Shown piece after piece: positions 1-64,000 of a DNA stretch of 64,000 nt. This DNA comes from Kushneria pakistanensis (GTDB taxonomy: Bacteria > Pseudomonadota > Gammaproteobacteria > Pseudomonadales > Halomonadaceae). Position numbers and translations under genes: made by a program. The stretch is from contig NZ_BMZM01000003.1 of the NCBI RefSeq assembly GCF_014652795.1, positions 248,001-312,000 of the forward strand. The letters run 5' to 3'. The number at the start of each line of letters is the position of its first letter. Positions within the stretch are counted from its first letter, which is position 1. The notes below the pieces were generated by a model. It was not told where the DNA came from, searched no databases, and saw only the letters and a list, made by a program, of their open reading frames with translations.

Positions 1-426
1 GCCTGCTCCAACCCGGACCCGGAGATTCATCCCGACACCGCGCATGCGACCCGCGATGATGTGATCATGGCGACCGGTCGCTCGGACTATCCCAACCAGG
101 TCAACAACGTGCTGGGCTTCCCCTTCATTTTCCGCGGCGCACTGGACGTACGCGCCCGCGACATCAATGAAGAGATGAAGGTCGCGGCCGTCCACGCCCT
201 CAAGGACCTTGCCCGCGAGCCGGTCACCCATGAAGTGCTGGAAGCCTACGAGCTCGAGTCGCTCGAGTTCGGGCGCGGCTACATCATCCCCACGCCGATG
301 GACTCGCGTCTGCTGGATCGGGTCTCCTCGGCCGTAGCCCGCGCTGCGGTGGATTCCGGTGTGGCCACGAAGGCCTATCCGTCCCACTATCCGCTGACCA
401 GCGTCGAAGACGTGTACGGCAGCTGA
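1..426 (+). CDS. maeB: NADP-dependent malic enzyme, C-terminal part (5' truncated by window)
   Basis: Last 141 residues of a malic enzyme, which decarboxylates malate to pyruvate and supplies NADPH in the cytoplasm. The frame is open from base 1 and ends at TGA 424-426. Visible family signatures are the [13 protein letters not shown] segment of the NAD(P)-binding domain, the [18 protein letters not shown] stretch and the INEEMK helix. The protein stops shortly after the malic domain (SGVATKAYP...), so it is a short-form enzyme, without the phosphotransacetylase-like domain that follows in E. coli MaeB. A strong terminator lies 22 bases after the stop. Cofactor preference cannot be read from this fragment, so maeB is a family-level name. 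Confidence 0.9.
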
Positions 427-447
427 TCGCTTAACGCAGGCAACACG

Positions 448-485
448 AAAAACCCCGCCACCCAAAAGGGTGGCGGGGTTTTTTC
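448..485. terminator. Bidirectional Rho-independent terminator
   Basis: Perfect 13-bp stem (451-463 with 468-480) closed by an AAAA loop, with an A run on the left and a T run on the right. It can end the malic enzyme transcript on the plus strand and the converging DUF481 gene on the minus strand. Confidence 0.9.
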
Positions 486-502
486 ATGCCGGCCGGACCG
501 TA

Positions 503-1282
503 TCAGAAGTTGTAGACCACCGAGACTGCGGTGGTGGTATCGGTCTTGTGCTCGGCGTCTTCCGGCGGATCGTCGTTGAAATCGACATCGTAGGCCAGGC
601 GCATCGCCAGGGCGTCGTTGATGGCGACCGTCAGTGAGGTCTGCGAGCGCATGATGAGGTTGAGCCCGGTGGCCTCCAGTACCAGATCCTGCCCGAAGGT
701 CGCCGTGTCCGAGACGTGCCAGCGATAGTTCAGTCCGCTATAGGCCAGCGCACGATACTTCTCGCCGCCATCGGTATAGCTGTCGCGACGCACGCCGGGA
801 CCTGCCTCCACCGACAATGACTGTGGTGGTCCACTGAGCAGCTGGCGGCCATAACCGCCGGCCAGGGTGCTCTGGGAGTTGTAGCCGGCAAAGCGGTCCT
901 TGCGCCAGCGTGCCAGCCCGAAGAGATAGTTCTCATCGCTCAGGTTGTAGCGGGTACGTCCGCCGAGATTATAGTTCTCGGCCGAGGTTTCGTTGTCATC
1001 ACTGGCGCTATTGATGGCGCCATAGAGATTCCATGACCAGGGACCGTCATACCAGGTCAGGTTGGTGCTGGTGCGCAGACTCGAGCTGTTGCTGTTGCCT
1101 GACAGTTTCGTGTAGCCCAGCGAATACTCCCCATCAAAGTAATCCTCGGCCTGACTGGCACTTTCAAGCGTTGAATAATTGGCAAAGTTTTCATTGTCGG
1201 CCGCCAGACTCTGGCCGGCCGACAGCAACCCGGCCAGCAGCGGCAGGGCAGGAACAAAAAAACGTAGATGGCGTGAACCCAT
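503..1282 (-). CDS. DUF481 family outer-membrane-type protein (copy 1)
   Basis: A protein of about 259 residues with an N-terminal signal peptide (hydrophobic core FFVPALPLLAGLL, cleavage likely after SLAA). A mature part of alternating short beta segments follows, rich in Tyr, Gly and Asn and ending in VVYNF; a C-terminal aromatic residue is typical of outer-membrane beta-barrels. Pattern and length fit DUF481 (YdiY-like salt-induced outer membrane protein). I start at the Met before GSRHLRFF, because the eight upstream in-frame codons (from 1306) have no signal-peptide logic. It is a tandem paralogue of the gene at 1479-2324; both share the GYTxLSGN, YLFGLAR, RFSGY/RFAGY and LEAGPG blocks. 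Function beyond outer-membrane location is unknown. Confidence 0.8.
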   Translation of the reverse strand: MGSRHLRFFVPALPLLAGLLSAGQSLAADNENFANYSTLESASQAEDYFDGEYSLGYTKLSGNSNSSSLRTSTNLTWYDGPWSWNLYGAINSASDDNETSAENYNLGGRTRYNLSDENYLFGLARWRKDRFAGYNSQSTLAGGYGRQLLSGPPQSLSVEAGPGVRRDSYTDGGEKYRALAYSGLNYRWHVSDTATFGQDLVLEATGLNLIMRSQTSLTVAINDALAMRLAYDVDFNDDPPEDAEHKTDTTTAVSVVYNF

Positions 1283-1478
1283 GATGACGAAAATCTCTTG
1301 AATCAAGTGCGCTGCAGGGCAGCTGTAGTGGTCATGGCCTGTGTGGTGCTATTGGCAGCGCCCCATGACGCTGGCGCTGCGCGACAGCAGTGTGCCTACA
1401 AGGCCTGTGGGCCACACAGGGATTAGGGTCATGTTTTGTGAGGATCGATATCTTCGTGGGCGAGAACGTTGAAAGGCG

Positions 1479-2324
1479 TTAGAAGTTGTAAACCACCGAG
1501 GCCGCCGTGGTGCGATCGGTGTTGGCATCTGCCTCATGGGGCGGATTGCTGTTGCTTTTGATGTCGTGGGACACGCGAAGCGCAAGGCTTGCGTTAATGG
1601 CCACTGAAATGGCCGAGTAGGAACGAAGCGTCACGTTGTCATCGGCCCCTTCGACGGAAAACTGCTGGATGAAACTGGCCGTATCCGACAGGGACAGGGC
1701 GTAGTCGGCAGCCAGATAGCCGAGCAACATGTGTCGGTTGCCGCCGTTTTCATAGTCGTCATAGCGATAGCCCGGGCCTGCCTCCAGCGACAGGGCCTGA
1801 AGGTCGGTATCGAAGATCTGACGGCCATAGCCGGTAATGGCCGTGAACTGATTGTCGTAGCCCGAGAAGCGCTCCTTTTCATAGCGTGCCAGCCCAAAAA
1901 GGTAGTTGGGGGAGTCGCCCAGCGAGTAGCGTTCACGCTGACTGAGCAGATACTGCTCGGCAGTGGTGTTTTCGCTGTCACTGACGTTTTTGACTTCGGC
2001 GCGGGTGGTATGTGTCCAGGCCTGGTCATACCAGGTAATACGACCCTTGCCCAGCAGCGTCTCGGTGTTGGTGTTGCCGGACAGCGCCGTATAGCCCAGT
2101 TCGATGGCGCCCGAAAAGGGCACGGCATCATCGCTGGGCGGCGGCGGGGCATAGAACAGCGAATCGGCGGCGTACGCACTGCTTTGCCAGCAGGCGAGCA
2201 CGGTCAGCACGAAAAGACCGACACATCGGCGCAGGGCCGGTGACGAGCAGGGCATGGTCACCGAGGCGGACGCGGTTGAAGCAGGGGTGTCGTTGCAGGC
2301 GTGGCTGGATGGGCTCTTGGTCAT
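1479..2324 (-). CDS. DUF481 family outer-membrane-type protein (copy 2)
   Basis: 281 residues. After a polar N-terminus comes a hydrophobic export segment (CVGLFVLTVLACW) ending at AYAAD, then a beta-rich domain with the same blocks as its downstream neighbour: GYTALSGNTNTETLLGKG, YLFGLARYEKERFSGY, LSLEAGPGYRYDDYENGG and terminal VVYNF. These are DUF481 features. The true start may be the internal ATG at 2255, which would give a normal-length signal peptide; neither start has a good ribosome binding site, so the 5' end is uncertain. It lies downstream of mrcA on the same strand, but a 12-bp hairpin (2348-2374) separates them. Confidence 0.78.
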   Translation of the reverse strand: MTKSPSSHACNDTPASTASASVTMPCSSPALRRCVGLFVLTVLACWQSSAYAADSLFYAPPPPSDDAVPFSGAIELGYTALSGNTNTETLLGKGRITWYDQAWTHTTRAEVKNVSDSENTTAEQYLLSQRERYSLGDSPNYLFGLARYEKERFSGYDNQFTAITGYGRQIFDTDLQALSLEAGPGYRYDDYENGGNRHMLLGYLAADYALSLSDTASFIQQFSVEGADDNVTLRSYSAISVAINASLALRVSHDIKSNSNPPHEADANTDRTTAASVVYNF

Positions 2325-2347
2325 GAAATTTCACTGCGGTGTGGATA

Positions 2348-2374
2348 CCTGTCCGGGCAGGGTGCCCGGACAGG
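2348..2374 (-). terminator. 12-bp hairpin downstream of mrcA
   Basis: Perfect inverted repeat (2348-2359 with 2363-2374, GGG loop) just after the mrcA stop codon. No T run follows on the minus strand, so it may be a weak terminator or an mRNA 3'-end stabiliser. Confidence 0.5.
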
Positions 2375-2389
2375 AAGGCGCGATCAGGA

Positions 2390-4921
2390 TCAGAAAATGG
2401 CGTCGTAGCTGCCGGTGCCCTGAGAACCGCTTTCCGATTCAAGTTCAGGGCGGATCGAGCGCTGCTGCCAGGGCGGCAGGTTGTCCTTGCGGAAGATCTC
2501 GCTGATGCCGCCGCCGTCCTCGTCATGCAAACGCTTGCCGGTGTCCGGGTCAATGCGCACTGTCACAATGTCGTCGGGCGCACTCGGCGCGGCTTCCGGC
2601 GTTCCCTTGAGTACCGCACCCATATAGTCCTTCCAGATCGGCAGAGCGGCCTGCGCACCGTATTCGGCGATGGTCTCGTTGGTGTCCTTGCCGACCCAGA
2701 CGCTGGTGGCCACGTTGTTGTTGAAGCCCAAGAACCAGGCATCACGCTGATCGTTGGTGGTACCGGTCTTGCCGGCAATATCCCCACGGTTGAGCGACAG
2801 CGCACCGCGGCCGGTGCCGCGCTCGATGACATCACGCATCATGCTACGCAGCATATACACCGACTCGGGAGAGGCCACGCGTTCGGCGATCGGATAGGTG
2901 CGCCCGTCAATGGTGACGGTGGCATCCATCGGGTCGCATTCGCGACAGGCCGCCGGCGGATTGGTCTCTTCCAGCAGATTGGGACCGTCCTCGCCCTGGG
3001 TCACGCTTTTGATGAACCACGGCTTGATGCGGAAACCGCCGTTGGCGATCTCGGCGTAGCCGCGGGCGATCTCCAGCGGCGTCAGCTCGGCCGTGCCCAG
3101 CGCCAGCGACAGGCCATGCGGCAGGCGGTCACGTTCAAAGCCCATGTTGACCAGAAAGTCAATGGTGTTATCCAGCCCGACCGATTGCAGGGTACGGATG
3201 GTCACCAGGTTCTTAGAACGGTAAAGCCCCACGCGCAATCGGGTCGGGCCGCCGAAACTGCGCTCGTCGTTCTCCGGGCGCCAGGCGTTTTGATTGCCGA
3301 TGCCGGCCTGCACGATCGGTGCATCGTTGATGATGGTGGCCGGCGTCATGCCACTTTCAAGCGCTGCCAGATAGATGAAGGGCTTGAAGCCGGACCCCGG
3401 CTGACGACGCGCCTGCGTGACCCGGTTGAACTTGCTGCTGGCGAAGCTGAAGCCCCCCTGCAGCGCCTGCAGGGCGCCGGTCTGCGGATCCAGCGAGACC
3501 AGTGCGCCTTCGGCCTGCGGCATCTGTGCCAGACGCCAGCCGTCACCGCGGGTGCGCTCCATGATACGGACCAGATCGCCGCGGCTGGCAATCTGACCGG
3601 CACTGCTCGGGGCGGCTGCCCGGCCGCGTGGGCTCAGGTAGCGTGCGGCCCATTCAAGGCCCGGCCACTCGATGGTGACAACCTCGTCGTTGTCATTGAG
3701 CACCCGCATGGTGCGCCCATTGGTATCGATCACGATCGCCGGCTGCAGCGGCCCCAGACGCGGGGTGGCGTCCAGTACGCGCTGCCAGTTACTGACATCA
3801 CCCTCGATGCCGGGCACGGTGACCTTGCTGCGTGCCGCCGCCTCGCGTGCGGTGCTTTCCACTTCCGGCGACTCGGAGAGTTCTTCTTCAAGGCCTGCCC
3901 GGTCGGTACGATCCTGGGCTTCCGACAGGCTGGCCGGGATATCGCTTTCTTCAGCCCCGCGCCAGCCATGGCGGGTGTCGTAGTCCACCAGACCGTTGAT
4001 CAGCGCATCGCGGGCGGCTTCCTGCATTTTGCTGTCCAGCGTCGTGACGATGCGATAGTTGCCGGTGTAGGCCTCATCACCAAAACGCTCGATGGCGTAC
4101 TGGCGGGCCATCTCCGCCACCCAGGGGGCCTGCACGTCAGGCTGACTGTGGTGGCGTCGGGTTTCGATCGGGGCCTGAACGGCGGCCTGATAGGTGTTCT
4201 GGTCAATCAGGTTAAGCTGATGCATGCGCAGCAGCACCCAGTTGCGTCGAATCAGCGAGCGCTGGGGGTTGCTGATCGGATTCAGGCTGGAGGGCGCCTT
4301 GGGCAGCCCGGCAATGGTGGCCAGTTCCGGCAGGCTCAGCTCATCCAGCGGCTTGTCAAAATAGGCCTCGGCGGCGGCACCCACCCCATAGGCGCCCTGG
4401 CCCAGATAGATCTTGTTGACGTAGAGCTCAAGGATCTGCTGCTTGGAGAGGATCTGCTCCATCTGCAGCGACAGCAGGATTTCGCGAATCTTGCGGGTAA
4501 AGGTCTGATCCAGTGTGAGCAGATAGTTACGGGCCACCTGCATGGTGATGGTACTGCCGCCGGAGCGGATGCGCCCGCTGGTGCCCAGCTCAAGGGCTGC
4601 GCGCATCAGGCCGCGCGGGTCCACGCCCGGGTGCTGATAGAAACCGGCATCTTCTGCCGCCAGTAGCGCATTGATGAAGTCCTGCGGAATCTCATCGCCC
4701 TTGACCAGCTGGCGCCGCTGGGCACCGAACTCACCGATGAGCTTTTCATCGGCGGTGTACACCCGCAGCGGCATCTCGAGCTGGTAGTCCTGCAGCTGAT
4801 GAACGTCGGGCAGGCTGGGAGCGAAGTAGAGCGCAGCGCCAGCTACAGAAAGTGCAATGCCGGCCGTTATGGCAAGCAGCAGGAAGAAGAGGTGAAAAAC
4901 CAGGCGCTTGATGAACGTCAT
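2390..4921 (-). CDS. mrcA: Penicillin-binding protein 1A (bifunctional glycosyltransferase / transpeptidase)
   Basis: 843-residue class A PBP that polymerises and cross-links peptidoglycan at the outer face of the inner membrane. A single N-terminal membrane anchor (about residues 8-35) precedes the GT51 domain, with catalytic Glu90 in EDAGFYQHPGVD, the GGSTITMQ motif at 121-128 and the KQQILELYVNKIYLGQ block. A linker/OB-like insert (about 300-470) separates it from the transpeptidase domain, which has the SxxK nucleophile motif SGFK (Ser510), SKN at 569-571 and KTG at 718-720. Length matches the family. It is transcribed divergently from pilM, a conserved gammaproteobacterial arrangement; ponA is a synonym. 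Confidence 0.96.
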   Translation of the reverse strand: MTFIKRLVFHLFFLLLAITAGIALSVAGAALYFAPSLPDVHQLQDYQLEMPLRVYTADEKLIGEFGAQRRQLVKGDEIPQDFINALLAAEDAGFYQHPGVDPRGLMRAALELGTSGRIRSGGSTITMQVARNYLLTLDQTFTRKIREILLSLQMEQILSKQQILELYVNKIYLGQGAYGVGAAAEAYFDKPLDELSLPELATIAGLPKAPSSLNPISNPQRSLIRRNWVLLRMHQLNLIDQNTYQAAVQAPIETRRHHSQPDVQAPWVAEMARQYAIERFGDEAYTGNYRIVTTLDSKMQEAARDALINGLVDYDTRHGWRGAEESDIPASLSEAQDRTDRAGLEEELSESPEVESTAREAAARSKVTVPGIEGDVSNWQRVLDATPRLGPLQPAIVIDTNGRTMRVLNDNDEVVTIEWPGLEWAARYLSPRGRAAAPSSAGQIASRGDLVRIMERTRGDGWRLAQMPQAEGALVSLDPQTGALQALQGGFSFASSKFNRVTQARRQPGSGFKPFIYLAALESGMTPATIINDAPIVQAGIGNQNAWRPENDERSFGGPTRLRVGLYRSKNLVTIRTLQSVGLDNTIDFLVNMGFERDRLPHGLSLALGTAELTPLEIARGYAEIANGGFRIKPWFIKSVTQGEDGPNLLEETNPPAACRECDPMDATVTIDGRTYPIAERVASPESVYMLRSMMRDVIERGTGRGALSLNRGDIAGKTGTTNDQRDAWFLGFNNNVATSVWVGKDTNETIAEYGAQAALPIWKDYMGAVLKGTPEAAPSAPDDIVTVRIDPDTGKRLHDEDGGGISEIFRKDNLPPWQQRSIRPELESESGSQGTGSYDAIF

Positions 4922-5202
4922 GTAACACGTGTTCCGTCAATGAGGCGGGCTTGGGTCCGCAGGACGTCGTTGATCGTCTGGCGTCGTAGTCGAAGACCGC
5001 GCGGGTATGTGGCACTAGCAAGCCGGGCATTATAAGTAGCCAGTGCAGGGGCGACCAGCGTTAATGGGTAGTCGAGCACAGAGTACCTGCTTTTAAAACC
5101 ATTTAAAGCGCCTGCAAACCCCGTTATTTGCCCCTTCATTACCGCAGTTAACACGTTATAAACAACGTCCGCATAAGGCGGGTCATTGGCTGGAGAGCTG
5201 AC
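4922..5202. promoter_or_regulatory. Divergent promoter region mrcA / pilM
   Basis: 281 bases between divergent genes, with an AT-rich part at about 5085-5165 containing a TTATAA-type element near 5156. No single promoter has both good hexamers, so I call only the region. No gene is visible in it. Confidence 0.45.
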
Positions 5203-6258
5203 GTGCTGGGTTTCGGACGTGCGACACAGGGTTTGATCGGCGTGGATATCACCTCCGCCACCGTCAAGCTGCTTGAACTTGAACGCCAGGGCGAACGCTG
5301 GCGGGTGGCCTCCTGGGCCGTACGCCCGCTGGTGGATCGCGCCGTGGTGGAGCGCCGCATTCGCGACATGGACCAGGTGGTCATGGCGCTGTCACGTGCC
5401 ATCGACCATGCCGGACCGCGCACGCGCCGTGCCGTCGTGGCCGTTCCCACCGGCGCCGTGATTACCAAGGTACTGAGCATGCCGGTGTCGTTTGATGACA
5501 ACGACATCGCCCAGCGCATTGCCATGGAATCGGACAAGCATATTCCGTTTCCGTTCAATGAGGTGACGCTCGACTTCCAGCGTCTGGGCGTCAACGCCCG
5601 CTATGACGATCAGCAGGATATCCTGCTGGTGGCCTGCAGGCGTCAGGACATGCAGCTGCTCACCGATGTGCTGGTGCAGGTCGGGCTGGAGCCTGCGGTA
5701 GTGGATGTCGAGATGTTCGCCATGGAGCGCGCGACCCGCTATCTGCTCTCCCGCCTGCCCCATCACCCCGACCGCGGCAGCGCACTGATCGACATTGGTG
5801 CCAGCATGACGGCCTTTCATATCTTTCATCGCGGACGCATCGTGCATACCCGCGACAATGTCATGGGCGGGCGCCAGCTCACCGACGAGATTCGTCAGCA
5901 CTACCGGCTGACCTTTGACGAGGCCGGGCGTGCCAAGAAAAGCGGCGATCTGCCGGATTACCAGCGCCGCATTCTGCATCCCTTCCGGGAGTCACTGGTA
6001 CAGCAGATCATGCGCTCGCTGAAGCTTTACTACACCACGGCCGGGGCCTGCCAGATCGAACGACTGATCCTGGCCGGCGGCTCAAGCGTCATCGAGGGGC
6101 TGGCCGAACGCCTGGCCGAGGAAAGCCGCCTTGAGGTGGTACCGGCCAACCCGTTTGCCACCATGCGTGTGGGCAGCGGGATCGATAATGCCCGACTGAC
6201 CCTGGACGCGCCGGCCATGATGACCGCCTGCGGGCTGGCCATGAGGTCGCTGTCATGA
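5203..6258 (+). CDS. pilM: Type IV pilus assembly protein PilM
   Basis: 351-residue cytoplasmic actin-like ATPase of the type IV pilus alignment complex; in characterised systems it binds the PilN N-terminus and links the inner-membrane subcomplex to the motor. The sequence shows the PilM start (LGFGRATQGLIGVDI), the phosphate-1-type segment GVDITSATVKLLEL, the DIGASMTAFHIF phosphate-2-type segment and a late LAGGSSVIEGL adenosine-type motif. The start is GTG, supported by GGAG at 5192-5195. It is the first gene of pilMNOPQ-aroKB and overlaps pilN by four bases (ATGA). Confidence 0.95.
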   Translation: MLGFGRATQGLIGVDITSATVKLLELERQGERWRVASWAVRPLVDRAVVERRIRDMDQVVMALSRAIDHAGPRTRRAVVAVPTGAVITKVLSMPVSFDDNDIAQRIAMESDKHIPFPFNEVTLDFQRLGVNARYDDQQDILLVACRRQDMQLLTDVLVQVGLEPAVVDVEMFAMERATRYLLSRLPHHPDRGSALIDIGASMTAFHIFHRGRIVHTRDNVMGGRQLTDEIRQHYRLTFDEAGRAKKSGDLPDYQRRILHPFRESLVQQIMRSLKLYYTTAGACQIERLILAGGSSVIEGLAERLAEESRLEVVPANPFATMRVGSGIDNARLTLDAPAMMTACGLAMRSLS

Positions 6259-6872
6259 GCAACGTGATCGCAACGCCTGGCGATGTTCGTATCGATATCA
6301 ACCTGCTGCCCTGGCGCGAGCAGGCCCGCGAGCGCCGTACCCGCCGGTTTCATCTCTGGCTTTTGTTCAGCGCGCTCCTCGGGCTGGGTATCGGTTTCCT
6401 GTGTCAGCAGTATCAACAGTATCAGCTGGGTCATATCAACACCGATATTGCCTATATACAGCAGCGCACGGATGCCCTTGAACACGATATTACCCAGGGG
6501 CGCACGCTGGATGAAAAGCGCCATCAGATGCAGGAGCGCATTGAGCTGATTCGTCAGCTGCAGTTCTCCCGCTCCCAGACGGTGGCACTCTTTCAGGCGC
6601 TGACCGATACCCTGGGCGAGGGCGTGACCTACGACCGGGTCATGCGTCATGACGGTCAGCTTGATATCAGCGGGCTGGCGACCACCAACCGTCAGGTCTC
6701 CGATCAGATGCGTGCGCTCTCCAGCGCGCCGGTACTGGGAGAGCCCCTGCTGCTGGATGTGCGTGCCGAAAGCGAGCGTTCAAACCAGCGTCGCTTCAAT
6801 CTGCAGGTGCCGGAGCATCCCCTGCATGAGAGGCAGGTTGCATCGCCGGCATCCCCGGAGAAGCAGCCATGA
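6255..6872 (+). CDS. pilN: Type IV pilus assembly protein PilN
   Basis: 205-residue bitopic inner-membrane protein. Near the N-terminus is INLLPWRE (about residues 15-22), the conserved peptide by which PilN docks into PilM. One transmembrane segment follows (about 32-50), then a coiled-coil-like periplasmic stretch and a small C-terminal domain that pairs with PilO in the family. Start and stop overlap both neighbours by four bases, indicating translational coupling. Confidence 0.94.
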   Translation: MSNVIATPGDVRIDINLLPWREQARERRTRRFHLWLLFSALLGLGIGFLCQQYQQYQLGHINTDIAYIQQRTDALEHDITQGRTLDEKRHQMQERIELIRQLQFSRSQTVALFQALTDTLGEGVTYDRVMRHDGQLDISGLATTNRQVSDQMRALSSAPVLGEPLLLDVRAESERSNQRRFNLQVPEHPLHERQVASPASPEKQP

Positions 6873-7516
6873 CCCGCATTGACTGGCGTCTTGAATGGCA
6901 GCGCCTGCGCCAGATTCGACTGAGCGAACTGACCTTCGAGGAGGGCGGCAGCTGGCCCTGGCTTTTGCGGGTGCTGGTCTGTGGCGTGGTCGTACTGATC
7001 GTGGCATGGGCAGCACAGTGGTATCTGGCCTCGCCGGTGGCGCAGGAAGTGACCGAGGCACAGGCGCAGGTAGAGACGCTCAAGTCGCAGTACGCCACGC
7101 GCGCCTTTCAGGCGGCCAACCTGCCGCTGCTGGAAAGGCGCATGCAGGAACTGGATGCACGCATGGGCGCGCTGTTAAGCATGCTGCCCACCGATAGCGA
7201 GGTGCCGGCGCTGCTTGATGACATCAGCGACGCCGGCCGTCAGCAGCAGCTGGAAATCGACTTCATCCGGCTGGCATCGCCGCAAGCGCATCCTTTCTAT
7301 ATTACCCAGCCGCTCAATATTCAGGTGCGCGGCGATTACCACCAGCTGGCCACCTTTGTGTCGCGGGTGGCGGAGCTGCCGCGCATCGTGACCCTGCATG
7401 ATTTCACCCTGGCACCGGCAAGCGGTGACGCCGGCGAGATGCTGGTGCTGTCGCTGCAGGCCGAGACCTATCGCTATGAGTCCGAAGCTGGTTCGGCCGG
7501 AGCGGTGACGCCATGA
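6869..7516 (+). CDS. pilO: Type IV pilus assembly protein PilO
   Basis: 215 residues: a short cytoplasmic N-terminus, one transmembrane helix (about 31-54), a periplasmic helical region (EVTEAQAQVETLKSQY...) and a C-terminal ferredoxin-like domain. PilO heterodimerises with PilN and connects to PilP under the secretin. The identification rests on size, topology, the LLSMLPTDSEVPALLDDI region typical of PilO, and its position between pilN and pilP. It overlaps both by four bases. Confidence 0.93.
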   Translation: MTRIDWRLEWQRLRQIRLSELTFEEGGSWPWLLRVLVCGVVVLIVAWAAQWYLASPVAQEVTEAQAQVETLKSQYATRAFQAANLPLLERRMQELDARMGALLSMLPTDSEVPALLDDISDAGRQQQLEIDFIRLASPQAHPFYITQPLNIQVRGDYHQLATFVSRVAELPRIVTLHDFTLAPASGDAGEMLVLSLQAETYRYESEAGSAGAVTP

Positions 7517-8043
7517 GAGCCACGCCGTTGATCATGCTGGCACTGTGTCTGGGGCTCTGGGGATGCGGGCAGGACACTACAGCGCAGCTTGATGCCGAAC
7601 TGGAAACGCTGCGCCATCGCCCGGTCGGCCATCTGGATGCGCTGCCCGAGCAGCCGGCGTATCAGCCCCTGCGCTATGACGCGCACGAGCGTCGCAGCCC
7701 CTTTGCGCCTGCTCCGGGCATGGTCGCTGCCGCGCCGGCACCCTTGAAGGCGCAGGCTAGTGCCATGCCGGACCCTGATCGCGCGCGTGAGCCGCTGGAA
7801 GGCTACGCGCTCAATGTGCTGCGCCTGGTTGGCACCCTGAGCGTGGACGGCCGCACGATCGCGCTGATTCGCACGCCAGAAGGTCGGGTCGTGCGTCTGC
7901 AGCGCCAGCAGCATATTGGTGAGAACAATGGACGGGTCACGCGCATTGGCAGTGACCACATCGAGATTACGGAGCTGGCGCCGAATGGCAGCGGCGGTTT
8001 CAGCGAGGTCAGCCGCACGCTGACGCTGGGAGCAACTTCATGA
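7513..8043 (+). CDS. pilP: Type IV pilus assembly lipoprotein PilP
   Basis: 176 residues. The N-terminus is a lipoprotein signal with a lipobox-like LGLWGC and acylation at about Cys18. After a proline-rich linker (RRSPFAPAP) comes the PilP beta domain (LNVLRLVGTLSVDGRTIALIRTPEG...), which in known systems links the PilN/PilO dimer to the N-domains of PilQ. Four-base overlaps with pilO and pilQ. Confidence 0.93.
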   Translation: MRATPLIMLALCLGLWGCGQDTTAQLDAELETLRHRPVGHLDALPEQPAYQPLRYDAHERRSPFAPAPGMVAAAPAPLKAQASAMPDPDRAREPLEGYALNVLRLVGTLSVDGRTIALIRTPEGRVVRLQRQQHIGENNGRVTRIGSDHIEITELAPNGSGGFSEVSRTLTLGATS

Positions 8044-10220
8044 CACACAAGGGTCATCATCTCTATCGCACACGGCTGTTGTCCGGGCTGCGAATCTTCA
8101 CGACAACCATGCGTCAGGCCCCGGCCCGGCGCCATGTCATGGCGCTGCTGTCAGGGCTTTTGCTGCTGCTGACCACCTCACTGGCCAGCGCGGCATCATT
8201 GACCAGTATTTCGCTGCATTCGGCAGGTCAGGGGCGTGATCTCGTTCGGTTGACCTTTGATGGCGCCATCAATGTGCCGCAGTCCACGATGCTTGGTGCG
8301 CCGCAGCGGCTGGTGCTGGATTTCGACGCCACCGGCAGTCGTCTGTCGGGCACACGTGTACCGCTGGCCGGTGAGAGCGTCAATGAGGCCGAGGCACGTG
8401 TTTCGGGAGATCACCTGCGCGTCATTTTCGCCATGGCGCGTCCGGTGGGCTGGCAGCTGTCTGCCAGAGGAAATGTGCTGGAAGTCATGCTGGGCGAGGG
8501 CGCACAGGGCACTGGTGGTACGGTCGCCGGCCAGGGGGGCGATCTTTTACAGCGTGTTGCTGCCGTGCAGGCCGGCGGCGCGGTCAGTCGCGCCTATGGC
8601 GACAGCGACACCTCTGCGGTCAGCGATGCTCGCGCTCGAATCGAGAATATCGACTATCGCGCGGCCGGGCAGGGCGCCGGTGAATTGATCGTGACGCTGG
8701 ACCGCCAGGGGATTTCGCCTCGGCTGGACGTGCAGGGCAGCCAGGCGCAGGTGCGCCTGAGCGGTGTGCGGCTGACACCGCAGTGGCAGCGCATCGTGGA
8801 TGTCAGCGACTTTGCCACGCCCGTGTCGCGCATTACACCCTCACAGTCCGGCGAGGATGTGGTGCTGACGCTGGCCATGGCGCCGGGCGCGGTGGCGATG
8901 GCCACTCAGCGGGGCCGTGAGGCAGTCATTCGGGTGTCGCCGGCAGACTCCGCTGCGGCCGGTCGTCAGCAGGCGCAGTTTCCCTTTGACGGCAAGCGCA
9001 TCTCGCTGAATTTCGAGGACATTGACGTGCGTACGGTGCTGTCGATTCTGGCCGATGAGGTCGGACTCAATCTGGTCGTCAGCGACACTGTCAGCGGTAA
9101 CGTGACGATCAACCTGCGCCAGGTGCCCTGGGATCAGGCGCTGGATCTGATCCTGCAGACCCGTGGCCTTGCCAGTCGCCGCAGCGGCGATGTGCTGCTG
9201 GTGGCACCGGGGGAAGAGTTGGCCGGGATGGCGCAGCGCGTCGCGCAGGCCGATCAGAGTCTTTCCGCGAATGAGTCGCTGACGACCGACTATCTGCAGA
9301 TGCGCTATGCCAAGGCGGTCAACATGGCAGCGCTTCTGCGCGGTGACCAGGGGCTGGGGCTTTTGTCCGAACGCGGTCATGTGTCGGTGGATGAGCGCAC
9401 CAATACGCTGCTGGTGCAGGATACTCGCGAGCGCATCGAGGAGATTCGTCGCACCATTGATCATCTGGATGTACCGGTGCGTCAGGTGCAGATCGAGGCG
9501 CGCATCGTGATCGCACGTGATCGCGTGGTCAATCAGCTGGGCGTGCGCTGGGGGCTGTCGCGTCCGGGCACGCCGTCCAGCGGGATCAATCTGCGCGGTG
9601 CGTCCAGCGGCATTGCCGCCAATGGCGGGCTGAGCGTGGATCTGGGCAACGCCGTGGCACCGACCACCGGCTTCAGCTTCGGCTATCTCTCCGGCGATGT
9701 CCTGCTGGATCTGGAGCTCAACGCACTGGAGTCCGAGGGCAAGAGCCAGACCATCTCCCAGCCCAAGGTGATCACCGCCAACCAGCATCCGGCCCTGATC
9801 AAGCAGGGGCAGGAGATTCCCTATCAGCAGGGCGGTGACAACACCCTGACCGGCACGACCGTACAGTTCAAGGAGGCCGTGCTGTCGCTGGAAGTGACGC
9901 CGCAGATCACACCGGACAATCGCATCATCATGGATCTGATCGTCAACAATGACGATGTCTCCACCAATCAGTACAACGGTGTGCCGGCCATTGATACCAA
10001 TCAAATTCAGACCCAGGTGCTGGTCAACGATGGTGAAACGGTCGTACTTGGCGGTATCCTCTCTACAGAGCAGGTCAACAATCTGTACAAGACCCCCTTG
10101 CTGGGTGACCTGCCGGGCCTTGGCCGACTGTTTCGCTATACCGAACAGTCCAATGAAAAGGTAGAATTACTGGTATTCATTACGCCAAGGATCCTTGAGG
10201 ACACCCTGACGGTGCGCTAA
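8040..10220 (+). CDS. pilQ: Type IV pilus secretin PilQ
   Basis: 726-residue outer-membrane secretin forming the pore for the pilus. A long N-terminus holds a signal sequence (hydrophobic [18 protein letters not shown], about residues 34-51). Two AMIN-like domains (about 55-150 and 185-300) follow, then a secretin/TonB short N-terminal domain ([20 protein letters not shown], near 325), an N-domain ([16 protein letters not shown]) and the C-terminal secretin domain. The latter carries [10 protein letters not shown] and the VVLGGIL...[16 protein letters not shown] signature. The stop overlaps the aroK start by one base (TAATG). Confidence 0.96.
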
Positions 10221-10789
10221 TGCAGGCCTTACCCAATCTGTTTCTGGTCGGTCCCATGGGGACCGGTAAAAGCACCATCGGCCGTGCGCTTGCGGCCGAG
10301 CTGCATCGTGACTTTTTTGATAGCGACCACGTTATCGAGCAGCGCTGTGGATGCAATATTCCCTGGATCTTCGACGTGGAAGGCGAAGCAGGGTTTCGCA
10401 TTCGCGAGGCGCAGGTCATTGATGAGATCACCCGCCGACAGGGCATCGTGCTGGCGACCGGCGGCGGGGCCGTCATGCATCCGACCAACCGGCGCCTGCT
10501 GCGCGAGCGAGGCGTGGTGGTCTATCTCTCGACTACCATCGAGCAGCAGCTAAGACGCACTGCGCGTGATCGCAACCGACCGCTGTTGCAGTGCGCCGAT
10601 CCGGAAAAGCGTCTGCGCGAGCTGCTGGAGCTGCGCGATCCTCTCTATCGCGATACCGCGACGCTGATTGTCAGTACCGACCGGCGCAGCCCGCGCTCGG
10701 TCGTGGCCGAGATTCGCCGGCGCGCCCGGCGCTATGCCTGTCACTCATCAAGCGGCTGCTCATCCGAGCTGTCGGGCTATTCGTTTTGA
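10220..10789 (+). CDS. aroK: Shikimate kinase
   Basis: 189-residue cytoplasmic enzyme that phosphorylates shikimate, the fifth step of the chorismate pathway. The Walker A loop GPMGTGKST is at residues 11-19. The DSD and EAGFRIRE substrate-binding segments, the [14 protein letters not shown] motif and the RNRPLL lid segment are all present. Its start codon overlaps the pilQ stop. The pilQ-aroK-aroB order is widespread in gammaproteobacteria. Confidence 0.95.
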
Positions 10790-10871
10790 GTTCACCTCCC
10801 TGGCGGGATTCGCCGGGGCAGGCCGCTTTCTTTCAAACGCCTTCTTTCCCATGAATCAACGGATGCCAGAG

Positions 10872-11954
10872 ATGCAGACTCTCACGGTGGAATTGCCGGA
10901 TCGTCACTATCCCATTCACGTCGGCCCCGGCCTTCTCGATGATGTGTCGCTTCTGACCCCGCATCTGGCCGGGCGTCAGGTCATGATCGTGACCAACGAG
11001 ACCGTTGCGCCGCTGTATCTGAAGCGTTTGAAGGCGACACTGGCCGACTACGATGTGCATGAGGTCATCCTGCCCGACGGTGAGGCGACCAAGAATCTTG
11101 AGCATGTCGAGCGCATCTGGGACGGTCTGCTGGCGGCCGGCTTCAACCGCCGCGCCACTCTTATCGCACTGGGCGGCGGCGTCACCGGTGACATGACCGG
11201 TTTCGCGGCCGCCTGCTATCAGCGTGGCATCGCCTTTATCCAGGTACCCACCACGCTGCTGGCACAGGTGGACTCCTCGGTGGGCGGCAAGACCGGCGTC
11301 AATCATCCGCGTGGCAAGAACATGATCGGTGCCTTTCATCAGCCGCGCGCGGTCATCGTGGATACCGATACCCTCAACACGCTGCCGGCGCGTGAGCTCA
11401 CGGCAGGGCTTGCCGAGGTAATCAAGTACGGTCTGATCCGGGATGTTGATTTCATGGCGTGGCTTGAGGACAACATGGCCGGCCTGCGCGCGCTGGACGC
11501 CGCGCTTCTGACCGAGGCGATTTTGAAAAGCTGCGCCATCAAGGCCGAGATCGTGGTGGAAGACGAGACCGAGCAGGGCGTGCGGGCACATCTCAATCTG
11601 GGGCACACCTTTGGCCATGCCATCGAGACCGCCATGGGCTACGGCCGCTGGCTGCACGGCGAAGCGGTCGGTGCCGGCATGATGATGGCCACGGCCCTGT
11701 CGCATCGACTTGGCTGGCTGGAAGCTGCCACGGTGACGCGCGTGGAGGCGCTGCTGACGGCTGCCGGTTTGCCGCGCCATGCGCCGACGCAGGTCAGTGC
11801 CGAGCGTTTTCTGGAATTGATGCATCTGGACAAGAAGGTCATGGATAAGCGCCTGCGGCTGGTATTGCTCAAGGCGCTGGGCGAGGCCTGTATCACCGAT
11901 GAGGTGGATGAGGCACAGGTCCGCGAACTCCTGGAGAACTGGGAAAGGCAGTAG
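10872..11954 (+). CDS. aroB: 3-dehydroquinate synthase
   Basis: 360-residue NAD- and metal-dependent enzyme making 3-dehydroquinate from DAHP, the second step of the shikimate pathway. Visible signatures: [18 protein letters not shown], the [19 protein letters not shown] nucleotide site, [21 protein letters not shown], the metal-ligand regions AEVIKYGLI and the histidine motifs [11 protein letters not shown] and [10 protein letters not shown]. The frame is open further upstream (to 10668), but that part overlaps aroK in another frame. I take the Met before [13 protein letters not shown], where the family normally begins; Mets at 10851 and 10863 are alternatives. It is followed by a good terminator. 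Confidence 0.95.
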
Positions 11955-12000
11955 CTTTATGCATTCGTACTGATATGGCATTGCCTTCTTATTGATCAAA

Positions 12001-12032
12001 ATGCCGGTGCGCAGATGCACCGGCATTTTTTT
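12001..12032 (+). terminator. Rho-independent terminator after aroB
   Basis: 10-bp perfect stem (12001-12010 with 12017-12026) followed by six T residues. It ends the pilM-aroB transcription unit. Confidence 0.9.
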
Positions 12033-12311
12033 GGCTCAACTTTAGTAGTATTGCTACATCTGCCAATGCTTTCATTTCTGAAAGCTTTGGCGGAAAAATG
12101 GCACTGTAAATAATAATGATTATTAACAAGTCATCAGTGCCTGAGACCAAGGTCTTATTGTGTCGCCTCGCCTGTCTCTAAAAATCCTTTTCTTTCAATT
12201 ATGTAAGTTTTGCCTTGCCGGTATCCGCCGCTCTAACCTCGCCTGATTGTTCTCCAGCCGGCCTGTGTGCCGGCAGCTTCCCATCATGACAACAAACGCT
12301 GGAGAGGAAAG
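12033..12311. promoter_or_regulatory. AT-rich upstream region of the citrate transporter with a Fur-like palindrome
   Basis: Intergenic stretch, clearly AT-richer than its surroundings, with no credible gene. It contains a perfect 7-1-7 palindrome, TAATAATGATTATTA (12111-12125), which differs from the Fur core TGATAAT-N-ATTATCA at one position per arm. A hexamer AATAAT (12112-12117), 5 of 6 to TATAAT, lies inside the palindrome, so binding there could block transcription. The leader to the start codon would be nearly 190 bases. Confidence 0.5.
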
Positions 12312-13676
12312 GTGCTGACCCTCATAGGCCTTGCCATCATCATCACGATCGTGACCCTTTTGCTGTTTGAAAAGGTCATCCCGGTTATCGCACTCAGTGC
12401 CATTCCCTTTGTCGGTGCGCTGCTGGCAGGGTTTGGCATCGGCGAGATATCGGAGTTCTTCCAACAGGGTGTGAACAAGGTGGCCAGTGTTGCCTTCATG
12501 TTCATGTTCGCCATCCTCTTCTTTTCAGTCATGAAGGAACGCGGGCTTTTTGATCCGTTGATTACCGGCATGGTGAAGCTGACACGCGGCAACGTGATAG
12601 CCGTGGCGGTCATGACCGCGCTGGTGGCTGCCTGCGTACAGCTTGATGGGGCAGGTGCTGCCACCTTTCTGATCGTGCTGCCGGCGCTGATCCCACTGTA
12701 TCGTCGGCTGGGAATGAGCCCCTATCTGATGCTGACCCTGATGGCGACCAGCATGGGTATCATGAACATGGTGCCCTGGGGTGGCCCGATCGGGCGCGCC
12801 GCCGCCGTGACCGATATCTCGCCCGATGCGCTCTGGCATGGCCTGATACCGGTACAGCTGATCGGTGTAGTCATGGCCGTGATCGGGGCAGCGCTGCTGG
12901 GTCTTCGTGAAAAACGTCGTATCGAAGCGGCCGGCGGGACCGAGGGCGCAGTCGCCCTGAACTATCCGCCGGGCAGCAACGCGGATCGCGCCTCCAGCGG
13001 TGTGGTGGTCACTGACGATGCACCCGGCGAGGGCGGGGAGGAAGCTGCTACACCGCGTGAGGGCATGCCGCGCTTTTACTGGATCAATGCTGCACTGACG
13101 CTGGTGACGGTCGTATCGCTGGCGATGGGCCTGATGGCCCCGGCGTATATCTTCATGCTGTCACTGTCGGTAGCGCTGCTGCTCAACTATCCGGATCTCT
13201 CCCAGCAGTCACACATCATTTCGCGCTACGCCCCGCAGGCCTTCAGCATGGGCGCGATCATCGCGGCTGCCGGTGCCTTCCTGGGGATCCTCAACGGTAC
13301 CGGCATGCTGGAATCCATTGCGCTGGATGTGACGCATGTGCTGCCCGGCCAGGCGGTGGGCATGCTGCATATCATTGTCGGCGCGATCGGGGTGCCGCTG
13401 GAGCTTTTGACCAGTACCGATGCCTACTACTTTGCGTTGCTGCCGGTCATTCAGCAGATTACCGCCAGTGCCGGGGTGGATCCGATTTCGGTGGCGCACG
13501 CCATGTCGATTGGCAGCATTGTGGGCACCTTTATCAGTCCGTTCTCACCGGCCCTGTGGCTGGCGCTGGGACTGGCCGGTCTCGAGATAGGCCGCTATAT
13601 CCGCTACGCCTTCCTCTATCTATGGGGTTTCAGCCTCATCATGATGGTGGTGGGCTATCTGTTTGGTCTGTACTGA
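12312..13676 (+). CDS. CitMHS family (metal-)citrate:H+ transporter
   Basis: About 454 residues and at least 11-12 hydrophobic segments, with the CitMHS/ion-transporter pattern: an N-terminal LTLIGLAIIITIVTLL helix, the VNKVASVAFMFMFAILFF segment, the AACVQLDGAGAATFLIVLPALIPLYRRLG block, MVPWGGPIGRAAAV, and late IGSIVGTFISPFSPALWLALGLA. Characterised members import citrate complexed with divalent metal. I start at GTG 12312: a strong Shine-Dalgarno (GGAGAGG, 12301-12307) precedes it and homologues begin at this MLTLIG-type helix. The open frame to 12267 is probably untranslated. A charged cytoplasmic loop of about 60 residues sits mid-protein. Exact substrate is inferred. Confidence 0.85.
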   Translation: MLTLIGLAIIITIVTLLLFEKVIPVIALSAIPFVGALLAGFGIGEISEFFQQGVNKVASVAFMFMFAILFFSVMKERGLFDPLITGMVKLTRGNVIAVAVMTALVAACVQLDGAGAATFLIVLPALIPLYRRLGMSPYLMLTLMATSMGIMNMVPWGGPIGRAAAVTDISPDALWHGLIPVQLIGVVMAVIGAALLGLREKRRIEAAGGTEGAVALNYPPGSNADRASSGVVVTDDAPGEGGEEAATPREGMPRFYWINAALTLVTVVSLAMGLMAPAYIFMLSLSVALLLNYPDLSQQSHIISRYAPQAFSMGAIIAAAGAFLGILNGTGMLESIALDVTHVLPGQAVGMLHIIVGAIGVPLELLTSTDAYYFALLPVIQQITASAGVDPISVAHAMSIGSIVGTFISPFSPALWLALGLAGLEIGRYIRYAFLYLWGFSLIMMVVGYLFGLY

Positions 13677-14145
13677 GACCACGTATCCAGCATTATCTCC
13701 CCCCATGTGGTATCTGCCATGGCCCGGAAGCTGCTTCCGGGCCCTTGTCGATGGATACGGTCATGCCTGAAAAGGACGTATAGCCAAAAAAGGCATGGGT
13801 TATGCACAAACGGCATGGGTCGTGGCGCACTTTTATAGGGCGATAAAACCTTTCCGGCGCCATTGGGGTGCATGTCTAACGTCTTGAGAAGATTGTCTTT
13901 TTTGGCAGGAAAGTGCTGTAACTCTTCGAAATTGAGTCGTTTTTTCCAAAATCACGAGGGCGGCAGGGGGTTTGCCTCAAGAGCCGTCTATCGTATGCTC
14001 GATTCAGCTCTTTTCCCACCTCGGGCGCTCAAGAGGCGCTGTCTGAAATAAAAATAACCGGGCAGAGTATCCTTCTTTTAGACCCATTACAACCGTGTCA
14101 ATTTCTTGATGCTTCGCTTTCTAGCGTTTACGGAGAGGCATGTTC
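13677..14145. promoter_or_regulatory. Leader and promoter region of gltBD
   Basis: 469 bases without a convincing gene. A 10-bp hairpin (13721-13730 with 13734-13743) with no T run may end the citrate transporter transcript. A possible sigma-70 promoter is TTGCCT (13972-13977), 16-base spacer, TATGCT (13994-13999). The rest is an AT-rich leader ending in the gltB Shine-Dalgarno GGAGAGG (14132-14138). A 62-codon open frame at 13863-14051 lacks a ribosome binding site and protein-like composition. Confidence 0.4.
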
Positions 14146-17100
14146 ATGACAAGAGGTCTTCATCGGCCCGACGAGTTCCGTGACAACTGTGGCTTCGGCC
14201 TGATCGCCCATATGGAAGGGCAGTCAAGCCATGACCTGCTGGCCACGGCCATCGAATCCCTGACCTGCATGACGCATCGTGGCGGCATCAACGCCGATGG
14301 AAGAACCGGTGATGGCTGCGGCCTGCTGCTGGGCATGCCGACAGGCTTCATGCGCGATATCGCTCGCGAGTCACTGCAGGCAGAGCTGGGTGACAACTTC
14401 GCCGTGGGCGTGGTGTTCTTCCCCGACGACGATGACCGTGAAATGAAGGCGCGGGGCGTTGTCGAGGAAGAACTCGCCGCCCGTGGGCTGGCCTTTCATG
14501 GCTGGCGCGATGTGCCGGTCGATCCGAGCGTGTGCGGACCGCTGGCACAGTCCTGCCTGCCGCGCATTCGCCAGATGTTCGTGTCCCCCGCGCCCGAGCG
14601 CGAGGGTGATCTCGACTTCAACGTCGATCTTTACATGGCGCGCCGGTTTGCCGAGCAAAGGCTCAAGGGCGAGGAGGACTTCTATGTCTGTTCGCTCTCC
14701 TCAAAGGTCGTCTCCTACAAGGGTCTGATGATGCCGGCGGATCTGCCGACCTTCTATCACGACCTGGGTGACAAGCGCATGGAGACCTCGATCTGCGTCT
14801 TCCACCAGCGCTTTTCGACCAATACCGCGCCGCGCTGGCCGCTCGCCCAGCCGTTTCGCTTTCTGGCCCATAACGGCGAAATCAACACCATCGAGGCCAA
14901 CCGCAGCTGGGCCAACTCGCGCAAGGAAAGCTTTACCACCGAGCGCCTAAAGGACATTGCCGGACTTGATGAGGTGGTCAATACCACCGGTTCCGACTCC
15001 TCGAGCATGGACAACATGCTGGAGCTTCTGCTGACCGGCGGTATGGAGCTTTACCGCGCCGTGCGCCTGATGGTGCCGCCGGCATGGCAGAACGTCGAGA
15101 CCATGGACAGCGAGCTGCGCGCGTTCTACGAATACAACTCCATGCACATGGAAGCCTGGGACGGCCCGGCCGGCATCGTGCTGACCGACGGTCGCCACGC
15201 CGTGTGCATGCTGGACCGTAACGGCCTGCGCCCGGCGCGCTGGGTGATCACCGACAACGGCTATATCACGCTCGCCTCGGAAATCGGCGTATGGAACTAC
15301 CCTTCAGGCTCGGTCGTGGCCAAGGGGCGCGTCGGACCGGGGCAGATCCTGTCGGTGGATACCCATACCGGTGAAGTGCTGCATACCCGCGATGTGGATG
15401 ACCGCCTCAAGCGTGCCTATCCCTACAAGCGCTGGCTCAAGGAAAACGCTCATTACCTGGAATCAGCGCTGACCGAACTGGCGCAGTTTCAGGCCGTGGA
15501 CGGTCAGCAGCTGCTGGCGATGGAGAAGATGTTCCTGGTGACCAACGAGGAGCGTGACCAGGTACTGCGCCCGCTGGCCGAAACAGGCCAGGAAGCCGTG
15601 GGTTCGATGGGGGATGACACGCCCATGGCGGTGCTGTCGCGCCAGCCGCGACTATTGACCGACTTTTTCCGTCAGAAGTTTGCTCAGGTCACCAACCCGC
15701 CGATCGATCCGCTGCGTGAAGCGATCGTCATGTCGCTGGAGACCTGTCTGGGTGCCGAGCGCAGCGTGTTTGAAGCCACGCCCGATCACGCCCATCGCCT
15801 GATTCTGACCACGCCGGTGCTGTCTCCGCGCAAGTTCACGGCGCTGACCGAACACGAAGATCCGACCTTTGCCAGCTGTCGCCTGCCGATGATGTATGAC
15901 GGCGAGGCGATGAGCCTGAAAGAGGCCATCGTGCATCTGCGCCAGCAGGCCGAAGAGAAGGCGCGTGCCGGCTGCGTGGTACTGGTGCTTTCCGATAACG
16001 GTCTGGAAAAGGGTCAGCTGCCGATTCATCCGGCCCTTGCCGTGGGCGCGGTACACCAGCATCTGGGCCGGCTGGCACTGCGCCCACGCGTCAACCTGGT
16101 GGTCGAGACCGGCTATGCCCGTGATGCCCACCAGATGGCGGTGCTTTTTGGCGTGGGTGCCACGGCGGTCTATCCATGGCTGGCCTACCAGACCATGGCG
16201 GACATGTACCGTAGTGGCGAGCTGACCGGCAATCCGGCGGATGGCCGCGAGAACTATCGCCGCGGCCTGCAAAAGGGGCTTTTCAAGATCCTCTCCAAGA
16301 TGGGGATCTCGCACATTGCCTCCTACCGCGGTTCGCAGCAGTTCGAGGCCGTGGGTCTGTCCTCCGAGATCATGGAGCTGTGCTTCCATGGCATGGCCTC
16401 GCGCATCGAGGGCACCGGCTTTGCCGAGCTGCAGCTGCAGCAGGAGCTGCTGGCCCGGGATGCGTGGCTACCGCGCAAGCCGATCCGCCAGGGCGGCATC
16501 TACCGCTACGTGCATGGCCACGAGTATCACGCCTACAACCCGGACGTGGTTAAAAAGCTTCAGGAGGCCGTGCAGGAAGGCAGCTTCGAGAAGTGGAAGG
16601 TGTTTGCTCAGCTGGTCAACGAGCGCCCGGTCGCCACCATTCGCGACATGCTCAGACTCAAGCCTGGCGCTGCGCCGATTGATCTGAGCGAGGTCGAACC
16701 GGTGGAAAGCCTGCTGCCGCGCTTTGACAGCGCCGGCATGTCACTGGGCGCACTGTCACCCGAGGCACACGAATCGCTCGCCCAGGCCATGAACGAGGCC
16801 GGTGGGCGCTCCAACTCCGGTGAGGGCGGTGAAGACCCGGCGCGCTACGGCACGATTCGCTCGTCCAAGATCAAGCAGATCGCCTCCGGGCGCTTTGGCG
16901 TGACGCCGGCCTATCTGGTCAACGCCGAGGTCATGCAGATCAAGGTCGCCCAGGGCGCCAAGCCCGGTGAGGGCGGTCAGCTGCCCGGCGGCAAGGTCAA
17001 CGCGCTGATTGCCAGACTGCGCTACGCCGTGCCCGGCGTGACGCTGATCTCGCCGCCGCCGCACCATGACATCTACTCCATCGAGGATCTGGCCCAGCTG

Positions 17101-18600
17101 ATCTTTGATTTGAAGCAGGTCAATCCGGAGGGACAGGTCTCGGTCAAGCTGGTCTCCGAGCCCGGCATCGGCACCATTGCCACCGGTGTGGCCAAGGCCT
17201 ACGCCGATCTGATCACGGTGTCAGGCTATGACGGTGGTACCGCGGCAAGCCCGCTGACCTCGATCAAGCATGCCGGTTCCCCGTGGGAGCTGGGCCTGCC
17301 CGAGGTACACCAGGCGCTGCGCATCAACGGCATGCGCGGGCGGATTCGCCTGCAGACTGATGGCGGCCTGAAAACCGGACTGGATGTGATCAAGGCCGCG
17401 ATTCTCGGCGCCGAAAGCTTCGGCTTTGGCACCGCGCCAATGGTGGCGCTCGGGTGCAAGTACCTGCGCATCTGTCATTTGAACAACTGCGCGACCGGTG
17501 TCGCCACCCAGCATCAGGGCCTGCGTGATGAGCATTTCCGCGGCACGGTGGATATGGTCAAGAACTACTTCCGCTTCATTGCCGAGGAAGTACGCGAGCT
17601 GATGGCCATGCTGGGCGTGCGCCGGCTCACTGATCTGATCGGGCGGGTGGATCTGCTTGAGAAGATCGAGGGTGAGACTCGCTCGCAGCGTGCGCTCGAG
17701 TTTGAATCGCTTTTGCATAACGACTTCGTGCCCGATGACGCGCCGCAGTTCTGTCAGGTGGAGCGCAACGTGCCCCACGACGGCGGCGAGAAGAATCTCG
17801 AGATCATGGCTCTGACGCGCGAGGCGCTCGAGGAGCAAAGTGGTGGCGAGTTCCATCTCACCACCACCAATTGCGACCGCTCGATCGGCGCCACGCTTTC
17901 GGGAGCGATTGCCAAGCGCTATGGCGAGGCCGGTCTTGAAGATGCGCCCATCACACTGCGTCTGAAGGGTATTGCCGGGCAGAGCTTCGGGGTGTGGAAC
18001 GCCCGCGGGCTCAACATGTATCTCGAAGGCGATGCCAACGACTACGTCGGCAAGGGCATGAACGGCGGAAAGCTGGTGATCACGCCGCCGCAGGGCAGCC
18101 GTTTCAAGAGTCACCATACGGCGATCATCGGCAATACCTGCCTGTATGGCGCCACCGGCGGCACGCTGTATGCTTCGGGCACGGCCGGCGAGCGCTTTGC
18201 GGTGCGCAATTCCGGTGCCTTTGCGGTCATTGAAGGTGCAGGTGATCACTGCTGTGAGTACATGACCGGCGGGGTGGTCACGGTGCTGGGCAAGACCGGG
18301 CTCAACTTCGGGGCCGGCATGACCGGCGGCTTTGCCTTCGTGCTCGATCTGGATCGTGAGTTCGTGGACAGCTACAACCACGAGCTGGTCGAGATTCAGC
18401 GCGTCAATACCGAGTACATGGAAGCCTATCGGCGCTACCTGCGTGAAACACTTCAGGAATATGTCACCGAAACCGGGTCTGCCTGGGGCCAGGAAATTCT
18501 TGAGGATTTCGCCGAATTTGTCCGCTATTTCTGGCTGGTGAAGCCCAAGGCGGCAAGCCTTGGAAGCCTTCTGGCTGAATCCCGCCGCCGGCCCGAGTGA
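14146..18600 (+). CDS. gltB: Glutamate synthase (NADPH) large subunit
   Basis: About 1484-residue alpha subunit of GOGAT, converting glutamine plus 2-oxoglutarate to two glutamates in the cytoplasm. The start at 14146, not 14140, gives seven bases to the GGAGAGG site. A short propeptide precedes the Ntn-type nucleophile Cys15 ([10 protein letters not shown]). The glutaminase domain runs to about residue 430, then a central domain and the FMN/2-oxoglutarate synthase domain with the [16 protein letters not shown] and [10 protein letters not shown] motifs. The 3Fe-4S cysteines are in [12 protein letters not shown] (C-x5-C-x4-C) near residue 1104. The C-terminal beta-helix (GxxGxx repeats) runs from about 1240. 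It forms an operon with gltD. Confidence 0.97.
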
Positions 18601-18607
18601 GGAGTGA

Positions 18608-20050
<1,443 letters not shown>

Positions 20051-20069
20051 TCACGACCGGGCAGGGCAC

Positions 20070-20104
20070 AAGGGCGCCGGCAGCCATGCCGGCGCCCTTT
20101 TTGG
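20070..20104 (+). terminator. Rho-independent terminator after gltD
   Basis: 12-bp GC-rich stem (20070-20081 with 20088-20099), six-base loop, then a short T run. Confidence 0.88.
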
Positions 20105-20211
20105 GCTTGAATCCAGGCACATTGACGCCCATGTCGGTGGTATGTGCGCCTTTGAATCTATACAGTGGCGCCCTCGCAACACACTGCAACGAACGGACAA
20201 GGGTAAAGAAC

Positions 20212-20466
20212 ATGATCAGGCTGGAACGCAATATTCTGGATCAGGCCAATAACCATATGCGTGAACTGGAAGATCATGTCATGGGCAACAACGACGGTGA
20301 CCAGGGCAGGGCGCTGGAAACCAGCAGCCAGCTCAAGGCACTGCTGGCACTGGCAGAAATCCGCGACAGCGGCATGTCCGATGAATGCGCCGGCATGCTC
20401 GAAGAGATCGAGCGCCGCTCGAAGCTCGTGATTTCAAAGCTCCAGGACAGCCGTCTGAGCATTTAA
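20212..20466 (+). CDS. Small alpha-helical hypothetical protein (84 aa)
   Basis: I do not recognise a family. The 84-residue product begins MIRLERNILDQANNH, is mostly charged with heptad-like spacing of Leu/Ile/Met, and has no signal peptide or membrane segment. Two to three amphipathic helices are likely. It lies alone between two terminators, so it is a monocistronic unit. The open frame extends upstream to 20086, but that part overlaps the gltD terminator, so I begin at the Met at 20212 behind a weak AAGGG (20199-20203). A role as a small regulatory or chaperone-like protein is possible but unsupported. Confidence 0.6.
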   Translation: MIRLERNILDQANNHMRELEDHVMGNNDGDQGRALETSSQLKALLALAEIRDSGMSDECAGMLEEIERRSKLVISKLQDSRLSI

Positions 20467-20483
20467 ATGTCTCGCAAGGCCGT

Positions 20484-20521
20484 AAAAACGGGCGCCCTGA
20501 TCGCAGGGGGCCCGTTTTTTT
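20484..20521. terminator. Rho-independent terminator after the 84-aa gene
   Basis: Long inverted repeat from AAAAACGGGC to GCCCGTTTTTT around an ATCG loop, with a T run on the right and an A run on the left. Confidence 0.9.
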
Positions 20522-20625
20522 ATGCAGTGTTATGACTGTATTTTAAAAAGGAAGGGTTGATCGAAACAGACAGGCGTGTCATGACCGGCGTTTGCTCGGT
20601 ATTAAAGTCTTCAGAGGAGAAAAAT

Positions 20626-21144
20626 GTGGCGATGACCTTCAGGACGTGCGGGCCGGAAGATGTATTGGAAGTGGCGACCATCGGGCGCGAAACTTATCGT
20701 CAGACCTTTGAAGGCCACTATGACGCTGATGTCATGGCGAAGTATCTTGATCACGCTTTCCACCCTGACACTGTGGCCAACGAGCTTGGCCATCCACAGT
20801 CAGACTTCTGGCTGCTTGAAACAAAGGGGCACGTTGCCGGGTACCTCAAGATGAATCGAGGACTGGCGCAAACCGAGCCGCAGGAAGAGGGGGGTATTGA
20901 AATCGAGCGGATCTATCTTCTTCAACAGTTTCAGGGCCAGGGGTTTGGTCGAGCCCTGTTCGATAAGGCAATGGGCTTTGCCAGAGCATCAAACAGCCGA
21001 TTTGTCTGGCTGGGCGTCTGGGAAAATAATTATAGGGCGCTTGAGTTTTACAGATCCATGGGGTTTGAGATTACAGGTACCCACGACTTCCGGATGGGAG
21101 AGGTCGTGGATACCGACTACATCATGCGCCTGACGCTATCATGA
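20626..21144 (+). CDS. GNAT family N-acetyltransferase, PaiA-like
   Basis: About 172 residues of the Gcn5-related acetyltransferase fold, transferring acetyl from acetyl-CoA to an amine. The acetyl-CoA loop is QFQGQGFGRALFDKA. Flanking blocks IEIERIYLL, VWLGVWENNYRALEFYRSMGFE and HDFRMG..VDTDYIM closely follow the Bacillus PaiA pattern, a polyamine acetyltransferase, so a polyamine substrate is a fair inference. GTG at 20626 has AGAGGAG seven bases upstream; ATG 20632 is the alternative. Base composition looks lower in GC than its neighbours, and it stands alone between terminator-bounded genes; it may be a later acquisition. Confidence 0.82.
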   Translation: MAMTFRTCGPEDVLEVATIGRETYRQTFEGHYDADVMAKYLDHAFHPDTVANELGHPQSDFWLLETKGHVAGYLKMNRGLAQTEPQEEGGIEIERIYLLQQFQGQGFGRALFDKAMGFARASNSRFVWLGVWENNYRALEFYRSMGFEITGTHDFRMGEVVDTDYIMRLTLS

Positions 21145-21172
21145 GCATTGGGTTTGCGATAACGCATCATAT

Positions 21173-22369
21173 TCAATCGATCCTGATGCGCCCGATCAAT
21201 GTCTTTTCACTCTGCTCGGACGTATCGGCCAGTACCTCGCGCGCCTCTTCCAGCTTGTCCGGTTCCATGTTGAGCTGTAGCACCCCCTTCACCCGGCCGT
21301 CTTTCAGGTAATACACCACGCCCTTTTCCTGCGGAATGGCCCAGTCCTCGACGGTTTCGAGCGAACTATTCAGGGTGCCGACCGCCTTGTAGGCCATGTC
21401 AAAGACGTTGGAGTAGAAGTACGGCGTGTGGTCGTAGCGCTCCTGGCTGCCGGCCATGATGTGGCCCACGGTAGTACCGGACTGGTTGGCGTGATCAACG
21501 TGCTCGACACGCTGGCGGCCGAGAATTTGATCCGGATAGCGGGCAATGTCGCCGGCCGCGAAGATGTTCTCGTCATTGGTCTGCAGCCGCTCGTTGACGA
21601 TCACGCCATCGTCGACCTCAAGGCCGGCGCGTTCGGCAATCTCCACATTGGGCGTCACGCCCAGTCCAAATACCACCGCATCGGCCTCCACCGTGGTGCC
21701 GTCATCCAGTGCCAGGGTGACCCTGTCACCATGCGTTCGGCCATTATCGACCCTGTGGCCGCCCAGCAGTGTTACGCCCTGATCCAGATAGCGCTGATGA
21801 AAGCAGCTGGCCAGCGATTTCGGGAACATTTTGCCGCCCAGCACCTCTTCGGTATGGATCAGCGTGACCTGCGTGTCGTTCTGCACCAGCGCCGCGGCAA
21901 TCTCGGTGCCGATATAGCTGCCGCCCACGACCACGATATGACGCTGCTGGCCTGAAAGCTCACGCAGGCGGTTATAGTCGCGCACGGTGCGAAAATAGAG
22001 CACGCGTTCGCCTTCGGGCAGGTTATCCAGCGTGACGGGCGTGCCACCGGTGGCCAGCAGTAGTTGGCCGTAGCCGTGAATCTCGCCGTCGTCGGTGGTC
22101 ACGGTCTTCTCGTCGCGATCAATGCTCTGCACGCGCGTATTGGTATATAGGGTGGTGTTGGCGTCCTTTTCAGGTGCCATCCAGATCTGATCAAAGGTGA
22201 ACTCGGGATCAGTCCAGAGCTTTTTGGAAAGGGCCGGGCGCGTGACTGGGCCGTCGGGCTCGGCGCCCAGAATGGCGATGCTGCCCTGGCCGTCGTGTTC
22301 ACGAATGCCGTTGACGGCGTTGGCGGCTACCATGCCGCCTCCGATGATCAGATAATCGTGGCGTTGCAT
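21173..22369 (-). CDS. FAD-dependent NAD(P)H oxidoreductase (ferredoxin/rubredoxin reductase family)
   Basis: 398-residue pyridine nucleotide-disulfide-type flavoprotein. The FAD dinucleotide motif is YLIIGGGMVAANAV (residues 6-19). The second Rossmann motif for NAD(P)H is IVVVGGSYIGTEIAAAL (near 145), and the FAD-contacting TNDENIFAAGDIARYP lies near 265. There is no CxxxxC redox-active disulfide, so it is a ferredoxin-reductase/AIF-like enzyme rather than a disulfide reductase. Electron partner unknown; no ferredoxin gene is adjacent. It converges with the acetyltransferase gene, 28 bases apart, and shares its strand with rutR 137 bases upstream. Confidence 0.85.
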   Translation of the reverse strand: MQRHDYLIIGGGMVAANAVNGIREHDGQGSIAILGAEPDGPVTRPALSKKLWTDPEFTFDQIWMAPEKDANTTLYTNTRVQSIDRDEKTVTTDDGEIHGYGQLLLATGGTPVTLDNLPEGERVLYFRTVRDYNRLRELSGQQRHIVVVGGSYIGTEIAAALVQNDTQVTLIHTEEVLGGKMFPKSLASCFHQRYLDQGVTLLGGHRVDNGRTHGDRVTLALDDGTTVEADAVVFGLGVTPNVEIAERAGLEVDDGVIVNERLQTNDENIFAAGDIARYPDQILGRQRVEHVDHANQSGTTVGHIMAGSQERYDHTPYFYSNVFDMAYKAVGTLNSSLETVEDWAIPQEKGVVYYLKDGRVKGVLQLNMEPDKLEEAREVLADTSEQSEKTLIGRIRID

Positions 22370-22506
22370 ATCGACTCCCTGTCGTGAAAGGCGCTGAGTG
22401 TTATTCCGGCATCCAGCCGGTTGCTGTGATAGCTCAAGCGTAGTTCAGGGCAGGGGGGCTGTCGGTCATGGAATTAACCTGGATCAGGGGCGGCGGGATG
22501 CCGGAA

Positions 22507-23181
22507 TCAGGGTGAACGGGGCGTCAGTCCGGCCATGACGATGGTCTGGAGATTGCTGACGGCGTCCTCGAGAAAGTCCGGATCCTGTAGTGTTTTTCCG
22601 GAAATGGCATCGATCTGGACGGCAAAGTCGGCGTAGTGCTGGGTGGTCGCCCATAGCAGATAAAACAGGTGCCAGGCATCGGTCGGGGCGATGTCGCCGC
22701 GCGCGATCCAGTGCTTGATGACGCCTGCCTTCTCGTCGACCAGCGTACGCAGGCTGCCTTCCAGCAGGGCGCCCAGCAGCGGCGCACCCTGCACCATCTC
22801 CAGACAGAAAAGGCGTGAGGCCTCGGCGTGATCGCGGGAAAGCTCCAGCTTGAGCCGAATGTAGTGACGAATGGCGGCCAGGGCATCGGCATCAGGCTGC
22901 AGGGCCTGAAAGGGTGCGATCCAGATGTCGAGCATCTCGCGCAGTACCGCGGTATACAGTGCTTCCTTGGTTGGGTAGTGATAGATCAGGTTGGTCTTTG
23001 ACACGCCGGCACGCTCGGCCACCTGGTCCAGGCTGGTGCCGTGCAGACCAAAGCGCGAGAAAAAGTGCAGTGCGGCCTGGCGCATGCCGGCGCGACGTTT
23101 CTCGATCGTACTGCGGCGCTTGCCGGCCGCCGGTGGAGCATCCGGGTCTGGCAGATCATCGATCATGGGGACGTCATTCAT
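22507..23181 (-). CDS. rutR: TetR family transcriptional regulator, RutR-like
   Basis: About 224 residues. The N-terminal TetR helix-turn-helix reads RQAALHFFSRFGLHGTSLDQVAERAGVSKTNLIYHYPTKEALY (written here as the motif region near residues 33-75), and the C-terminal ligand domain has LDIWIAPFQAL, IRLKLELSRDHAEASRLFCLEM and WATTQHYADFA. This matches E. coli RutR along its length; RutR senses uracil/thymine and controls pyrimidine use. It is divergent from a RutG-like permease, which supports the assignment. The start is uncertain: the frame is open to 23244, and I use the Met at 23181, preceded directly by AGGCGAGG. No obvious copy of the E. coli RutR site is visible in the intergenic region. 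Confidence 0.87.
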   Translation of the reverse strand: MNDVPMIDDLPDPDAPPAAGKRRSTIEKRRAGMRQAALHFFSRFGLHGTSLDQVAERAGVSKTNLIYHYPTKEALYTAVLREMLDIWIAPFQALQPDADALAAIRHYIRLKLELSRDHAEASRLFCLEMVQGAPLLGALLEGSLRTLVDEKAGVIKHWIARGDIAPTDAWHLFYLLWATTQHYADFAVQIDAISGKTLQDPDFLEDAVSNLQTIVMAGLTPRSP

Positions 23182-23484
23182 CCTCGCCTGTAGTGGTCCT
23201 ACGATATCAGACGCTGTTGTAAAGGCCCCTGGGTCGATTGTCACATTTGTGTGTCCCGCTTTTTATACCGTTAAGTAATGATATGGCAGGGGGCGTGAAG
23301 CAGGCGCTTCGCCGTAATGCACTGCACCAGGCGGCGGTCATCAGACTGACAGAGCCGGCGTTTGATATTCAGAAAATCCTTCAGCGTTTTGCCGGGTCTT
23401 CGATGACAAAAGAGCATCAAGACGCCCGGGGCGATAGAATGCGCGCCATATCGCATTTGATGACAAGGCTGGAGTAGACAAGAG
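23182..23484. promoter_or_regulatory. Divergent rutR / rutG intergenic region
   Basis: 303 bases between divergent genes. It should contain both promoters and the RutR operator, but I find no clear match to the E. coli site TTGACCA-NN-TGGTCAA and no clean sigma-70 pair. Small open frames here (23238-23477, 23271-23585) look non-coding. Confidence 0.4.
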
Positions 23485-24798
23485 ATGGCACAATCCTGGT
23501 TTCCACGCTGGCAGCGGGCCGACGGCAGCAAGGGCGGGCTGGTGGCGCCCGATGAGCGCCTGAGCGCCGGCCAGACGGTGGTCATGGGTATTCAGCATGC
23601 AGTGGCCATGTTCGGCTCCACCGTGCTGGCACCGCTTTTGATGGGATTTGATCCCAATCTGGCCATTTTGATGTCCGGCATCGGCACGCTGCTGTTTTTT
23701 CTGATCGTGGGCGGACGTGTACCGAGCTATCTGGGCTCGAGCTTTGCCTTTATCGGGGTAGTGATTGCCGCGACCGGCTATGCCGGCAGCGGCGGCAATC
23801 CCAATATTGGTCTGGCACTGGGCGGTATTATCGTCTGTGGCGCCATCTACGCGCTGGTCGGGCTGGTGGTGATGGGGCTGGGCACACAGTGGATCGAGGT
23901 CCTGCTGCCCCCGGTGGTGACCGGGGCGATCGTCATGACGATCGGGCTCAATCTGGCGCCGGTGGCGGTCTCGAGTGTGGCCGATTCCAGCTTTGACAGC
24001 ATTATGGCGCTGGTCACGATCCTCTGCGTGGGGCTGGCGGCCGTGTTTACCCGCGGCATGCTGCAGCGGCTGTTGATCCTGGTCGGGCTGGTGGCGGCCT
24101 ATATCATCTATGCCGTGGTCACCAACGGGCTGGGCTGGGGCACACCGATCGACTTCTCGGTGATTTCTCAGGCGGCATGGTTCGGTCTGCCCACCTTTTC
24201 AACGCCCGAGTTCAGTACTCATGCGATTGTACTGATTGCGCCGGTCGCGGTGATTCTGGTCGCCGAGAACCTGGGCCACGTCAAGGCGGTCGGGGCGATG
24301 ACCCAGCGCAATCTGGACCCCTACATCGGCCGCGCCTTTCTGGGCGATGGTCTGGCCACCATGGTTTCCGGCTCGGCCGGCGGCACGGGCGTGACGACCT
24401 ATGCCGAAAATATCGGCGTGATGGCGGTGACCCGGGTCTACTCGACGCTGATTTTTGTCGCGGCCGCCGGCTTTGCGATTCTGCTGGGCTTCTCACCGCG
24501 TTTCGGGGCGGTCATCCACACCATTCCGGGGCCGGTGCTGGCCGGTACCTCGATCGTGGTCTTTGGTCTGATTGCCGTGGCCGGTGCGCGCATCTGGATT
24601 GAAAACAACGTGAATCTTGGCGATAACGCCAACCTGATCGTGGTGGCGGTCACGCTGGTGCTGGGCGCCGGTAACTTTTCGCTGAATCTCGGACAGTTCA
24701 CGCTGGATGGCATCGGTACCGCCACCTTTGGCGCAGTGATTCTGCACGCCATTCTGCGTCGCGGCACGTCGCGCAGGACGCTGGAAGGCGATCACTGA
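23485..24798 (+). CDS. rutG: Pyrimidine permease, RutG-like (NCS2 family)
   Basis: 437-residue inner-membrane uracil:H+ symporter with about 14 hydrophobic segments. RutG-specific features include the N-terminal WFPRWQ, VAPDERLSAGQTVVMGIQHAVAMFGSTV (in the family's first helix), GGRVPSYLGSSFAFIGVVIAATG, the substrate-site region VAENLGHVKAVG and GTGVTTYAENIGVMAVTRVYST. Similarity to E. coli RutG extends over the whole length. The rut catabolic genes (rutA-F) are not in this window, so here the permease may simply serve uracil salvage under RutR control. ATG 23485 is preceded by GGAG at 23471. Confidence 0.9.
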   Translation: MAQSWFPRWQRADGSKGGLVAPDERLSAGQTVVMGIQHAVAMFGSTVLAPLLMGFDPNLAILMSGIGTLLFFLIVGGRVPSYLGSSFAFIGVVIAATGYAGSGGNPNIGLALGGIIVCGAIYALVGLVVMGLGTQWIEVLLPPVVTGAIVMTIGLNLAPVAVSSVADSSFDSIMALVTILCVGLAAVFTRGMLQRLLILVGLVAAYIIYAVVTNGLGWGTPIDFSVISQAAWFGLPTFSTPEFSTHAIVLIAPVAVILVAENLGHVKAVGAMTQRNLDPYIGRAFLGDGLATMVSGSAGGTGVTTYAENIGVMAVTRVYSTLIFVAAAGFAILLGFSPRFGAVIHTIPGPVLAGTSIVVFGLIAVAGARIWIENNVNLGDNANLIVVAVTLVLGAGNFSLNLGQFTLDGIGTATFGAVILHAILRRGTSRRTLEGDH

Positions 24799-24818
24799 GC
24801 CGGGTCTGATACCCGACA

Positions 24819-24861
24819 CCCCGGGGCCTGTCATACCGCCGGCATGGACAGACCCGGGGCG
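24819..24861. terminator. Imperfect hairpin after rutG
   Basis: Long GC-rich inverted repeat (CCCCGGGGCCTGTC near 24819 with GGACAGACCCGGGG ending near 24859). There is no T tract, so termination is only likely. Confidence 0.5.
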
Positions 24862-24940
24862 CTGTCATGACATGTGCTTTCGTTTTCAGGGCCCGGTCGC
24901 GTTAGGCTTGTGAGACGACTGTCACAAGCGAGAGTGCTCG

Positions 24941-25657
24941 ATGAACGAACAGCCTGACGATGAAAGACCGCTGGCCATGACACGCGAAGTACTCGAGGCC
25001 GACCGCCTGCGCGCCCACTACGAGAAGCATCACCCGCAGGAGCCGCTGGTCTCCAACGACAGCTTTCGCAATTCAATCAATGACATGCTTTCTCACCGTC
25101 CATCCGGCAGCGAACAGATCGATGGCGTCTACCTGTTCGCCTATGGCTCGCTGGTGTGGAATCCGTGTATCGAGATCGAGGAGCGCCGTCGCGTGCGCCT
25201 TGAGGGCTATCATCGTGACTTCTGCCTGAACCTTGAGCACGGTCGCGGCACGCCCGAATGCCCGGGGCTGATGCTGGCGCTGGTGCCCGATGGCGACAGC
25301 GAAGGCATGGCGCTGCGGGTCAGCGAGCAACGTCTGGAGCATGAGCTGCTGCTGGTCTGGCGCCGCGAGATGATCACCGGTGCCTACATGCCGCGCTGGG
25401 TGACGCTGGCCACCGAGGAGGGCGAGCTGCCGGGCATTGCCTTTATCGCCAACCCCGAACACCCGCGCTACCTGCCCGGACTGTCGGACGCCGACATCGT
25501 GGGCCGACTGGCCACGGCCCACGGCGTGCTGGGCAGCTGTCTTGAATATCTGGACAACACGGTCGGCGGGTTGCGCGACCTGGGCATCGAGGATGCCTAT
25601 CTGGGTCGCATTCAACGCGCCGTGCATGCCTACAATCGCACGAGCCGTTCTCGTTAG
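24941..25657 (+). CDS. Gamma-glutamylcyclotransferase, ChaC-like
   Basis: 238 residues. The ChaC/GGCT signature FAYGSLVWNP lies near residues 67-76, followed by RVRLEGYHRDFCL and GRGTPECPGLMLAL, typical of ChaC proteins. The EHELLLVWRREM helix supplies the likely catalytic Glu, and ANPEHPRYLPGLS closes the fold. ChaC enzymes degrade glutathione to 5-oxoproline and Cys-Gly in the cytoplasm; earlier annotations called them cation transport regulators. No chaA or chaB neighbour is present. The N-terminal 50 residues are a charged extension. The start is plausible but lacks a strong ribosome binding site. Confidence 0.87.
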   Translation: MNEQPDDERPLAMTREVLEADRLRAHYEKHHPQEPLVSNDSFRNSINDMLSHRPSGSEQIDGVYLFAYGSLVWNPCIEIEERRRVRLEGYHRDFCLNLEHGRGTPECPGLMLALVPDGDSEGMALRVSEQRLEHELLLVWRREMITGAYMPRWVTLATEEGELPGIAFIANPEHPRYLPGLSDADIVGRLATAHGVLGSCLEYLDNTVGGLRDLGIEDAYLGRIQRAVHAYNRTSRSR

Positions 25658-25744
25658 GGTTCACGCATATTTATCGCATGGCGATCGATTTCCTGCTGTA
25701 CTTCAGGAACATGGCCAATCAAGGCCCGATGCCCGGGAGCATGA

Positions 25745-26248
25745 ATGAAAACGCCGCAGACACTTTATTTTCGCGATGATGGCAACATTCCCAACAGCGG
25801 CTATCCCACGCTGCTCTATCGCGGCATGACCGCAGAAAACGGGCAATCGCTGGTGGAGACCCTTGAGGCCCTGTTCGAGCAAAACGACTGGCCCGCCCAG
25901 TGGCGCGGTGGCGTATTTGATTATCATCATTTTCACAGCACGGCCCATGAGGTGCTGGGCGTGTATGACGGTGCCGCTACGCTAAGGCTGGGCGGTGAGC
26001 AGGGTGAGAACATCGAGGTCAGCGCCGGCGATGTCATCGTGCTGCCGGCCGGGACCGGCCACTGTCGCATCAGCGCCAGCAACGACTTTGCCCTGACGGC
26101 AGGGTATCCGCGCGGAGAAGGAGACTGGGACATCTGCCGCAGCGGCGACAACACGCCTGCCGTGCGACAGCGCATCGCGTCGGTGTCACGACCTTCGCTT
26201 GATCCGGTAGCGGGAGAGGCCGGCGGTGTGGCCAGCGACTGGAGCTGA
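25745..26248 (+). CDS. Cupin domain protein, YjlB-like
   Basis: 167 residues forming a single cupin barrel. The first cupin motif is in FDYHHFHSTAHEVLGVYDG (histidines as metal ligands) and the second in GDVIVLPAGTGHCRI. This order and the LRLGGEQGE segment match the YjlB family of unknown function; the metal ligands suggest an active metal site. GGGAG at 25735-25739 supports ATG 25745. It has its own start between chaC and the ABC transporter operon, and no function can be assigned. Confidence 0.75.
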   Translation: MKTPQTLYFRDDGNIPNSGYPTLLYRGMTAENGQSLVETLEALFEQNDWPAQWRGGVFDYHHFHSTAHEVLGVYDGAATLRLGGEQGENIEVSAGDVIVLPAGTGHCRISASNDFALTAGYPRGEGDWDICRSGDNTPAVRQRIASVSRPSLDPVAGEAGGVASDWS

Positions 26249-26323
26249 GCCATGTCGATGGCGTCATGACAATAGCGCGCTGCCTGCCCGGGGAGCGTTT
26301 GTTCACTTCAAGAGGATACGCCG

Positions 26324-27484
26324 TTGACGAATGACCATCGCCAACGCGCCAGCGCGGAAGATCGTGATACCCACGACAGCAGTGCCATCGTGTTTGAAGG
26401 GGTCACCAAACGCTATGGCGATGGCACGGTGGCCGTCGACAAGCTGGACCTGACCCTGCCGGCGGGCGAGCTGACCGTGCTGGTCGGCCCCTCGGGCTGT
26501 GGCAAGACCACCACGCTTCGCATGATCAATCGACTGGAGACGCTAAGCGAAGGCCAGCTCCTGATCGGTGATCGCGATGTGATGTCGGTGGATGCCACCC
26601 GGCTGCGCCGCCAGATCGGCTATGTCATGCAGCACTCGGGACTTTTTCCCCACAAGACAATTGCCGACAACATCGCCGTGGTACCGCGCCTGCTGGGCTG
26701 GGGCAAAAAGCGCATTCGCGAGCGGGTCGCAGAGCTGGTCGAGCTGGTGGGCCTTGATGAAGCGCTCGCTGAGCGCTATCCGCATCAGCTCTCCGGCGGG
26801 CAGCAGCAGCGCGTGGGGCTGGCCCGGGCGCTGGCCGCCGACCCGCCGATTCTTTTGATGGATGAGCCCTTTGCCGCGGTCGACCCCATCGTACGTACGC
26901 ACCTGCAGGAGGAGTTTTTAAGCCTGCAGCGTCGGGTGCAAAAGACCATCGTGATGGTGACGCATGACATCGACGAGGCGATGAAGCTGGGCGATCGGGT
27001 GGCCATTTTTGCCCAGGGCGGCAGGCTTGCCCAGTTTGATACTCCGGCGCAGCTGCTGTCGGCACCGGCCAGCGACTTCGTGGTCGATTTCATCGGTGCC
27101 GATCGTGAGCTGCGGCGGCTGGCGCTGGAGCGTCTGGACAGTCTGGAACTGGATGCCGGGCTTACGGCACCCAGAGACGAGATCGTGGCGCGGGCACGCA
27201 GCTATCTGCAGCAGGCCGGCAGTGGGGGCATTGTGGTGCTCGATGAGCAGCGCGCGCCGCTTGGGTGGCTGGACTGGGACACGCTCAAGCAGGCCGATGA
27301 CCGGGCGCGCATTGACTCGCTTTCCCTGAAGCCCTGGCGTCATCGTCTGTATCTGCATGACAACCTGCGCAGCGCGCTCAATGCCCTGATCAGCTCCCCG
27401 GGCGAGGTCATGCCGGTACTCAACGCCCAGGGGCGCTACATGGGCGTGATTGATCAGCTACAGCTGACAAGGCGGCTGTCATGA
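26324..27484 (+). CDS. Osmoprotectant ABC transporter, ATP-binding protein with CBS domains
   Basis: 386 residues. The ABC domain has Walker A GPSGCGKTT (55-63), the Q-loop VMQHSGLFPH, signature LSGGQQQR (156-163), Walker B ILLMDEP (176-182) and the H-loop VTHDIDEAMKLGD. A C-terminal region (about 265-386) has the layout of tandem CBS domains, which in OpuA/OpuC-type transporters sense ionic strength or nucleotides. This resembles OpuCA/YehX-type subunits for glycine betaine, choline or carnitine. The start is TTG, chosen because AGAGGA (26311-26316) lies seven bases upstream and no in-frame ATG is nearby. It overlaps the next gene by four bases. Confidence 0.92.
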   Translation: MTNDHRQRASAEDRDTHDSSAIVFEGVTKRYGDGTVAVDKLDLTLPAGELTVLVGPSGCGKTTTLRMINRLETLSEGQLLIGDRDVMSVDATRLRRQIGYVMQHSGLFPHKTIADNIAVVPRLLGWGKKRIRERVAELVELVGLDEALAERYPHQLSGGQQQRVGLARALAADPPILLMDEPFAAVDPIVRTHLQEEFLSLQRRVQKTIVMVTHDIDEAMKLGDRVAIFAQGGRLAQFDTPAQLLSAPASDFVVDFIGADRELRRLALERLDSLELDAGLTAPRDEIVARARSYLQQAGSGGIVVLDEQRAPLGWLDWDTLKQADDRARIDSLSLKPWRHRLYLHDNLRSALNALISSPGEVMPVLNAQGRYMGVIDQLQLTRRLS

Positions 27485-28116
27485 ACTGGGGCTGGGTGGC
27501 ATCCAACACGCACCAGATCACGGCGGCGTTGTTGCAGCATGTGCAGCTGGTGGGGCTCGCGCTGCTGTTCGGTTTTCTGATTGCCTTTCCGCTGGCACTG
27601 CTGGCGGTGCGCTGGCCAAGACTTTACGGCCCGTCGCTGGCCGTGACGGGGGTGATGTTCACCATTCCCTCTCTGGCGCTGTTCATTCTGCTGATGCCCT
27701 TTACCGGGCTTTCGATGGCCACCTCGCTGATCGGATTGACGATCTATACGCTGTTGATCCTCTTTCGCAATATTGTCCAGGGGCTGCGTGGCGTCTCGCC
27801 CAGCGTGCGCGAGGCGGCCAGGGCGCTGGGCTATACGCCGGCCCGGCGGCTCTTTACCGTGGAACTGCCGATTGCGCTGCCGGTGATCGTGGCCGGCATT
27901 CGCATTGCAGCGGTGACCATTATCGGCATGGTGACAGTGACCGCGCTGATCGGGCAGGGCGGGCTGGGGCAGCTCTTCATTACCGGCTTTACCCTGAGCT
28001 TTGCCACGCCCCTGGTCATCGGCTTTGTACTGTCGGTGATGCTGGCGGTCGCGGTGGATCTGGCGCTGGTGGGCATACAGTACTGGCTGACCCCATGGCA
28101 GCGGGGAGTGCGCTGA
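27481..28116 (+). CDS. Osmoprotectant ABC transporter, permease 1
   Basis: 211-residue inner-membrane permease with about six hydrophobic helices. The BPD-type cytoplasmic loop is EAARALGYTPARRLFTVELPIALPVIVAGIR, the EAA motif that contacts the ATPase (motif spans about residues 117-147). Size and pattern match OpuCB/YehW-type subunits. Start overlaps the ATPase stop (ATGA) and the end overlaps permease 2 (TGATG), so the genes are translationally coupled. Confidence 0.9.
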   Translation: MNWGWVASNTHQITAALLQHVQLVGLALLFGFLIAFPLALLAVRWPRLYGPSLAVTGVMFTIPSLALFILLMPFTGLSMATSLIGLTIYTLLILFRNIVQGLRGVSPSVREAARALGYTPARRLFTVELPIALPVIVAGIRIAAVTIIGMVTVTALIGQGGLGQLFITGFTLSFATPLVIGFVLSVMLAVAVDLALVGIQYWLTPWQRGVR

Positions 28117-28790
28117 TGAATAACGATGTCATGAGCCTGCTGGCGGGGGTGATCGACTTTTTTTCCCAGCCGATGAACTGGCAGGGCCCGGGCAGCATCC
28201 TGGCGCACATTACCGAGCACATCACCTATGTAGTGATCGCGACGCTGATCGGGGCGGCCATCGCGCTGCCTGTCGGGATCGGACTGGGACACAGTGGACG
28301 CGGCGGCCTGCTGGCGATCAATATTTCCAACATCGGCCGCGCCATCCCTTCCTTCGGGGTCATCATTCTGGTCTTTCTGCTGGCCGGTTTTGGGGTGATG
28401 CCGGTGATCGTGGCGCTGGTCGCGCTGGCGATCCCCCCGATGGTGACCAACAGCTTCGTGGGCATGCGCGAGGTGGACCCGGCCGTGCGTCAGGCGGCCG
28501 TGGCGCTCGGGATGACCGGCTGGCAACGGCTGTGGCAGGTGGAGCTGCCGATCGCCATGCCGCTGATCATGGCCGGGGTGCGAACATCTGCCGTGCAGGT
28601 CATGTCGACGGCCACGCTTGCCGCCTATGTAGGGCTCGGCGGGCTCGGGCGCTATCTGATCGATGGCCTGGCCGTGCGCGATCTCGCCCAGGTACTGGTT
28701 GGCGCGATTCTGGTCGCCGTGCTGGCCATGGCCACCGAACTTTTGTTTGCAGGCCTTCAGAAGCTGATCACGGCCAAAGGACTGCAATAA
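28116..28790 (+). CDS. Osmoprotectant ABC transporter, permease 2
   Basis: 224-residue paralogous permease of the OpuCD/YehY type. It has about five to six helices and an EAA loop (VRQAAVALGMTGWQRLWQVE) near the middle. The start at 28116 overlaps the preceding stop by one base and has GGGGAG upstream; the in-frame extension to 28095 lies inside permease 1 and is ignored. Two permeases plus one ATPase indicate a heterodimeric membrane channel. Confidence 0.9.
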   Translation: MNNDVMSLLAGVIDFFSQPMNWQGPGSILAHITEHITYVVIATLIGAAIALPVGIGLGHSGRGGLLAINISNIGRAIPSFGVIILVFLLAGFGVMPVIVALVALAIPPMVTNSFVGMREVDPAVRQAAVALGMTGWQRLWQVELPIAMPLIMAGVRTSAVQVMSTATLAAYVGLGGLGRYLIDGLAVRDLAQVLVGAILVAVLAMATELLFAGLQKLITAKGLQ

Positions 28791-28877
28791 CGCCATGAGG
28801 GCAATGGCAGGATGCATGAGGCGCCGGTCTGGGCCAGAATCGAGAGACCCACGACGACCAACAAGGGAATGAGTGTC

Positions 28878-29858
28878 ATGACAAAAGGGATCGGGATGAT
28901 GAAGATGGGCAGCAGCTGGAAGCTGGGACTGGGCGCGCTGGCGCTGGTCGGGCTGGCGGGTTGCTCCGGCGGCGATGATGACACTGCCGGCAATGACACC
29001 ACCCAGACCGGTGGCAATGATCAGGCAAGCCTGACCATTGGCTCGACCAACTTCCCCGAGCAGCTGATTCTGGCCAACATCTACGCGGATGTGCTTGAAG
29101 GGGATGGGGTCAATGTGAGTACGCGCCTCAATCTGGGCTCGCGCGAGGTGGTCTTCCCGGCGCTGACCAATGGCGAAATCGATCTGCTGCCGGACTATAC
29201 CGGCGCGCTGATGACCTATCTCGATCAGGATGAGGCGCATGCCGACGCCCGCAACGAGGAAGATGTCATGGCGGCCCTGCGTGACGTCCTGCCTGACGGG
29301 CTCGAGGCGCTGGACGCCTCGCCGGCAGAAGATCGCGACGCGCTCGTGGTCACGCGTGAGACGGCCGAGAAATACAACCTTGAAACCTTTTCCGATCTGG
29401 CGCCGGTCTCCGGTGAGCTGACCATCGGCGCGCCACCGGAAACGCGCACCCGTGATGTGGGTCTCCCCGGGCTCAAGCGGGTCTATGGCATCGAGTTTGC
29501 CAATTTCCGCTCCCTCGATGCCGGCGGGCCGCTGACCCGTGGCGCGCTGGCCAATGGCGATATCGACGTGGCGCGCATGTTCTCCTCCCAGGGAGCGATC
29601 GCTGAAAACAACTGGGTCGCACTACGTGATGACAAGAATCTGGAGCCGGCTCAGAACATCGTGCCGATCGCCCGCAGTGAGGCGCTGACCGATGAGATGC
29701 GTGACAGCCTCAATCGCGTATCAGCCGCGCTGACCACGGAAGATCTACAGGCCATGAACCACCGCGTCGAGATCGACAAGGAAGACCCGGCGCAGGTCGC
29801 CAGTGAGTGGGTGGATGAACACATGCAGGAAATCCAGCAGGGCGTAGACGCGCACTAG
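28878..29858 (+). CDS. Osmoprotectant ABC transporter, substrate-binding lipoprotein
   Basis: 326 residues. A lipoprotein signal peptide ends in the lipobox LAGC (acylated Cys29), then an acidic, Asn/Thr-rich linker and a type-II periplasmic-binding fold starting at LTIGSTNFPEQLILANIYADVLE. This start, the GEIDLLPDYTGAL segment and the LNRVSAALTTEDLQAMN C-terminus are typical of the OpuAC/OsmF/YehZ family that binds quaternary ammonium compounds. AAGGGA (28863-28868) supports ATG 28878. Being an anchored lipoprotein in a Gram-negative is mildly unusual. The acidic surface fits a halophile. The operon ends at the terminator at 29885. Confidence 0.88.
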   Translation: MTKGIGMMKMGSSWKLGLGALALVGLAGCSGGDDDTAGNDTTQTGGNDQASLTIGSTNFPEQLILANIYADVLEGDGVNVSTRLNLGSREVVFPALTNGEIDLLPDYTGALMTYLDQDEAHADARNEEDVMAALRDVLPDGLEALDASPAEDRDALVVTRETAEKYNLETFSDLAPVSGELTIGAPPETRTRDVGLPGLKRVYGIEFANFRSLDAGGPLTRGALANGDIDVARMFSSQGAIAENNWVALRDDKNLEPAQNIVPIARSEALTDEMRDSLNRVSAALTTEDLQAMNHRVEIDKEDPAQVASEWVDEHMQEIQQGVDAH

Positions 29859-29884
29859 GATATCTCCAGCCTGATGTCTGCCAG

Positions 29885-29908
29885 CGCCGCCTTCGGGGCG
29901 GCGTTTTT
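29885..29908 (+). terminator. Rho-independent terminator after the osmoprotectant operon
   Basis: 7-bp CGCCGCC/GGCGGCG stem (29885-29891 with 29897-29903) with a TTCGG loop and a T5 tail. Confidence 0.88.
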
Positions 29909-30150
29909 GTGTCCGCCGGCCGCAGTTTTATCAGAGTCTGCACCGTCATCGCCCGAAAAAACGCCAGGTTGCACCACTCATAAGGAAAAAAATCCCCGGT
30001 GGGGAGGCGCGGGACAGAAAAAACCTGATCGCAGGGTCTGTCACTCTGAAAGTCGCGTGACGGAGTGCGGCTGCACTGTTGTCACGGTTCTTTTCATGAC
30101 GTGCCTTTCCATGACGGGCATCCACGACGCTCAGGCGTTCAGGAGGTGAC

Positions 30151-31617
30151 ATGCAGCTCAACGACCCGCGCCTTTTCCGTCAACTGGCCTATATCGACGG
30201 ACAATGGACGGCCGGCGCCAGAAACCATGATGAAACCGTACTGGACCCGGCCAACGGTGAAACCCTGGGCTTTTGTGCGCTGCTGGACGCCGAGCAGATC
30301 ACCGGTGCCGTGACCGCGGCCGAAGGCGCCTTTGCCGGCTGGCGAGCGCTGTCGGTGGATGAGCGTGGTCGCCATCTGCACCGCTGGCATCAGCTTCTGC
30401 TCGAGCATCGCGAGGATCTGGCCCATCTCATGACGCTGGAACAGGGCAAGCCGCTGAACGACGCCCGCGGCGAGGTGGATTACGGGGCCAGCTTTATTCA
30501 GTGGTTTGCCGAAGAGGCACGTCGCGCCTATGGCATGACGATCCCGAGCCATATTCCCGATGCCATGCTGGGCACGCTCAAGGAGCCGGTGGGCGTGTCG
30601 GCGATGTTCACGCCCTGGAACTTTCCGCTGGCGATGATCACCCGCAAGGCGGCCGCGGCGCTGGCGGCCGGCTGTCCTGTCATCGTCAAGCCGGCCAACG
30701 AGACGCCGTTCACGGCGCTGGCCCTGGCCGAGCTTGCCGAGCGCGCCGGCATCCCGCCGGGCGTGTTCAACGTGGTGACCGGCGAGCCGGCGACGGTTTC
30801 CGAGGTGCTGTGTAGCGATGATCGGGTGCGCTCGGTCTCCTTTACCGGCTCCACTCGGGTGGGCAGGCTGCTGATGCGCCAGAGTGCCGGTAGCGTCAAA
30901 CGCATGTCGCTGGAGCTGGGCGGCAATGCGCCCTTTATCGTCTGTGAGGATGTGGGTGTCGAGGATGCCGCCCGCGATGCGGTGGCGGCGAAGTTTCAGA
31001 CCGCCGGGCAGGACTGCCTGGCCGCCAATCGCATCTTCGTGCATCGGCGCATTTACGATCGCTTTCTGGAACGCTTTGCCGCGCACATGAAGGCACTCCG
31101 GGTTGGCAGCGGCATGATGGAGGTCGATATCGGCCCGCTGATCCACCGTCGCGCTGTCGAGACGGCGCAGGCCATCGTCGATGATGCCCTCGACAAGGGC
31201 GCACGGCTGGTGGCCGGCAATCAGTCGATGGCACCGGGCGCCAACTTCTTTGTGCCCACGCTTCTGGCCGACATCACCCCGCAGATGCGCGTCTTTCGCG
31301 AGGAGACCTTCTCGCCGGTGGCGGGCGTATGCGCCTTTGATGACGACGAGGCGGTCGTGGCGGCGGCCAATGACACCGAGTACGGGCTGGCGGCCTATAT
31401 CTACAGCAACGACGTCAAGCGCCTCTGGAAAATGATGCGCGGGCTCGAATACGGCATGGTCAGCATCAATACGCTGAAGATGACCGGCGCACCGATTCCC
31501 TTTGGCGGGGTCAAGCAGTCGGGGCTCGGTCGCGAGGGCGGCGCCCAGGGGCTGGAGGAGTATCTGGATACCAAGTACTTCTGTCTGGGCAACATGCCGG
31601 GCCCGTCAGGGAGCTGA
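30151..31617 (+). CDS. NAD(P)-dependent aldehyde dehydrogenase, succinate-semialdehyde dehydrogenase family
   Basis: 488-residue cytoplasmic ALDH. The catalytic pair is Glu255 (LELGGNAPF) and Cys289 (FQTAGQDC). The oxyanion/substrate motif TPWNFPLAMITRKAAAAL starts at 154 and the cofactor site is FTGSTRVG (231-238). The pattern follows GabD-type enzymes, which also include DoeC, the aspartate-semialdehyde dehydrogenase of ectoine breakdown in Halomonas. Because eutB and eutC follow, a role in (hydroxy)ectoine catabolism is a reasonable inference, but GABA-type semialdehydes remain possible. A consensus AGGAGGTGA (30141-30149) precedes the ATG. Confidence 0.9.
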   Translation: MQLNDPRLFRQLAYIDGQWTAGARNHDETVLDPANGETLGFCALLDAEQITGAVTAAEGAFAGWRALSVDERGRHLHRWHQLLLEHREDLAHLMTLEQGKPLNDARGEVDYGASFIQWFAEEARRAYGMTIPSHIPDAMLGTLKEPVGVSAMFTPWNFPLAMITRKAAAALAAGCPVIVKPANETPFTALALAELAERAGIPPGVFNVVTGEPATVSEVLCSDDRVRSVSFTGSTRVGRLLMRQSAGSVKRMSLELGGNAPFIVCEDVGVEDAARDAVAAKFQTAGQDCLAANRIFVHRRIYDRFLERFAAHMKALRVGSGMMEVDIGPLIHRRAVETAQAIVDDALDKGARLVAGNQSMAPGANFFVPTLLADITPQMRVFREETFSPVAGVCAFDDDEAVVAAANDTEYGLAAYIYSNDVKRLWKMMRGLEYGMVSINTLKMTGAPIPFGGVKQSGLGREGGAQGLEEYLDTKYFCLGNMPGPSGS

Positions 31618-31760
31618 GGCCGCCTCCATGGCGATCAGCCGAAACGATGTCGCAGCGCTTACAGGCGCGCCTTGAAGCGCGTCATGCCATGCGCCAGGGT
31701 GAACGTTTCCAGAGTGAGACACCGCCGTGGCGCATTCGCCTTCTACCGACCGAGAGCCTC

Positions 31761-32741
31761 ATGATCTGCGACCCTGTCACCCTGCACGACATCTATCTCG
31801 CCCGCGCCCGGATTGCGGGACAGGCGGCGCGAACGCCGCTGATCCAGTCCGTGGCGCTCTCACGCCGCTTTGATGCCGAGGTCCATCTCAAGCTCGAAAC
31901 CCTGCAGCCCAGCGGCGCCTTCAAGCTGCGAGGCGCGCTCAACGCCATTGCCGCGCTGGATGAGGCGACGCTTGAACGCGGCGTGACCACGGCCTCGACC
32001 GGCAACCACGGCCGGGCGGTCGCCTGGGCGGCGTCCCGGCTGGGGGCGCGGGCGATCATCTGCGTATCGAAGCTGGTGCCGCCCAACAAGGTCGCTGCCA
32101 TCAAGGCGCTGGGCGCCGAGGTGCGAACAGTCGGGCGCAGCCAGGATGATGCCTTCGTGGAAGCGCATCGGCTGGTTAGTGAGGAGGGTATGACGCTGAT
32201 CGAACCCTTCGATGATCCGTTGATCGTGGCCGGGCAGGGCACCATAGGCCTTGAGCTGATGGAAGACGTCCCCGAGCTGGATCGAGTCCTGATCGGCCTG
32301 TCCGGTGGCGGACTGCTGGGCGGCATCGGCCGCGCCGTACGCTCGATCAACCCGCGGGTGCATATCACCGGCGTGAGCATGATGAAAGGCGCGGCAATGA
32401 TCGAGAGCCTGGCCGCCGGCCACCCGGTCGCCGTCGAGGAGGTCGAAACGCTGGCGGACTCGCTCGGCGGCGGCATCGGCCTTGAAAACCGCTGCACCTT
32501 GGCACTGGTGCGCGAGGTGATGACCGATCATTGCCAGGTCAGCGAGCGCGCCATCGCCTCCGCCATGGTGCACTTTCTGGAAGTCGAAAAGATGCTGGTG
32601 GAAGGGGCGGCGGTCGTTGGCCTTGCCGCCCTCGAGGAGCACGCCATCGACATTCGCGGTGAGCGCGTGGCGCTCATTGTCTCGGGCAACGGTGTGGACA
32701 TGGCCACCTGGCAGCGGGCCAAAAACATGGCTGATGCTTGA
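31761..32741 (+). CDS. eutB: PLP-dependent dehydratase, EutB-like (hydroxyectoine utilisation)
   Basis: About 326-residue fold-type II PLP enzyme of the threonine/serine dehydratase family. The Schiff-base lysine is Lys55 in PSGAFKLRGA, and a Gly-rich phosphate-binding loop (SGGGLLGG) lies near residue 175. The pattern fits EutB, proposed to act in hydroxyectoine breakdown in Sinorhizobium, and adjacent eutC supports this over a housekeeping threonine dehydratase; there is no ACT domain. The frame is open to 31647, but I use the Met at 31761, which starts the CDPVTLHDIYLARARI segment where the family begins. Its 3' end is 29 bases from eutC. Confidence 0.82.
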   Translation: MICDPVTLHDIYLARARIAGQAARTPLIQSVALSRRFDAEVHLKLETLQPSGAFKLRGALNAIAALDEATLERGVTTASTGNHGRAVAWAASRLGARAIICVSKLVPPNKVAAIKALGAEVRTVGRSQDDAFVEAHRLVSEEGMTLIEPFDDPLIVAGQGTIGLELMEDVPELDRVLIGLSGGGLLGGIGRAVRSINPRVHITGVSMMKGAAMIESLAAGHPVAVEEVETLADSLGGGIGLENRCTLALVREVMTDHCQVSERAIASAMVHFLEVEKMLVEGAAVVGLAALEEHAIDIRGERVALIVSGNGVDMATWQRAKNMADA

Positions 32742-32770
32742 ACCACCATTTGAGGACACGGAGAGCGGGC

Positions 32771-33727
32771 ATGGAGCTTTACAACCGCACGCAGATTCAG
32801 AACGTCGTCACGCTGGACCAGGCAGCGCTTGAAGCCGTGGAAGCCGGCTTTCGCGCGCTCGGCCAGGGGCAGGTAGTGCAGCCGCCGATTCTTTCCATGG
32901 CGATCGAGGAGTCCAACGGCGAGGTCGACGTCAAGACGGCTCACATTCGCGGCAATGATCGCTTCGCCATCAAGGTCAGCCCCGGCTTTTTTGATAATCC
33001 CTCCATCGGCCTGCCCAGTCTCAACGGGTTGATGATTGTCTTCTCGGCGAAAACCGGACTGGTCGAGGCGGTGCTTTTTGACGAGGGCTATCTCACTGAT
33101 ATTCGCACCGCGCTGGCGGGCGCCATCGCGGCGAAGCATCTGTCACGAGAGGAGAGCCGTCGCGCGGCCGTGATCGGTGCCGGCGTGCAGGCCGAACTGC
33201 AGATTGCCGCCCTGAAACTGGTACGCGACATCGACACCGTTGATGTGTGGGCGCGCGATACCGACCGCGCCAGCGCGTATGCCGAGCGCATGCGAGCGAG
33301 ATTTCCTGACCTCACCGTCAACGTGCAGAGCGATATCAAAAGTGCCTGTCGCCAGGCGGATGTGATTGTCACCACCACCCCGTCGAAATCGCCGCTGCTT
33401 GATGACTCACATCTGCCCATGGGCGTGCATGTCACCGCGATGGGCTCGGACAGTCCGGAAAAGCGCGAGCTGGAGGCGTCGGTCATGACGCGTGCCGACG
33501 TATTCGTGGCCGATACCCGCGCCCAGAGCGAGACCAACGGCGAGCTCAAGGCCTGGGCCGGCAGCACGCCACCCTTTGAGGTGCGGGAGCTGGGGCAGGT
33601 GATTGCCTCTAGTCAGTCGCCACGCAACAGAGCCGATCAGATCACGGTGTGCGATCTGACCGGTACAGGCGTGCAGGATACGGCGATTGCCGGGTTTGCG
33701 CTGTCGCATCTGACCCCGGCGCCTTGA
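32771..33727 (+). CDS. eutC: Ornithine cyclodeaminase / mu-crystallin family protein, EutC-like
   Basis: 318 residues. The N-terminal dimer/substrate domain includes GEVDVKTAHIRG and FAIKVSPGFFDNP. The NAD Rossmann region has RRAAVIGAGVQAELQIAAL, and later motifs are VTTTPSKSP, HVTAMGSD and ITVCDLTGTGVQDTAIA. These blocks match the ectoine-utilisation EutC subgroup of the cyclodeaminase family. The start at 32771 has GGAGAG (32760-32765) five bases upstream. It probably forms an operon with the aldehyde dehydrogenase and eutB. The exact reaction in (hydroxy)ectoine breakdown is not established from sequence. It converges with the membrane protein gene on the other strand. Confidence 0.85.
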   Translation: MELYNRTQIQNVVTLDQAALEAVEAGFRALGQGQVVQPPILSMAIEESNGEVDVKTAHIRGNDRFAIKVSPGFFDNPSIGLPSLNGLMIVFSAKTGLVEAVLFDEGYLTDIRTALAGAIAAKHLSREESRRAAVIGAGVQAELQIAALKLVRDIDTVDVWARDTDRASAYAERMRARFPDLTVNVQSDIKSACRQADVIVTTTPSKSPLLDDSHLPMGVHVTAMGSDSPEKRELEASVMTRADVFVADTRAQSETNGELKAWAGSTPPFEVRELGQVIASSQSPRNRADQITVCDLTGTGVQDTAIAGFALSHLTPAP

Positions 33728-33784
33728 GCCCAAAAGCCGCCCCGTGCCGGCCGGATGTGGCGACAGGGCGGATGACCGACCGGA

Positions 33785-34360
33785 TCAGCCAGTGATGCGC
33801 GGCTCACCGGGTTGATAGCGTGGCATCGGCAGGGCTGCGCGCATGTCCGCGGGCGTTTCAAAATCGTTGGCAATGCCGCGCATCTGCGCGATCGGTTTTG
33901 GAAAGCCCGAGCGGTCGCTGTAGTCAGGCGTGACGCCGCCCATGTAGTCATGGCGGCGATGCAGCTTGCCGGCGCACCAGCCTTCCAGTGCCGTGCACGC
34001 CCCCACGGCCAGCATGGCGCGATCAATGTTGCCGTGATGCGCGTGCGGCTCGCGACGCACCCAGGCCAGCGCCGCCAGATCCAGCGCGTCGCCGGCCACT
34101 CGGAGCTTGAGGGCCGGCGCCGGGTTGTCGCTCAGGGCACCCAGCCCGGTCACGATCTGGCGCACGCCACAGGCGCGCACCCAGTTTTCATGACCTTCGA
34201 TGCCCAGCGAGCGCGTAATACGTCCCGGCATGAAAAGCTCCGCCAGCCCCAGACCCACGCCGGCCCAGCCGATAACGCGGGCCAGGCGATCATTGGCATC
34301 CATCGAGCGCGGGCCGCCATGGTTGCCCGGATTGGCGGACAGATGATGCGATGTCGTCAT
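33785..34360 (-). CDS. Small membrane protein of unknown function, linked to an alcohol dehydrogenase
   Basis: 191 residues. After a polar N-terminus are two to four weakly hydrophobic segments (VIGWAGVGLGLAELF, ACGVRQIVTGLGAL, ALDLAALAWV, AMLAVGACTALEG), then a soluble C-terminal tail with YMGGVTPDYSDRSGFP. I do not recognise a named family with certainty; similar proteins occur beside zinc alcohol dehydrogenases. The start is well supported by AGAGGAG eight bases upstream. It lies 68 bases downstream of the alcohol dehydrogenase on the same strand, so the two are probably co-transcribed. Confidence 0.65.
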   Translation of the reverse strand: MTTSHHLSANPGNHGGPRSMDANDRLARVIGWAGVGLGLAELFMPGRITRSLGIEGHENWVRACGVRQIVTGLGALSDNPAPALKLRVAGDALDLAALAWVRREPHAHHGNIDRAMLAVGACTALEGWCAGKLHRRHDYMGGVTPDYSDRSGFPKPIAQMRGIANDFETPADMRAALPMPRYQPGEPRITG

Positions 34361-34428
34361 GCAAGCGTCTCCTCTGTCTTTTGACAGGTATGCCTTTTAA
34401 AAGGGGCCTTTTGAAGGAGAACCAGGGA

Positions 34429-35598
34429 TTAGGGCTTGAGCACCACCTTGATGCAGCCGTCCTGTTTTTCCCGGAAGGTTTTATACATGTCCGGCCCCTG
34501 GTCGAGTCCCATCGAGTGGGTAATGACAAACGACGGATCGATCTGGCCATCATCGATACGCGCCAGCAGGTCATCGGCCCAGCGCTTGACGTGGGTCTGA
34601 CCGGTGCGCACCGTCAGGCCCTTGTTCATCAGCGCCCCCACTGGAATCTTGTCGACCAGCCCGCCGTAGACGCCCGGAATCGAGATCACGCCGGCCGGAC
34701 GGCAGACATAGATCATCTCGCGCAGTACATGGGCGCGATCACTTTCCAGCATCACGGCCTGCTTGACCCGGTCATAGACGCTGTCCAGCGAGCGGGTGGC
34801 ATGGGCTTCAAGGCCTACCGCATCGATGCACTTCTCGGGGCCCTTGCCGCGGGTCAGCTCATTGAGCCGCTCCAGCACGCTTTCATCATCAAAGTTGATC
34901 GTGGTGGCACCGCCGGCGCGGGCCATGGCCAGCCGCTCGGGGACGTTGTCGATCATGATGATCTGCTCGGCGCCCAGCATGATGGCGCTGCGCACGCAGA
35001 ACTGACCCACCGGGCCGGCACCCCAGATGGCCACGGTATCGGTGGGCTGGATGTCGCACTGCACCACGGCCTGCCAGCCGGTGGGGAAGATGTCTCCGAG
35101 AAACAGTACCTGCTCATCGGTGAGCGTATCCGGCACCTTGATATGGGTGTGATCGGCAAAGGGCACACGCACGTATTCGGCCTGGCCGCCGGCGTAGCCG
35201 CCGGTAAGGTGTGAGTACCCAAACAGCCCGGAACCGGCGTGACCGAAGGCCGTGTCCGCGAGTGCGCGGTTGCGGTTGGAGCGTTCGCAGACCGAGAAGT
35301 TGCCGCGACGACACTGCTCGCATTCCCCGCAGGTGATGGTAAAGGGCACCACGATCCGGTCGCCGACCTTGAGATTGCGCGTCTCGCTGCCGACTTCCAT
35401 CACCTCGCCCATGAACTCGTGACCCAGCACGTCGCCGGATTCCATGGCCGGAATGAAGTGATCATACAGGTGCATGTCGGAGCCGCAGATGGCGCAGCTG
35501 CTGACATTGACGATGGCGTCGCGTGCATCCTCGATGGTGGGGTCGGGTACCGTGTCGTAACGAACATCATTCTTGCCGTGCCAGCAGAGTGCTTTCAT
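34429..35598 (-). CDS. Zinc-dependent alcohol dehydrogenase, formaldehyde dehydrogenase-like subgroup
   Basis: 389-residue MDR-family enzyme. Catalytic-zinc ligands Cys38 (CAICGSD) and His60-Glu61 (GHE), and structural-zinc cysteines 90, 93, 96 and 104 (CGECEQC...C), are all present. The NAD site is [17 protein letters not shown]. The pattern is that of the glutathione-independent formaldehyde dehydrogenase / threonine dehydrogenase-like group ([34 protein letters not shown]). Substrate unknown; detoxification of aldehydes or alcohols is likely. GGAGG is well spaced before the ATG. A 7-bp inverted repeat (35638-35654) lies 40 bases upstream. Confidence 0.88.
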
Positions 35599-35637
35599 GT
35601 CGTGACCTCCGGGTCAGGACGGATGCTGAGGGACAGA

Positions 35638-35654
35638 CACTGCATCGTGCAGTG
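35638..35654. promoter_or_regulatory. 7-bp inverted repeat upstream of the alcohol dehydrogenase gene
   Basis: CACTGCA-TCG-TGCAGTG, 40 bases before the start codon. It could be an operator; no regulator gene is adjacent, so this is only a candidate. Confidence 0.3.
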
Positions 35655-35780
35655 CCCAGGAAAAGAGGCGTCCCTTTAACCTGGTTCAGCGAGAGGTGTT
35701 TCGACAAGGTGGGCAGGCAGCAGGCTCACTAACCCCTGATAAGAAAGTGACAATGGGGACGTGTCAGAACGCGCAGGCGC

Positions 35781-35805
35781 TGCGAAGGCCCGGCAGGCCT
35801 TCGCA
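35781..35805 (-). terminator. 10-bp perfect hairpin after zwf
   Basis: TGCGAAGGCC-CGGCA-GGCCTTCGCA, 16 bases past the zwf stop. It lacks a T tract on the minus strand, so its strength as a terminator is uncertain. Confidence 0.5.
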
Positions 35806-35820
35806 GGACACTCGATGAGA

Positions 35821-37398
35821 TTATCGGCGCAGGCTGCCCGGCGTTGGTGCGACACCGGGACCTGTGACCTCGCCGATCTTGTGCCATTCGCGGCCATCAC
35901 GACCAAGAAGATCATGGGCACTCTGCGGGCCCTCGGAGCCGGCGTCGTAGCCTTCCACGCTGTCATCCTCGGCCCAGGCATCGAGGAAGGGCTGAACGGC
36001 GCGCCAGCTGTTTTCGATCGTGTCCACGCGCTGGAACAGCATCTGATCGCCGGTCAGGCAGTCATAGATCAGGGTTTCGTAGCCGGTCGCGGCCGGCAGG
36101 TCGAAGAAGTCCTTGTAGGCAAAGCCCATCTTGACGGTATCCATCTCAAGCTCCGGCCCCGGGCGCTTGGCCTGAAAGTCGAACCACATGCCCTCATTGG
36201 GCTGAATCTGGATGATCAGCCAGTTGGAGGCCGTGCGCTCAACGTCGGTGCCGCGAAACTGGGCATAGGGGGCCGGTTTGAAGCAGATGGCGATTTCGGT
36301 ATCGCGGGCACTCAGCCGCTTGCCGGTGCGCAGATAAAACGGCACGTTCACCCAGCGCCAGTTGTCGACCATCATCTTCATGGCGACGTAGGTCTCGGTA
36401 TTGCTGTCTTCTGCCACATTGGGCTCATCCCGATAGCCGGGAACATCGTCATTGTTGAGTTGGCCGGCACGGTACTGGCCGCGCACCGAGTTCTTTCTTA
36501 CCTCATCGCGCGGCCAGGGGCGCAGGGCACCCAGCACCTTGGCCTTTTCGCTGCGCAGGGCATCGGCGCCAAAGGCGGCCGGCGGCTCGATGGCAATCAT
36601 CGCCAGCAGCTGAAAGAGGTGATTGGGGACCATGTCGCGCATGGCGCCGCTTTTTTCATAAAAGCTGCCGCGCTGTTCAACACCCACGGTCTCGGCAGCC
36701 GTGATCTGGATGTGATCGATGTAGTGATTGTTCCAGAAGGGCTCAAACAACACGTTGGCAAAGCGGGCGACCAGAATGTTCTGCACGGTCTCCTTGCCCA
36801 GGAAGTGGTCGATCCGATAAATCTGCTCTTCCTTCATGACCTCTAAAAGCTGGGCGTTAAGCGCCTTTGCCGACTCGAGATCATGGCCGAAGGGTTTTTC
36901 CACCACCAGGCGGCGGTAGCGGTTGTCACCTTCCTGCATCAGATCGGCCTTGCCAAGGCCTTCAGCGATGTCGCCGAAAAAGCGCGGAGCGGTGGCGCAG
37001 TAGAACAGCGCGTTGTCGCTGTCGGCCTGTTCGATATGGCCTTTGATCTGTTCAAAGACGTTTGATTCGGTGAAATCGCCCTGCAGATAATGGATGCGCC
37101 GGGCGAAATCCTGCCAGTGTTCCTCATCCAGTTCCTGACCGCCGCCCTCGGCATGCTTGTCCGCTGCCTTGTCGGCGATGAAGTCCTTGAGATGTTTGCG
37201 AAAGCTTTCGTCATCGTGTTCGGCAATATCGACCCCGACAATGGTCATGCCCTGATCCAGCAGGCCGTCGCGGTCCAGATTGTAAAGCGATGGCACCAGC
37301 AGGCGTTTTACCAGATCGCCGCTGGCGCCAAAGATGAACATGGTGGTGTCGTCGGCTGGCGGGGCAGCCTTTTGCTGCTGACTGTCGGTCTGGGTCAT
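35821..37398 (-). CDS. zwf: Glucose-6-phosphate 1-dehydrogenase
   Basis: 525-residue enzyme oxidising glucose-6-phosphate to 6-phosphogluconolactone with NAD(P)+, the entry to the Entner-Doudoroff and pentose-phosphate routes. The dinucleotide motif GASGDLVKR is at residues 24-32, EKPFG at 167-171, and the active-site signature RIDHFLGKE at 195-203, which holds the catalytic His. It is slightly longer than E. coli Zwf. No pgl, edd or eda gene is adjacent here, unlike in many pseudomonads. The start is not decided by a strong ribosome binding site. Confidence 0.95.
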   Translation of the reverse strand: MTQTDSQQQKAAPPADDTTMFIFGASGDLVKRLLVPSLYNLDRDGLLDQGMTIVGVDIAEHDDESFRKHLKDFIADKAADKHAEGGGQELDEEHWQDFARRIHYLQGDFTESNVFEQIKGHIEQADSDNALFYCATAPRFFGDIAEGLGKADLMQEGDNRYRRLVVEKPFGHDLESAKALNAQLLEVMKEEQIYRIDHFLGKETVQNILVARFANVLFEPFWNNHYIDHIQITAAETVGVEQRGSFYEKSGAMRDMVPNHLFQLLAMIAIEPPAAFGADALRSEKAKVLGALRPWPRDEVRKNSVRGQYRAGQLNNDDVPGYRDEPNVAEDSNTETYVAMKMMVDNWRWVNVPFYLRTGKRLSARDTEIAICFKPAPYAQFRGTDVERTASNWLIIQIQPNEGMWFDFQAKRPGPELEMDTVKMGFAYKDFFDLPAATGYETLIYDCLTGDQMLFQRVDTIENSWRAVQPFLDAWAEDDSVEGYDAGSEGPQSAHDLLGRDGREWHKIGEVTGPGVAPTPGSLRR

Positions 37399-37510
37399 GG
37401 GCTTGCCTCATGCATCGCTTGCGTATGGACGGGGGGCAGCGGGTCGCTCCCTTTTCATAAAGCGTAATGCAAATATGACGTTATGCCTCATGGGGCATCT
37501 CAAGCCTGCG

Positions 37511-38326
37511 TCAAGGCGGCTGGTCAGAGCGTTTTTCGTCATCGCAGTGTCGCCGGGAAGGAGACTCGGGAGCGTCATGCAGCTGATCGAGTCGAGTGCG
37601 CAGCTCCCGCACTTCGCTGGTCAATTCACGGATCTGCTCATGGAGCGCACGGGTCATGTCACGCTGGGCGCGCGCCTCGCGGGATTCTCGCTCGCTGTCA
37701 TCGGCGATGAAGATCGAGCTGATATAGGCAGCAAAGCTGCCAAAGAGACCCACGCCCCCGATCATCAGCATGACGGCCACAACCCGTCCCAGGGTCGTGA
37801 CAGGATAGAAATCGCCGTAGCCTACGGTGGTGACGGTCACGATTGCCCACCAGAGCGCTTCTTCTGCGGTATTGATCGGGCTTTCAGGGTGGGGGCTTTC
37901 CACCATCAGCATGGTAATGGCGCCGAAGGCCACCAGCAGTACCGTGGCGGTGGCGACCGAGGCGAACACGCCTTCGGCGCGGTTGCGAAACAACAGCTGC
38001 CAGATCATCTCCATCGATTTGACCGCACGCAGCACGCGCAGCACCTGCACCACGCGAAACAGGCGGGCGCCCTGGAAGAAGCCGGCCGGGATGCAGGCCA
38101 GCAGGTCGATCCAGCCCCAGCGCATGTAGGCCAGCTTGCTTTCGGCGCGAATGAAGCGTTGACAGAAATCGATGAAAAAGAACAGGCAGACGATATAGTC
38201 CATGTACTGCAGCAGGCGGGAAAGCTCCGGTGGCAGTGTCAGCAGTATGCTGACGGCCATGGCGGTGATGACGTAGATCGACAGCACCAGAATGAACAGC
38301 TGAAAGGGAGTGACGCGCTCTGTCAT
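37511..38326 (-). CDS. Voltage-gated potassium channel (ion transporter family)
   Basis: About 271-residue six-helix channel of the inner membrane. S1-S3 are hydrophobic. S4 carries regularly spaced arginines (RLFRVVQVLRVLRAVK, about residues 88-103), the voltage-sensor pattern. The pore loop has the K+ selectivity filter TTVGYGD (166-172), followed by S6 and a C-terminal coiled coil (LHEQIRELTSEVRELRTRLDQL) likely to aid tetramer assembly. The Met at 38326 is preferred over the GTG at 38380, since GGGAA precedes it. In a halophile it may take part in K+ homeostasis or membrane-potential control. Confidence 0.9.
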   Translation of the reverse strand: MTERVTPFQLFILVLSIYVITAMAVSILLTLPPELSRLLQYMDYIVCLFFFIDFCQRFIRAESKLAYMRWGWIDLLACIPAGFFQGARLFRVVQVLRVLRAVKSMEMIWQLLFRNRAEGVFASVATATVLLVAFGAITMLMVESPHPESPINTAEEALWWAIVTVTTVGYGDFYPVTTLGRVVAVMLMIGGVGLFGSFAAYISSIFIADDSERESREARAQRDMTRALHEQIRELTSEVRELRTRLDQLHDAPESPSRRHCDDEKRSDQPP

Positions 38327-38396
38327 TGAACGTTCCCACGATGCCTGAACATGAATCGTCTCCCGGCGGGTGCTCGCCACACCGGGAGATGGGGGG

Positions 38397-39353
38397 CTAG
38401 CCGAGCCGGCGCGCCAGCCCGGTGGTTTCCTCCAGCCCCAGATGGATGTTCATGTTCTGCACGGCAGCACCCGCGGCACCCTTGCCCAGGTTGTCCATGC
38501 GGGCGACCAGCGCGAGTCTCTCTTCATTGCCAAAGACACACAGATCGACACGGTTGGTATCGTTGCAGGCCGTCACGTCAAAAAACCCGCCTTCCAGGGC
38601 ATCGCTATCCCCCGGTGCCATCACGTGTACAAAAGGGGCGCCATCGTAGTGGGCCTGCCATGCACGGGTAATGCTTTCAACGCTGGTACCTTCGGGCAGA
38701 TGCGAGCGCTGAAGCGGAATATTGACTGACAGCCCCTTCAGGAAGTTGCCCACAATCGGGGTGAAGACCGGCGAGTGCTCAAGGCCGCCATGAAGGCGCA
38801 TTTCCGGCAGGTGCTTGTGGGAAAGCGTCAGGGCGTAGGGGCGAGGAGCATCCAGCGCGCCGTTTTGGTCGGCTTCATACTCGGCAATCATTTTGTTGCC
38901 GCCACCGCTGTAGCCCGTCAATGAAAAGGCCGAGAAGGGGTAGTCCGTCGGCAAAAGGCCTGCCTCGATCAGCGGACGTACCAGCATGATGAAGGCACTG
39001 GCATGGCAGCCCACGTTGGCAATGCGCTTGCTGGCCCGGATGCGCTCGCGCTGACCCGGTGTCAGTTCCGGCAGGCCGTAGGTCCACTCGGGATCGGTAC
39101 GAAAGGCGGTGCTGGCATCGATCAGGCAGGTATCAGGGTTATCGACCATCGCGGCGGCCTCGCGAGAGGCGTCATCCGGCAGGCAGAGAAAGACCACGTC
39201 GGCCTGATTGATCAGCCGTGCCCGCTCGGTCTTGTCCTTGCGTCGTTCGCTGTCGATGCGCAGCAGTTCGATATCCTGCCGCGCGTGCAGATAGTCAAAA
39301 ATTCTCAGGCCGGTGGTACCTTCCTGGCCATCCACGAATACCCTGAATGTCAT
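38397..39353 (-). CDS. argC: N-acetyl-gamma-glutamyl-phosphate reductase (type 2)
   Basis: 318-residue NADPH enzyme of arginine biosynthesis, reducing N-acetylglutamyl phosphate to the semialdehyde. The N-terminal nucleotide region is [14 protein letters not shown], and the catalytic cysteine is Cys116 in NVGCHASAF. The short N-terminus and the sequence around [10 protein letters not shown] indicate the type 2 (AGPR-2) subfamily, which diverges from E. coli ArgC. Other arg genes are not adjacent. A 9-bp stem hairpin and a short arginine-rich upstream frame lie in the leader. Confidence 0.92.
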
Positions 39354-39711
39354 GGTCTACCTCGCATGGGAGTAGTGAGTCGAATTCGCTGGTTGGTGTC
39401 ATTGTACGCCTTCAGGACGTGCATGCACCCGAGGAAAGCCCCGCGTGACCCATCGGCGGCGGCATACGGCGTTCGGTGATGGGTCATGTTTGAACAGCAG
39501 CCGATGGCAGTCTCCAGAAGGGTCATTATCTGTAAAGGGCATCAGGGAATTTCCCTGTTGGGCCGGCCATTGGGCCCTTGATATAAAAAGCATCTGGCAA
39601 AACGTGAGGGGTGACTTATAGTAATTCCTGCAAATGAAGAACCTGCCTTTGGAAACGGTAAGGATGGCTGTTTGACAATAACGGACATGACGCTGCCAGG
39701 GAGAGGTCACG
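39354..39711. other. Intergenic region argC / DUF2188 gene
   Basis: 358 bases between divergent genes and no established gene. It includes a 9-bp inverted repeat with a 23-base loop (39446-39454 with 39478-39486) and AT-rich promoter-like sequence at 39580-39690 for the plus-strand gene. On the minus strand a 24-codon open frame (39424-39350) overlaps the argC start codon (ATGA). Confidence 0.5.
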
Positions 39712-39933
39712 ATGTCTTTCAACTATCTGGTAAAAAAACAAAACGGTCGCTGGCTGGTTTGTGATGACAGGAACCAGACCATCAAACGCTTTTATACCAA
39801 GCGAACTGCTGCCCAATGGGCTGAAAAGAGAGCGCTGGAAATGCGTGGCAGTGTCAAGGTATGCAAGACGGATGGTCGTCAGGATTATATTTTTAATCAA
39901 CAACACAACGACCCCGTGTTGTCGCGCATATGA
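39712..39933 (+). CDS. Small DUF2188-like protein
   Basis: 73 residues, basic. The pattern fits DUF2188: a first strand LVKKQNGRWLV, a reference to terminal KRFYTKRTAAQWAEKRALEM (a strand followed by an alanine-rich helix), then VKVCKTDGRQDYIF. DUF2188 proteins are short, of unknown function. ATG 39712 has GGGAGAGG upstream at good spacing, which supports that it is translated. It is low in GC relative to the window and stands alone. Confidence 0.7.
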   Translation: MSFNYLVKKQNGRWLVCDDRNQTIKRFYTKRTAAQWAEKRALEMRGSVKVCKTDGRQDYIFNQQHNDPVLSRI

Positions 39934-40206
39934 TCAGACGGGCAGGCACTGTTCAGGGCCTGCCTGCTCATTCTTTTGGCTGGTAAAGAACGTCTCCTTT
40001 CATTATTCCTTCCTTCGTTTTTGGTCCGGTTATTTCATGCCTTTGTACGTCTCCCGCCCATGTGAATTGTGCCGTTTGCACCCTTTGCAATGTATTTTTC
40101 ATATCGAGAATGATTAATGCATTGATTGAACAGGCAGCGAGGGGACCACGATGTTCATAATGTGAACATGAGCGCGATTAATGTAACAAAAGGTAATCAT
40201 CACGAG
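39934..40206. promoter_or_regulatory. Upstream region of the PAS-GGDEF gene with a perfect palindrome
   Basis: AT-rich 273-base gap. It carries the palindrome ATGTTCA-TAATG-TGAACAT at 40151-40169, 37 bases before the chosen start codon. If translation began at the in-frame ATG 40168 the palindrome would overlap the start; AT-rich third positions upstream of 40207 argue that this segment is leader, not coding. Confidence 0.45.
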
Positions 40207-41499
40207 ATGAATCATTGTCTTTCCTCCACCGACGACTGCCCGTCCATCGAGGCTCTCGATAGGCTGAATATCGCAGCACTGATCTACCGGTGTGGTGAGC
40301 GCATCACGCTTGAAGGTGCCAATCATTCCGCCAGGACCCTGCTGAATCATTTCGCGCCTCTGGAGGAAGAGGAGCCCTGGCAATGGTATCCCGATGGAGA
40401 TGATGGTCATCCAGCGCATTACTGGCATCTTGATCATGTGTCTGCCGGCCAGGGGCAGACTCCTCGCGTGCGCTGGCTTCGCTTCAATGGCTGCGGGCGA
40501 CGCATGGCGCTCGGCCTCACCGGATGTCGACTGAAGGACGACAATGAAGCGAGGCGGGTACTGGTTGTGCTGCAGGACTGTACCCAGCAGATCCTTCAGC
40601 ATGAAGAGCTCCGGCGCAGCCAGGCGTGCATCTCGAGCATCATCAATGCCACACCCATGGGCATTTGCGTGCTGACGGAAGATGGTCGTTTCGAGATGGT
40701 CAATCCGGCCTACTGTCGCTTTCATGGCTACGAAGAACACGAGCTGATCGGTCGGCCCTTCTCGATGGTGGTGCCCTACAGCAGCCATCAGTATCTGCTG
40801 CGCCAGCAGTATGGCGCGCAGGGCAGGCATCATGGCCATATCCAGCATTTTGGCGAGTGTGCGCTGGTGGCACGCAACGGTGAGCGCCATACGGTCATTG
40901 TCGAAAGCGTGCGCATCGAGGGCGAGGATGGCCGGCCACGGGATGTGGTCTTTCTGGTGGATATCAGCGAGCGCAAAAAGCTTGAGATGGCGCTGGAAGA
41001 AAAGAATGTGCGCCTTGAGTATCTCGCCACCCATGATGAGCTGACCGGTATTCGTAATCGCCGGTTTGGCATCAGCAGTCTCGAGGCTGCCCTTGAGCAG
41101 GCCGAGCGTCAGAGTATGGATATCAGCGTGGCCCTGCTGGATATCGACCATTTCAAGCGCGTCAATGATGACTACGGCCACACCGTGGGGGATCAGGTTC
41201 TTCAGCAGTTTGCCGAGGTGTTGTCACGTCAGCTGCGTGCCAGCGATATTCTGGTGCGCTGGGGCGGGGAAGAGTTCATGCTGATCCTGCCGGGAATCGA
41301 TCTGGCCGGTGCGCTTCAAGCCCTTGAGCGTTTGCGCCATACGCTGGCACTTGAGTATCTCAGTCCGCGTGGGCTGCAGGTGACCTTCTCGGCCGGCATC
41401 GTCAATGGGCGGGGCCTGAAAAGCAACGCACTGGTTGAGATGGTGGATCAAAAGCTTTACCAGGCCAAGGGACGCGGACGTGATCGAATCGTCTCCTGA
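40207..41499 (+). CDS. PAS-GGDEF diguanylate cyclase
   Basis: 430 residues from the chosen start. A poorly characterised N-terminal segment (1-135) is followed by a PAS sensor domain (about 141-255, ATPMGICVLTEDGRFEMVNPAYC) with a PAC-type end (FLVDISERKKLE), then a GGDEF domain (about 275-430). The catalytic motif is GGEEF at 353-357, with an RxxD inhibitory site (RASD, 344-347) five residues upstream. It should therefore be an active, feedback-inhibited maker of cyclic di-GMP. No membrane segment or EAL domain. The start is uncertain: 40168 or 40126 (TTG) are also in frame. Confidence 0.9.
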   Translation: MNHCLSSTDDCPSIEALDRLNIAALIYRCGERITLEGANHSARTLLNHFAPLEEEEPWQWYPDGDDGHPAHYWHLDHVSAGQGQTPRVRWLRFNGCGRRMALGLTGCRLKDDNEARRVLVVLQDCTQQILQHEELRRSQACISSIINATPMGICVLTEDGRFEMVNPAYCRFHGYEEHELIGRPFSMVVPYSSHQYLLRQQYGAQGRHHGHIQHFGECALVARNGERHTVIVESVRIEGEDGRPRDVVFLVDISERKKLEMALEEKNVRLEYLATHDELTGIRNRRFGISSLEAALEQAERQSMDISVALLDIDHFKRVNDDYGHTVGDQVLQQFAEVLSRQLRASDILVRWGGEEFMLILPGIDLAGALQALERLRHTLALEYLSPRGLQVTFSAGIVNGRGLKSNALVEMVDQKLYQAKGRGRDRIVS

Positions 41500-41601
41500 A
41501 GGTCACGACAGTTTGATGCGGCTCGACTACGTTTGCCTATAACCATGCGTGGTCAGGGCCCTGCATGGATCACGACATATAAAGGCAAACGGGGGCGCGT
41601 C

Positions 41602-42123
41602 ATGAAAAGAGCTTTTTCCAGCGGCATCATGCTGGCAGCAGCAGGTCTGGCACTGGGTGGCTGCAGCCAGCAGCCGGAAGTGTCATCGGCACCGCAGGTC
41701 ATGTCCGTGGCCGAAAGCTGGCAGGGCGTGCTGCCCTGTGCTGACTGTGAGGGTATCGATACCCAGCTGACGCTTGTGTCTTCCGGCATGACCGGCTTTG
41801 GCGCGACCTATACGCTCAAGCAGCGCTATCTGAGCCGCGACAATCCGGGTAGCGACGCAGCACGTGAGGTTCAGACGCGCTCGGGTGACTGGGTGGTCAC
41901 GCGCGGCAGTCCGGTTGACCCGCAGGCCGTCATTTATCAGCTTGATCCCGAAAACGATGAAAGCTGCATGAGTTTTCAGGTGATCGGCAATGACCGCCTG
42001 CGTCAGTTGAACTGCAACGGCCAGCCGATCAACACTACGCAAAATATCGAACTGCGTCGTGTGGCCGAGCCGGTACAGCCTGCTTCCGGCACGGCGGCGC
42101 AGTCCATGCCCTATCAGGGGTAG
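41602..42123 (+). CDS. NlpE-like N-terminal domain lipoprotein
   Basis: 173 residues. The signal peptide ends at a lipobox, LALGGC, followed by a Gln/Ser-rich linker. The domain then shows ESWQGVLPCADCEGIDTQLTL, the NlpE N-terminal signature with its CxxC (here CADC), and a later YQLDPEND/ GNDRLRQL segment. In E. coli, NlpE is an outer-membrane lipoprotein that signals surface and copper stress to CpxA; this protein has only the first NlpE domain, not the C-terminal OB domain. Start Met at 41602 is preferred over the frame's upstream Met, since the signal peptide begins there. It ends at a terminator. Confidence 0.83.
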   Translation: MKRAFSSGIMLAAAGLALGGCSQQPEVSSAPQVMSVAESWQGVLPCADCEGIDTQLTLVSSGMTGFGATYTLKQRYLSRDNPGSDAAREVQTRSGDWVVTRGSPVDPQAVIYQLDPENDESCMSFQVIGNDRLRQLNCNGQPINTTQNIELRRVAEPVQPASGTAAQSMPYQG

Positions 42124-42145
42124 CGTTCGCAGCCCAGGGGCGTAC

Positions 42146-42174
42146 AAAAACCGGTCATCACGACCGGTTTTTCA
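42146..42174. terminator. Terminator after the NlpE-like gene
   Basis: 11-bp AAAAACCGGTC/GACCGGTTTTT hairpin (42146-42156 with 42162-42172). Its right half and the next 11 bases recur at the tRNA-Ser terminator. Confidence 0.88.
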
Positions 42175-42183
42175 TGTCTGGCG
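42163..42183. repeat. 21-bp direct repeat, copy 1
   Basis: Exactly repeated at 42229-42249, 66 bases away. The second copy includes the 3' end of tRNA-Ser (CCA plus preceding G and C) and its terminator arm; the first has the same bases with no tRNA attached. Confidence 0.9.
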
Positions 42184-42209
42184 TTTGGAGAAAGGCGGAA
42201 GCCGGGCAC

Positions 42210-42228
42210 AAAAAAACCGGTCACGAGG

Positions 42229-42240
<12 letters not shown>
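42210..42240. terminator. Terminator downstream of tRNA-Ser
   Basis: 11-bp stem (42212-42222 with 42228-42238) with an ACGAG loop. On the minus strand it directly follows the tRNA-Ser and ends in a T run. Confidence 0.88.
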
Positions 42241-42334
<94 letters not shown>

Positions 42335-42436
42335 GAAGGCGCCATATGGTACTGATGTCGTTGCGGTTTGTCCATGCCCGCCGTGATGCCGGCAGAATGC
42401 ACATCCTGACCAGGACTGACCCGGGAGCTCCCGGAC

Positions 42437-43156
42437 TCAGAGCTCGTCGAAATCGTCAAAGCCACCCGCATCACCGCCGAAAAACGAACTGTCATCCTGA
42501 AAACCGCCATCGTCATAAGGCGCATCGGATGGCTCATCGTGGCTGGCCGGTTCAAAACCGCCCTGATCGCCACCGGTGTCGTCGCCGGCCATCTGATCAT
42601 CCTGATGATCGGTACCGACCGGGTCTTCGATGGCATCTGCCATCCCTTCGCCATGGTGACCTTCGAACATGTTCATCAGCATGTTGCCCAGCACCACGCC
42701 GCCGGCAACACCCGCCGCCGTTTGCAGGGCGCCGCCCAGAAAGCCACCACCGCCCCGCATGGCATTGCCGGGCATGCCACCGGCCGGGCCGTTGGTCTGC
42801 CAGTTCTGGCCCGGGCCACTGGCGGCAGCGCGTCCTGATGAGGCTGGCGCACGCCGGCCCCGCTCGGTGGGGCTTTCTTCATTCTGACCAGCGCCAAAGA
42901 TGCCGGCCAGAAAGCCGCCGCTGCTGCGCTTCTCGCTTTTCTGTTGTTCCAGCGCCTCGATGCGGGCGTTGAGACGCTTGATGGCGGCCTCCTGTACCAG
43001 AATCGTCTGTGCCATGTAGTAGGGCGCGCCGGGTTGGTCGCGTACGTGGGCATCAATGCGCTCCTGCGCCTGGGCATCCCGCTCGCCGGTCTGTTCCTCG
43101 GCTTCCTTCAGGCGGGAAAACAGCCCGTCGATCACTTCCTGTTCGCTGCGTGCCAT
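42437..43156 (-). CDS. DUF2076 family protein
   Basis: About 239 residues. The N-terminal part MARSEQEVIDGLFSRLKEAE and the ILVQEAAIKRLNARIEALE helix match DUF2076 (a periplasmic/peptide-ligand binding family of unknown function). A Gly/Asn-rich centre contains GGGGFLGGALQTAAGVAGG, where a membrane-associated or amyloid-like glycine-rich segment is suggested, and the last 60 residues are strongly acidic (EDPVGTD... GGFDDFDEL). GGGAG upstream supports the Met at 43156 rather than 43237. It is upstream of tRNA-Ser, both on the minus strand. Confidence 0.75.
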   Translation of the reverse strand: MARSEQEVIDGLFSRLKEAEEQTGERDAQAQERIDAHVRDQPGAPYYMAQTILVQEAAIKRLNARIEALEQQKSEKRSSGGFLAGIFGAGQNEESPTERGRRAPASSGRAAASGPGQNWQTNGPAGGMPGNAMRGGGGFLGGALQTAAGVAGGVVLGNMLMNMFEGHHGEGMADAIEDPVGTDHQDDQMAGDDTGGDQGGFEPASHDEPSDAPYDDGGFQDDSSFFGGDAGGFDDFDEL

Positions 43157-43247
43157 CGGTTTTCTCCCTGATCCGGCAATACATGAGTCTGACAATACAT
43201 GGGGGCAATAATGGCTTTGACCACCGCCAGGCGCCATGGTGCCCGAA

Positions 43248-43913
43248 TCAGATCTGATTCAGTGTGTGCACCAGCGCCGGCAGATCCTTCATGTGGAGCA
43301 GTTCATGCGCGCGTTCCGGCGTCTGTTCCTCATCGGGGAAATGATTGATATGGGCCACCTGCATACCGGCGGCCAGTGCCGCGGTCACACCCACCGGGGC
43401 ATCATCAATGACTAGACACTCTTCCGGTGCTGCACCCATGGCACGGGCGGCGTGCAGAAAGAGGCCCGGGTCAGGCTTGAAGTGGCCCACTTCATAGGCT
43501 GAAAAGAGATGATCGCCGAAAAAGCGCCCGAGTCCGGAGACTTCCATGGATTGTCGAATCTTGTTGAGCGGGCCGTTGGAGGCCACGCAGCACAGATAGT
43601 CCGGTGCCAGCGTCTCCATGGCCGTCTCGATACCTGCGATGATCTGCAGATTGTCCTTGAGACCTTCCATCAGACGGGCGCGCATGCGCGTTTCGGTTTC
43701 CTTTTTCAGCGCCTCGTCCACGGCGCCGTAACGCTTTTCCAGTGCCGCCACGATATGGGCATAGACCACGCCGCGGAATTCGTTCATATAATCGCTGGCG
43801 GTAAAGGGCAGACCCGCCTCGGGCAGGGTCTGGGCCAGGACGTCGGCCAGCAGGGGTTCACTGTCGACCAGCGTGCCGTCGCAGTCGAAAATCAGACATC
43901 TGATGCGTGCCAT
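43248..43913 (-). CDS. HAD-IA family phosphatase, YieH-like
   Basis: 221-residue haloacid-dehalogenase-type hydrolase. The nucleophile motif is FDCDGTLVDSEPL (Asp in DCDGT), motif II is VASNGP, the Lys motif GHFKPDP, and the acidic motif VIDDAPVGVTAAL. This fits E. coli YieH/phosphogluconate phosphatase-type proteins. AGGAG is six bases upstream of the ATG. It is divergent from kdgK, so it may be linked to sugar-acid metabolism, but the substrate is unknown. Start at 43913 rather than the open frame end at 44042. Confidence 0.88.
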   Translation of the reverse strand: MARIRCLIFDCDGTLVDSEPLLADVLAQTLPEAGLPFTASDYMNEFRGVVYAHIVAALEKRYGAVDEALKKETETRMRARLMEGLKDNLQIIAGIETAMETLAPDYLCCVASNGPLNKIRQSMEVSGLGRFFGDHLFSAYEVGHFKPDPGLFLHAARAMGAAPEECLVIDDAPVGVTAALAAGMQVAHINHFPDEEQTPERAHELLHMKDLPALVHTLNQI

Positions 43914-44032
43914 GGGGGCTCCTGAAGCTGTTCTCTTGGGAACGTCATGAGGTGTGGAAAGTATCGGGGCTGCTTGAGTCATACCAGCTTCGGGTGCATC
44001 GTCGCAAAACACAATGCAAAGGGAGAACCATC

Positions 44033-44959
44033 TTGTCAGCAACCATCGCGCTTATGGGTGAGTGCATGATCGAAATGCACGGCCGGCCAGGGCAGTCCGT
44101 CCATCAGACCTTCGGTGGCGACAGCTTCAATACGGCGGCCTATCTGGCCCGCCTTGCAGGCTCATCGCTGAAGGTGGAGTACGTCACGGCGCTGGGCACC
44201 GACAGCTTCAGCCAGGCCATGCGTGAGCGCTTTGCCCGGGAAGGCGTGGGCACCGACAATGTCAGAACCCTTGAGTCGCGTCTGCCGGGGCTTTATTTCA
44301 TCGAAACCGATGAGGCAGGCGAGCGGCGCTTTCACTACTGGCGCAGCGAGGCCGCAGCCCGCTTCATGTTCGATGGCGAGGAAGGCGAGCAGTTGCTCCA
44401 GAGTCTGGCACACTGCGACACGCTCTATCTCAGCGGCATCAGCCTGGCCATTCTGACCGGCGAGGGGCGCGAGCGGCTGCTGGCGGGGCTGCCCGCACTG
44501 CGCGAGCGCGGCGTACGGGTTGTCTTTGACAACAACTACCGCCCCAGGCTCTGGCCGGACGTCGATGACGCCCGCCAGGCGCACGAAGCCCTGCTGGCCC
44601 AGGTGGATCTGGCCATTGTCACCTTTGAGGATGACCAGGCGCTGTTTGGTTTTGAAACGCCCGAGGCCCTGTTTGATTTTTATCATGAGCAGGGTGTCAG
44701 CGAGATCGTGATCAAGCGCGGTGCCGAAAGCTGTCTCATCGAACATGAAGGCAGGCGCCATGAGGTAGCCGGTGAGCGTGTCGACAAGGTGGTGGATACG
44801 ACCGCGGCGGGGGACTCCTTCAGCGCCGGCTATCTGGCCTGCCGTCTGACCGGCGGTGATGTGGAACAGGCCGCCCGCTGGGGACACCGGCTGGCTGGCA
44901 CCGTGATCGGCCATCGCGGCGCCATTATTGATGCTCAATACATGCCTGACATGCCCTGA
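44033..44959 (+). CDS. kdgK: 2-dehydro-3-deoxygluconokinase
   Basis: 308-residue PfkB-family kinase that phosphorylates 2-keto-3-deoxygluconate to KDPG, ready for the Entner-Doudoroff aldolase. The sequence has MGECMIE, FGGDSFNTAAYLARL (27-41), VTALGTDSFSQAM, LPGLYFIETDEAGERRF and the ATP/catalytic motif DTTAAGDSFSAG (255-266, catalytic Asp261). These match E. coli KdgK. The start is TTG at 44033, supported by AAGGGAGA (44018-44025) seven bases upstream; the in-frame extension to 43907 overlaps the divergent HAD gene. It shares a terminator with dps. Confidence 0.95.
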   Translation: MSATIALMGECMIEMHGRPGQSVHQTFGGDSFNTAAYLARLAGSSLKVEYVTALGTDSFSQAMRERFAREGVGTDNVRTLESRLPGLYFIETDEAGERRFHYWRSEAAARFMFDGEEGEQLLQSLAHCDTLYLSGISLAILTGEGRERLLAGLPALRERGVRVVFDNNYRPRLWPDVDDARQAHEALLAQVDLAIVTFEDDQALFGFETPEALFDFYHEQGVSEIVIKRGAESCLIEHEGRRHEVAGERVDKVVDTTAAGDSFSAGYLACRLTGGDVEQAARWGHRLAGTVIGHRGAIIDAQYMPDMP

Positions 44960-44980
44960 GCTAAAGGCTGATTGTGTATC

Positions 44981-45024
44981 AAAAAAACGGGAGCGCTCTC
45001 AGGGAGCGCTCCCGTTATCTTTTT
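44981..45024. terminator. Bidirectional terminator between kdgK and dps
   Basis: 13-bp perfect stem (44986-44998 with 45004-45016) with A and T runs on the two sides, between convergent genes. Confidence 0.9.
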
Positions 45025-45064
45025 GCACGCGACGGCAGGGTGGCCGTCACGACAGGCCTGAAAC

Positions 45065-45604
45065 TCAGGCGCCTTCCTGCATGTGGGCCTCGATGAACCA
45101 CAGGTTGCTGTCGAGCGTGCGCGAGACGCTGGTCAGCAGATCAGAGGAGTCGGCATCACCAAGCTCGTCGGCTTCGTCAATGGATTTGCGCACCGTGGCG
45201 CCTACACCGGCGTAGTGATCGGCCAGTGCCTTGAGATGATCTTCAATGCGATGAATATCGGCCGGGTAGCTTGCAAGGCTCGTATTCTGGGAGACGAGCT
45301 GTACCGTGCCCAGCGCCGTACCGCCCAGCTGCACCAGACGTTCGGCCACTTCATCGACATGAGCATCCATGGTGCTGCGGAAACCGTCGAGCATCTCGTG
45401 TACCGCAATGAACTGCGGGCCCTTGAGGTTCCAGTGCGCCTGCTTGATCACCAGTGCCAGGTCGATCAGTTCGGCCAGGCGGGCGTTCATCATGGCCACG
45501 ACCTTTTCGCGCTCGCCTTCGGGAATATCGTTGCGCGTCGGATAGAGCTTCGTCGCGGCTTTCTGGTTGGCTTCCTTGATATTGCGTGTTGTTGCACTGC
45601 TCAT
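45065..45604 (-). CDS. dps: DNA starvation/stationary-phase protection protein Dps
   Basis: 179-residue ferritin-like protein. The Dps ferroxidase pattern is KQAHWNLKGPQFIAVHE (His and later acidic ligands) with MDAHVDEVAERLVQLGG in the adjacent helix. It assembles into 12-subunit shells in the family, storing iron and shielding DNA from oxidation. A polar N-terminal tail of about 20 residues, with several Lys and Arg, may bind DNA. It is in the hexuronate region but is probably unrelated to it. Confidence 0.95.
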   Translation of the reverse strand: MSSATTRNIKEANQKAATKLYPTRNDIPEGEREKVVAMMNARLAELIDLALVIKQAHWNLKGPQFIAVHEMLDGFRSTMDAHVDEVAERLVQLGGTALGTVQLVSQNTSLASYPADIHRIEDHLKALADHYAGVGATVRKSIDEADELGDADSSDLLTSVSRTLDSNLWFIEAHMQEGA

Positions 45605-45756
45605 GAGTCACATCCTTTTGTCGAGATCAGTGAAAACGGCCATATCCTGCCGGCGCCATGACGTGTCTGCAGGGCACGCCATCACGTTCTACTCAAGGAA
45701 TTTTGGTACGTTCCGTCTCGATATCAAGGTTCAATTCAGAGATCGATGAAAGGGCA

Positions 45757-47325
45757 TCAGATCAGGAGGGTCGGCAGCCATACGCTGAACCCGACGATAG
45801 CCACAAAAAATACGCCCAGCGTTGCGACCGTGGGCATGTGCAGATCCAGCACGGCGTCGGGCATGACATCGCTGTGCGTGCGGCGATGCGTCACGGCGCT
45901 CACTATCAGCGCCACCACCAGCATGGTGACTGCCCCGGTCACGTTCCACCAGAACCAGAAAAGCTCCGGCACGTAAAGCCACAGGAAGGCATTGAGCGCC
46001 ACGCCGGCCACCAGCCCGCAGTTGGCCCCTGTCCCGTTGATACGCCGAATCAGAATGGCGGCCAGAAAGGTCGCCAGCATCGGTCCGAAAAAGAGTGAGC
46101 CGACCTTGTTGATCGCCTCGATGATGGTCGAGGCGATATTGCCGGTAAAAAAGGCCAGCGCAATGCAGACTACGCCCCAGAACACCGAGGTGAGGCGCGA
46201 CAGACGCATATAGCGTTTTTCATCGATGTGGCGCCCGCGCACGAACAGATCCTCGACGCTGGCCGCCGAGAGCGAATTGATCGCCGAGCTGACCGAGGAC
46301 ATGGCCGCCGAGAAAATCGCCACGATCAGGATGCCGGTCAGCCCGGCAGGCAGGTAGTCACGCATGAACAGCGGGACCATCAGGTCCGGCTCGTCCTCGG
46401 GCACCAGTGCGCGAAATTCCGGATGCGTGATGGCAAACGTGCCCAGCACCAGCCCGAGCAGGCAGTAGCACAGCGTGACCGGAAAGCGCAGCAGCCCGTT
46501 GGCCAGCAGGGTATGACGCACGGTGCGCGCGTTGCGGGCGGACAAAAGCCGCTGGGCCTGGCTCTGATCGGCGCCGTAATAGGCGGCGTAAAGGAAAAGG
46601 CCGCCGATGACCATGGGCCAGAAGCCAAAGCCGTTGCTGTCCTGGCCGATGCCAAAATCATCAAAGCGCACGGTTTCAAGACGCGCCGGGTCGACATTGG
46701 CCATGAAGACGTCCCAGCCACCGATCAGGGACAGGGCAAACACCAGGCAGACCACCAGCCCGATCACCAGCAGAATCATCTGGATGACATCGCCATAGAC
46801 CACCGCCTTCATGCCGCCCTGGCAGGCGTAGACCAGCGTGACGACGCCGATCACCACGATGGTGGCCCACAGCGGCAGACCGATGGCGTGGGTGAGAATC
46901 AATGCAATGGCGTAGACCATCACGCTGGTGGCGAAGGCGCGCGAAAGCTGAAAGACAAGACTCAAAAGGATACGGGTGCTGCGGCCGAAGCGTTTTTCCA
47001 GGTAGCCATAGATACTGACCACGCCGGCTGCGTAAAGCGTCGGAAAAAAGAGCACGATGAGCGCAATCATCGCCAGCGGTACGGCGAATTCATAGGTTAG
47101 CCATATCAGACCCCCGCCTTCCTTCATGCCGACAAAGGCGGGCGCCGAGATGAAACTCACCGCCGACAGCTGCGTGGCGGCAGCGGACAGTGACAGTGGA
47201 AACCAGCCAAAGCCCCGGCTGCCCAGAAAGTAGTCCTCGCCGGAGTGCTGTTGCCTGAAAAGTTGCCCCAGCAGCAAAAAGCCGCCCAGATATAGCGCAA
47301 TCACCACGTAATCCAGCCAGGCCAT
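45757..47325 (-). CDS. Sodium:solute symporter (SSS family)
   Basis: 522-residue inner-membrane protein with about 13 helices. SSS features include the SLSAAATQLSAVSFISAPAFVG segment near residue 50 and GYLEKRFGRSTRILLS in an early loop. The AMSSVSSAINSLSAASVEDLF block (sodium-site helix) lies near 340, and GANCGLVAGVALNAFLW late. It matches SLC5-type sugar/organic-acid carriers. Located downstream of the UxuR-type regulator on the same strand, so it may import a uronate or related sugar acid. ATG 47325 has GGGAGG at good spacing and is preferred over GTG 47331. Confidence 0.85.
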   Translation of the reverse strand: MAWLDYVVIALYLGGFLLLGQLFRQQHSGEDYFLGSRGFGWFPLSLSAAATQLSAVSFISAPAFVGMKEGGGLIWLTYEFAVPLAMIALIVLFFPTLYAAGVVSIYGYLEKRFGRSTRILLSLVFQLSRAFATSVMVYAIALILTHAIGLPLWATIVVIGVVTLVYACQGGMKAVVYGDVIQMILLVIGLVVCLVFALSLIGGWDVFMANVDPARLETVRFDDFGIGQDSNGFGFWPMVIGGLFLYAAYYGADQSQAQRLLSARNARTVRHTLLANGLLRFPVTLCYCLLGLVLGTFAITHPEFRALVPEDEPDLMVPLFMRDYLPAGLTGILIVAIFSAAMSSVSSAINSLSAASVEDLFVRGRHIDEKRYMRLSRLTSVFWGVVCIALAFFTGNIASTIIEAINKVGSLFFGPMLATFLAAILIRRINGTGANCGLVAGVALNAFLWLYVPELFWFWWNVTGAVTMLVVALIVSAVTHRRTHSDVMPDAVLDLHMPTVATLGVFFVAIVGFSVWLPTLLI

Positions 47326-47507
47326 GCCCACCTCCCGTCATGGGCAGCGCCATGACGCTGCCGATCATCCGTATTGGTGTTGTTATCTGACGCGCCGCGT
47401 GCAGTACCGGACGCAGGCGTGTTCGTGCTGTCGCTATCTACATTAGGTCAGATGCATGGGGCTGGCGACCCGGGGGTGGGCCGTAATTCATGAACCGGCA
47501 GGGAAGA

Positions 47508-48281
47508 TCAGGAGGAGGGAGACTCGATGCCGCGAGTGAAGAGATAGCCGTCAAAGCCCGGGTCATCGGTATCGGAATGGGTAAACAGCGTATGCATCAC
47601 ATGGTCAATGTGGGCCCACATTGCGTCATGGGCGCCGGCGCTGTCGCGTTTTTTGAGGCAGGCCAGAATACGGTCATGATCAGCCAGCCAGCTGCGACGA
47701 TAGGAGAAGTCCATGATGCGCCCATGCAGGCGACGCCACATGTGGCTGCGATCGCGCTGTTCCCAGAGTCGGAGAACGGCGTCTTCCAGCAGGGTGTTCT
47801 GAGTGGCGCGGGCAATCAGCAGATGAAAGGCCTGGTCGGCCTGATCGGGGGCGTTGGTCAGCTCCTGCCCGCCGGTGGAAGTCTCCAGCGCCTGGCGCTC
47901 CTGGGCCAGTAGCGCCGACAGGGCACGAATATCGCTCGGTGTGACCAGTTCGGCGGCGGCCGCGGCCACGGCGCTTTCCACCACCTGGCGCGCCTTCAGA
48001 AGCTCGAAGGGGCCGATATCCTCGACAGGACCGGGGGAGGATGGCGCTGTCGGGCGTGCCGGCCTCTCGTCGGGACGGCAGACATAGGTCCCCGAGCCCT
48101 TGCGTACCTCCACGCGGCCGGCCAGCTCCAGCATGATAAAGGCCTCGCGTACCACCGTGCGGCTGACATCAAAGCGCTCGGCGTATTCACGTTCGGTGGG
48201 CAGCCTGTCCCCGGGGTGATAGCCGTCGCGGTCGATCTGCTCACCGATCTGCTCGCCAATGATCTGATACTGTCGGCGCAT
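47508..48281 (-). CDS. uxuR: GntR/FadR family regulator, UxuR/ExuR-like
   Basis: 257 residues. The N-terminal winged helix-turn-helix has GDRLPTEREYAERFDVSRTVVREAFIMLELAGRVEVRKGSGTYV (motif region about residues 24-67); the C-terminal all-helical FCD ligand domain begins near 88 and contains HMWRRLHGRIMDFSYRRSWLADHDRIL. FadR-type regulators with this layout, UxuR and ExuR, repress hexuronate genes until fructuronate or a similar ligand binds. The assignment is supported by divergent manD and by three UxuR-like boxes between them. No DNA-binding data are available. Confidence 0.85.
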   Translation of the reverse strand: MRRQYQIIGEQIGEQIDRDGYHPGDRLPTEREYAERFDVSRTVVREAFIMLELAGRVEVRKGSGTYVCRPDERPARPTAPSSPGPVEDIGPFELLKARQVVESAVAAAAAELVTPSDIRALSALLAQERQALETSTGGQELTNAPDQADQAFHLLIARATQNTLLEDAVLRLWEQRDRSHMWRRLHGRIMDFSYRRSWLADHDRILACLKKRDSAGAHDAMWAHIDHVMHTLFTHSDTDDPGFDGYLFTRGIESPSS

Positions 48282-48346
48282 CCCGACCTCCCTGATGACT
48301 GCAACCCGTGATCGGCAGCACGCAATAGCGTATCCGAGACGGTTCC

Positions 48347-48364
48347 TTTCTGGTATGCCAATTT
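48347..48364. promoter_or_regulatory. UxuR-like operator box 1
   Basis: TTTCTGGTATGCCAATTT; nearest to the uxuR start. The perfect right half CCAATTT agrees with the consensus. Confidence 0.6.
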
Positions 48365-48440
48365 CGGCATATTCAACATGACCTGCTGATACAGCCTATC
48401 TGACAACACTTTAAGGGCCGCCGTGAAGCTTTGCGACGCC

Positions 48441-48474
48441 GGTGTATACCAATGTCTATTTGGTATGCCAATCA
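48441..48474. promoter_or_regulatory. UxuR-like operator boxes 2 and 3
   Basis: Two adjacent boxes, GGTGTATACCAAT and TTTGGTATGCCAAT. Centres are about 19 bases apart, the spacing expected for two dimers on the same face of DNA. Confidence 0.6.
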
Positions 48475-48522
48475 TAATGCAGGTAGCCTGGCGCCATTGA
48501 TGGACACAGCCAGAGAATCCTT

Positions 48523-49734
48523 ATGAAGATTGTTGATGCGCGCGTCATCGTGACCTGCCCGGGGCGAAATCTGGTCACGCTGAAGATTGAAACCGATGAA
48601 GGCATCTACGGCATCGGCGATGCCACGCTTAACGGCCGGGAACTGGCGGTTGTCGCCTATCTCGAGGAGCACGTGGCGCCGGCGCTGATCGGACGTGATC
48701 CCTCCACCATCGAGGACATCTGGCAGTTCTTCTATCGCGGCGCCTACTGGCGCCGTGGCCCGGTCACCATGTCGGCGATCGGGGCGGTGGACATGGCGCT
48801 GTGGGACATCATGGGCAAGGCCGCCGGCCTGCCGCTCTACAAGCTGCTGGGGGGCAAAAGCCGTGATCGGGTCATGGTCTACGGCCACGCCACCGGCCAC
48901 GACATCGAGGGCTGTCTGGAAGAGGTCGCCCGTCATGTCGAGCTGGGCTATCGCGCCGTACGCGTACAGTGCGGCATTCCCGGTATTGCCTCCACCTATG
49001 GGGTGGCCAAAAAGCCCGGCGAGCGTTATGAACCGGCCGACTCAAGCCTGCCGAGTGAAAACGTCTGGAGCACCTCGAAGTATCTCAACCATGTGCCCAA
49101 GCTCTTCCAAGCCGTGCGCGAGCGCTTCGGCGACGACCTGCATGTCCTGCACGACGTGCACCACCGCCTGACGCCCATCGAGGCGGCGCGGCTGGGCAAG
49201 GAAGTCGAGCCCTATCATTTGTTCTGGCTCGAGGACTGCGTGCCGGCCGAAAACCAGGCTGCCTTTCGCATGATCCGCCAGCACACCACCACGCCGCTGG
49301 CGGTGGGCGAGGTGTTCAACTCCATTCACGACTGTCGTGAGCTGATCGAGTCGCAGTCGATCGACTATATCCGCGCCACCCTGACCCATGCCGGCGGTAT
49401 CACCCATGTGCGCCGCATCGCGGCACTGGCCGAGCTGTACCACGTGCGCACCGGTTTTCACGGGCCGACCGATCTCTCCCCGGTCTGCATGGGCGCGGCG
49501 CTGCATTTCGATACCTGGGTGCCCAACTTCGGTATTCAGGAGCACATGCCGCACAGCGAGGAAACCGACGCTGTCTTCCCGCATGCCTATCGCTTCGAGG
49601 ATGGCCATTTCACGCCGGGTGAAGTGCCCGGCCACGGCGTGGATATCGACGAGGCCCTGGCGGCGAAATACCCCTACAAGCGCGCCAGCCTGCCGGTCAA
49701 TCGGCTCGAGGATGGCACGCTCTGGCACTGGTAG
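48523..49734 (+). CDS. manD: D-mannonate dehydratase, ManD type (enolase superfamily)
   Basis: 403 residues. The enolase-superfamily fold has an N-terminal capping domain and a TIM barrel. Residues matching the NaManD active site are Arg147 (YRAVRVQ), Tyr159 (STYGV), and the metal ligands Asp211 (with His213 in DVHHRL), Glu237 (WLED) and Glu263 (GEVF). It dehydrates D-mannonate to 2-keto-3-deoxygluconate; a close Chromohalobacter enzyme is characterised. It is the first gene of the operon manD-dctPQM-uxuB-uxuA and lies divergent from uxuR. UxuA, an unrelated enzyme for the same reaction, is also in this operon. Confidence 0.93.
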
Positions 49735-49846
49735 GCCGATGGCGTCCTGCTTGAAAGGGAGCAGGGCGATAGATAAGGGCTGCCGGGCAGCCGATGATCC
49801 CAACGCTGGATTTTGAATCGGGGCCCAGGCCCTGAAGGAGCAAGGT

Positions 49847-50845
49847 ATGTCGATGCGTCAATTGTCTCGCCTGCGTCTGTCGCAGCTCATCAGTGCCGGC
49901 GTGCTGGCCGCCGGCGTTCTGGCCATGGCCACACCGGTACAGGCCGCCGATTACACGCTGAAGTTCGGCCACCTGGCCAACGAGCAGAACATCTGGAACA
50001 AGGCCGCCATGCACTTCAAGGAGGCGGTCGAGAAAAACTCCGACGGTCGCATCGAAGTGCAGGTCTATCCCAATGAGCAGCTGGGCAACGAGATGGACAT
50101 GATCAACTCCATCCAGCTGGGCACGGCAGATATCACCATTACCGGGGAGAGCCTGCAGAACTGGGCACCCAAGGCGGCCATGATGGCCGTGCCCTATGCC
50201 TTCCGCGACAGCGAGCAGCTCGAAAAGGCGGTTGACGGTGACATCGGCAGCGAGATCGAGGCGCAGATCACCGAGCGCACCGGCCTGGTACCGCTGACCT
50301 GGTTCGAGCGCGGGGCACGCGAGCTGACCGCCAATCGTGAAATCAGAACACCCGATGATCTGAAGGGCCTGCGTCTGCGCGTGCCCAACGTGCCACTGTT
50401 TGTCGATACCTGGCAGGCACTGGGGGCACGCCCCACGCCCATGGCCTTCAGCGAAGTATTTACCTCGCTGCAGCAGGGCACCATCGATGCGCAGGAAAAC
50501 CCGCTGTCGCTGATCGAAAGCGCCAGTCTTTCCGAGGTGCAAAAGGTCGTCAACATGACCGACCACGTCAGAAGCTGGATCTATGTCGTGATCGGCAAGC
50601 GCCAGCTCGAAGGCATGCCGGATGACCTGCAAAAGGTGGTGCGTGACGCCGCCGGCGACATGCAGAGCTATGAGCGCGAGCTTTTCGCCGAAGACCAGAA
50701 GCGCCTTGAAAAAGCGCTCAAGGACAAGGGCATGACCTTTGTCGAGGTCGACACCGACGCCTTCGCCAAAAAGGCCATGCCGGCCATCAAAAAGGCGCTT
50801 GACCCCGAGCAGACCGAGCTTCTCGAGCGCATCGAAAAGCTCTGA
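49847..50845 (+). CDS. TRAP transporter substrate-binding protein (DctP type)
   Basis: 332 residues with a cleavable signal peptide (hydrophobic SAGVLAAGVLAMATPVQA, cleavage near residue 33). The mature part starts ADYTLKFGHLANEQNIWN, typical of DctP. The ligand-site region is LKGLRLRVPNVPLFVDTWQALGARPTPMAFSEVFTSLQQGTIDAQENP, with the arginine of LRLRVP (near residue 180) positioned as in TRAP acid-binding sites. Its operon places it with manD, uxuB and uxuA, so a hexuronate such as glucuronate or galacturonate is a strong inference. Confidence 0.92.
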   Translation: MSMRQLSRLRLSQLISAGVLAAGVLAMATPVQAADYTLKFGHLANEQNIWNKAAMHFKEAVEKNSDGRIEVQVYPNEQLGNEMDMINSIQLGTADITITGESLQNWAPKAAMMAVPYAFRDSEQLEKAVDGDIGSEIEAQITERTGLVPLTWFERGARELTANREIRTPDDLKGLRLRVPNVPLFVDTWQALGARPTPMAFSEVFTSLQQGTIDAQENPLSLIESASLSEVQKVVNMTDHVRSWIYVVIGKRQLEGMPDDLQKVVRDAAGDMQSYERELFAEDQKRLEKALKDKGMTFVEVDTDAFAKKAMPAIKKALDPEQTELLERIEKL

Positions 50846-50940
50846 GGGCTGTCGGCTCGTCTTCGAGTCATGGGTAAATCGCTGATCCTCACGCCCCTTG
50901 TGCATCGTGCTCAAGGGGCGTGACAGCAGGGAGAGACAAC

Positions 50941-51534
50941 GTGAGTGACACTGAAAAGCGGGCCAGCGAGGCGCTGGAAGCACTCGATGTGCTGGGTCGT
51001 GTACCGCGCTTGGGCGGGATGCTCGGCAGCCTGGTCAACGTCATGGATCGAATACTGGCAACGGTGGCCGGTCTGATACTGGTCACCATTGCCGGCGTGG
51101 TGATCCTGCAGATTCTGGGGCGTCTGGTGCTGCCGGCTGCCCCGGTCTGGACCGAGGAGCTGTCACGCTATCTCTTTATCATGATGATTGCCGTCAGCGC
51201 AGGCCTGGTCATGCGCCGCGGCAAGCACATCAGCCTGGAACTTTTTCATCATCGCTTCGGCGTGCGGGGCGCCTGTCTCTATCAGCTATTGATCAGCGTG
51301 GTGCTGGCAGGCTTTGCCTGGGTAATCCTGCCCTATGCCTGGCAGTACGCCAGCATCGGCGCCTTTCAGACATCGCCGGCACTCAAGGTGTCGATGCAGT
51401 GGATCTTTGGCGCCACCGTGGTGCTGTTCGCCATGGTCATCCTGTACGGCGTGATCGGTGCCATCGAGGCCGTGGCCGGACTTCTGGGCCTGTCCCGTCA
51501 CGACAAAGCAGCGCCTGGCGGCGAGCGGAGGTAG
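50941..51534 (+). CDS. TRAP transporter small permease (DctQ type)
   Basis: 197-residue membrane protein with four hydrophobic segments (AGLILVTIAGVVILQ, LFIMMIAVSAGLVM, LLISVVLAGFAWVIL, VVLFAMVILYGVIGA). Typical of DctQ: the WTEELSRYLFI segment after the first helix. The start is GTG 50941, preceded by GGGAGAG (50930-50936); the extension to 50920 has no start signal. It partners DctM to form the membrane complex. Four bases from the dctM start. Confidence 0.9.
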   Translation: MSDTEKRASEALEALDVLGRVPRLGGMLGSLVNVMDRILATVAGLILVTIAGVVILQILGRLVLPAAPVWTEELSRYLFIMMIAVSAGLVMRRGKHISLELFHHRFGVRGACLYQLLISVVLAGFAWVILPYAWQYASIGAFQTSPALKVSMQWIFGATVVLFAMVILYGVIGAIEAVAGLLGLSRHDKAAPGGERR

Positions 51535-51538
51535 CACC

Positions 51539-52825
51539 ATGGAAGTATTAATGCTGTTTGCGGTGTTTTTTGTACTGCTGTTTGCCGGTATTCCGATCGC
51601 CTTTGCCCTGGGGATCTCGTCGGCGGCCTATCTCCTTACGGCTGGTATTCCGCTGACCATCGTGCCCCAGCGCATGTTTGCCGGCATGGATTCCTTTGTT
51701 TTGCTGTGTATTCCGGGCTTCATTCTGGCCGGTAACCTGATGAACGTGGGCAACATCACCGAGCACATCGTGCGTTTTTCCAACGCCGTGGTCGGTCATA
51801 TCCGCGGCGGGCTGGGCCTTGCCAACGTGGGCGGCTCGATGATCTTTGGCGGCATCTCCGGCACCGCCGTGGCTGATGCGGCAAGCGTGGGTTCGGTCAT
51901 GATTCCCGGCATGGCAAAGGCTGGCTATGACAAGCCCTTTGCCGCGGCCGTCACCGCCGCCTCCTCAACGATCGGGCCGATTATCCCGCCCAGCGTACCG
52001 ATGATCATTGTCGGTTCGCTGTCCGGTATTTCAGTCGGGCGCATGTTCATGGCAGGCGTGGTGCCGGGCATTCTGCTGGCACTCGGGATGATGATCACGG
52101 TCTACGTGCTGGCGGTCAAAAGAGGCTATCCGAAGGAGAAGCGCGCCACGCTCAAGGAGATTCTGGTGGAGGGCAAGAGCGCGTTTTGGGCGCTGTTGAT
52201 GACCTTTATCATTCTCTACGGGATCATCGGCGGCTTCTTTACACCGACCGAGGCCTCGATCGTGGCGTGTCTCTACGCCATGGTGGTGGGCATGTTCGTC
52301 TACAAGGGGCTGAACTGGCGTAACCTGCCAAAGCTTTTTGTCGATGCCGCCCTGACGTCTGCTGCCCTGATGATGCTGGTGGGACTGGCCAATCTGTTTG
52401 GCTGGATTCTGACCAGCGAGCGCATCCCGCAGATGATTGCCGACGGCATCCTGGGGATCAGCGAGAACCCGCTGATGGTGATCCTGATTCTCAACCTGAT
52501 CCTTTTGTTTGTCGGCACCTTCATGGAAACCATCGCGGCACTGATCATCCTGTTTCCGGCGCTGCTGGGCGTGGCGACCGGCGTCGGGGTCGACCCGGTG
52601 CACTTTGGCATCATGGCGGTACTGAATCTGATGATCGGGCTGACCACGCCGCCGGTAGGCATCTGTCTGTTCGTGGTGTCGGGGATTGGCGAGATCCGCA
52701 TGAGCCAGGTCGCCCGCGCCATCATCCCGTTTCTGCTCTGCAACCTCGCGGTGCTGGGGCTGGTGATGTACATCCCGGCCATCTCGCTGTGGCTGCCCAA
52801 TCTGGTCATGGGACCGGCAGGATAA
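51539..52825 (+). CDS. TRAP transporter large permease (DctM type)
   Basis: 428-residue inner-membrane protein, about 12 helices. It starts at ATG 51539 with GGAGG seven bases upstream, as in most DctM proteins (MEVLMLFAVFFVLLF). Diagnostic segments include GGSMIFGGISGTAVADAASVGS, ASSTIGPIIPPSVPMII and FFTPTEASIVACLYAM, plus FGIMAVLNLMIGLTTPPVGICLFV. It uses a Na+ gradient in characterised systems. It follows dctQ immediately and precedes uxuB by 44 bases. Confidence 0.93.
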   Translation: MEVLMLFAVFFVLLFAGIPIAFALGISSAAYLLTAGIPLTIVPQRMFAGMDSFVLLCIPGFILAGNLMNVGNITEHIVRFSNAVVGHIRGGLGLANVGGSMIFGGISGTAVADAASVGSVMIPGMAKAGYDKPFAAAVTAASSTIGPIIPPSVPMIIVGSLSGISVGRMFMAGVVPGILLALGMMITVYVLAVKRGYPKEKRATLKEILVEGKSAFWALLMTFIILYGIIGGFFTPTEASIVACLYAMVVGMFVYKGLNWRNLPKLFVDAALTSAALMMLVGLANLFGWILTSERIPQMIADGILGISENPLMVILILNLILLFVGTFMETIAALIILFPALLGVATGVGVDPVHFGIMAVLNLMIGLTTPPVGICLFVVSGIGEIRMSQVARAIIPFLLCNLAVLGLVMYIPAISLWLPNLVMGPAG

Positions 52826-52869
52826 CGGGGCGTTTCGGAAGTGCAGACGCCACAGACAAGGAGAGATTA

Positions 52870-54369
52870 ATGAGCCCATCCGACCATCAGGACGCCATTG
52901 AGGCGGTACGTATTCCATCCGAACACGCGCCCGGGCGTATTGGCATCGTGCACCTGGGGCTGGGCGCCTTTCACCGGGCGCATCAGGCGCAGGTGGTCGA
53001 GCAGTGCATCGCGCGTGGCGAGCGTGAGTGGGGCATCTGCAGCGTCAATATCCGCGGCAATCGCGCGCTGGTTGAGACCCTGCGTGATCAGGGATTTCGC
53101 TACCATCTGGCCGAATATACCGACCGCGCCCATGTCACCCTGCGCGAGATTCGTGCGATTAATGAGACGCTGTTTACCGGCACCGATGCGCAGGGCCTGC
53201 GCGGCGAGGATCTCCCCGCGCTGCTGTCGCGCCTGAGCGATGCAGATACCCGCATCGTGACGCTGACGGTGACCGAAAAGGGCTATTACCTGAGCCCCAG
53301 CGAAGGCACGCTCCTGAGTGACGATCCGGCCATTGCCGCCGACATCGCCCAGCCGCAGGCGCCTCGCACGGCGCCGGGCATTCTGGTCGAGGCGCTGGCT
53401 CGGCGTCGACAGGCCGGCATTGCGCCTTTCACGGTGCTCTCCTGTGACAACATGCCGGACAATGGCGAACGCACCCGGCGCGCCGTGGTGGCGCTGGCCG
53501 AACGGCGGGATACCGAGCTTGCCGAGTGGATCGCCACCCAGGTGGCCTTTCCCTCCAGTATGGTGGATCGCATCGTGCCGGCCATGGACGAGGAGGCCTT
53601 CGCTCGTTTGCAGGCGCTGGGCTGTGACGACCCGGCGGCCGTGGTCAGCGAGGCCTTTTTGCAGTGGGTGATCGAGGATCACTTTCCGCAGGGTAGGCCC
53701 GACTGGGCACAGGCCGGCGTCGAGATGGTCGAGGACGTGGCACCGTTCGAGACCATGAAACTTCGCATGCTCAACGGCGCGCACTCGCTTTTGGCCTATA
53801 CCGGCCCCTTGATGGGCGTAGAGACGGTGGCCGAAGCGGTACAGGATCCGCTGCTGCAAAAGCTTTTGCGCCGCTACATGCTGGAAGAAGCCGCACCGAC
53901 CCTGTCGATGCCGGAGAGCGTGTCGCTTGACGGTTACGCCGACGCGCTGATGGCGCGTTTTGGCAACGACAGCCTGCGTCACCGGCTCCACCAGATCGCG
54001 ATGGACGGCTCGCAGAAGCTGCCCCAGCGCTGGCTGCGCGGTGGCGAGGCGCGTCTGGCCGCCAGTGATGATGAGCATGCGTTGGCCGCCACCGTGTTTG
54101 GCGTGGCCGCCTGGATTCGCTATACCCGCGGCGTTGACGAGCAGGGCCAGGCGTATCCGGTCAGTGATCCGATGTCCGAGCAGTTGGCGCAGTGTCATGC
54201 TCATGAGCGCAGCGCCGATCGGGCAGCGGCCGCCATGGCGATCGAGGCGATCTTCTCGCCGGCACTGGTGAGCGCGCCGCGCTTTGGTCAGCAGGTGCAA
54301 AAGGCGCTGGAGGCGATCGAGCATCTCGGCATGCGCGCAGCTCTTGAGCAGCATCTGGCGAACGTCTGA
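52870..54369 (+). CDS. uxuB: Fructuronate reductase (mannitol dehydrogenase family)
   Basis: 499-residue polyol-type long-chain dehydrogenase. The Rossmann start is IGIVHLGLGAFHRAHQAQV, followed by GICSVNIRGN; conserved C-terminal catalytic segment is ETMKLRMLNGAHSLLAY with the catalytic Lys in MKLRMLNGAH. It reduces D-fructuronate to D-mannonate with NADH. The mannitol dehydrogenase family also includes mannitol and tagaturonate enzymes; the operon with manD and uxuA favours fructuronate reductase. The start at 52870 has GGAGAG at five bases. Confidence 0.9.
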   Translation: MSPSDHQDAIEAVRIPSEHAPGRIGIVHLGLGAFHRAHQAQVVEQCIARGEREWGICSVNIRGNRALVETLRDQGFRYHLAEYTDRAHVTLREIRAINETLFTGTDAQGLRGEDLPALLSRLSDADTRIVTLTVTEKGYYLSPSEGTLLSDDPAIAADIAQPQAPRTAPGILVEALARRRQAGIAPFTVLSCDNMPDNGERTRRAVVALAERRDTELAEWIATQVAFPSSMVDRIVPAMDEEAFARLQALGCDDPAAVVSEAFLQWVIEDHFPQGRPDWAQAGVEMVEDVAPFETMKLRMLNGAHSLLAYTGPLMGVETVAEAVQDPLLQKLLRRYMLEEAAPTLSMPESVSLDGYADALMARFGNDSLRHRLHQIAMDGSQKLPQRWLRGGEARLAASDDEHALAATVFGVAAWIRYTRGVDEQGQAYPVSDPMSEQLAQCHAHERSADRAAAAMAIEAIFSPALVSAPRFGQQVQKALEAIEHLGMRAALEQHLANV

Positions 54370-54428
54370 ACGGGTTTCAGGATTTGCCGGGGAGTTTTCA
54401 CGGTTTACGCTACAGGGAGAACAAGGGC

Positions 54429-55610
54429 ATGGAACACACCTGGCGCTGGTTCGGCCCCGATGATCCGGTCACGCTATCCGAGATTCGCCAGGCCGGGGCC
54501 ACTGGCATCGTTACCGCGCTGCACGGCCACGATCCACGCACGCCCTGGTCGGTGGAGGCCATTGTCGAGCGAAAGGCGCTGATCGAGGCGGCGGGGCTGT
54601 CGTGGTCAGTGGTGGAAAGCGTGCCGGTGCCGGAGGCGATCAAGCAGGCGCTGGATACGACAGCGCGCGATCGGGCCATCGAGGTGTTTTGCACAACGCT
54701 GGAAAACCTGGCGGCCTGCGGTATCGACACGGTGTGCTACAACTTCATGCCGATTCTGGACTGGACGCGCACCGAGCTTGCATGGCCCACCGACACCGGG
54801 GGGCTGGCACTACGCTTTGACCAGACCACCTTCGCTGCCTTCGAGCTTTTCATTTTAAAGCGTCCCGGCGCCGAGTCACTCTACAGCCCTGATGAGCAGG
54901 CCGCGGCGCGTCGATGTTTTGAACGCATGGATGACGAGGCACAAAAGCGGCTGGTCACCACGCTGATCGCCGGACTGCCGGGCGCGGATCAGCACTACAC
55001 CCTGGCGCAGTTTCTCGAAAACCTTCGCGCCTATGAGGCCATCGACGCGGAACGATTGCGAAGCAACTATCGCCACTTTCTACAGAAGGTAGTGCCGGTT
55101 GCCGAGCGGCTGGGCATGCGGCTGGCGGTGCATCCCGATGACCCGCCGCGCCCGCTTTTGGGACTGCCCCGGATCGTGTCGACGGCCGAGGACGCCCGCT
55201 GGGTGCTCGATCAGATCAAAAGCCCGGCCAACGGCCTGACATTTTGCACCGGCTCCTATGGCGTGCGCGAGGACAACGATCTCATCGCCATGGCGCGTGA
55301 GTTCGCACCGCACATTCATTTCGTGCATCTGCGCGCTACTCGGCGCGACGCGGATGACCCCCTGAGTTTTATCGAGGCGGAGCATCTGGATGGCGATGTC
55401 GATATGGTCGGCGTGATCGGCGAGCTGGTAAAAGAAGAGCGCCGCCGGCTTGAGGAGGGCGGTGCTCGACTGCCGATGCGACCCGATCATGGTCACATGC
55501 TCTGTGACGATATCAGGCGCACCACCAATCCCGGCTATCCGCTGATCGGACGTCTCAAGGGGCTGGCCGAGCTGCGCGGTGTGGAGTGCGCCGTTCGCCG
55601 CTTCTGCTGA
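54429..55610 (+). CDS. uxuA: Mannonate dehydratase, UxuA type
   Basis: 393 residues, close in length and sequence to E. coli UxuA (394). It is a TIM-barrel enzyme of the xylose-isomerase-like superfamily. Visible blocks: EHTWRWFGPDDPV at the start, VTALHG, WSVVESVPV, CYNFMPILDWTRTEL, LAVHPDDPPRPLLGLPRIVST, FCTGSYGVREDNDL, MRPDHGHMLCDD and the end LKGLAELRGVE. It is unrelated in fold to ManD, 5 kb upstream in the same operon, though both dehydrate D-mannonate. It ends the operon. Confidence 0.95.
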   Translation: MEHTWRWFGPDDPVTLSEIRQAGATGIVTALHGHDPRTPWSVEAIVERKALIEAAGLSWSVVESVPVPEAIKQALDTTARDRAIEVFCTTLENLAACGIDTVCYNFMPILDWTRTELAWPTDTGGLALRFDQTTFAAFELFILKRPGAESLYSPDEQAAARRCFERMDDEAQKRLVTTLIAGLPGADQHYTLAQFLENLRAYEAIDAERLRSNYRHFLQKVVPVAERLGMRLAVHPDDPPRPLLGLPRIVSTAEDARWVLDQIKSPANGLTFCTGSYGVREDNDLIAMAREFAPHIHFVHLRATRRDADDPLSFIEAEHLDGDVDMVGVIGELVKEERRRLEEGGARLPMRPDHGHMLCDDIRRTTNPGYPLIGRLKGLAELRGVECAVRRFC

Positions 55611-55637
55611 TTCTTGTTGAGGCGTCATGGCTTTCCT

Positions 55638-55662
55638 GCGCCGGGTTCTGCCCGGCGCTTTT
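55638..55662 (+). terminator. Rho-independent terminator after uxuA
   Basis: 8-bp GCGCCGGG/CCCGGCGC stem (55638-55645 with 55651-55658) and a T4 tail. Confidence 0.85.
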
Positions 55663-55762
55663 CATCTCATCCTTTCCGGTGATTCGTTCAGACACAGTGC
55701 AGTCGGCAGGTGTACCCTGTTAATCATTAATAGCTGATGCAGTGCGCCTGCCGGGAGGGCTG

Positions 55763-56335
55763 ATGAAACCTGCACCTCGCATACTGACCTTTCTTGCTCT
55801 CTCGCTGGTGGCATTGCCTGCCTGGGCGGCCACGCCGTTGGCCATCGAGGATGGCATCCTGATCCTGCTGCTGGGGCTTTTGCTGATCGGCATTGAAGCC
55901 GTCACACCCACCTTTGGCGTGGTGGGACTGCTGGGGTTGCTGGTTTTTGTGGCCGGCGCCTCGATGATGGTCAACGCGGGTCTGTTGCCCGGTGGAGATA
56001 GCGCCTTGGGTATGGGACTGGTCGTTGCTACTGCGCTGCTGCTCGGCGCTTTTTTACTCTGGATCGTGATGCGCTTTTTGCGCTTTCGCCACATCACCCC
56101 GATGGGCGGGCGCGAGGAGGTCATCGGCGCCGTGGGTGAAGCCACGCGGCGCTTTACCGAGCATCATCAGGGGGATTATCACGGTTATGTGCGCGTTCAG
56201 GGCGAGCGGTGGCAGGCGCGCAGCACCACGCCCGTGGCAGAAGGCGAGCAGCGTCGTGTCAGTGAGGTACACGGCCTTGTGCTGATACTCGACGCAGCCT
56301 CATCCACGGATCATGCAACACCCACGCACGAATAA
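55763..56335 (+). CDS. NfeD family membrane protein
   Basis: 190 residues. A signal or first helix ([14 protein letters not shown]) is followed by three membrane helices in [40 protein letters not shown] and the next region. The C-terminal soluble part ([16 protein letters not shown] ... [16 protein letters not shown]) is the OB-fold NfeD domain. NfeD proteins pair with stomatin/slipin proteins, as here (gene 29 bases downstream). It has GGGAGG before ATG 55763. It lacks the N-terminal ClpP-like protease domain of long NfeD. Confidence 0.87.
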
Positions 56336-56364
56336 TTCACCAGGCCCTGTCAGGGAGACATTAC

Positions 56365-57120
56365 ATGCTGAGCTATCTGATTCCCGTTGTTGTCATTGTG
56401 TTTATTCTTGCCGCTTCGGTGAAGGTGCTGCCCGAATACAAGCGCGGCGTGGTGTTCTTTCTGGGACGCTTTCAGGGCGTGAAGGGCCCGGGGCTCTTTT
56501 TCATCGTGCCCGTGATCCAGAAGATGGATACGGTGGACCTGCGTACCGTCACGCTGGATGTGCCGGGGCAGGACGTGATCTCTCGCGACAACGTCACGGT
56601 ACGGGTCAATGCAGTGGTCTATTTCAAGGTGGTCGACCCCGAACGCGCCATTATTCAGATCGAGAACTATGGCATGGCCACCAGCCAGATTGCGCAGACC
56701 ACGCTGCGTTCGGTGCTGGGCAAGCATGATCTCGATGAAATGCTTTCCGAACGCGATCGTCTCAATGATGACATTCAGACCATCCTTGATCAGCAGACCG
56801 AGGCGTGGGGCATCAAGGTGTCCAATGTCGAGATCAAGCAGGTCGATATCAGCGAGGACATGGTGCGCGCGATTGCCCGTCAGGCCGAGGCCGAACGTGA
56901 ACGTCGCGCCAAGATCATCGCGGCCGAAGGGGAGATGCAGGCGTCCGAAAAGCTGGTGGAAGCCGCCGAGATCATGTCGAAAAATCCGGCTGCATTGCAG
57001 CTTCGCTATCTGCAGACGATGAGCGACATGAGCAACAAGAATGCTTCGACCATCGTGTTCCCGCTGCCGCTGGAAATTACCAAAATCTTTGAGCAGATGC
57101 GCGGAAGTACCAGGGACTGA
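56365..57120 (+). CDS. Slipin / SPFH domain membrane protein
   Basis: 251 residues. A short N-terminal membrane segment ([17 protein letters not shown]) is followed by the SPFH (band 7) domain with [25 protein letters not shown] and [32 protein letters not shown] coiled-coil C-terminus contains [26 protein letters not shown]. It likely oligomerises with NfeD at the inner membrane in lipid-microdomain organisation or protein quality control; exact function unknown. Operon with the NfeD gene. Confidence 0.92.
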
Positions 57121-57214
57121 GTCAGGCATTGACCAGGTCAGACGTACCGCAAAATTCATCAATTTAACCTATGCTGTAACCTGCACCGATTGGGTCACTC
57201 AGGGAGATGGAAAC

Positions 57215-57850
57215 ATGCAGAAAACGACTACACTGGGCGCCGCATTGCTGGCAGGCCTGTTGAGCGCCGCACCGGTCATGGCCGACAAGGCGCCGGAAAC
57301 CGACAATATCAACGACGTGCCAGCCGGCAATTACACGATCGATCCGCTGCACTCCAAGATTACCTGGGGCGTGGATCATTACGGCTTCTCGCACTATGAA
57401 GGCCAGTTTGCAGACCTTTCCGGTGAGCTCAGGCTTGGTGAAGAGCCCGGCAACAGCAACCTGAAAATCCAGATTCCGCTGAACAAGGTACTGACCGGCA
57501 GCGATCTGGGTGAGCACCTGCAGGGTGAGGATTTCTTCAACAGCGCCGAGTACGGTACGGCCACCTTTACCTCTACCAGCATCGAAATCGATGGTGACAA
57601 CGAGGCCACCATTACCGGTGATCTGGCACTCAACGGTCAGACACATCCGGTCGAGATTGAAGCCGAATTCAACCGCGGCGGCATTTATGCCTTCGATGAG
57701 AAATACCACATCGGATTTAGCGGCGAAGCCACGATCAAGCGCAGCGACTACGCCATCAATTACCTGCTGCCCGAAGACGATAAGCAGGGCATCAGCGATG
57801 AAGTCACGCTGAGAATCGAAGCTGAATTCGTACCTGAACAGACAAACTAA
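57215..57850 (+). CDS. yceI: Periplasmic YceI family protein
   Basis: 211 residues. The signal peptide (LGAALLAGLLSAAPVMA) is followed by the YceI lipocalin-like barrel: YTIDPLHSKITWGVDHYGFSHYEGQF, IEIDGDNEATITGDLALNGQTHPVEIEAEF, GFSGEATIKRSDYAINYLLP and VTLRIEAEF. These proteins bind polyisoprenoid-type lipids in some cases. The start at 57215 has GGGAG eight bases upstream; the extension to 57041 lies over the slipin gene. Monocistronic, with its own terminator. Confidence 0.9.
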   Translation: MQKTTTLGAALLAGLLSAAPVMADKAPETDNINDVPAGNYTIDPLHSKITWGVDHYGFSHYEGQFADLSGELRLGEEPGNSNLKIQIPLNKVLTGSDLGEHLQGEDFFNSAEYGTATFTSTSIEIDGDNEATITGDLALNGQTHPVEIEAEFNRGGIYAFDEKYHIGFSGEATIKRSDYAINYLLPEDDKQGISDEVTLRIEAEFVPEQTN

Positions 57851-57893
57851 GCGCTGTATTCACTGGGCAGGCGTTTTTCTGCCCTGCGTACCG

Positions 57894-57924
57894 GGGGCCG
57901 TGATGTTGATCACGGTCCCTTTTT
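57894..57924 (+). terminator. Rho-independent terminator after yceI
   Basis: Stem from CCGTGAT/ATCACGG with an additional GGGG/CCC region (one bulge or G-U pair) and a T5 tail. Confidence 0.85.
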
Positions 57925-58442
57925 CATGCCGGCGCTGAACGCATCATGCGCTACCCCGGGATGCACAATGACGGTTGGGCTGTTAGACTGCGCCGCAATT
58001 GATGACCTCCTTGATGAGTTGACACAATGATCTCGATGCCTGTCACGACCTCCTGGCGCCTTACGCCACCCTGAGCCCTTCAGGGATAACCGCTCACCCG
58101 AGTGGCGCACTCGCACGAGTGCTTTAGTCGTGACGCCTCTGGCGTCAAATCTCCGTGGTTTTGTTTGAAATCCTGACCTGAAGATTGAATACCATCGCGC
58201 GCCACCCATTGGCTGGCCCGCACGCCCTGTCATGTTTCTAACGGGACAATGGTATCTGAACCATCGTGTAGCGCTGGTCGGCATCCGGCCCTGCGCATTC
58301 ATGTCCTGTCGCCTTGTGTCAGCCCATGGGACAGGCCATCCATATTCAGGCCCGGCGCACAGCGTCAGGCCGCTGGCAGCAATAGCGTGCGTCTTCCTTT
58401 GAAGACGCCATGAATTTTTCAACCGCAGAAGGGAAGATGAGC
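57925..58442. promoter_or_regulatory. Structured leader candidate upstream of the SulP gene
   Basis: About 520 bases without a good gene. It contains four consecutive perfect short hairpins (58054-58068, 58069-58085, 58107-58122, 58132-58146) and, right before the sulP ribosome binding site, an 8-bp hairpin GCGTCTTC-CTTT-GAAGACGC (58389-58408). This could be an RNA element controlling the transporter. I do not recognise a known riboswitch. A 181-codon frame on the minus strand is unlikely to be real. Confidence 0.45.
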
Positions 58443-59942
58443 ATGAGAGGCTCAATAAGACAGAACTGGTTTTCCAACGTGCGCCCTGACGTATTGTCAG
58501 GACTGGTGGTCGCGCTGGCGTTGATTCCCGAGGCGATCGCCTTTTCGATCATCGCAGGCGTTGACCCGCAGGTCGGGCTTTATGCGTCATTTTCGATGGC
58601 GGTGGTGATTGCCATTACCGGCGGGCGCCCGGCGATGATTTCAGCGGCGACCGGTGCCATGGCGCTTTTGATGGTGACCCTGGTGCGCGATCATGGTCTT
58701 GAGTATCTCTTTGCCGCGACCATCCTGACCGGCCTTTTGCAGGTGCTCTGGGGGGTATTGAAACTGGGCAGCCTGATGCGCTTTGTGTCCCGCTCGGTGG
58801 TCACCGGTTTCGTCAACGCCCTGGCCATCCTGATCTTCATGGCGCAGCTGCCGGAGATCACCGGCGCCAATGCCACGCTGACGGTCTACGCCATCATGCT
58901 GGGTGGTCTGGCCATCATCTATCTCTTTCCGTATGTGCCGAAGGTGGGCAAGGTCATTCCCTCACCGATGGTGTGTATCGTGTTGATGACGGCCATCTCC
59001 ATGATCATGGGCCTTGATGTTCACAAGGTGGGTGACATGGGTGAGCTGCCCAGCAGCCTGCCAGTATTTCTGATGCCCGATATTCCGCTCAATCTCGACA
59101 CGCTCATGATCATCTTTCCCTACGCGCTGACGCTTTCCGTGGTGGGGCTGCTGGAGTCGATGATGACCGCCACAATTGTCGATGATCTGACCGATACCCC
59201 CAGTGACAAGAACCGCGAGTGCCGCGGGCAGGGCATTGCCAACATCGCGACCGGCTTTCTGGGCGGCATGGCCGGCTGTGGCATGATTGGTCAGACCGTG
59301 ATCAACGTGAAATCCGGTGGCCGTACGCGCCTTTCCACCATGACCGCTGGCATCGGCCTTTTGATCATGGTGGTGTTTCTCGGTCCCTGGGTGGCGCAGA
59401 TTCCGATGGCAGCACTGGTCGCAGTGATGGTCATGGTCTCGATCGGCACCTTTGACTGGGGCTCGATTCGCGATCTGCCCAAAAAGCCGCTGACCACCAA
59501 TATCGTCATGCTGGCCACCGTAGGTGTCACCGTGGCGACGCACAACCTGGCCATGGGGGTTCTGGTGGGCGTGCTGCTGGCGGCGCTCTTTTTTGCCAAC
59601 AAGATCGGTCGCATGTTGCATATCGACAGCGCGCTCGACGAGCAGGGCGGCGCTTCCCGGCGCACCTATCACGTGCGCGGGCAGGTCTTTTTTGCCTCAA
59701 CCACCCGCTTTGCCGATGCCTTTGACGTCAAGGAGGCCGTGGACCGGGTCTGTGTCGATGTCACCCATGCCCATTTCTGGGACGTCACTGCCGTTGAGGT
59801 ACTCGACCGGATTGTCATGAAATTTCGCCGCGAAGGCACCGAGGTCGAGGTCATCGGACTCAACGCCGCCAGTCAGACCATGGTTGACCGCTTCGGGGTG
59901 CATGACAAGACCGAGGGCGTGATTGAGCCGGGCGGTCACTGA
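58443..59942 (+). CDS. SulP family inorganic anion transporter with STAS domain
   Basis: 499 residues. About 10-12 helices, with the SulP start [54 protein letters not shown], and the [24 protein letters not shown] region. The C-terminal STAS domain (about residues 405-490) contains [22 protein letters not shown]. It carries an anion such as sulfate, bicarbonate or dicarboxylate. ATG 58443 is preferred, with AGAAGGGA nine bases before; 58437 and 58410 are alternatives. A double-Usp protein gene follows 85 bases later. Confidence 0.88.
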
Positions 59943-60027
59943 GCGGCGATTTCATGATCCCGGGCGGCGGCACCGGCGCCCGGGATGAACCACACTCGAA
60001 AGATGATTCGCGTTTGGGGAGATTCAC

Positions 60028-60888
60028 ATGAGCAGAACCACCATTGCCTGCTTCGATGAGCAGGCCCGCGCCGACAGCGCCATCGGTGACTACGCCGCCT
60101 GGGCGGCACGCCGACTCAGGACGCCGCTGTGTCTTTTGCACGTGCTGGAGCACCATGGCTATCGTCCCGAGGACTACTCGGGGCAGATCGGGCTGGGTGC
60201 CCGCGAGCAGATGCTCGAGCAGATGACCGAGGAAGAAGGCCGGGCCGCCCGACAGGCACGCGAACAGGGACGCCAGATGCTCGAGGCGCTTCAGGCGCGG
60301 CTGGCGGATGATACGCTGACCCCCGAGGTGCAGCAGCGTCACGGGGTGCTGGGAGAAACGCTTCGCGAGCAGTGTACGCATGACGATCTGCTGGTGCTGG
60401 GGCGCTGTGGTCATCAGCATGACTGCGGTGAGGGGCGCGGTTCACTGGGCGCGCACCTGGAAGATCTGGCGCAGCATCTGGAGGTTCCCATGCTGATCGC
60501 TCCGGAGCGCTTTCGCGTGCCGGCGCGCGCCATGGTGGCCCTTGACGGCAGCGAGCGCGGCCTTGAGCAGCTCTCGCGTCTGGCGCAGCGGGGCTGGCTT
60601 GAAGGCTTGGAGACGCATGTGGTTCATGTCAGTGAGCCCGCCGATGAACGTCCAGCCGAGCGCGGTGCCCGGCTGCTGAGTGCGGCAGGACTCAATGCGC
60701 AGGCGGTGACGCTGGAAGGCAACGCCGGACGCAAGCTGCCGGCCTACGCCCAGGAGCACGAGATTGATCTTGTAGCCATGGGCGCCTACGGGCACAGCTC
60801 ACTGCGTCGGTTTTTGATGGGCAGCATGACGCACAAGCTGCTTGAAGCCATGCCGGGCGCTGTACTGCTGATGCGAGACCTGAAGTAG
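60028..60888 (+). CDS. Tandem universal stress protein (UspA)
   Basis: 286 residues, two Usp domains (about 1-150 and 155-286). The first is degenerate. The second starts with MVALDGSERG and has the ATP-binding pattern GAYGHSSLRRFLMGSMTHKLLEAMPGAVLL (G-2x-G-9x-G-S/T type; Gly-rich loop near residue 252). USP genes are often found beside SulP genes, as here, but the functional link is unproven. A terminator shared with the next gene follows. Confidence 0.92.
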   Translation: MSRTTIACFDEQARADSAIGDYAAWAARRLRTPLCLLHVLEHHGYRPEDYSGQIGLGAREQMLEQMTEEEGRAARQAREQGRQMLEALQARLADDTLTPEVQQRHGVLGETLREQCTHDDLLVLGRCGHQHDCGEGRGSLGAHLEDLAQHLEVPMLIAPERFRVPARAMVALDGSERGLEQLSRLAQRGWLEGLETHVVHVSEPADERPAERGARLLSAAGLNAQAVTLEGNAGRKLPAYAQEHEIDLVAMGAYGHSSLRRFLMGSMTHKLLEAMPGAVLLMRDLK

Positions 60889-60938
60889 ACATCCCTGGTG
60901 GCAACCGGGCCCCGGGCTTTGGCAGATGAGAAAGACAC

Positions 60939-60967
60939 AAAAGGGCGCCCCATGGGGCGCCCTTTTT
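60939..60967. terminator. Bidirectional terminator between the Usp gene and the exported protein gene
   Basis: GC-rich AAAGGGCGCCCC/GGGGCGCCCTTT inverted repeat (60940-60965) followed by Ts, between convergent genes. Confidence 0.88.
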
Positions 60968-60990
60968 GACTGCCTGAAAGGTCAGCCGCT

Positions 60991-61458
60991 TTACTGACCC
61001 AGTGTGACCATATCGCCCTTGAAGGCAACTTCCGAGACCACGTTGCCGGCACGGCACTCATAGCGCTGGCTGTCCGGATTGGCACGCTGTTCGTAGTAGC
61101 TGGTGATATTGACGATGGCATTGGCACCGACCTGACGGGCACGGTCCTGCAGGGCCAGCAGCGACTGGAGTGCGGCCAGACGGCAGGATTCGGCATCGGT
61201 ACGTAGCGCAGCGCGGACCTTGTTGGAGCTGTAAAAGCCGCCGCGACGGGTCTGAATAGCCGGGTGCTGCTGGTCGGCAAAGTAGAGCCGGATCGAGGGA
61301 TCGAGTTTTTCCTGCGCTTCGGGCTGAGTCATGACCTCGGCCAGCGGCTGCATCAGAAAGGTGTTGCGTGCCTGTGCAGGGCCTGCCGTGGCCAGCATGA
61401 TCAGGGCGCCCGTCATGGCAGCGGCCATGGAGACTTTAAAGGGCAGCTGGAAGGTCAT
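60991..61458 (-). CDS. Exported hypothetical protein (family often mis-named excinuclease ATPase subunit)
   Basis: 155 residues with a signal peptide (AAAMTGALIMLATAGPAQA). The C-terminal part (RARQVGANAIVNITSYYEQRANPDSQ...ECRAGNVVSEVAFKGDMV) has the GANAIVNI block and a conserved Cys pair. This small family has been wrongly named excinuclease ATPase subunit in databases; nothing here relates to UvrA. A heavy-metal-binding or envelope role is guessed only. The start at 61458 has GGAGG at eight bases; the open frame extends to 61545. No signs of an operon partner. Confidence 0.7.
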   Translation of the reverse strand: MTFQLPFKVSMAAAMTGALIMLATAGPAQARNTFLMQPLAEVMTQPEAQEKLDPSIRLYFADQQHPAIQTRRGGFYSSNKVRAALRTDAESCRLAALQSLLALQDRARQVGANAIVNITSYYEQRANPDSQRYECRAGNVVSEVAFKGDMVTLGQ

Positions 61459-61554
61459 CGAACATCCTCCGGGAGGTATCAAAAAGGCAGGGTGCACAAT
61501 GTAGCCTGTCACACACGTTTGCGAAAGACCACGCCATCGCCACACCCGAATGCC

Positions 61555-62154
61555 TCAGTCTGAAAGTGGTTTGCGAAAGGCCTGAAAACAGTGCTGATTG
61601 CGCGGTAGCGCCACAATGCGATGGGCATCCAGGCCCGGCACCCTGACCGGCTCAAGACGGGCGAAGGCCGGAATATCCTCGGGGGCTACCCGGTTATAGG
61701 GCGGCTGGTCGTTCCAGCCCAGCAGCAACAGACCACCCGGACGCAGGCAGTCCACACAGGCACCAAAGGCCTGTTCGACGTCATCGTGCTCATTGAGCCC
61801 CCAGCCCAGCACGCCGTTGCACAGCACCGCATCCAGGCAGGCCCGGGGCATGTGATTGCCCAATGCCGTCAGGTTGCCCACGATATGCTGATCACCGCCG
61901 AAAGGGCGCTTGGCAGCGTCCAGGTCGATGGTCGTGACTTCCGTTTCTCCCAAAAGCGCCGGGTAGTGGTGGGTATACCAGCCACAGCCCACCAGCAGGA
62001 CGCGCTGAATGCTTTCATCGCGCGCCAGCGCCGGCAGGATGGCGTTTTCAAACATGATGCGGTCACGATAAGGGTAGCGCAGCCGTACACCGTGGTGATC
62101 CAGCGTACGAAGGGTCGTGGCCGTCCAGCCGTACAGCGCTGCCTTGAACGTCAT
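61555..62154 (-). CDS. SAM-dependent methyltransferase, class I-like
   Basis: 199 residues. The Rossmann motif I is VLLVGCGWYTHHYP, the acidic end of strand 2 is TTIDLDAAKRPFGG, and motif LDAVLCNGVLGWG follows; the later DCLRPGGLLLLGWND is the post-II/III segment typical of class I methyltransferases. AAGGGA is eight bases before ATG. It sits 83 bases downstream of the ketoreductase on the same strand and may belong to the same cluster. Substrate unknown. Confidence 0.8.
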   Translation of the reverse strand: MTFKAALYGWTATTLRTLDHHGVRLRYPYRDRIMFENAILPALARDESIQRVLLVGCGWYTHHYPALLGETEVTTIDLDAAKRPFGGDQHIVGNLTALGNHMPRACLDAVLCNGVLGWGLNEHDDVEQAFGACVDCLRPGGLLLLGWNDQPPYNRVAPEDIPAFARLEPVRVPGLDAHRIVALPRNQHCFQAFRKPLSD

Positions 62155-62237
62155 GCGTTGTCCCTTTCGTTATTGTCATGACCTCACAAAACACGCGAAA
62201 ACGGCGTCTTGCCTGATGTCGGCCTGAAAAGGCGCGA

Positions 62238-62960
62238 TCAGAACAGTCCACCGTTGACGGCAATCACCTGCCGGGTCACGTAACTGCTGTCGTCGGAACA
62301 CAAAAAGCTGATCACGCCGGCGACCTCTTCGGCTTCCCCCATGCGCTGCATGGGCACGATCCTTTTGATTTCGACATCAACGCTTGCGGTCATGTCGGTA
62401 TTGACCCAGCCCGGGGCAATACAGTTCACCGTGATCCTTCTTTTGGCCAGCTCCAGTGCCAGGGACTTGCTGGCCGCAATCAGACCGCCCTTGGCCGCAC
62501 CATAGTTGACCTGGCCGCGATTGCCGATCACGCCGGCGGCAGAGGAGAGCACCACAATACGCCCGGGCTTGCGGCGCTGGATCATCGGCATGACCAGCGG
62601 CCTGAGCACATTGTAAAACCCGCCCAGATCAATATTGAGTACGCTGTCCCACTGCGCGTCACTCATGCCGGGGAAGGGTGCGTCCTGATGAAAGCCTGCG
62701 TTGAGTACCACGCCGTAATAGGCGCCGTGCTCGGCAATATCGGCTTCCAGACAGGTGCGGGCCTCCTCGCGTGCGCCCACATCAAAGCGCAAAAGACGCG
62801 CCTGTCGTCCCATGGCGGTGATCTCATCGACCACGGCGCGTGCCTGCGCTTCGCTGTGGCGGTAATGCACGACGATATCAAAGCCGTCGCGGGCCAGGCG
62901 CAGGGCGCCCGCCCGGCCGATGCCGCGACTGGCGCCGGTAATCAGGATGGTCTGTGACAT
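62238..62960 (-). CDS. 3-ketoacyl-ACP reductase, FabG-like (SDR family)
   Basis: 240 residues. The NADPH motif is TGASRGIGRAG (residues 8-18), NAG motif is LNAGFHQD, and the catalytic set is Ser in SSAAGVIG, and Tyr-Lys in YGAAKGG (YxxxK; Tyr about 153). These are SDR/FabG features. Its place after dehydratase and ketosynthase genes, on the same strand, suggests a dedicated reductase of an aryl-polyene type pathway rather than the housekeeping FabG, which usually sits with fabD-acpP. Confidence 0.9.
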   Translation of the reverse strand: MSQTILITGASRGIGRAGALRLARDGFDIVVHYRHSEAQARAVVDEITAMGRQARLLRFDVGAREEARTCLEADIAEHGAYYGVVLNAGFHQDAPFPGMSDAQWDSVLNIDLGGFYNVLRPLVMPMIQRRKPGRIVVLSSAAGVIGNRGQVNYGAAKGGLIAASKSLALELAKRRITVNCIAPGWVNTDMTASVDVEIKRIVPMQRMGEAEEVAGVISFLCSDDSSYVTRQVIAVNGGLF

Positions 62961-63017
62961 GTCACGTTCCGATAGCAGGTGTGGAAATGAAAGCCAGTGC
63001 GCCGGGGATGGCCGGCG

Positions 63018-63479
63018 TCATACAGCATCTGTTTGCAGCACGCTCAGATTGGCGCTCGCCAGCCACCGGGGCTCGGGGGCTTCACCGGCCGGATAGAGGA
63101 TGGCGTTGAAGGTACCCAGCCCGCTGTCGGCGACGGCGTCCACGGTAAGGAGGATCTCCAGCGGCTGGCCAAAGGGCAGATGGGCGACCTGTGCCTCGAA
63201 CCGGCGTGCGCCCAGCAGCATGCCCTGACGGGGCGTGCCGCCCTCGCGGGGTTGCAGGGTCGACCAGGCGGCGGACGCCTGCGCCATCCACTCCAGCGCC
63301 ACCTGCACCGGAATGCCGCGGGTGTCGGCAAAAAGATCCGTTGGTGACGGGGTCACGGCTACCACGATGCGCTCGGCATCGGCGTCCACCACGTGATCAA
63401 GCAGGCACATCGGCCCCTGGTGCGGCACCAGTGATGCGATGGGCGGCCAGGCCGCCGGGGCTGGACATGACTCATGCAT
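63018..63479 (-). CDS. 3-hydroxyacyl-ACP dehydratase-like (hotdog, ApeP/ApeI type)
   Basis: 153 residues. The N-terminal HQGPMCLLDHVV, and VALEWMAQASAAWSTLQ with an internal helix and EMAxQ-like pattern, match the hotdog dehydratases of aryl-polyene and related clusters. The ATG at 63479 overlaps the ketosynthase stop by eight bases. The upstream extension to 63530 lies inside the ketosynthase gene. Acts on acyl carrier protein-bound 3-hydroxyacyl chains; the partner reductase follows 57 bases downstream. Confidence 0.82.
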   Translation of the reverse strand: MHESCPAPAAWPPIASLVPHQGPMCLLDHVVDADAERIVVAVTPSPTDLFADTRGIPVQVALEWMAQASAAWSTLQPREGGTPRQGMLLGARRFEAQVAHLPFGQPLEILLTVDAVADSGLGTFNAILYPAGEAPEPRWLASANLSVLQTDAV

Positions 63480-64000
63480 CGCTGTGCTCCAGTACCAGAG
63501 CGGCGTTGTTGCCGCCAAAGGCAAAGGCATTGGAGAGTGCTGTTCGAGGCTGCCCGGAGGTGTTGGCGTCCACCAGCGACAGCGGCATCAGCGTCTCGTC
63601 CAGCGGTTGATCATGAGCGTGGCGGGGTAGAAAACCCCGGTCCAGCGCCAGCCAGCAAAAGGCCGCTTCAAGCGCGCCGGCAGCGCCCAGAGTGTGGCCG
63701 GTCAGAGCCTTGGTCGAACTGGCAGGGGGCTGTTGATCGCCGAAAACGTCATGAAGCGCCAGCGCTTCCATGGCATCGTTGTGGGTGGTGGCGGTGCCGT
63801 GCAGGTTGAGATAGTCGATCTCGTTAGGGCTGCGACCGGCCATGGCAAGCGCCTGTCGGATCGCGGTGATGGCGCCGCGGCCATCCGGGGCCGGCGCTGA
63901 AATGTGATGGGCATCCGAGCTTTCACCGTAGCCCGTGAGCTGAACGCCGCCGGGTTCCCGGGTCACGATGAAAAGGGCTGCGGCCTCACCGATGTTGATG
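63472..64000 (-). CDS. Beta-ketoacyl-ACP synthase, partial (runs off the window)
   Basis: C-terminal 175 or so residues of a KAS I/II type ketosynthase. The visible catalytic histidines are in NLHGTATTHND (first His) and STKALTGHTLGAAGALEA (second His), and the end has SNAFAFGGNNAALVLE. The reading frame continues to base 64000 without a start (NIGEAAALFI), so the N-terminus with the active Cys is outside. Together with dehydratase and reductase, it looks like the ApeO/P/Q set of aryl-polyene clusters. Confidence 0.9.
   Translation of the reverse strand, partial: INIGEAAALFIVTREPGGVQLTGYGESSDAHHISAPAPDGRGAITAIRQALAMAGRSPNEIDYLNLHGTATTHNDAMEALALHDVFGDQQPPASSTKALTGHTLGAAGALEAAFCWLALDRGFLPRHAHDQPLDETLMPLSLVDANTSGQPRTALSNAFAFGGNNAALVLEHSDA

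Follow-up and report, generated by a model that had tools for sequence, protein, structure and literature searches.

In the available part of a published reconstruction, a Halomonas locus homologous to the one considered here is given an L-gulonate role, and the locus of strains HL-48 and HL-93 is called conserved and homologous to that of Chromohalobacter salexigens (PMC5507952); the term 'uxuA' is absent from its main text, and the part available names no division of labor between ManD and UxuA. For the TRAP binding protein of H. influenzae, a ligand screen yielded L-gulonate and D-mannonate as candidates, according to the relevant portion of PMC5788505. The classical D-mannonate dehydratase is described as iron-dependent in the section of PMC12076931 that deals with it.

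Here, we consider a 64,000-nt stretch of the Kushneria pakistanensis genome (GCF_014652795.1, NZ_BMZM01000003.1 positions 248,001–312,000; the whole stretch is called the window below), in which a manD-to-uxuA cluster occupies 48523–55610. The pairing of ManD with UxuA is usual in ManD-bearing relatives and has already been studied. What appears to be new, judging from sequence, is that Kushneria is without the usual GulD in an operon otherwise known from relatives; part of the literature matching Kushneria with gulonate, mannonate or uxuA leaves the genus unmentioned.

Layout of the cluster and its upstream region

The cluster runs along the + strand in the order manD, TRAP P, TRAP Q, TRAP M, uxuB and uxuA, with successive intergenic gaps of 112, 74, 4, 44 and 59 bases when the chosen start codons are used. 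manD (48523–49734) encodes a member of the D-mannonate dehydratase subgroup of the enolase superfamily with proline at residue 315. The P gene encodes a DctP-family solute-binding subunit (49847–50845; TIGR00787, 242.8 bits, cut-off 175.05) and the M gene the large permease DctM (51539–52825, start ATG 51539; TIGR00786, 431.1 bits, cut-off 268.45). The Q gene (50920–51534, with its start uncertain among GTG 50920, 50941 and 50989) has no NCBIfam match and, placed as it is between the P and M subunits, probably encodes the small permease. uxuB (52870–54369, start ATG 52870) encodes a fructuronate reductase-like protein of the mannitol-dehydrogenase family, and uxuA (54429–55610) a TIM-barrel mannonate dehydratase. 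An earlier note on this DNA had placed manD and uxuA in two unrelated families on one strand with the TRAP genes and uxuB, and this holds, both proteins exceeding the curated cut-offs (ManD, NF043051, 747 bits against 550; UxuA, TIGR00695, 521.7 bits against 199.55). We infer that the genes from manD through uxuA are co-transcribed. A hairpin resembling an intrinsic terminator, with a stem of nine pairs and TTTT behind it, is located 3' of uxuA (55638–55658, + strand); the region holds nine terminator-like sites against 5.9 (sd 2.3) in shuffles, a mild excess only. The KDG kinase gene kdgK (43997–44959, + strand, start uncertain; NF052444, 407 bits, cut-off 400) is near the operon and outside it, and KDPG aldolase is encoded elsewhere in the genome.

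Divergent from manD is a uxuR-like gene for a GntR/FCD regulator (47508–48281, – strand), which scores 211.5 bits, under the cut-off of 442, against the NCBIfam model of the Uxu operon regulator (PRK10225); a homologue is placed in the same way in all nine operon-bearing Kushneria, K. pakistanensis included. Two UxuR-like sites are found on the + strand 5' of manD, TTGGTATGCCAA at 48460–48471, 63 bases from the gene, and CTGGTATGCCAA at 48350–48361, with one mismatch to the former. Among 23 chosen loci, scanned on one strand over 700 bases 5' of manD, the TTGGTATGCCAA site at 48460 is kept at the equal position in two (L002 and L003), and UxuR-like sites accompanied by a divergent regulator are also found in Phytohalomonas (L004) and four Marinomonas loci. 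With up to two mismatches allowed, the window contains four such sites against a shuffle mean of 3.69, which is no enrichment, so that it is the place and the conservation of the site that argue for it.

The encoded proteins and their constraint

The seven ManD residues that were checked are all present and invariant across 28 aligned proteins, in agreement with the earlier note's claim of an intact active site: D211, E237 and E263, which we take to be metal ligands, and R147, Y159, H213 and H313, presumably catalytic. The protein is about 80–81% identical to the ManD of C. salexigens (3ow1, 3qke, 4kpl, 4k2s), which we assume to be a member of the L-gulonate locus of that organism; PDB titles describe complexes of the latter with D-gluconate (3qke) and D-mannonate (4kpl) and a P317A mutant (4k2s), and P317 aligns with P315 of the K. 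pakistanensis protein. By analogy with this close homologue, crystallized with both mannonate and gluconate, K. pakistanensis ManD would be expected to dehydrate D-mannonate. The C. salexigens enzyme is reportedly of low efficiency; the work, that of Wichelecki in 2014, is said to have suggested relic or starting-point status for low-efficiency ManDs, and the group that characterized them reportedly left their role open. The Novosphingobium ManD (2qjj, 2qjn) belongs to a common subgroup and is about 70% identical to that of K. pakistanensis, but has alanine at 314 (A314P mutant 4k1w, by PDB title) in place of Pro 315. We rejected Pro-315 as a marker of nearby uxuA, because alanine occurs in 10 of the 37 uxuA-adjacent loci and proline in 6 of the 43 others.

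UxuA aligns with PDB 4eac over residues 1–391 and retains H235, C273, H300 and D353, which are invariant among 12 aligned proteins and which, by analogy with the Streptococcus suis enzyme, we take to be metal-site residues; its sequence predicts a D-mannonate dehydratase. UxuB matches the fructuronate reductase model PRK15037, its best in NCBIfam, with 437.7 bits, under the cut-off of 603, and so does the UxuB of C. marismortui with 462.7 bits. The nearest PDB chain to the TRAP binding protein by sequence is 4pc9/4pcd, with 335.8 bits to 4pc9, whereas the L-gulonate-binding 4pbq reaches only 145.5 bits and is not close. These nearest solved relatives are presumably aldonate binders. A fold comparison placed 4pcd at the top (Z 34.8, rmsd 3.0, 298 aligned, 52% identity), with 4p47 tied (Z 34.1); the ligand of 4pcd is not given in the available portions of PMC5812351 and PMC8276074.

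Measured against six close Kushneria, five operon genes all have dN/dS far below 1, with manD among the two lowest (0.021–0.042) and uxuA at 0.113–0.139. Against two distant Kushneria (L097 and L099), the ratios are 0.093 and 0.113 for manD and 0.175 and 0.304 for uxuA, less reliable because dS there is 0.63–1.74.

Distribution in Halomonadaceae and the entry enzymes

A search of 201 Halomonadaceae genomes found ManD over the cut-off in 114, and UxuA is present in 112 of these. The comparison of manD and uxuA occurrence that the earlier note had proposed thus shows pairing to be the rule, and ManD in this family does not, as a rule, substitute for a missing UxuA. Nor is the layout a matter of chance, since of the 112 genomes that have both genes, 102 carry uxuA within 12 kb of manD, downstream and in the same orientation. 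In a set of 80 related loci, the examined flanks contain uxuA for 37 of the 44 loci that reach 76.5% identity and for none of the 36 that fall short of it, a divide that was picked post hoc with the list already in view.

UxaC (PF02614) has no match in the K. pakistanensis genome, in any of the ten Kushneria or in 171 of the 201 family genomes. A GulD-like gene is present in 95 of the 201, 73 of them without UxaC, and many relatives have a zinc dehydrogenase after manD that is probably GulD. In Kushneria, GulD has no match at E 1e-80 in any of ten genomes and is not in the operon of any of the nine that carry it; the best match by E-value in the K. pakistanensis genome is just 33% identical, although a non-homologous dehydrogenase may serve instead. 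Relocation of GulD in the genome is not supported: among the matches listed for the ten Kushneria, identity is at most 42% for short and 35% for long ones, against a benchmark of 60–89% for complete operon copies, the query itself excluded. The zinc dehydrogenase encoded in the window itself (34429–35598) is only 24% identical to GulD. As a GulD substitute, the Ldh2-type dehydrogenase that sits within the operon of two other loci (L004 and L102) was rejected, its Kushneria matches being distant (at most 36% identity, in seven of ten genomes). With GulD and UxaC both not found, the two entry enzymes looked for are gone from Kushneria. These counts, together with the L-gulonate role that the available part of PMC5507952 gives to the homologous Halomonas locus, speak against the label of hexuronate operon that the earlier note had used.

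Possible roles of the operon and relation to known systems

On balance, we lean toward an aldonate operon in which UxuA would be the main mannonate dehydratase and ManD a slower mannonate/gluconate dehydratase. We infer the imported substrate, every activity and the split of labor between UxuA and ManD as follows. The locus would be a six-carbon aldonate operon that goes back to the L-gulonate operon of halomonads and is probably under UxuR-type control. Its TRAP transporter would import an aldonate, our best guess being D-mannonate, and UxuA would be the principal enzyme converting D-mannonate to KDG. UxuB would interconvert D-fructuronate and D-mannonate, while ManD, of the proline-315 type as in C. 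salexigens, might slowly dehydrate both D-mannonate and D-gluconate to KDG and is probably no plain duplicate of UxuA; KdgK and KDPG aldolase would complete the route. The earlier note's interpretation survives here in its two families, its operon layout and its suggestion of gluconate, which fits the C. salexigens complexes, and not in its hexuronate substrate. Counting against the aldonate model, the lack of GulD and UxaC leaves UxuB with no nameable source of fructuronate, which the model does not explain. The failure of Pro-315 to go with uxuA, the identity of just 52% between the binding protein and its nearest solved relative, and its distance from the L-gulonate-binding 4pbq weigh against the model as well.

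The two dehydratases could instead be true isozymes, an iron UxuA and a magnesium ManD that covers D-mannonate at low iron or under oxidant damage. The iron dependence of the classical enzyme, the magnesium named in the PDB titles of many ManD structures and the strong constraint on ManD all favor such a division. So do two genomes, one with uxaC-manD-uxuB and no UxuA match (G146) and one in which manD-uxuB is retained but only 53 residues of uxuA are left (G125), which suggest that such a ManD may suffice and count against the aldonate model. However, the near-universal retention of UxuA beside ManD means that ManD is rarely enough alone, and with the low efficiency reported for the C. salexigens enzyme, we consider isozymes rather unlikely. 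An operon for glucuronate/galacturonate, supplied through an isomerase non-homologous to UxaC or by another route such as uronate dehydrogenase or UxaE, would account for the resemblance of uxuB, uxuA and the UxuR-like regulator with its TTGGTATGCCAA sites to the classical hexuronate set, and for uxaC directly 5' of manD in relatives such as G104 and G146. Yet UxaC is missing throughout Kushneria and unmatched in most of the family, most GulD-bearing genomes do without it, and the binding protein is nearest to presumed aldonate binders. We regard this reading as improbable and, because UxaC is absent, have not kept it as the main one; the search for a hexuronate entry enzyme covered UxaC. As a further alternative, ManD could be an evolutionary relic, left in an operon that is in decay after losing its entry enzyme. 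This would agree with the failure to find GulD or UxaC and with the status reportedly suggested for low-efficiency ManDs. The low dN/dS of manD argues against this, as do the low ratios of the other measured genes, the intact reading frames in the window and the operator-like site kept in L002 and L003, and we find the idea very hard to credit.

Returning to the aldonate reading, one might go further, as a tentative and rather doubtful step, and suppose that the Kushneria operon was re-tasked after the loss of GulD and UxaC toward direct uptake of D-mannonate and perhaps gluconate-like aldonates. The operon's most essential enzyme would then be ManD, which would handle both members of the gluconate/mannonate epimer pair; UxuA would be diverging, with a replaced IPNGE-type loop, and UxuB would run oxidatively or act on another sugar acid. 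Of the five operon genes measured, the two under strongest constraint include manD, here encoding an enzyme of the low-efficiency type, and ManD is paired with UxuA almost without exception. The genus, where searches for GulD and UxaC came up empty, and the two genomes whose uxuA is missing or shortened amount to natural experiments, and together these observations make the role of ManD testable through gene removal in culturable halophiles. They also advise caution with the label 'hexuronate' for such operons.

Among known systems, the locus of C. marismortui (L012) matches the Kushneria operon in gene order and has gulD in addition; before manD it has a distant (31%) regulator match in the + direction, unlike the divergent UxuR-like regulator of Kushneria. 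In the C. salexigens type of L-gulonate locus, gulD lies between manD and the TRAP genes, where Kushneria has none. The L-gulonate locus predicted for Halomonas HL-48 and HL-93, as given in the available part of PMC5507952, combines catabolic enzymes, a TRAP transporter and a GntR regulator, as in Kushneria, which differs in missing GulD. In the H. influenzae GulPQM-GulD-UxuB-UxuA pathway, fructuronate is made by GulD and the relevant portion of PMC5788505 names no ManD as a member, but the logic of TRAP transporter, UxuB, UxuA and KdgK is common to that pathway and the Kushneria operon.

Operon layout and putative regulation in the window

The earlier note had placed two unrelated mannonate dehydratases, ManD of the enolase superfamily and the TIM-barrel enzyme UxuA, in one gene set with uxuB and a TRAP transporter. 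As an observation on the sequence this holds: reading frames and profile matches place manD, three TRAP transporter genes, uxuB and uxuA on the + strand at 48523-55610, and ManD and UxuA both score above their curated cut-offs. Neither the window's UxuB nor that of C. marismortui reaches the model cut-off for fructuronate reductase. A terminator-like hairpin lies 3' of uxuA, and the genes from manD to uxuA are likely co-transcribed.

Divergent from manD lies a UxuR-like regulator (47508-48281, - strand) that scores below its model's cut-off, and two candidate sites at 48350 and 48460, TTGGTATGCCAA or close to it, are likely to be bound by it. A scan of the stretch upstream of manD in 23 chosen loci gave such sites in seven, belonging to Kushneria (two), Phytohalomonas (one) and Marinomonas (four), and in all seven the divergent regulator is at least 48% identical to that of the window. 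Beyond the regulator lies a sodium/solute symporter (45757-47331, - strand), matched in eight of nine Kushneria loci, partially at the stretch end in L094 and not at all in L097. Elsewhere in the window, a 469-residue reading frame (27831-29240, - strand) has coding-like base use and no Pfam match at 1e-5.

ManD and UxuA among the Halomonadaceae

The comparison across Halomonadaceae that the earlier note proposed was run on 201 genomes; ManD was above cut-off in 114, UxuA in 123, both in 112 and neither in 76. Where both occur, uxuA lies on the same strand downstream of manD within 12 kb in 102 genomes, and the remaining 10 all have the hexuronate isomerase UxaC. UxuA occurs in the absence of ManD in 11 genomes, including one with a partial UxuA match. 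Only two genomes, both UxaC-positive, have ManD but no over-cut-off UxuA: G146, with no UxuA match, has the order uxaC-manD-uxuB followed by a Gfo/Idh oxidoreductase-like frame (by eye), and G125 retains manD and uxuB with UxuA reduced to a 53-residue piece. These are natural cases in which ManD may be the sole mannonate dehydratase.

The window ManD shares 98% identity with the Kushneria phyllosphaerae enzyme, which is the basis for calling its genome Kushneria; ten genomes of the genus, the window's included, were searched. Its nearest solved structures by sequence are those of Chromohalobacter salexigens ManD (about 80-81% identity, whole length), which ties with a Cellvibrio protein in the fold search (Z 55.8 and 55.7). 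By their titles, PDB entries of the C. salexigens enzyme include one with D-gluconate (3qke), one with D-mannonate (4kpl) and a P317A mutant (4k2s); P317 aligns with P315 of the window ManD, and a Novosphingobium ManD mutant is titled A314P (4k1w). Over 80 related loci residue 315 is Pro in 33 and Ala in 47. We rejected Pro-315 as a sign of uxuA possession, because uxuA was seen in the available flanks of 27 Pro but also 10 Ala loci, some flanks being short, so that absence counts weakly. ManD identity separates the uxuA-bearing loci better: uxuA is nearby in 37 of the 44 loci with ManD identity of at least 76.5%, a divide picked after viewing the locus list, and in none of the 36 below it (available flanks).

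Entry enzymes and transport

In 40 of the 80 related loci a zinc dehydrogenase gene of about 1 kb follows manD, and its place, together with the published pathway, makes it probably GulD of the L-gulonate pathway. The C. marismortui representative has RspB (4ilk) as its nearest solved relative and a Zn-dependent oxidoreductase as its best NCBIfam match (375.3 bits, cut-off 376). One paper describes a conserved locus in two Halomonas genomes, homologous to the C. salexigens L-gulonate pathway (PMC5507952), and another has GulD, UxuB and UxuA acting in series in Haemophilus (PMC5788505). At E 1e-80 a GulD-like gene was found in 95 of the 201 genomes, including two partial matches; all 95 have ManD and UxuA, and 73 of them lack UxaC.

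At the same threshold none of the ten Kushneria genomes has a GulD-like match, the best by E-value in the window's own genome being 33% identical. UxaC, the other fructuronate source considered, was found in 30 of the 201 genomes and in none of the ten Kushneria; the label "hexuronate operon" given in the earlier note is thus not supported. Three further genomes (G016, G037 and G115) combine ManD with UxuA but lack both GulD and UxaC. The TRAP genes directly follow manD in all nine Kushneria having the operon, with a gap of 112 bases in the window; a short G+C-rich hairpin (49778-49792) lies in this manD-trapP gap, where relatives carry gulD.

An entry enzyme of a second kind is possible in some relatives. 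In G037 the gene between trapM and uxuB codes for a dehydrogenase that family matches assign to the Ldh2 type, and Phytohalomonas (L004) has a similar gene (by eye) at the same place, and gulD too. In locus L102 the Ldh2-type dehydrogenase gene lies inside the operon, at 7570-8664. Those of L102 and L004 may be entry enzymes of this second kind; Kushneria matches to this dehydrogenase are distant only.

The window's solute-binding protein is closest by sequence to 4pc9/4pcd (335.8 bits; next chain 181.3), whose ligands are probably D-mannonate and L-galactonate; 4pbq, which holds L-gulonate, scores 145.5 bits. With a predicted model (pLDDT 79.6) as query, the best fold match is likewise 4pcd of Roseobacter denitrificans (Z 34.8, rmsd 3.0, 298 aligned, 52% identity), with 4p47 tied (Z 34.1). 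In the Pseudomonas locus L005, unlike in halomonads, an MFS-type transporter-like frame (by eye) sits where the TRAP genes would be, between gulD (ending at 12305) and uxuB (about 13700).

Selective constraint and relation to known systems

Between the window and six close Kushneria, dN/dS was obtained for five operon genes (trapQ being left out): 0.021-0.042 for manD, 0.025-0.038 for trapM, 0.051-0.091 for trapP, 0.094-0.134 for uxuB and 0.113-0.139 for uxuA, so that uxuA exceeds manD roughly three- to sixfold. Conservation among the five, by these ratios, is strongest in manD and trapM; against two distant Kushneria every ratio is higher, with dS high. A UxuA loop reads HEIPNGEVW or near it in most relatives aligned, HGH-P--PW in seven close Kushneria including the window's, and takes intermediate forms in the two distant Kushneria. 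The window's version, HGHDPRTPW, spans residues 32-40 (54522-54548).

We lean slightly towards an aldonate operon in which UxuA would be the main mannonate dehydratase and ManD a slower mannonate/gluconate enzyme. Wichelecki and others, in two papers of 2014, reportedly found high-efficiency ManDs in genomes without UxuA and low-efficiency ManDs in genomes with it; they are also said to have described the L-gulonate pathway in C. salexigens and to have left the role of the low-efficiency ManDs unfound. The pairing of ManD with UxuA is ordinary among ManD-bearing relatives and already known. The new part is Kushneria, in which GulD and UxaC are both missing and ManD is nonetheless under strong selection.
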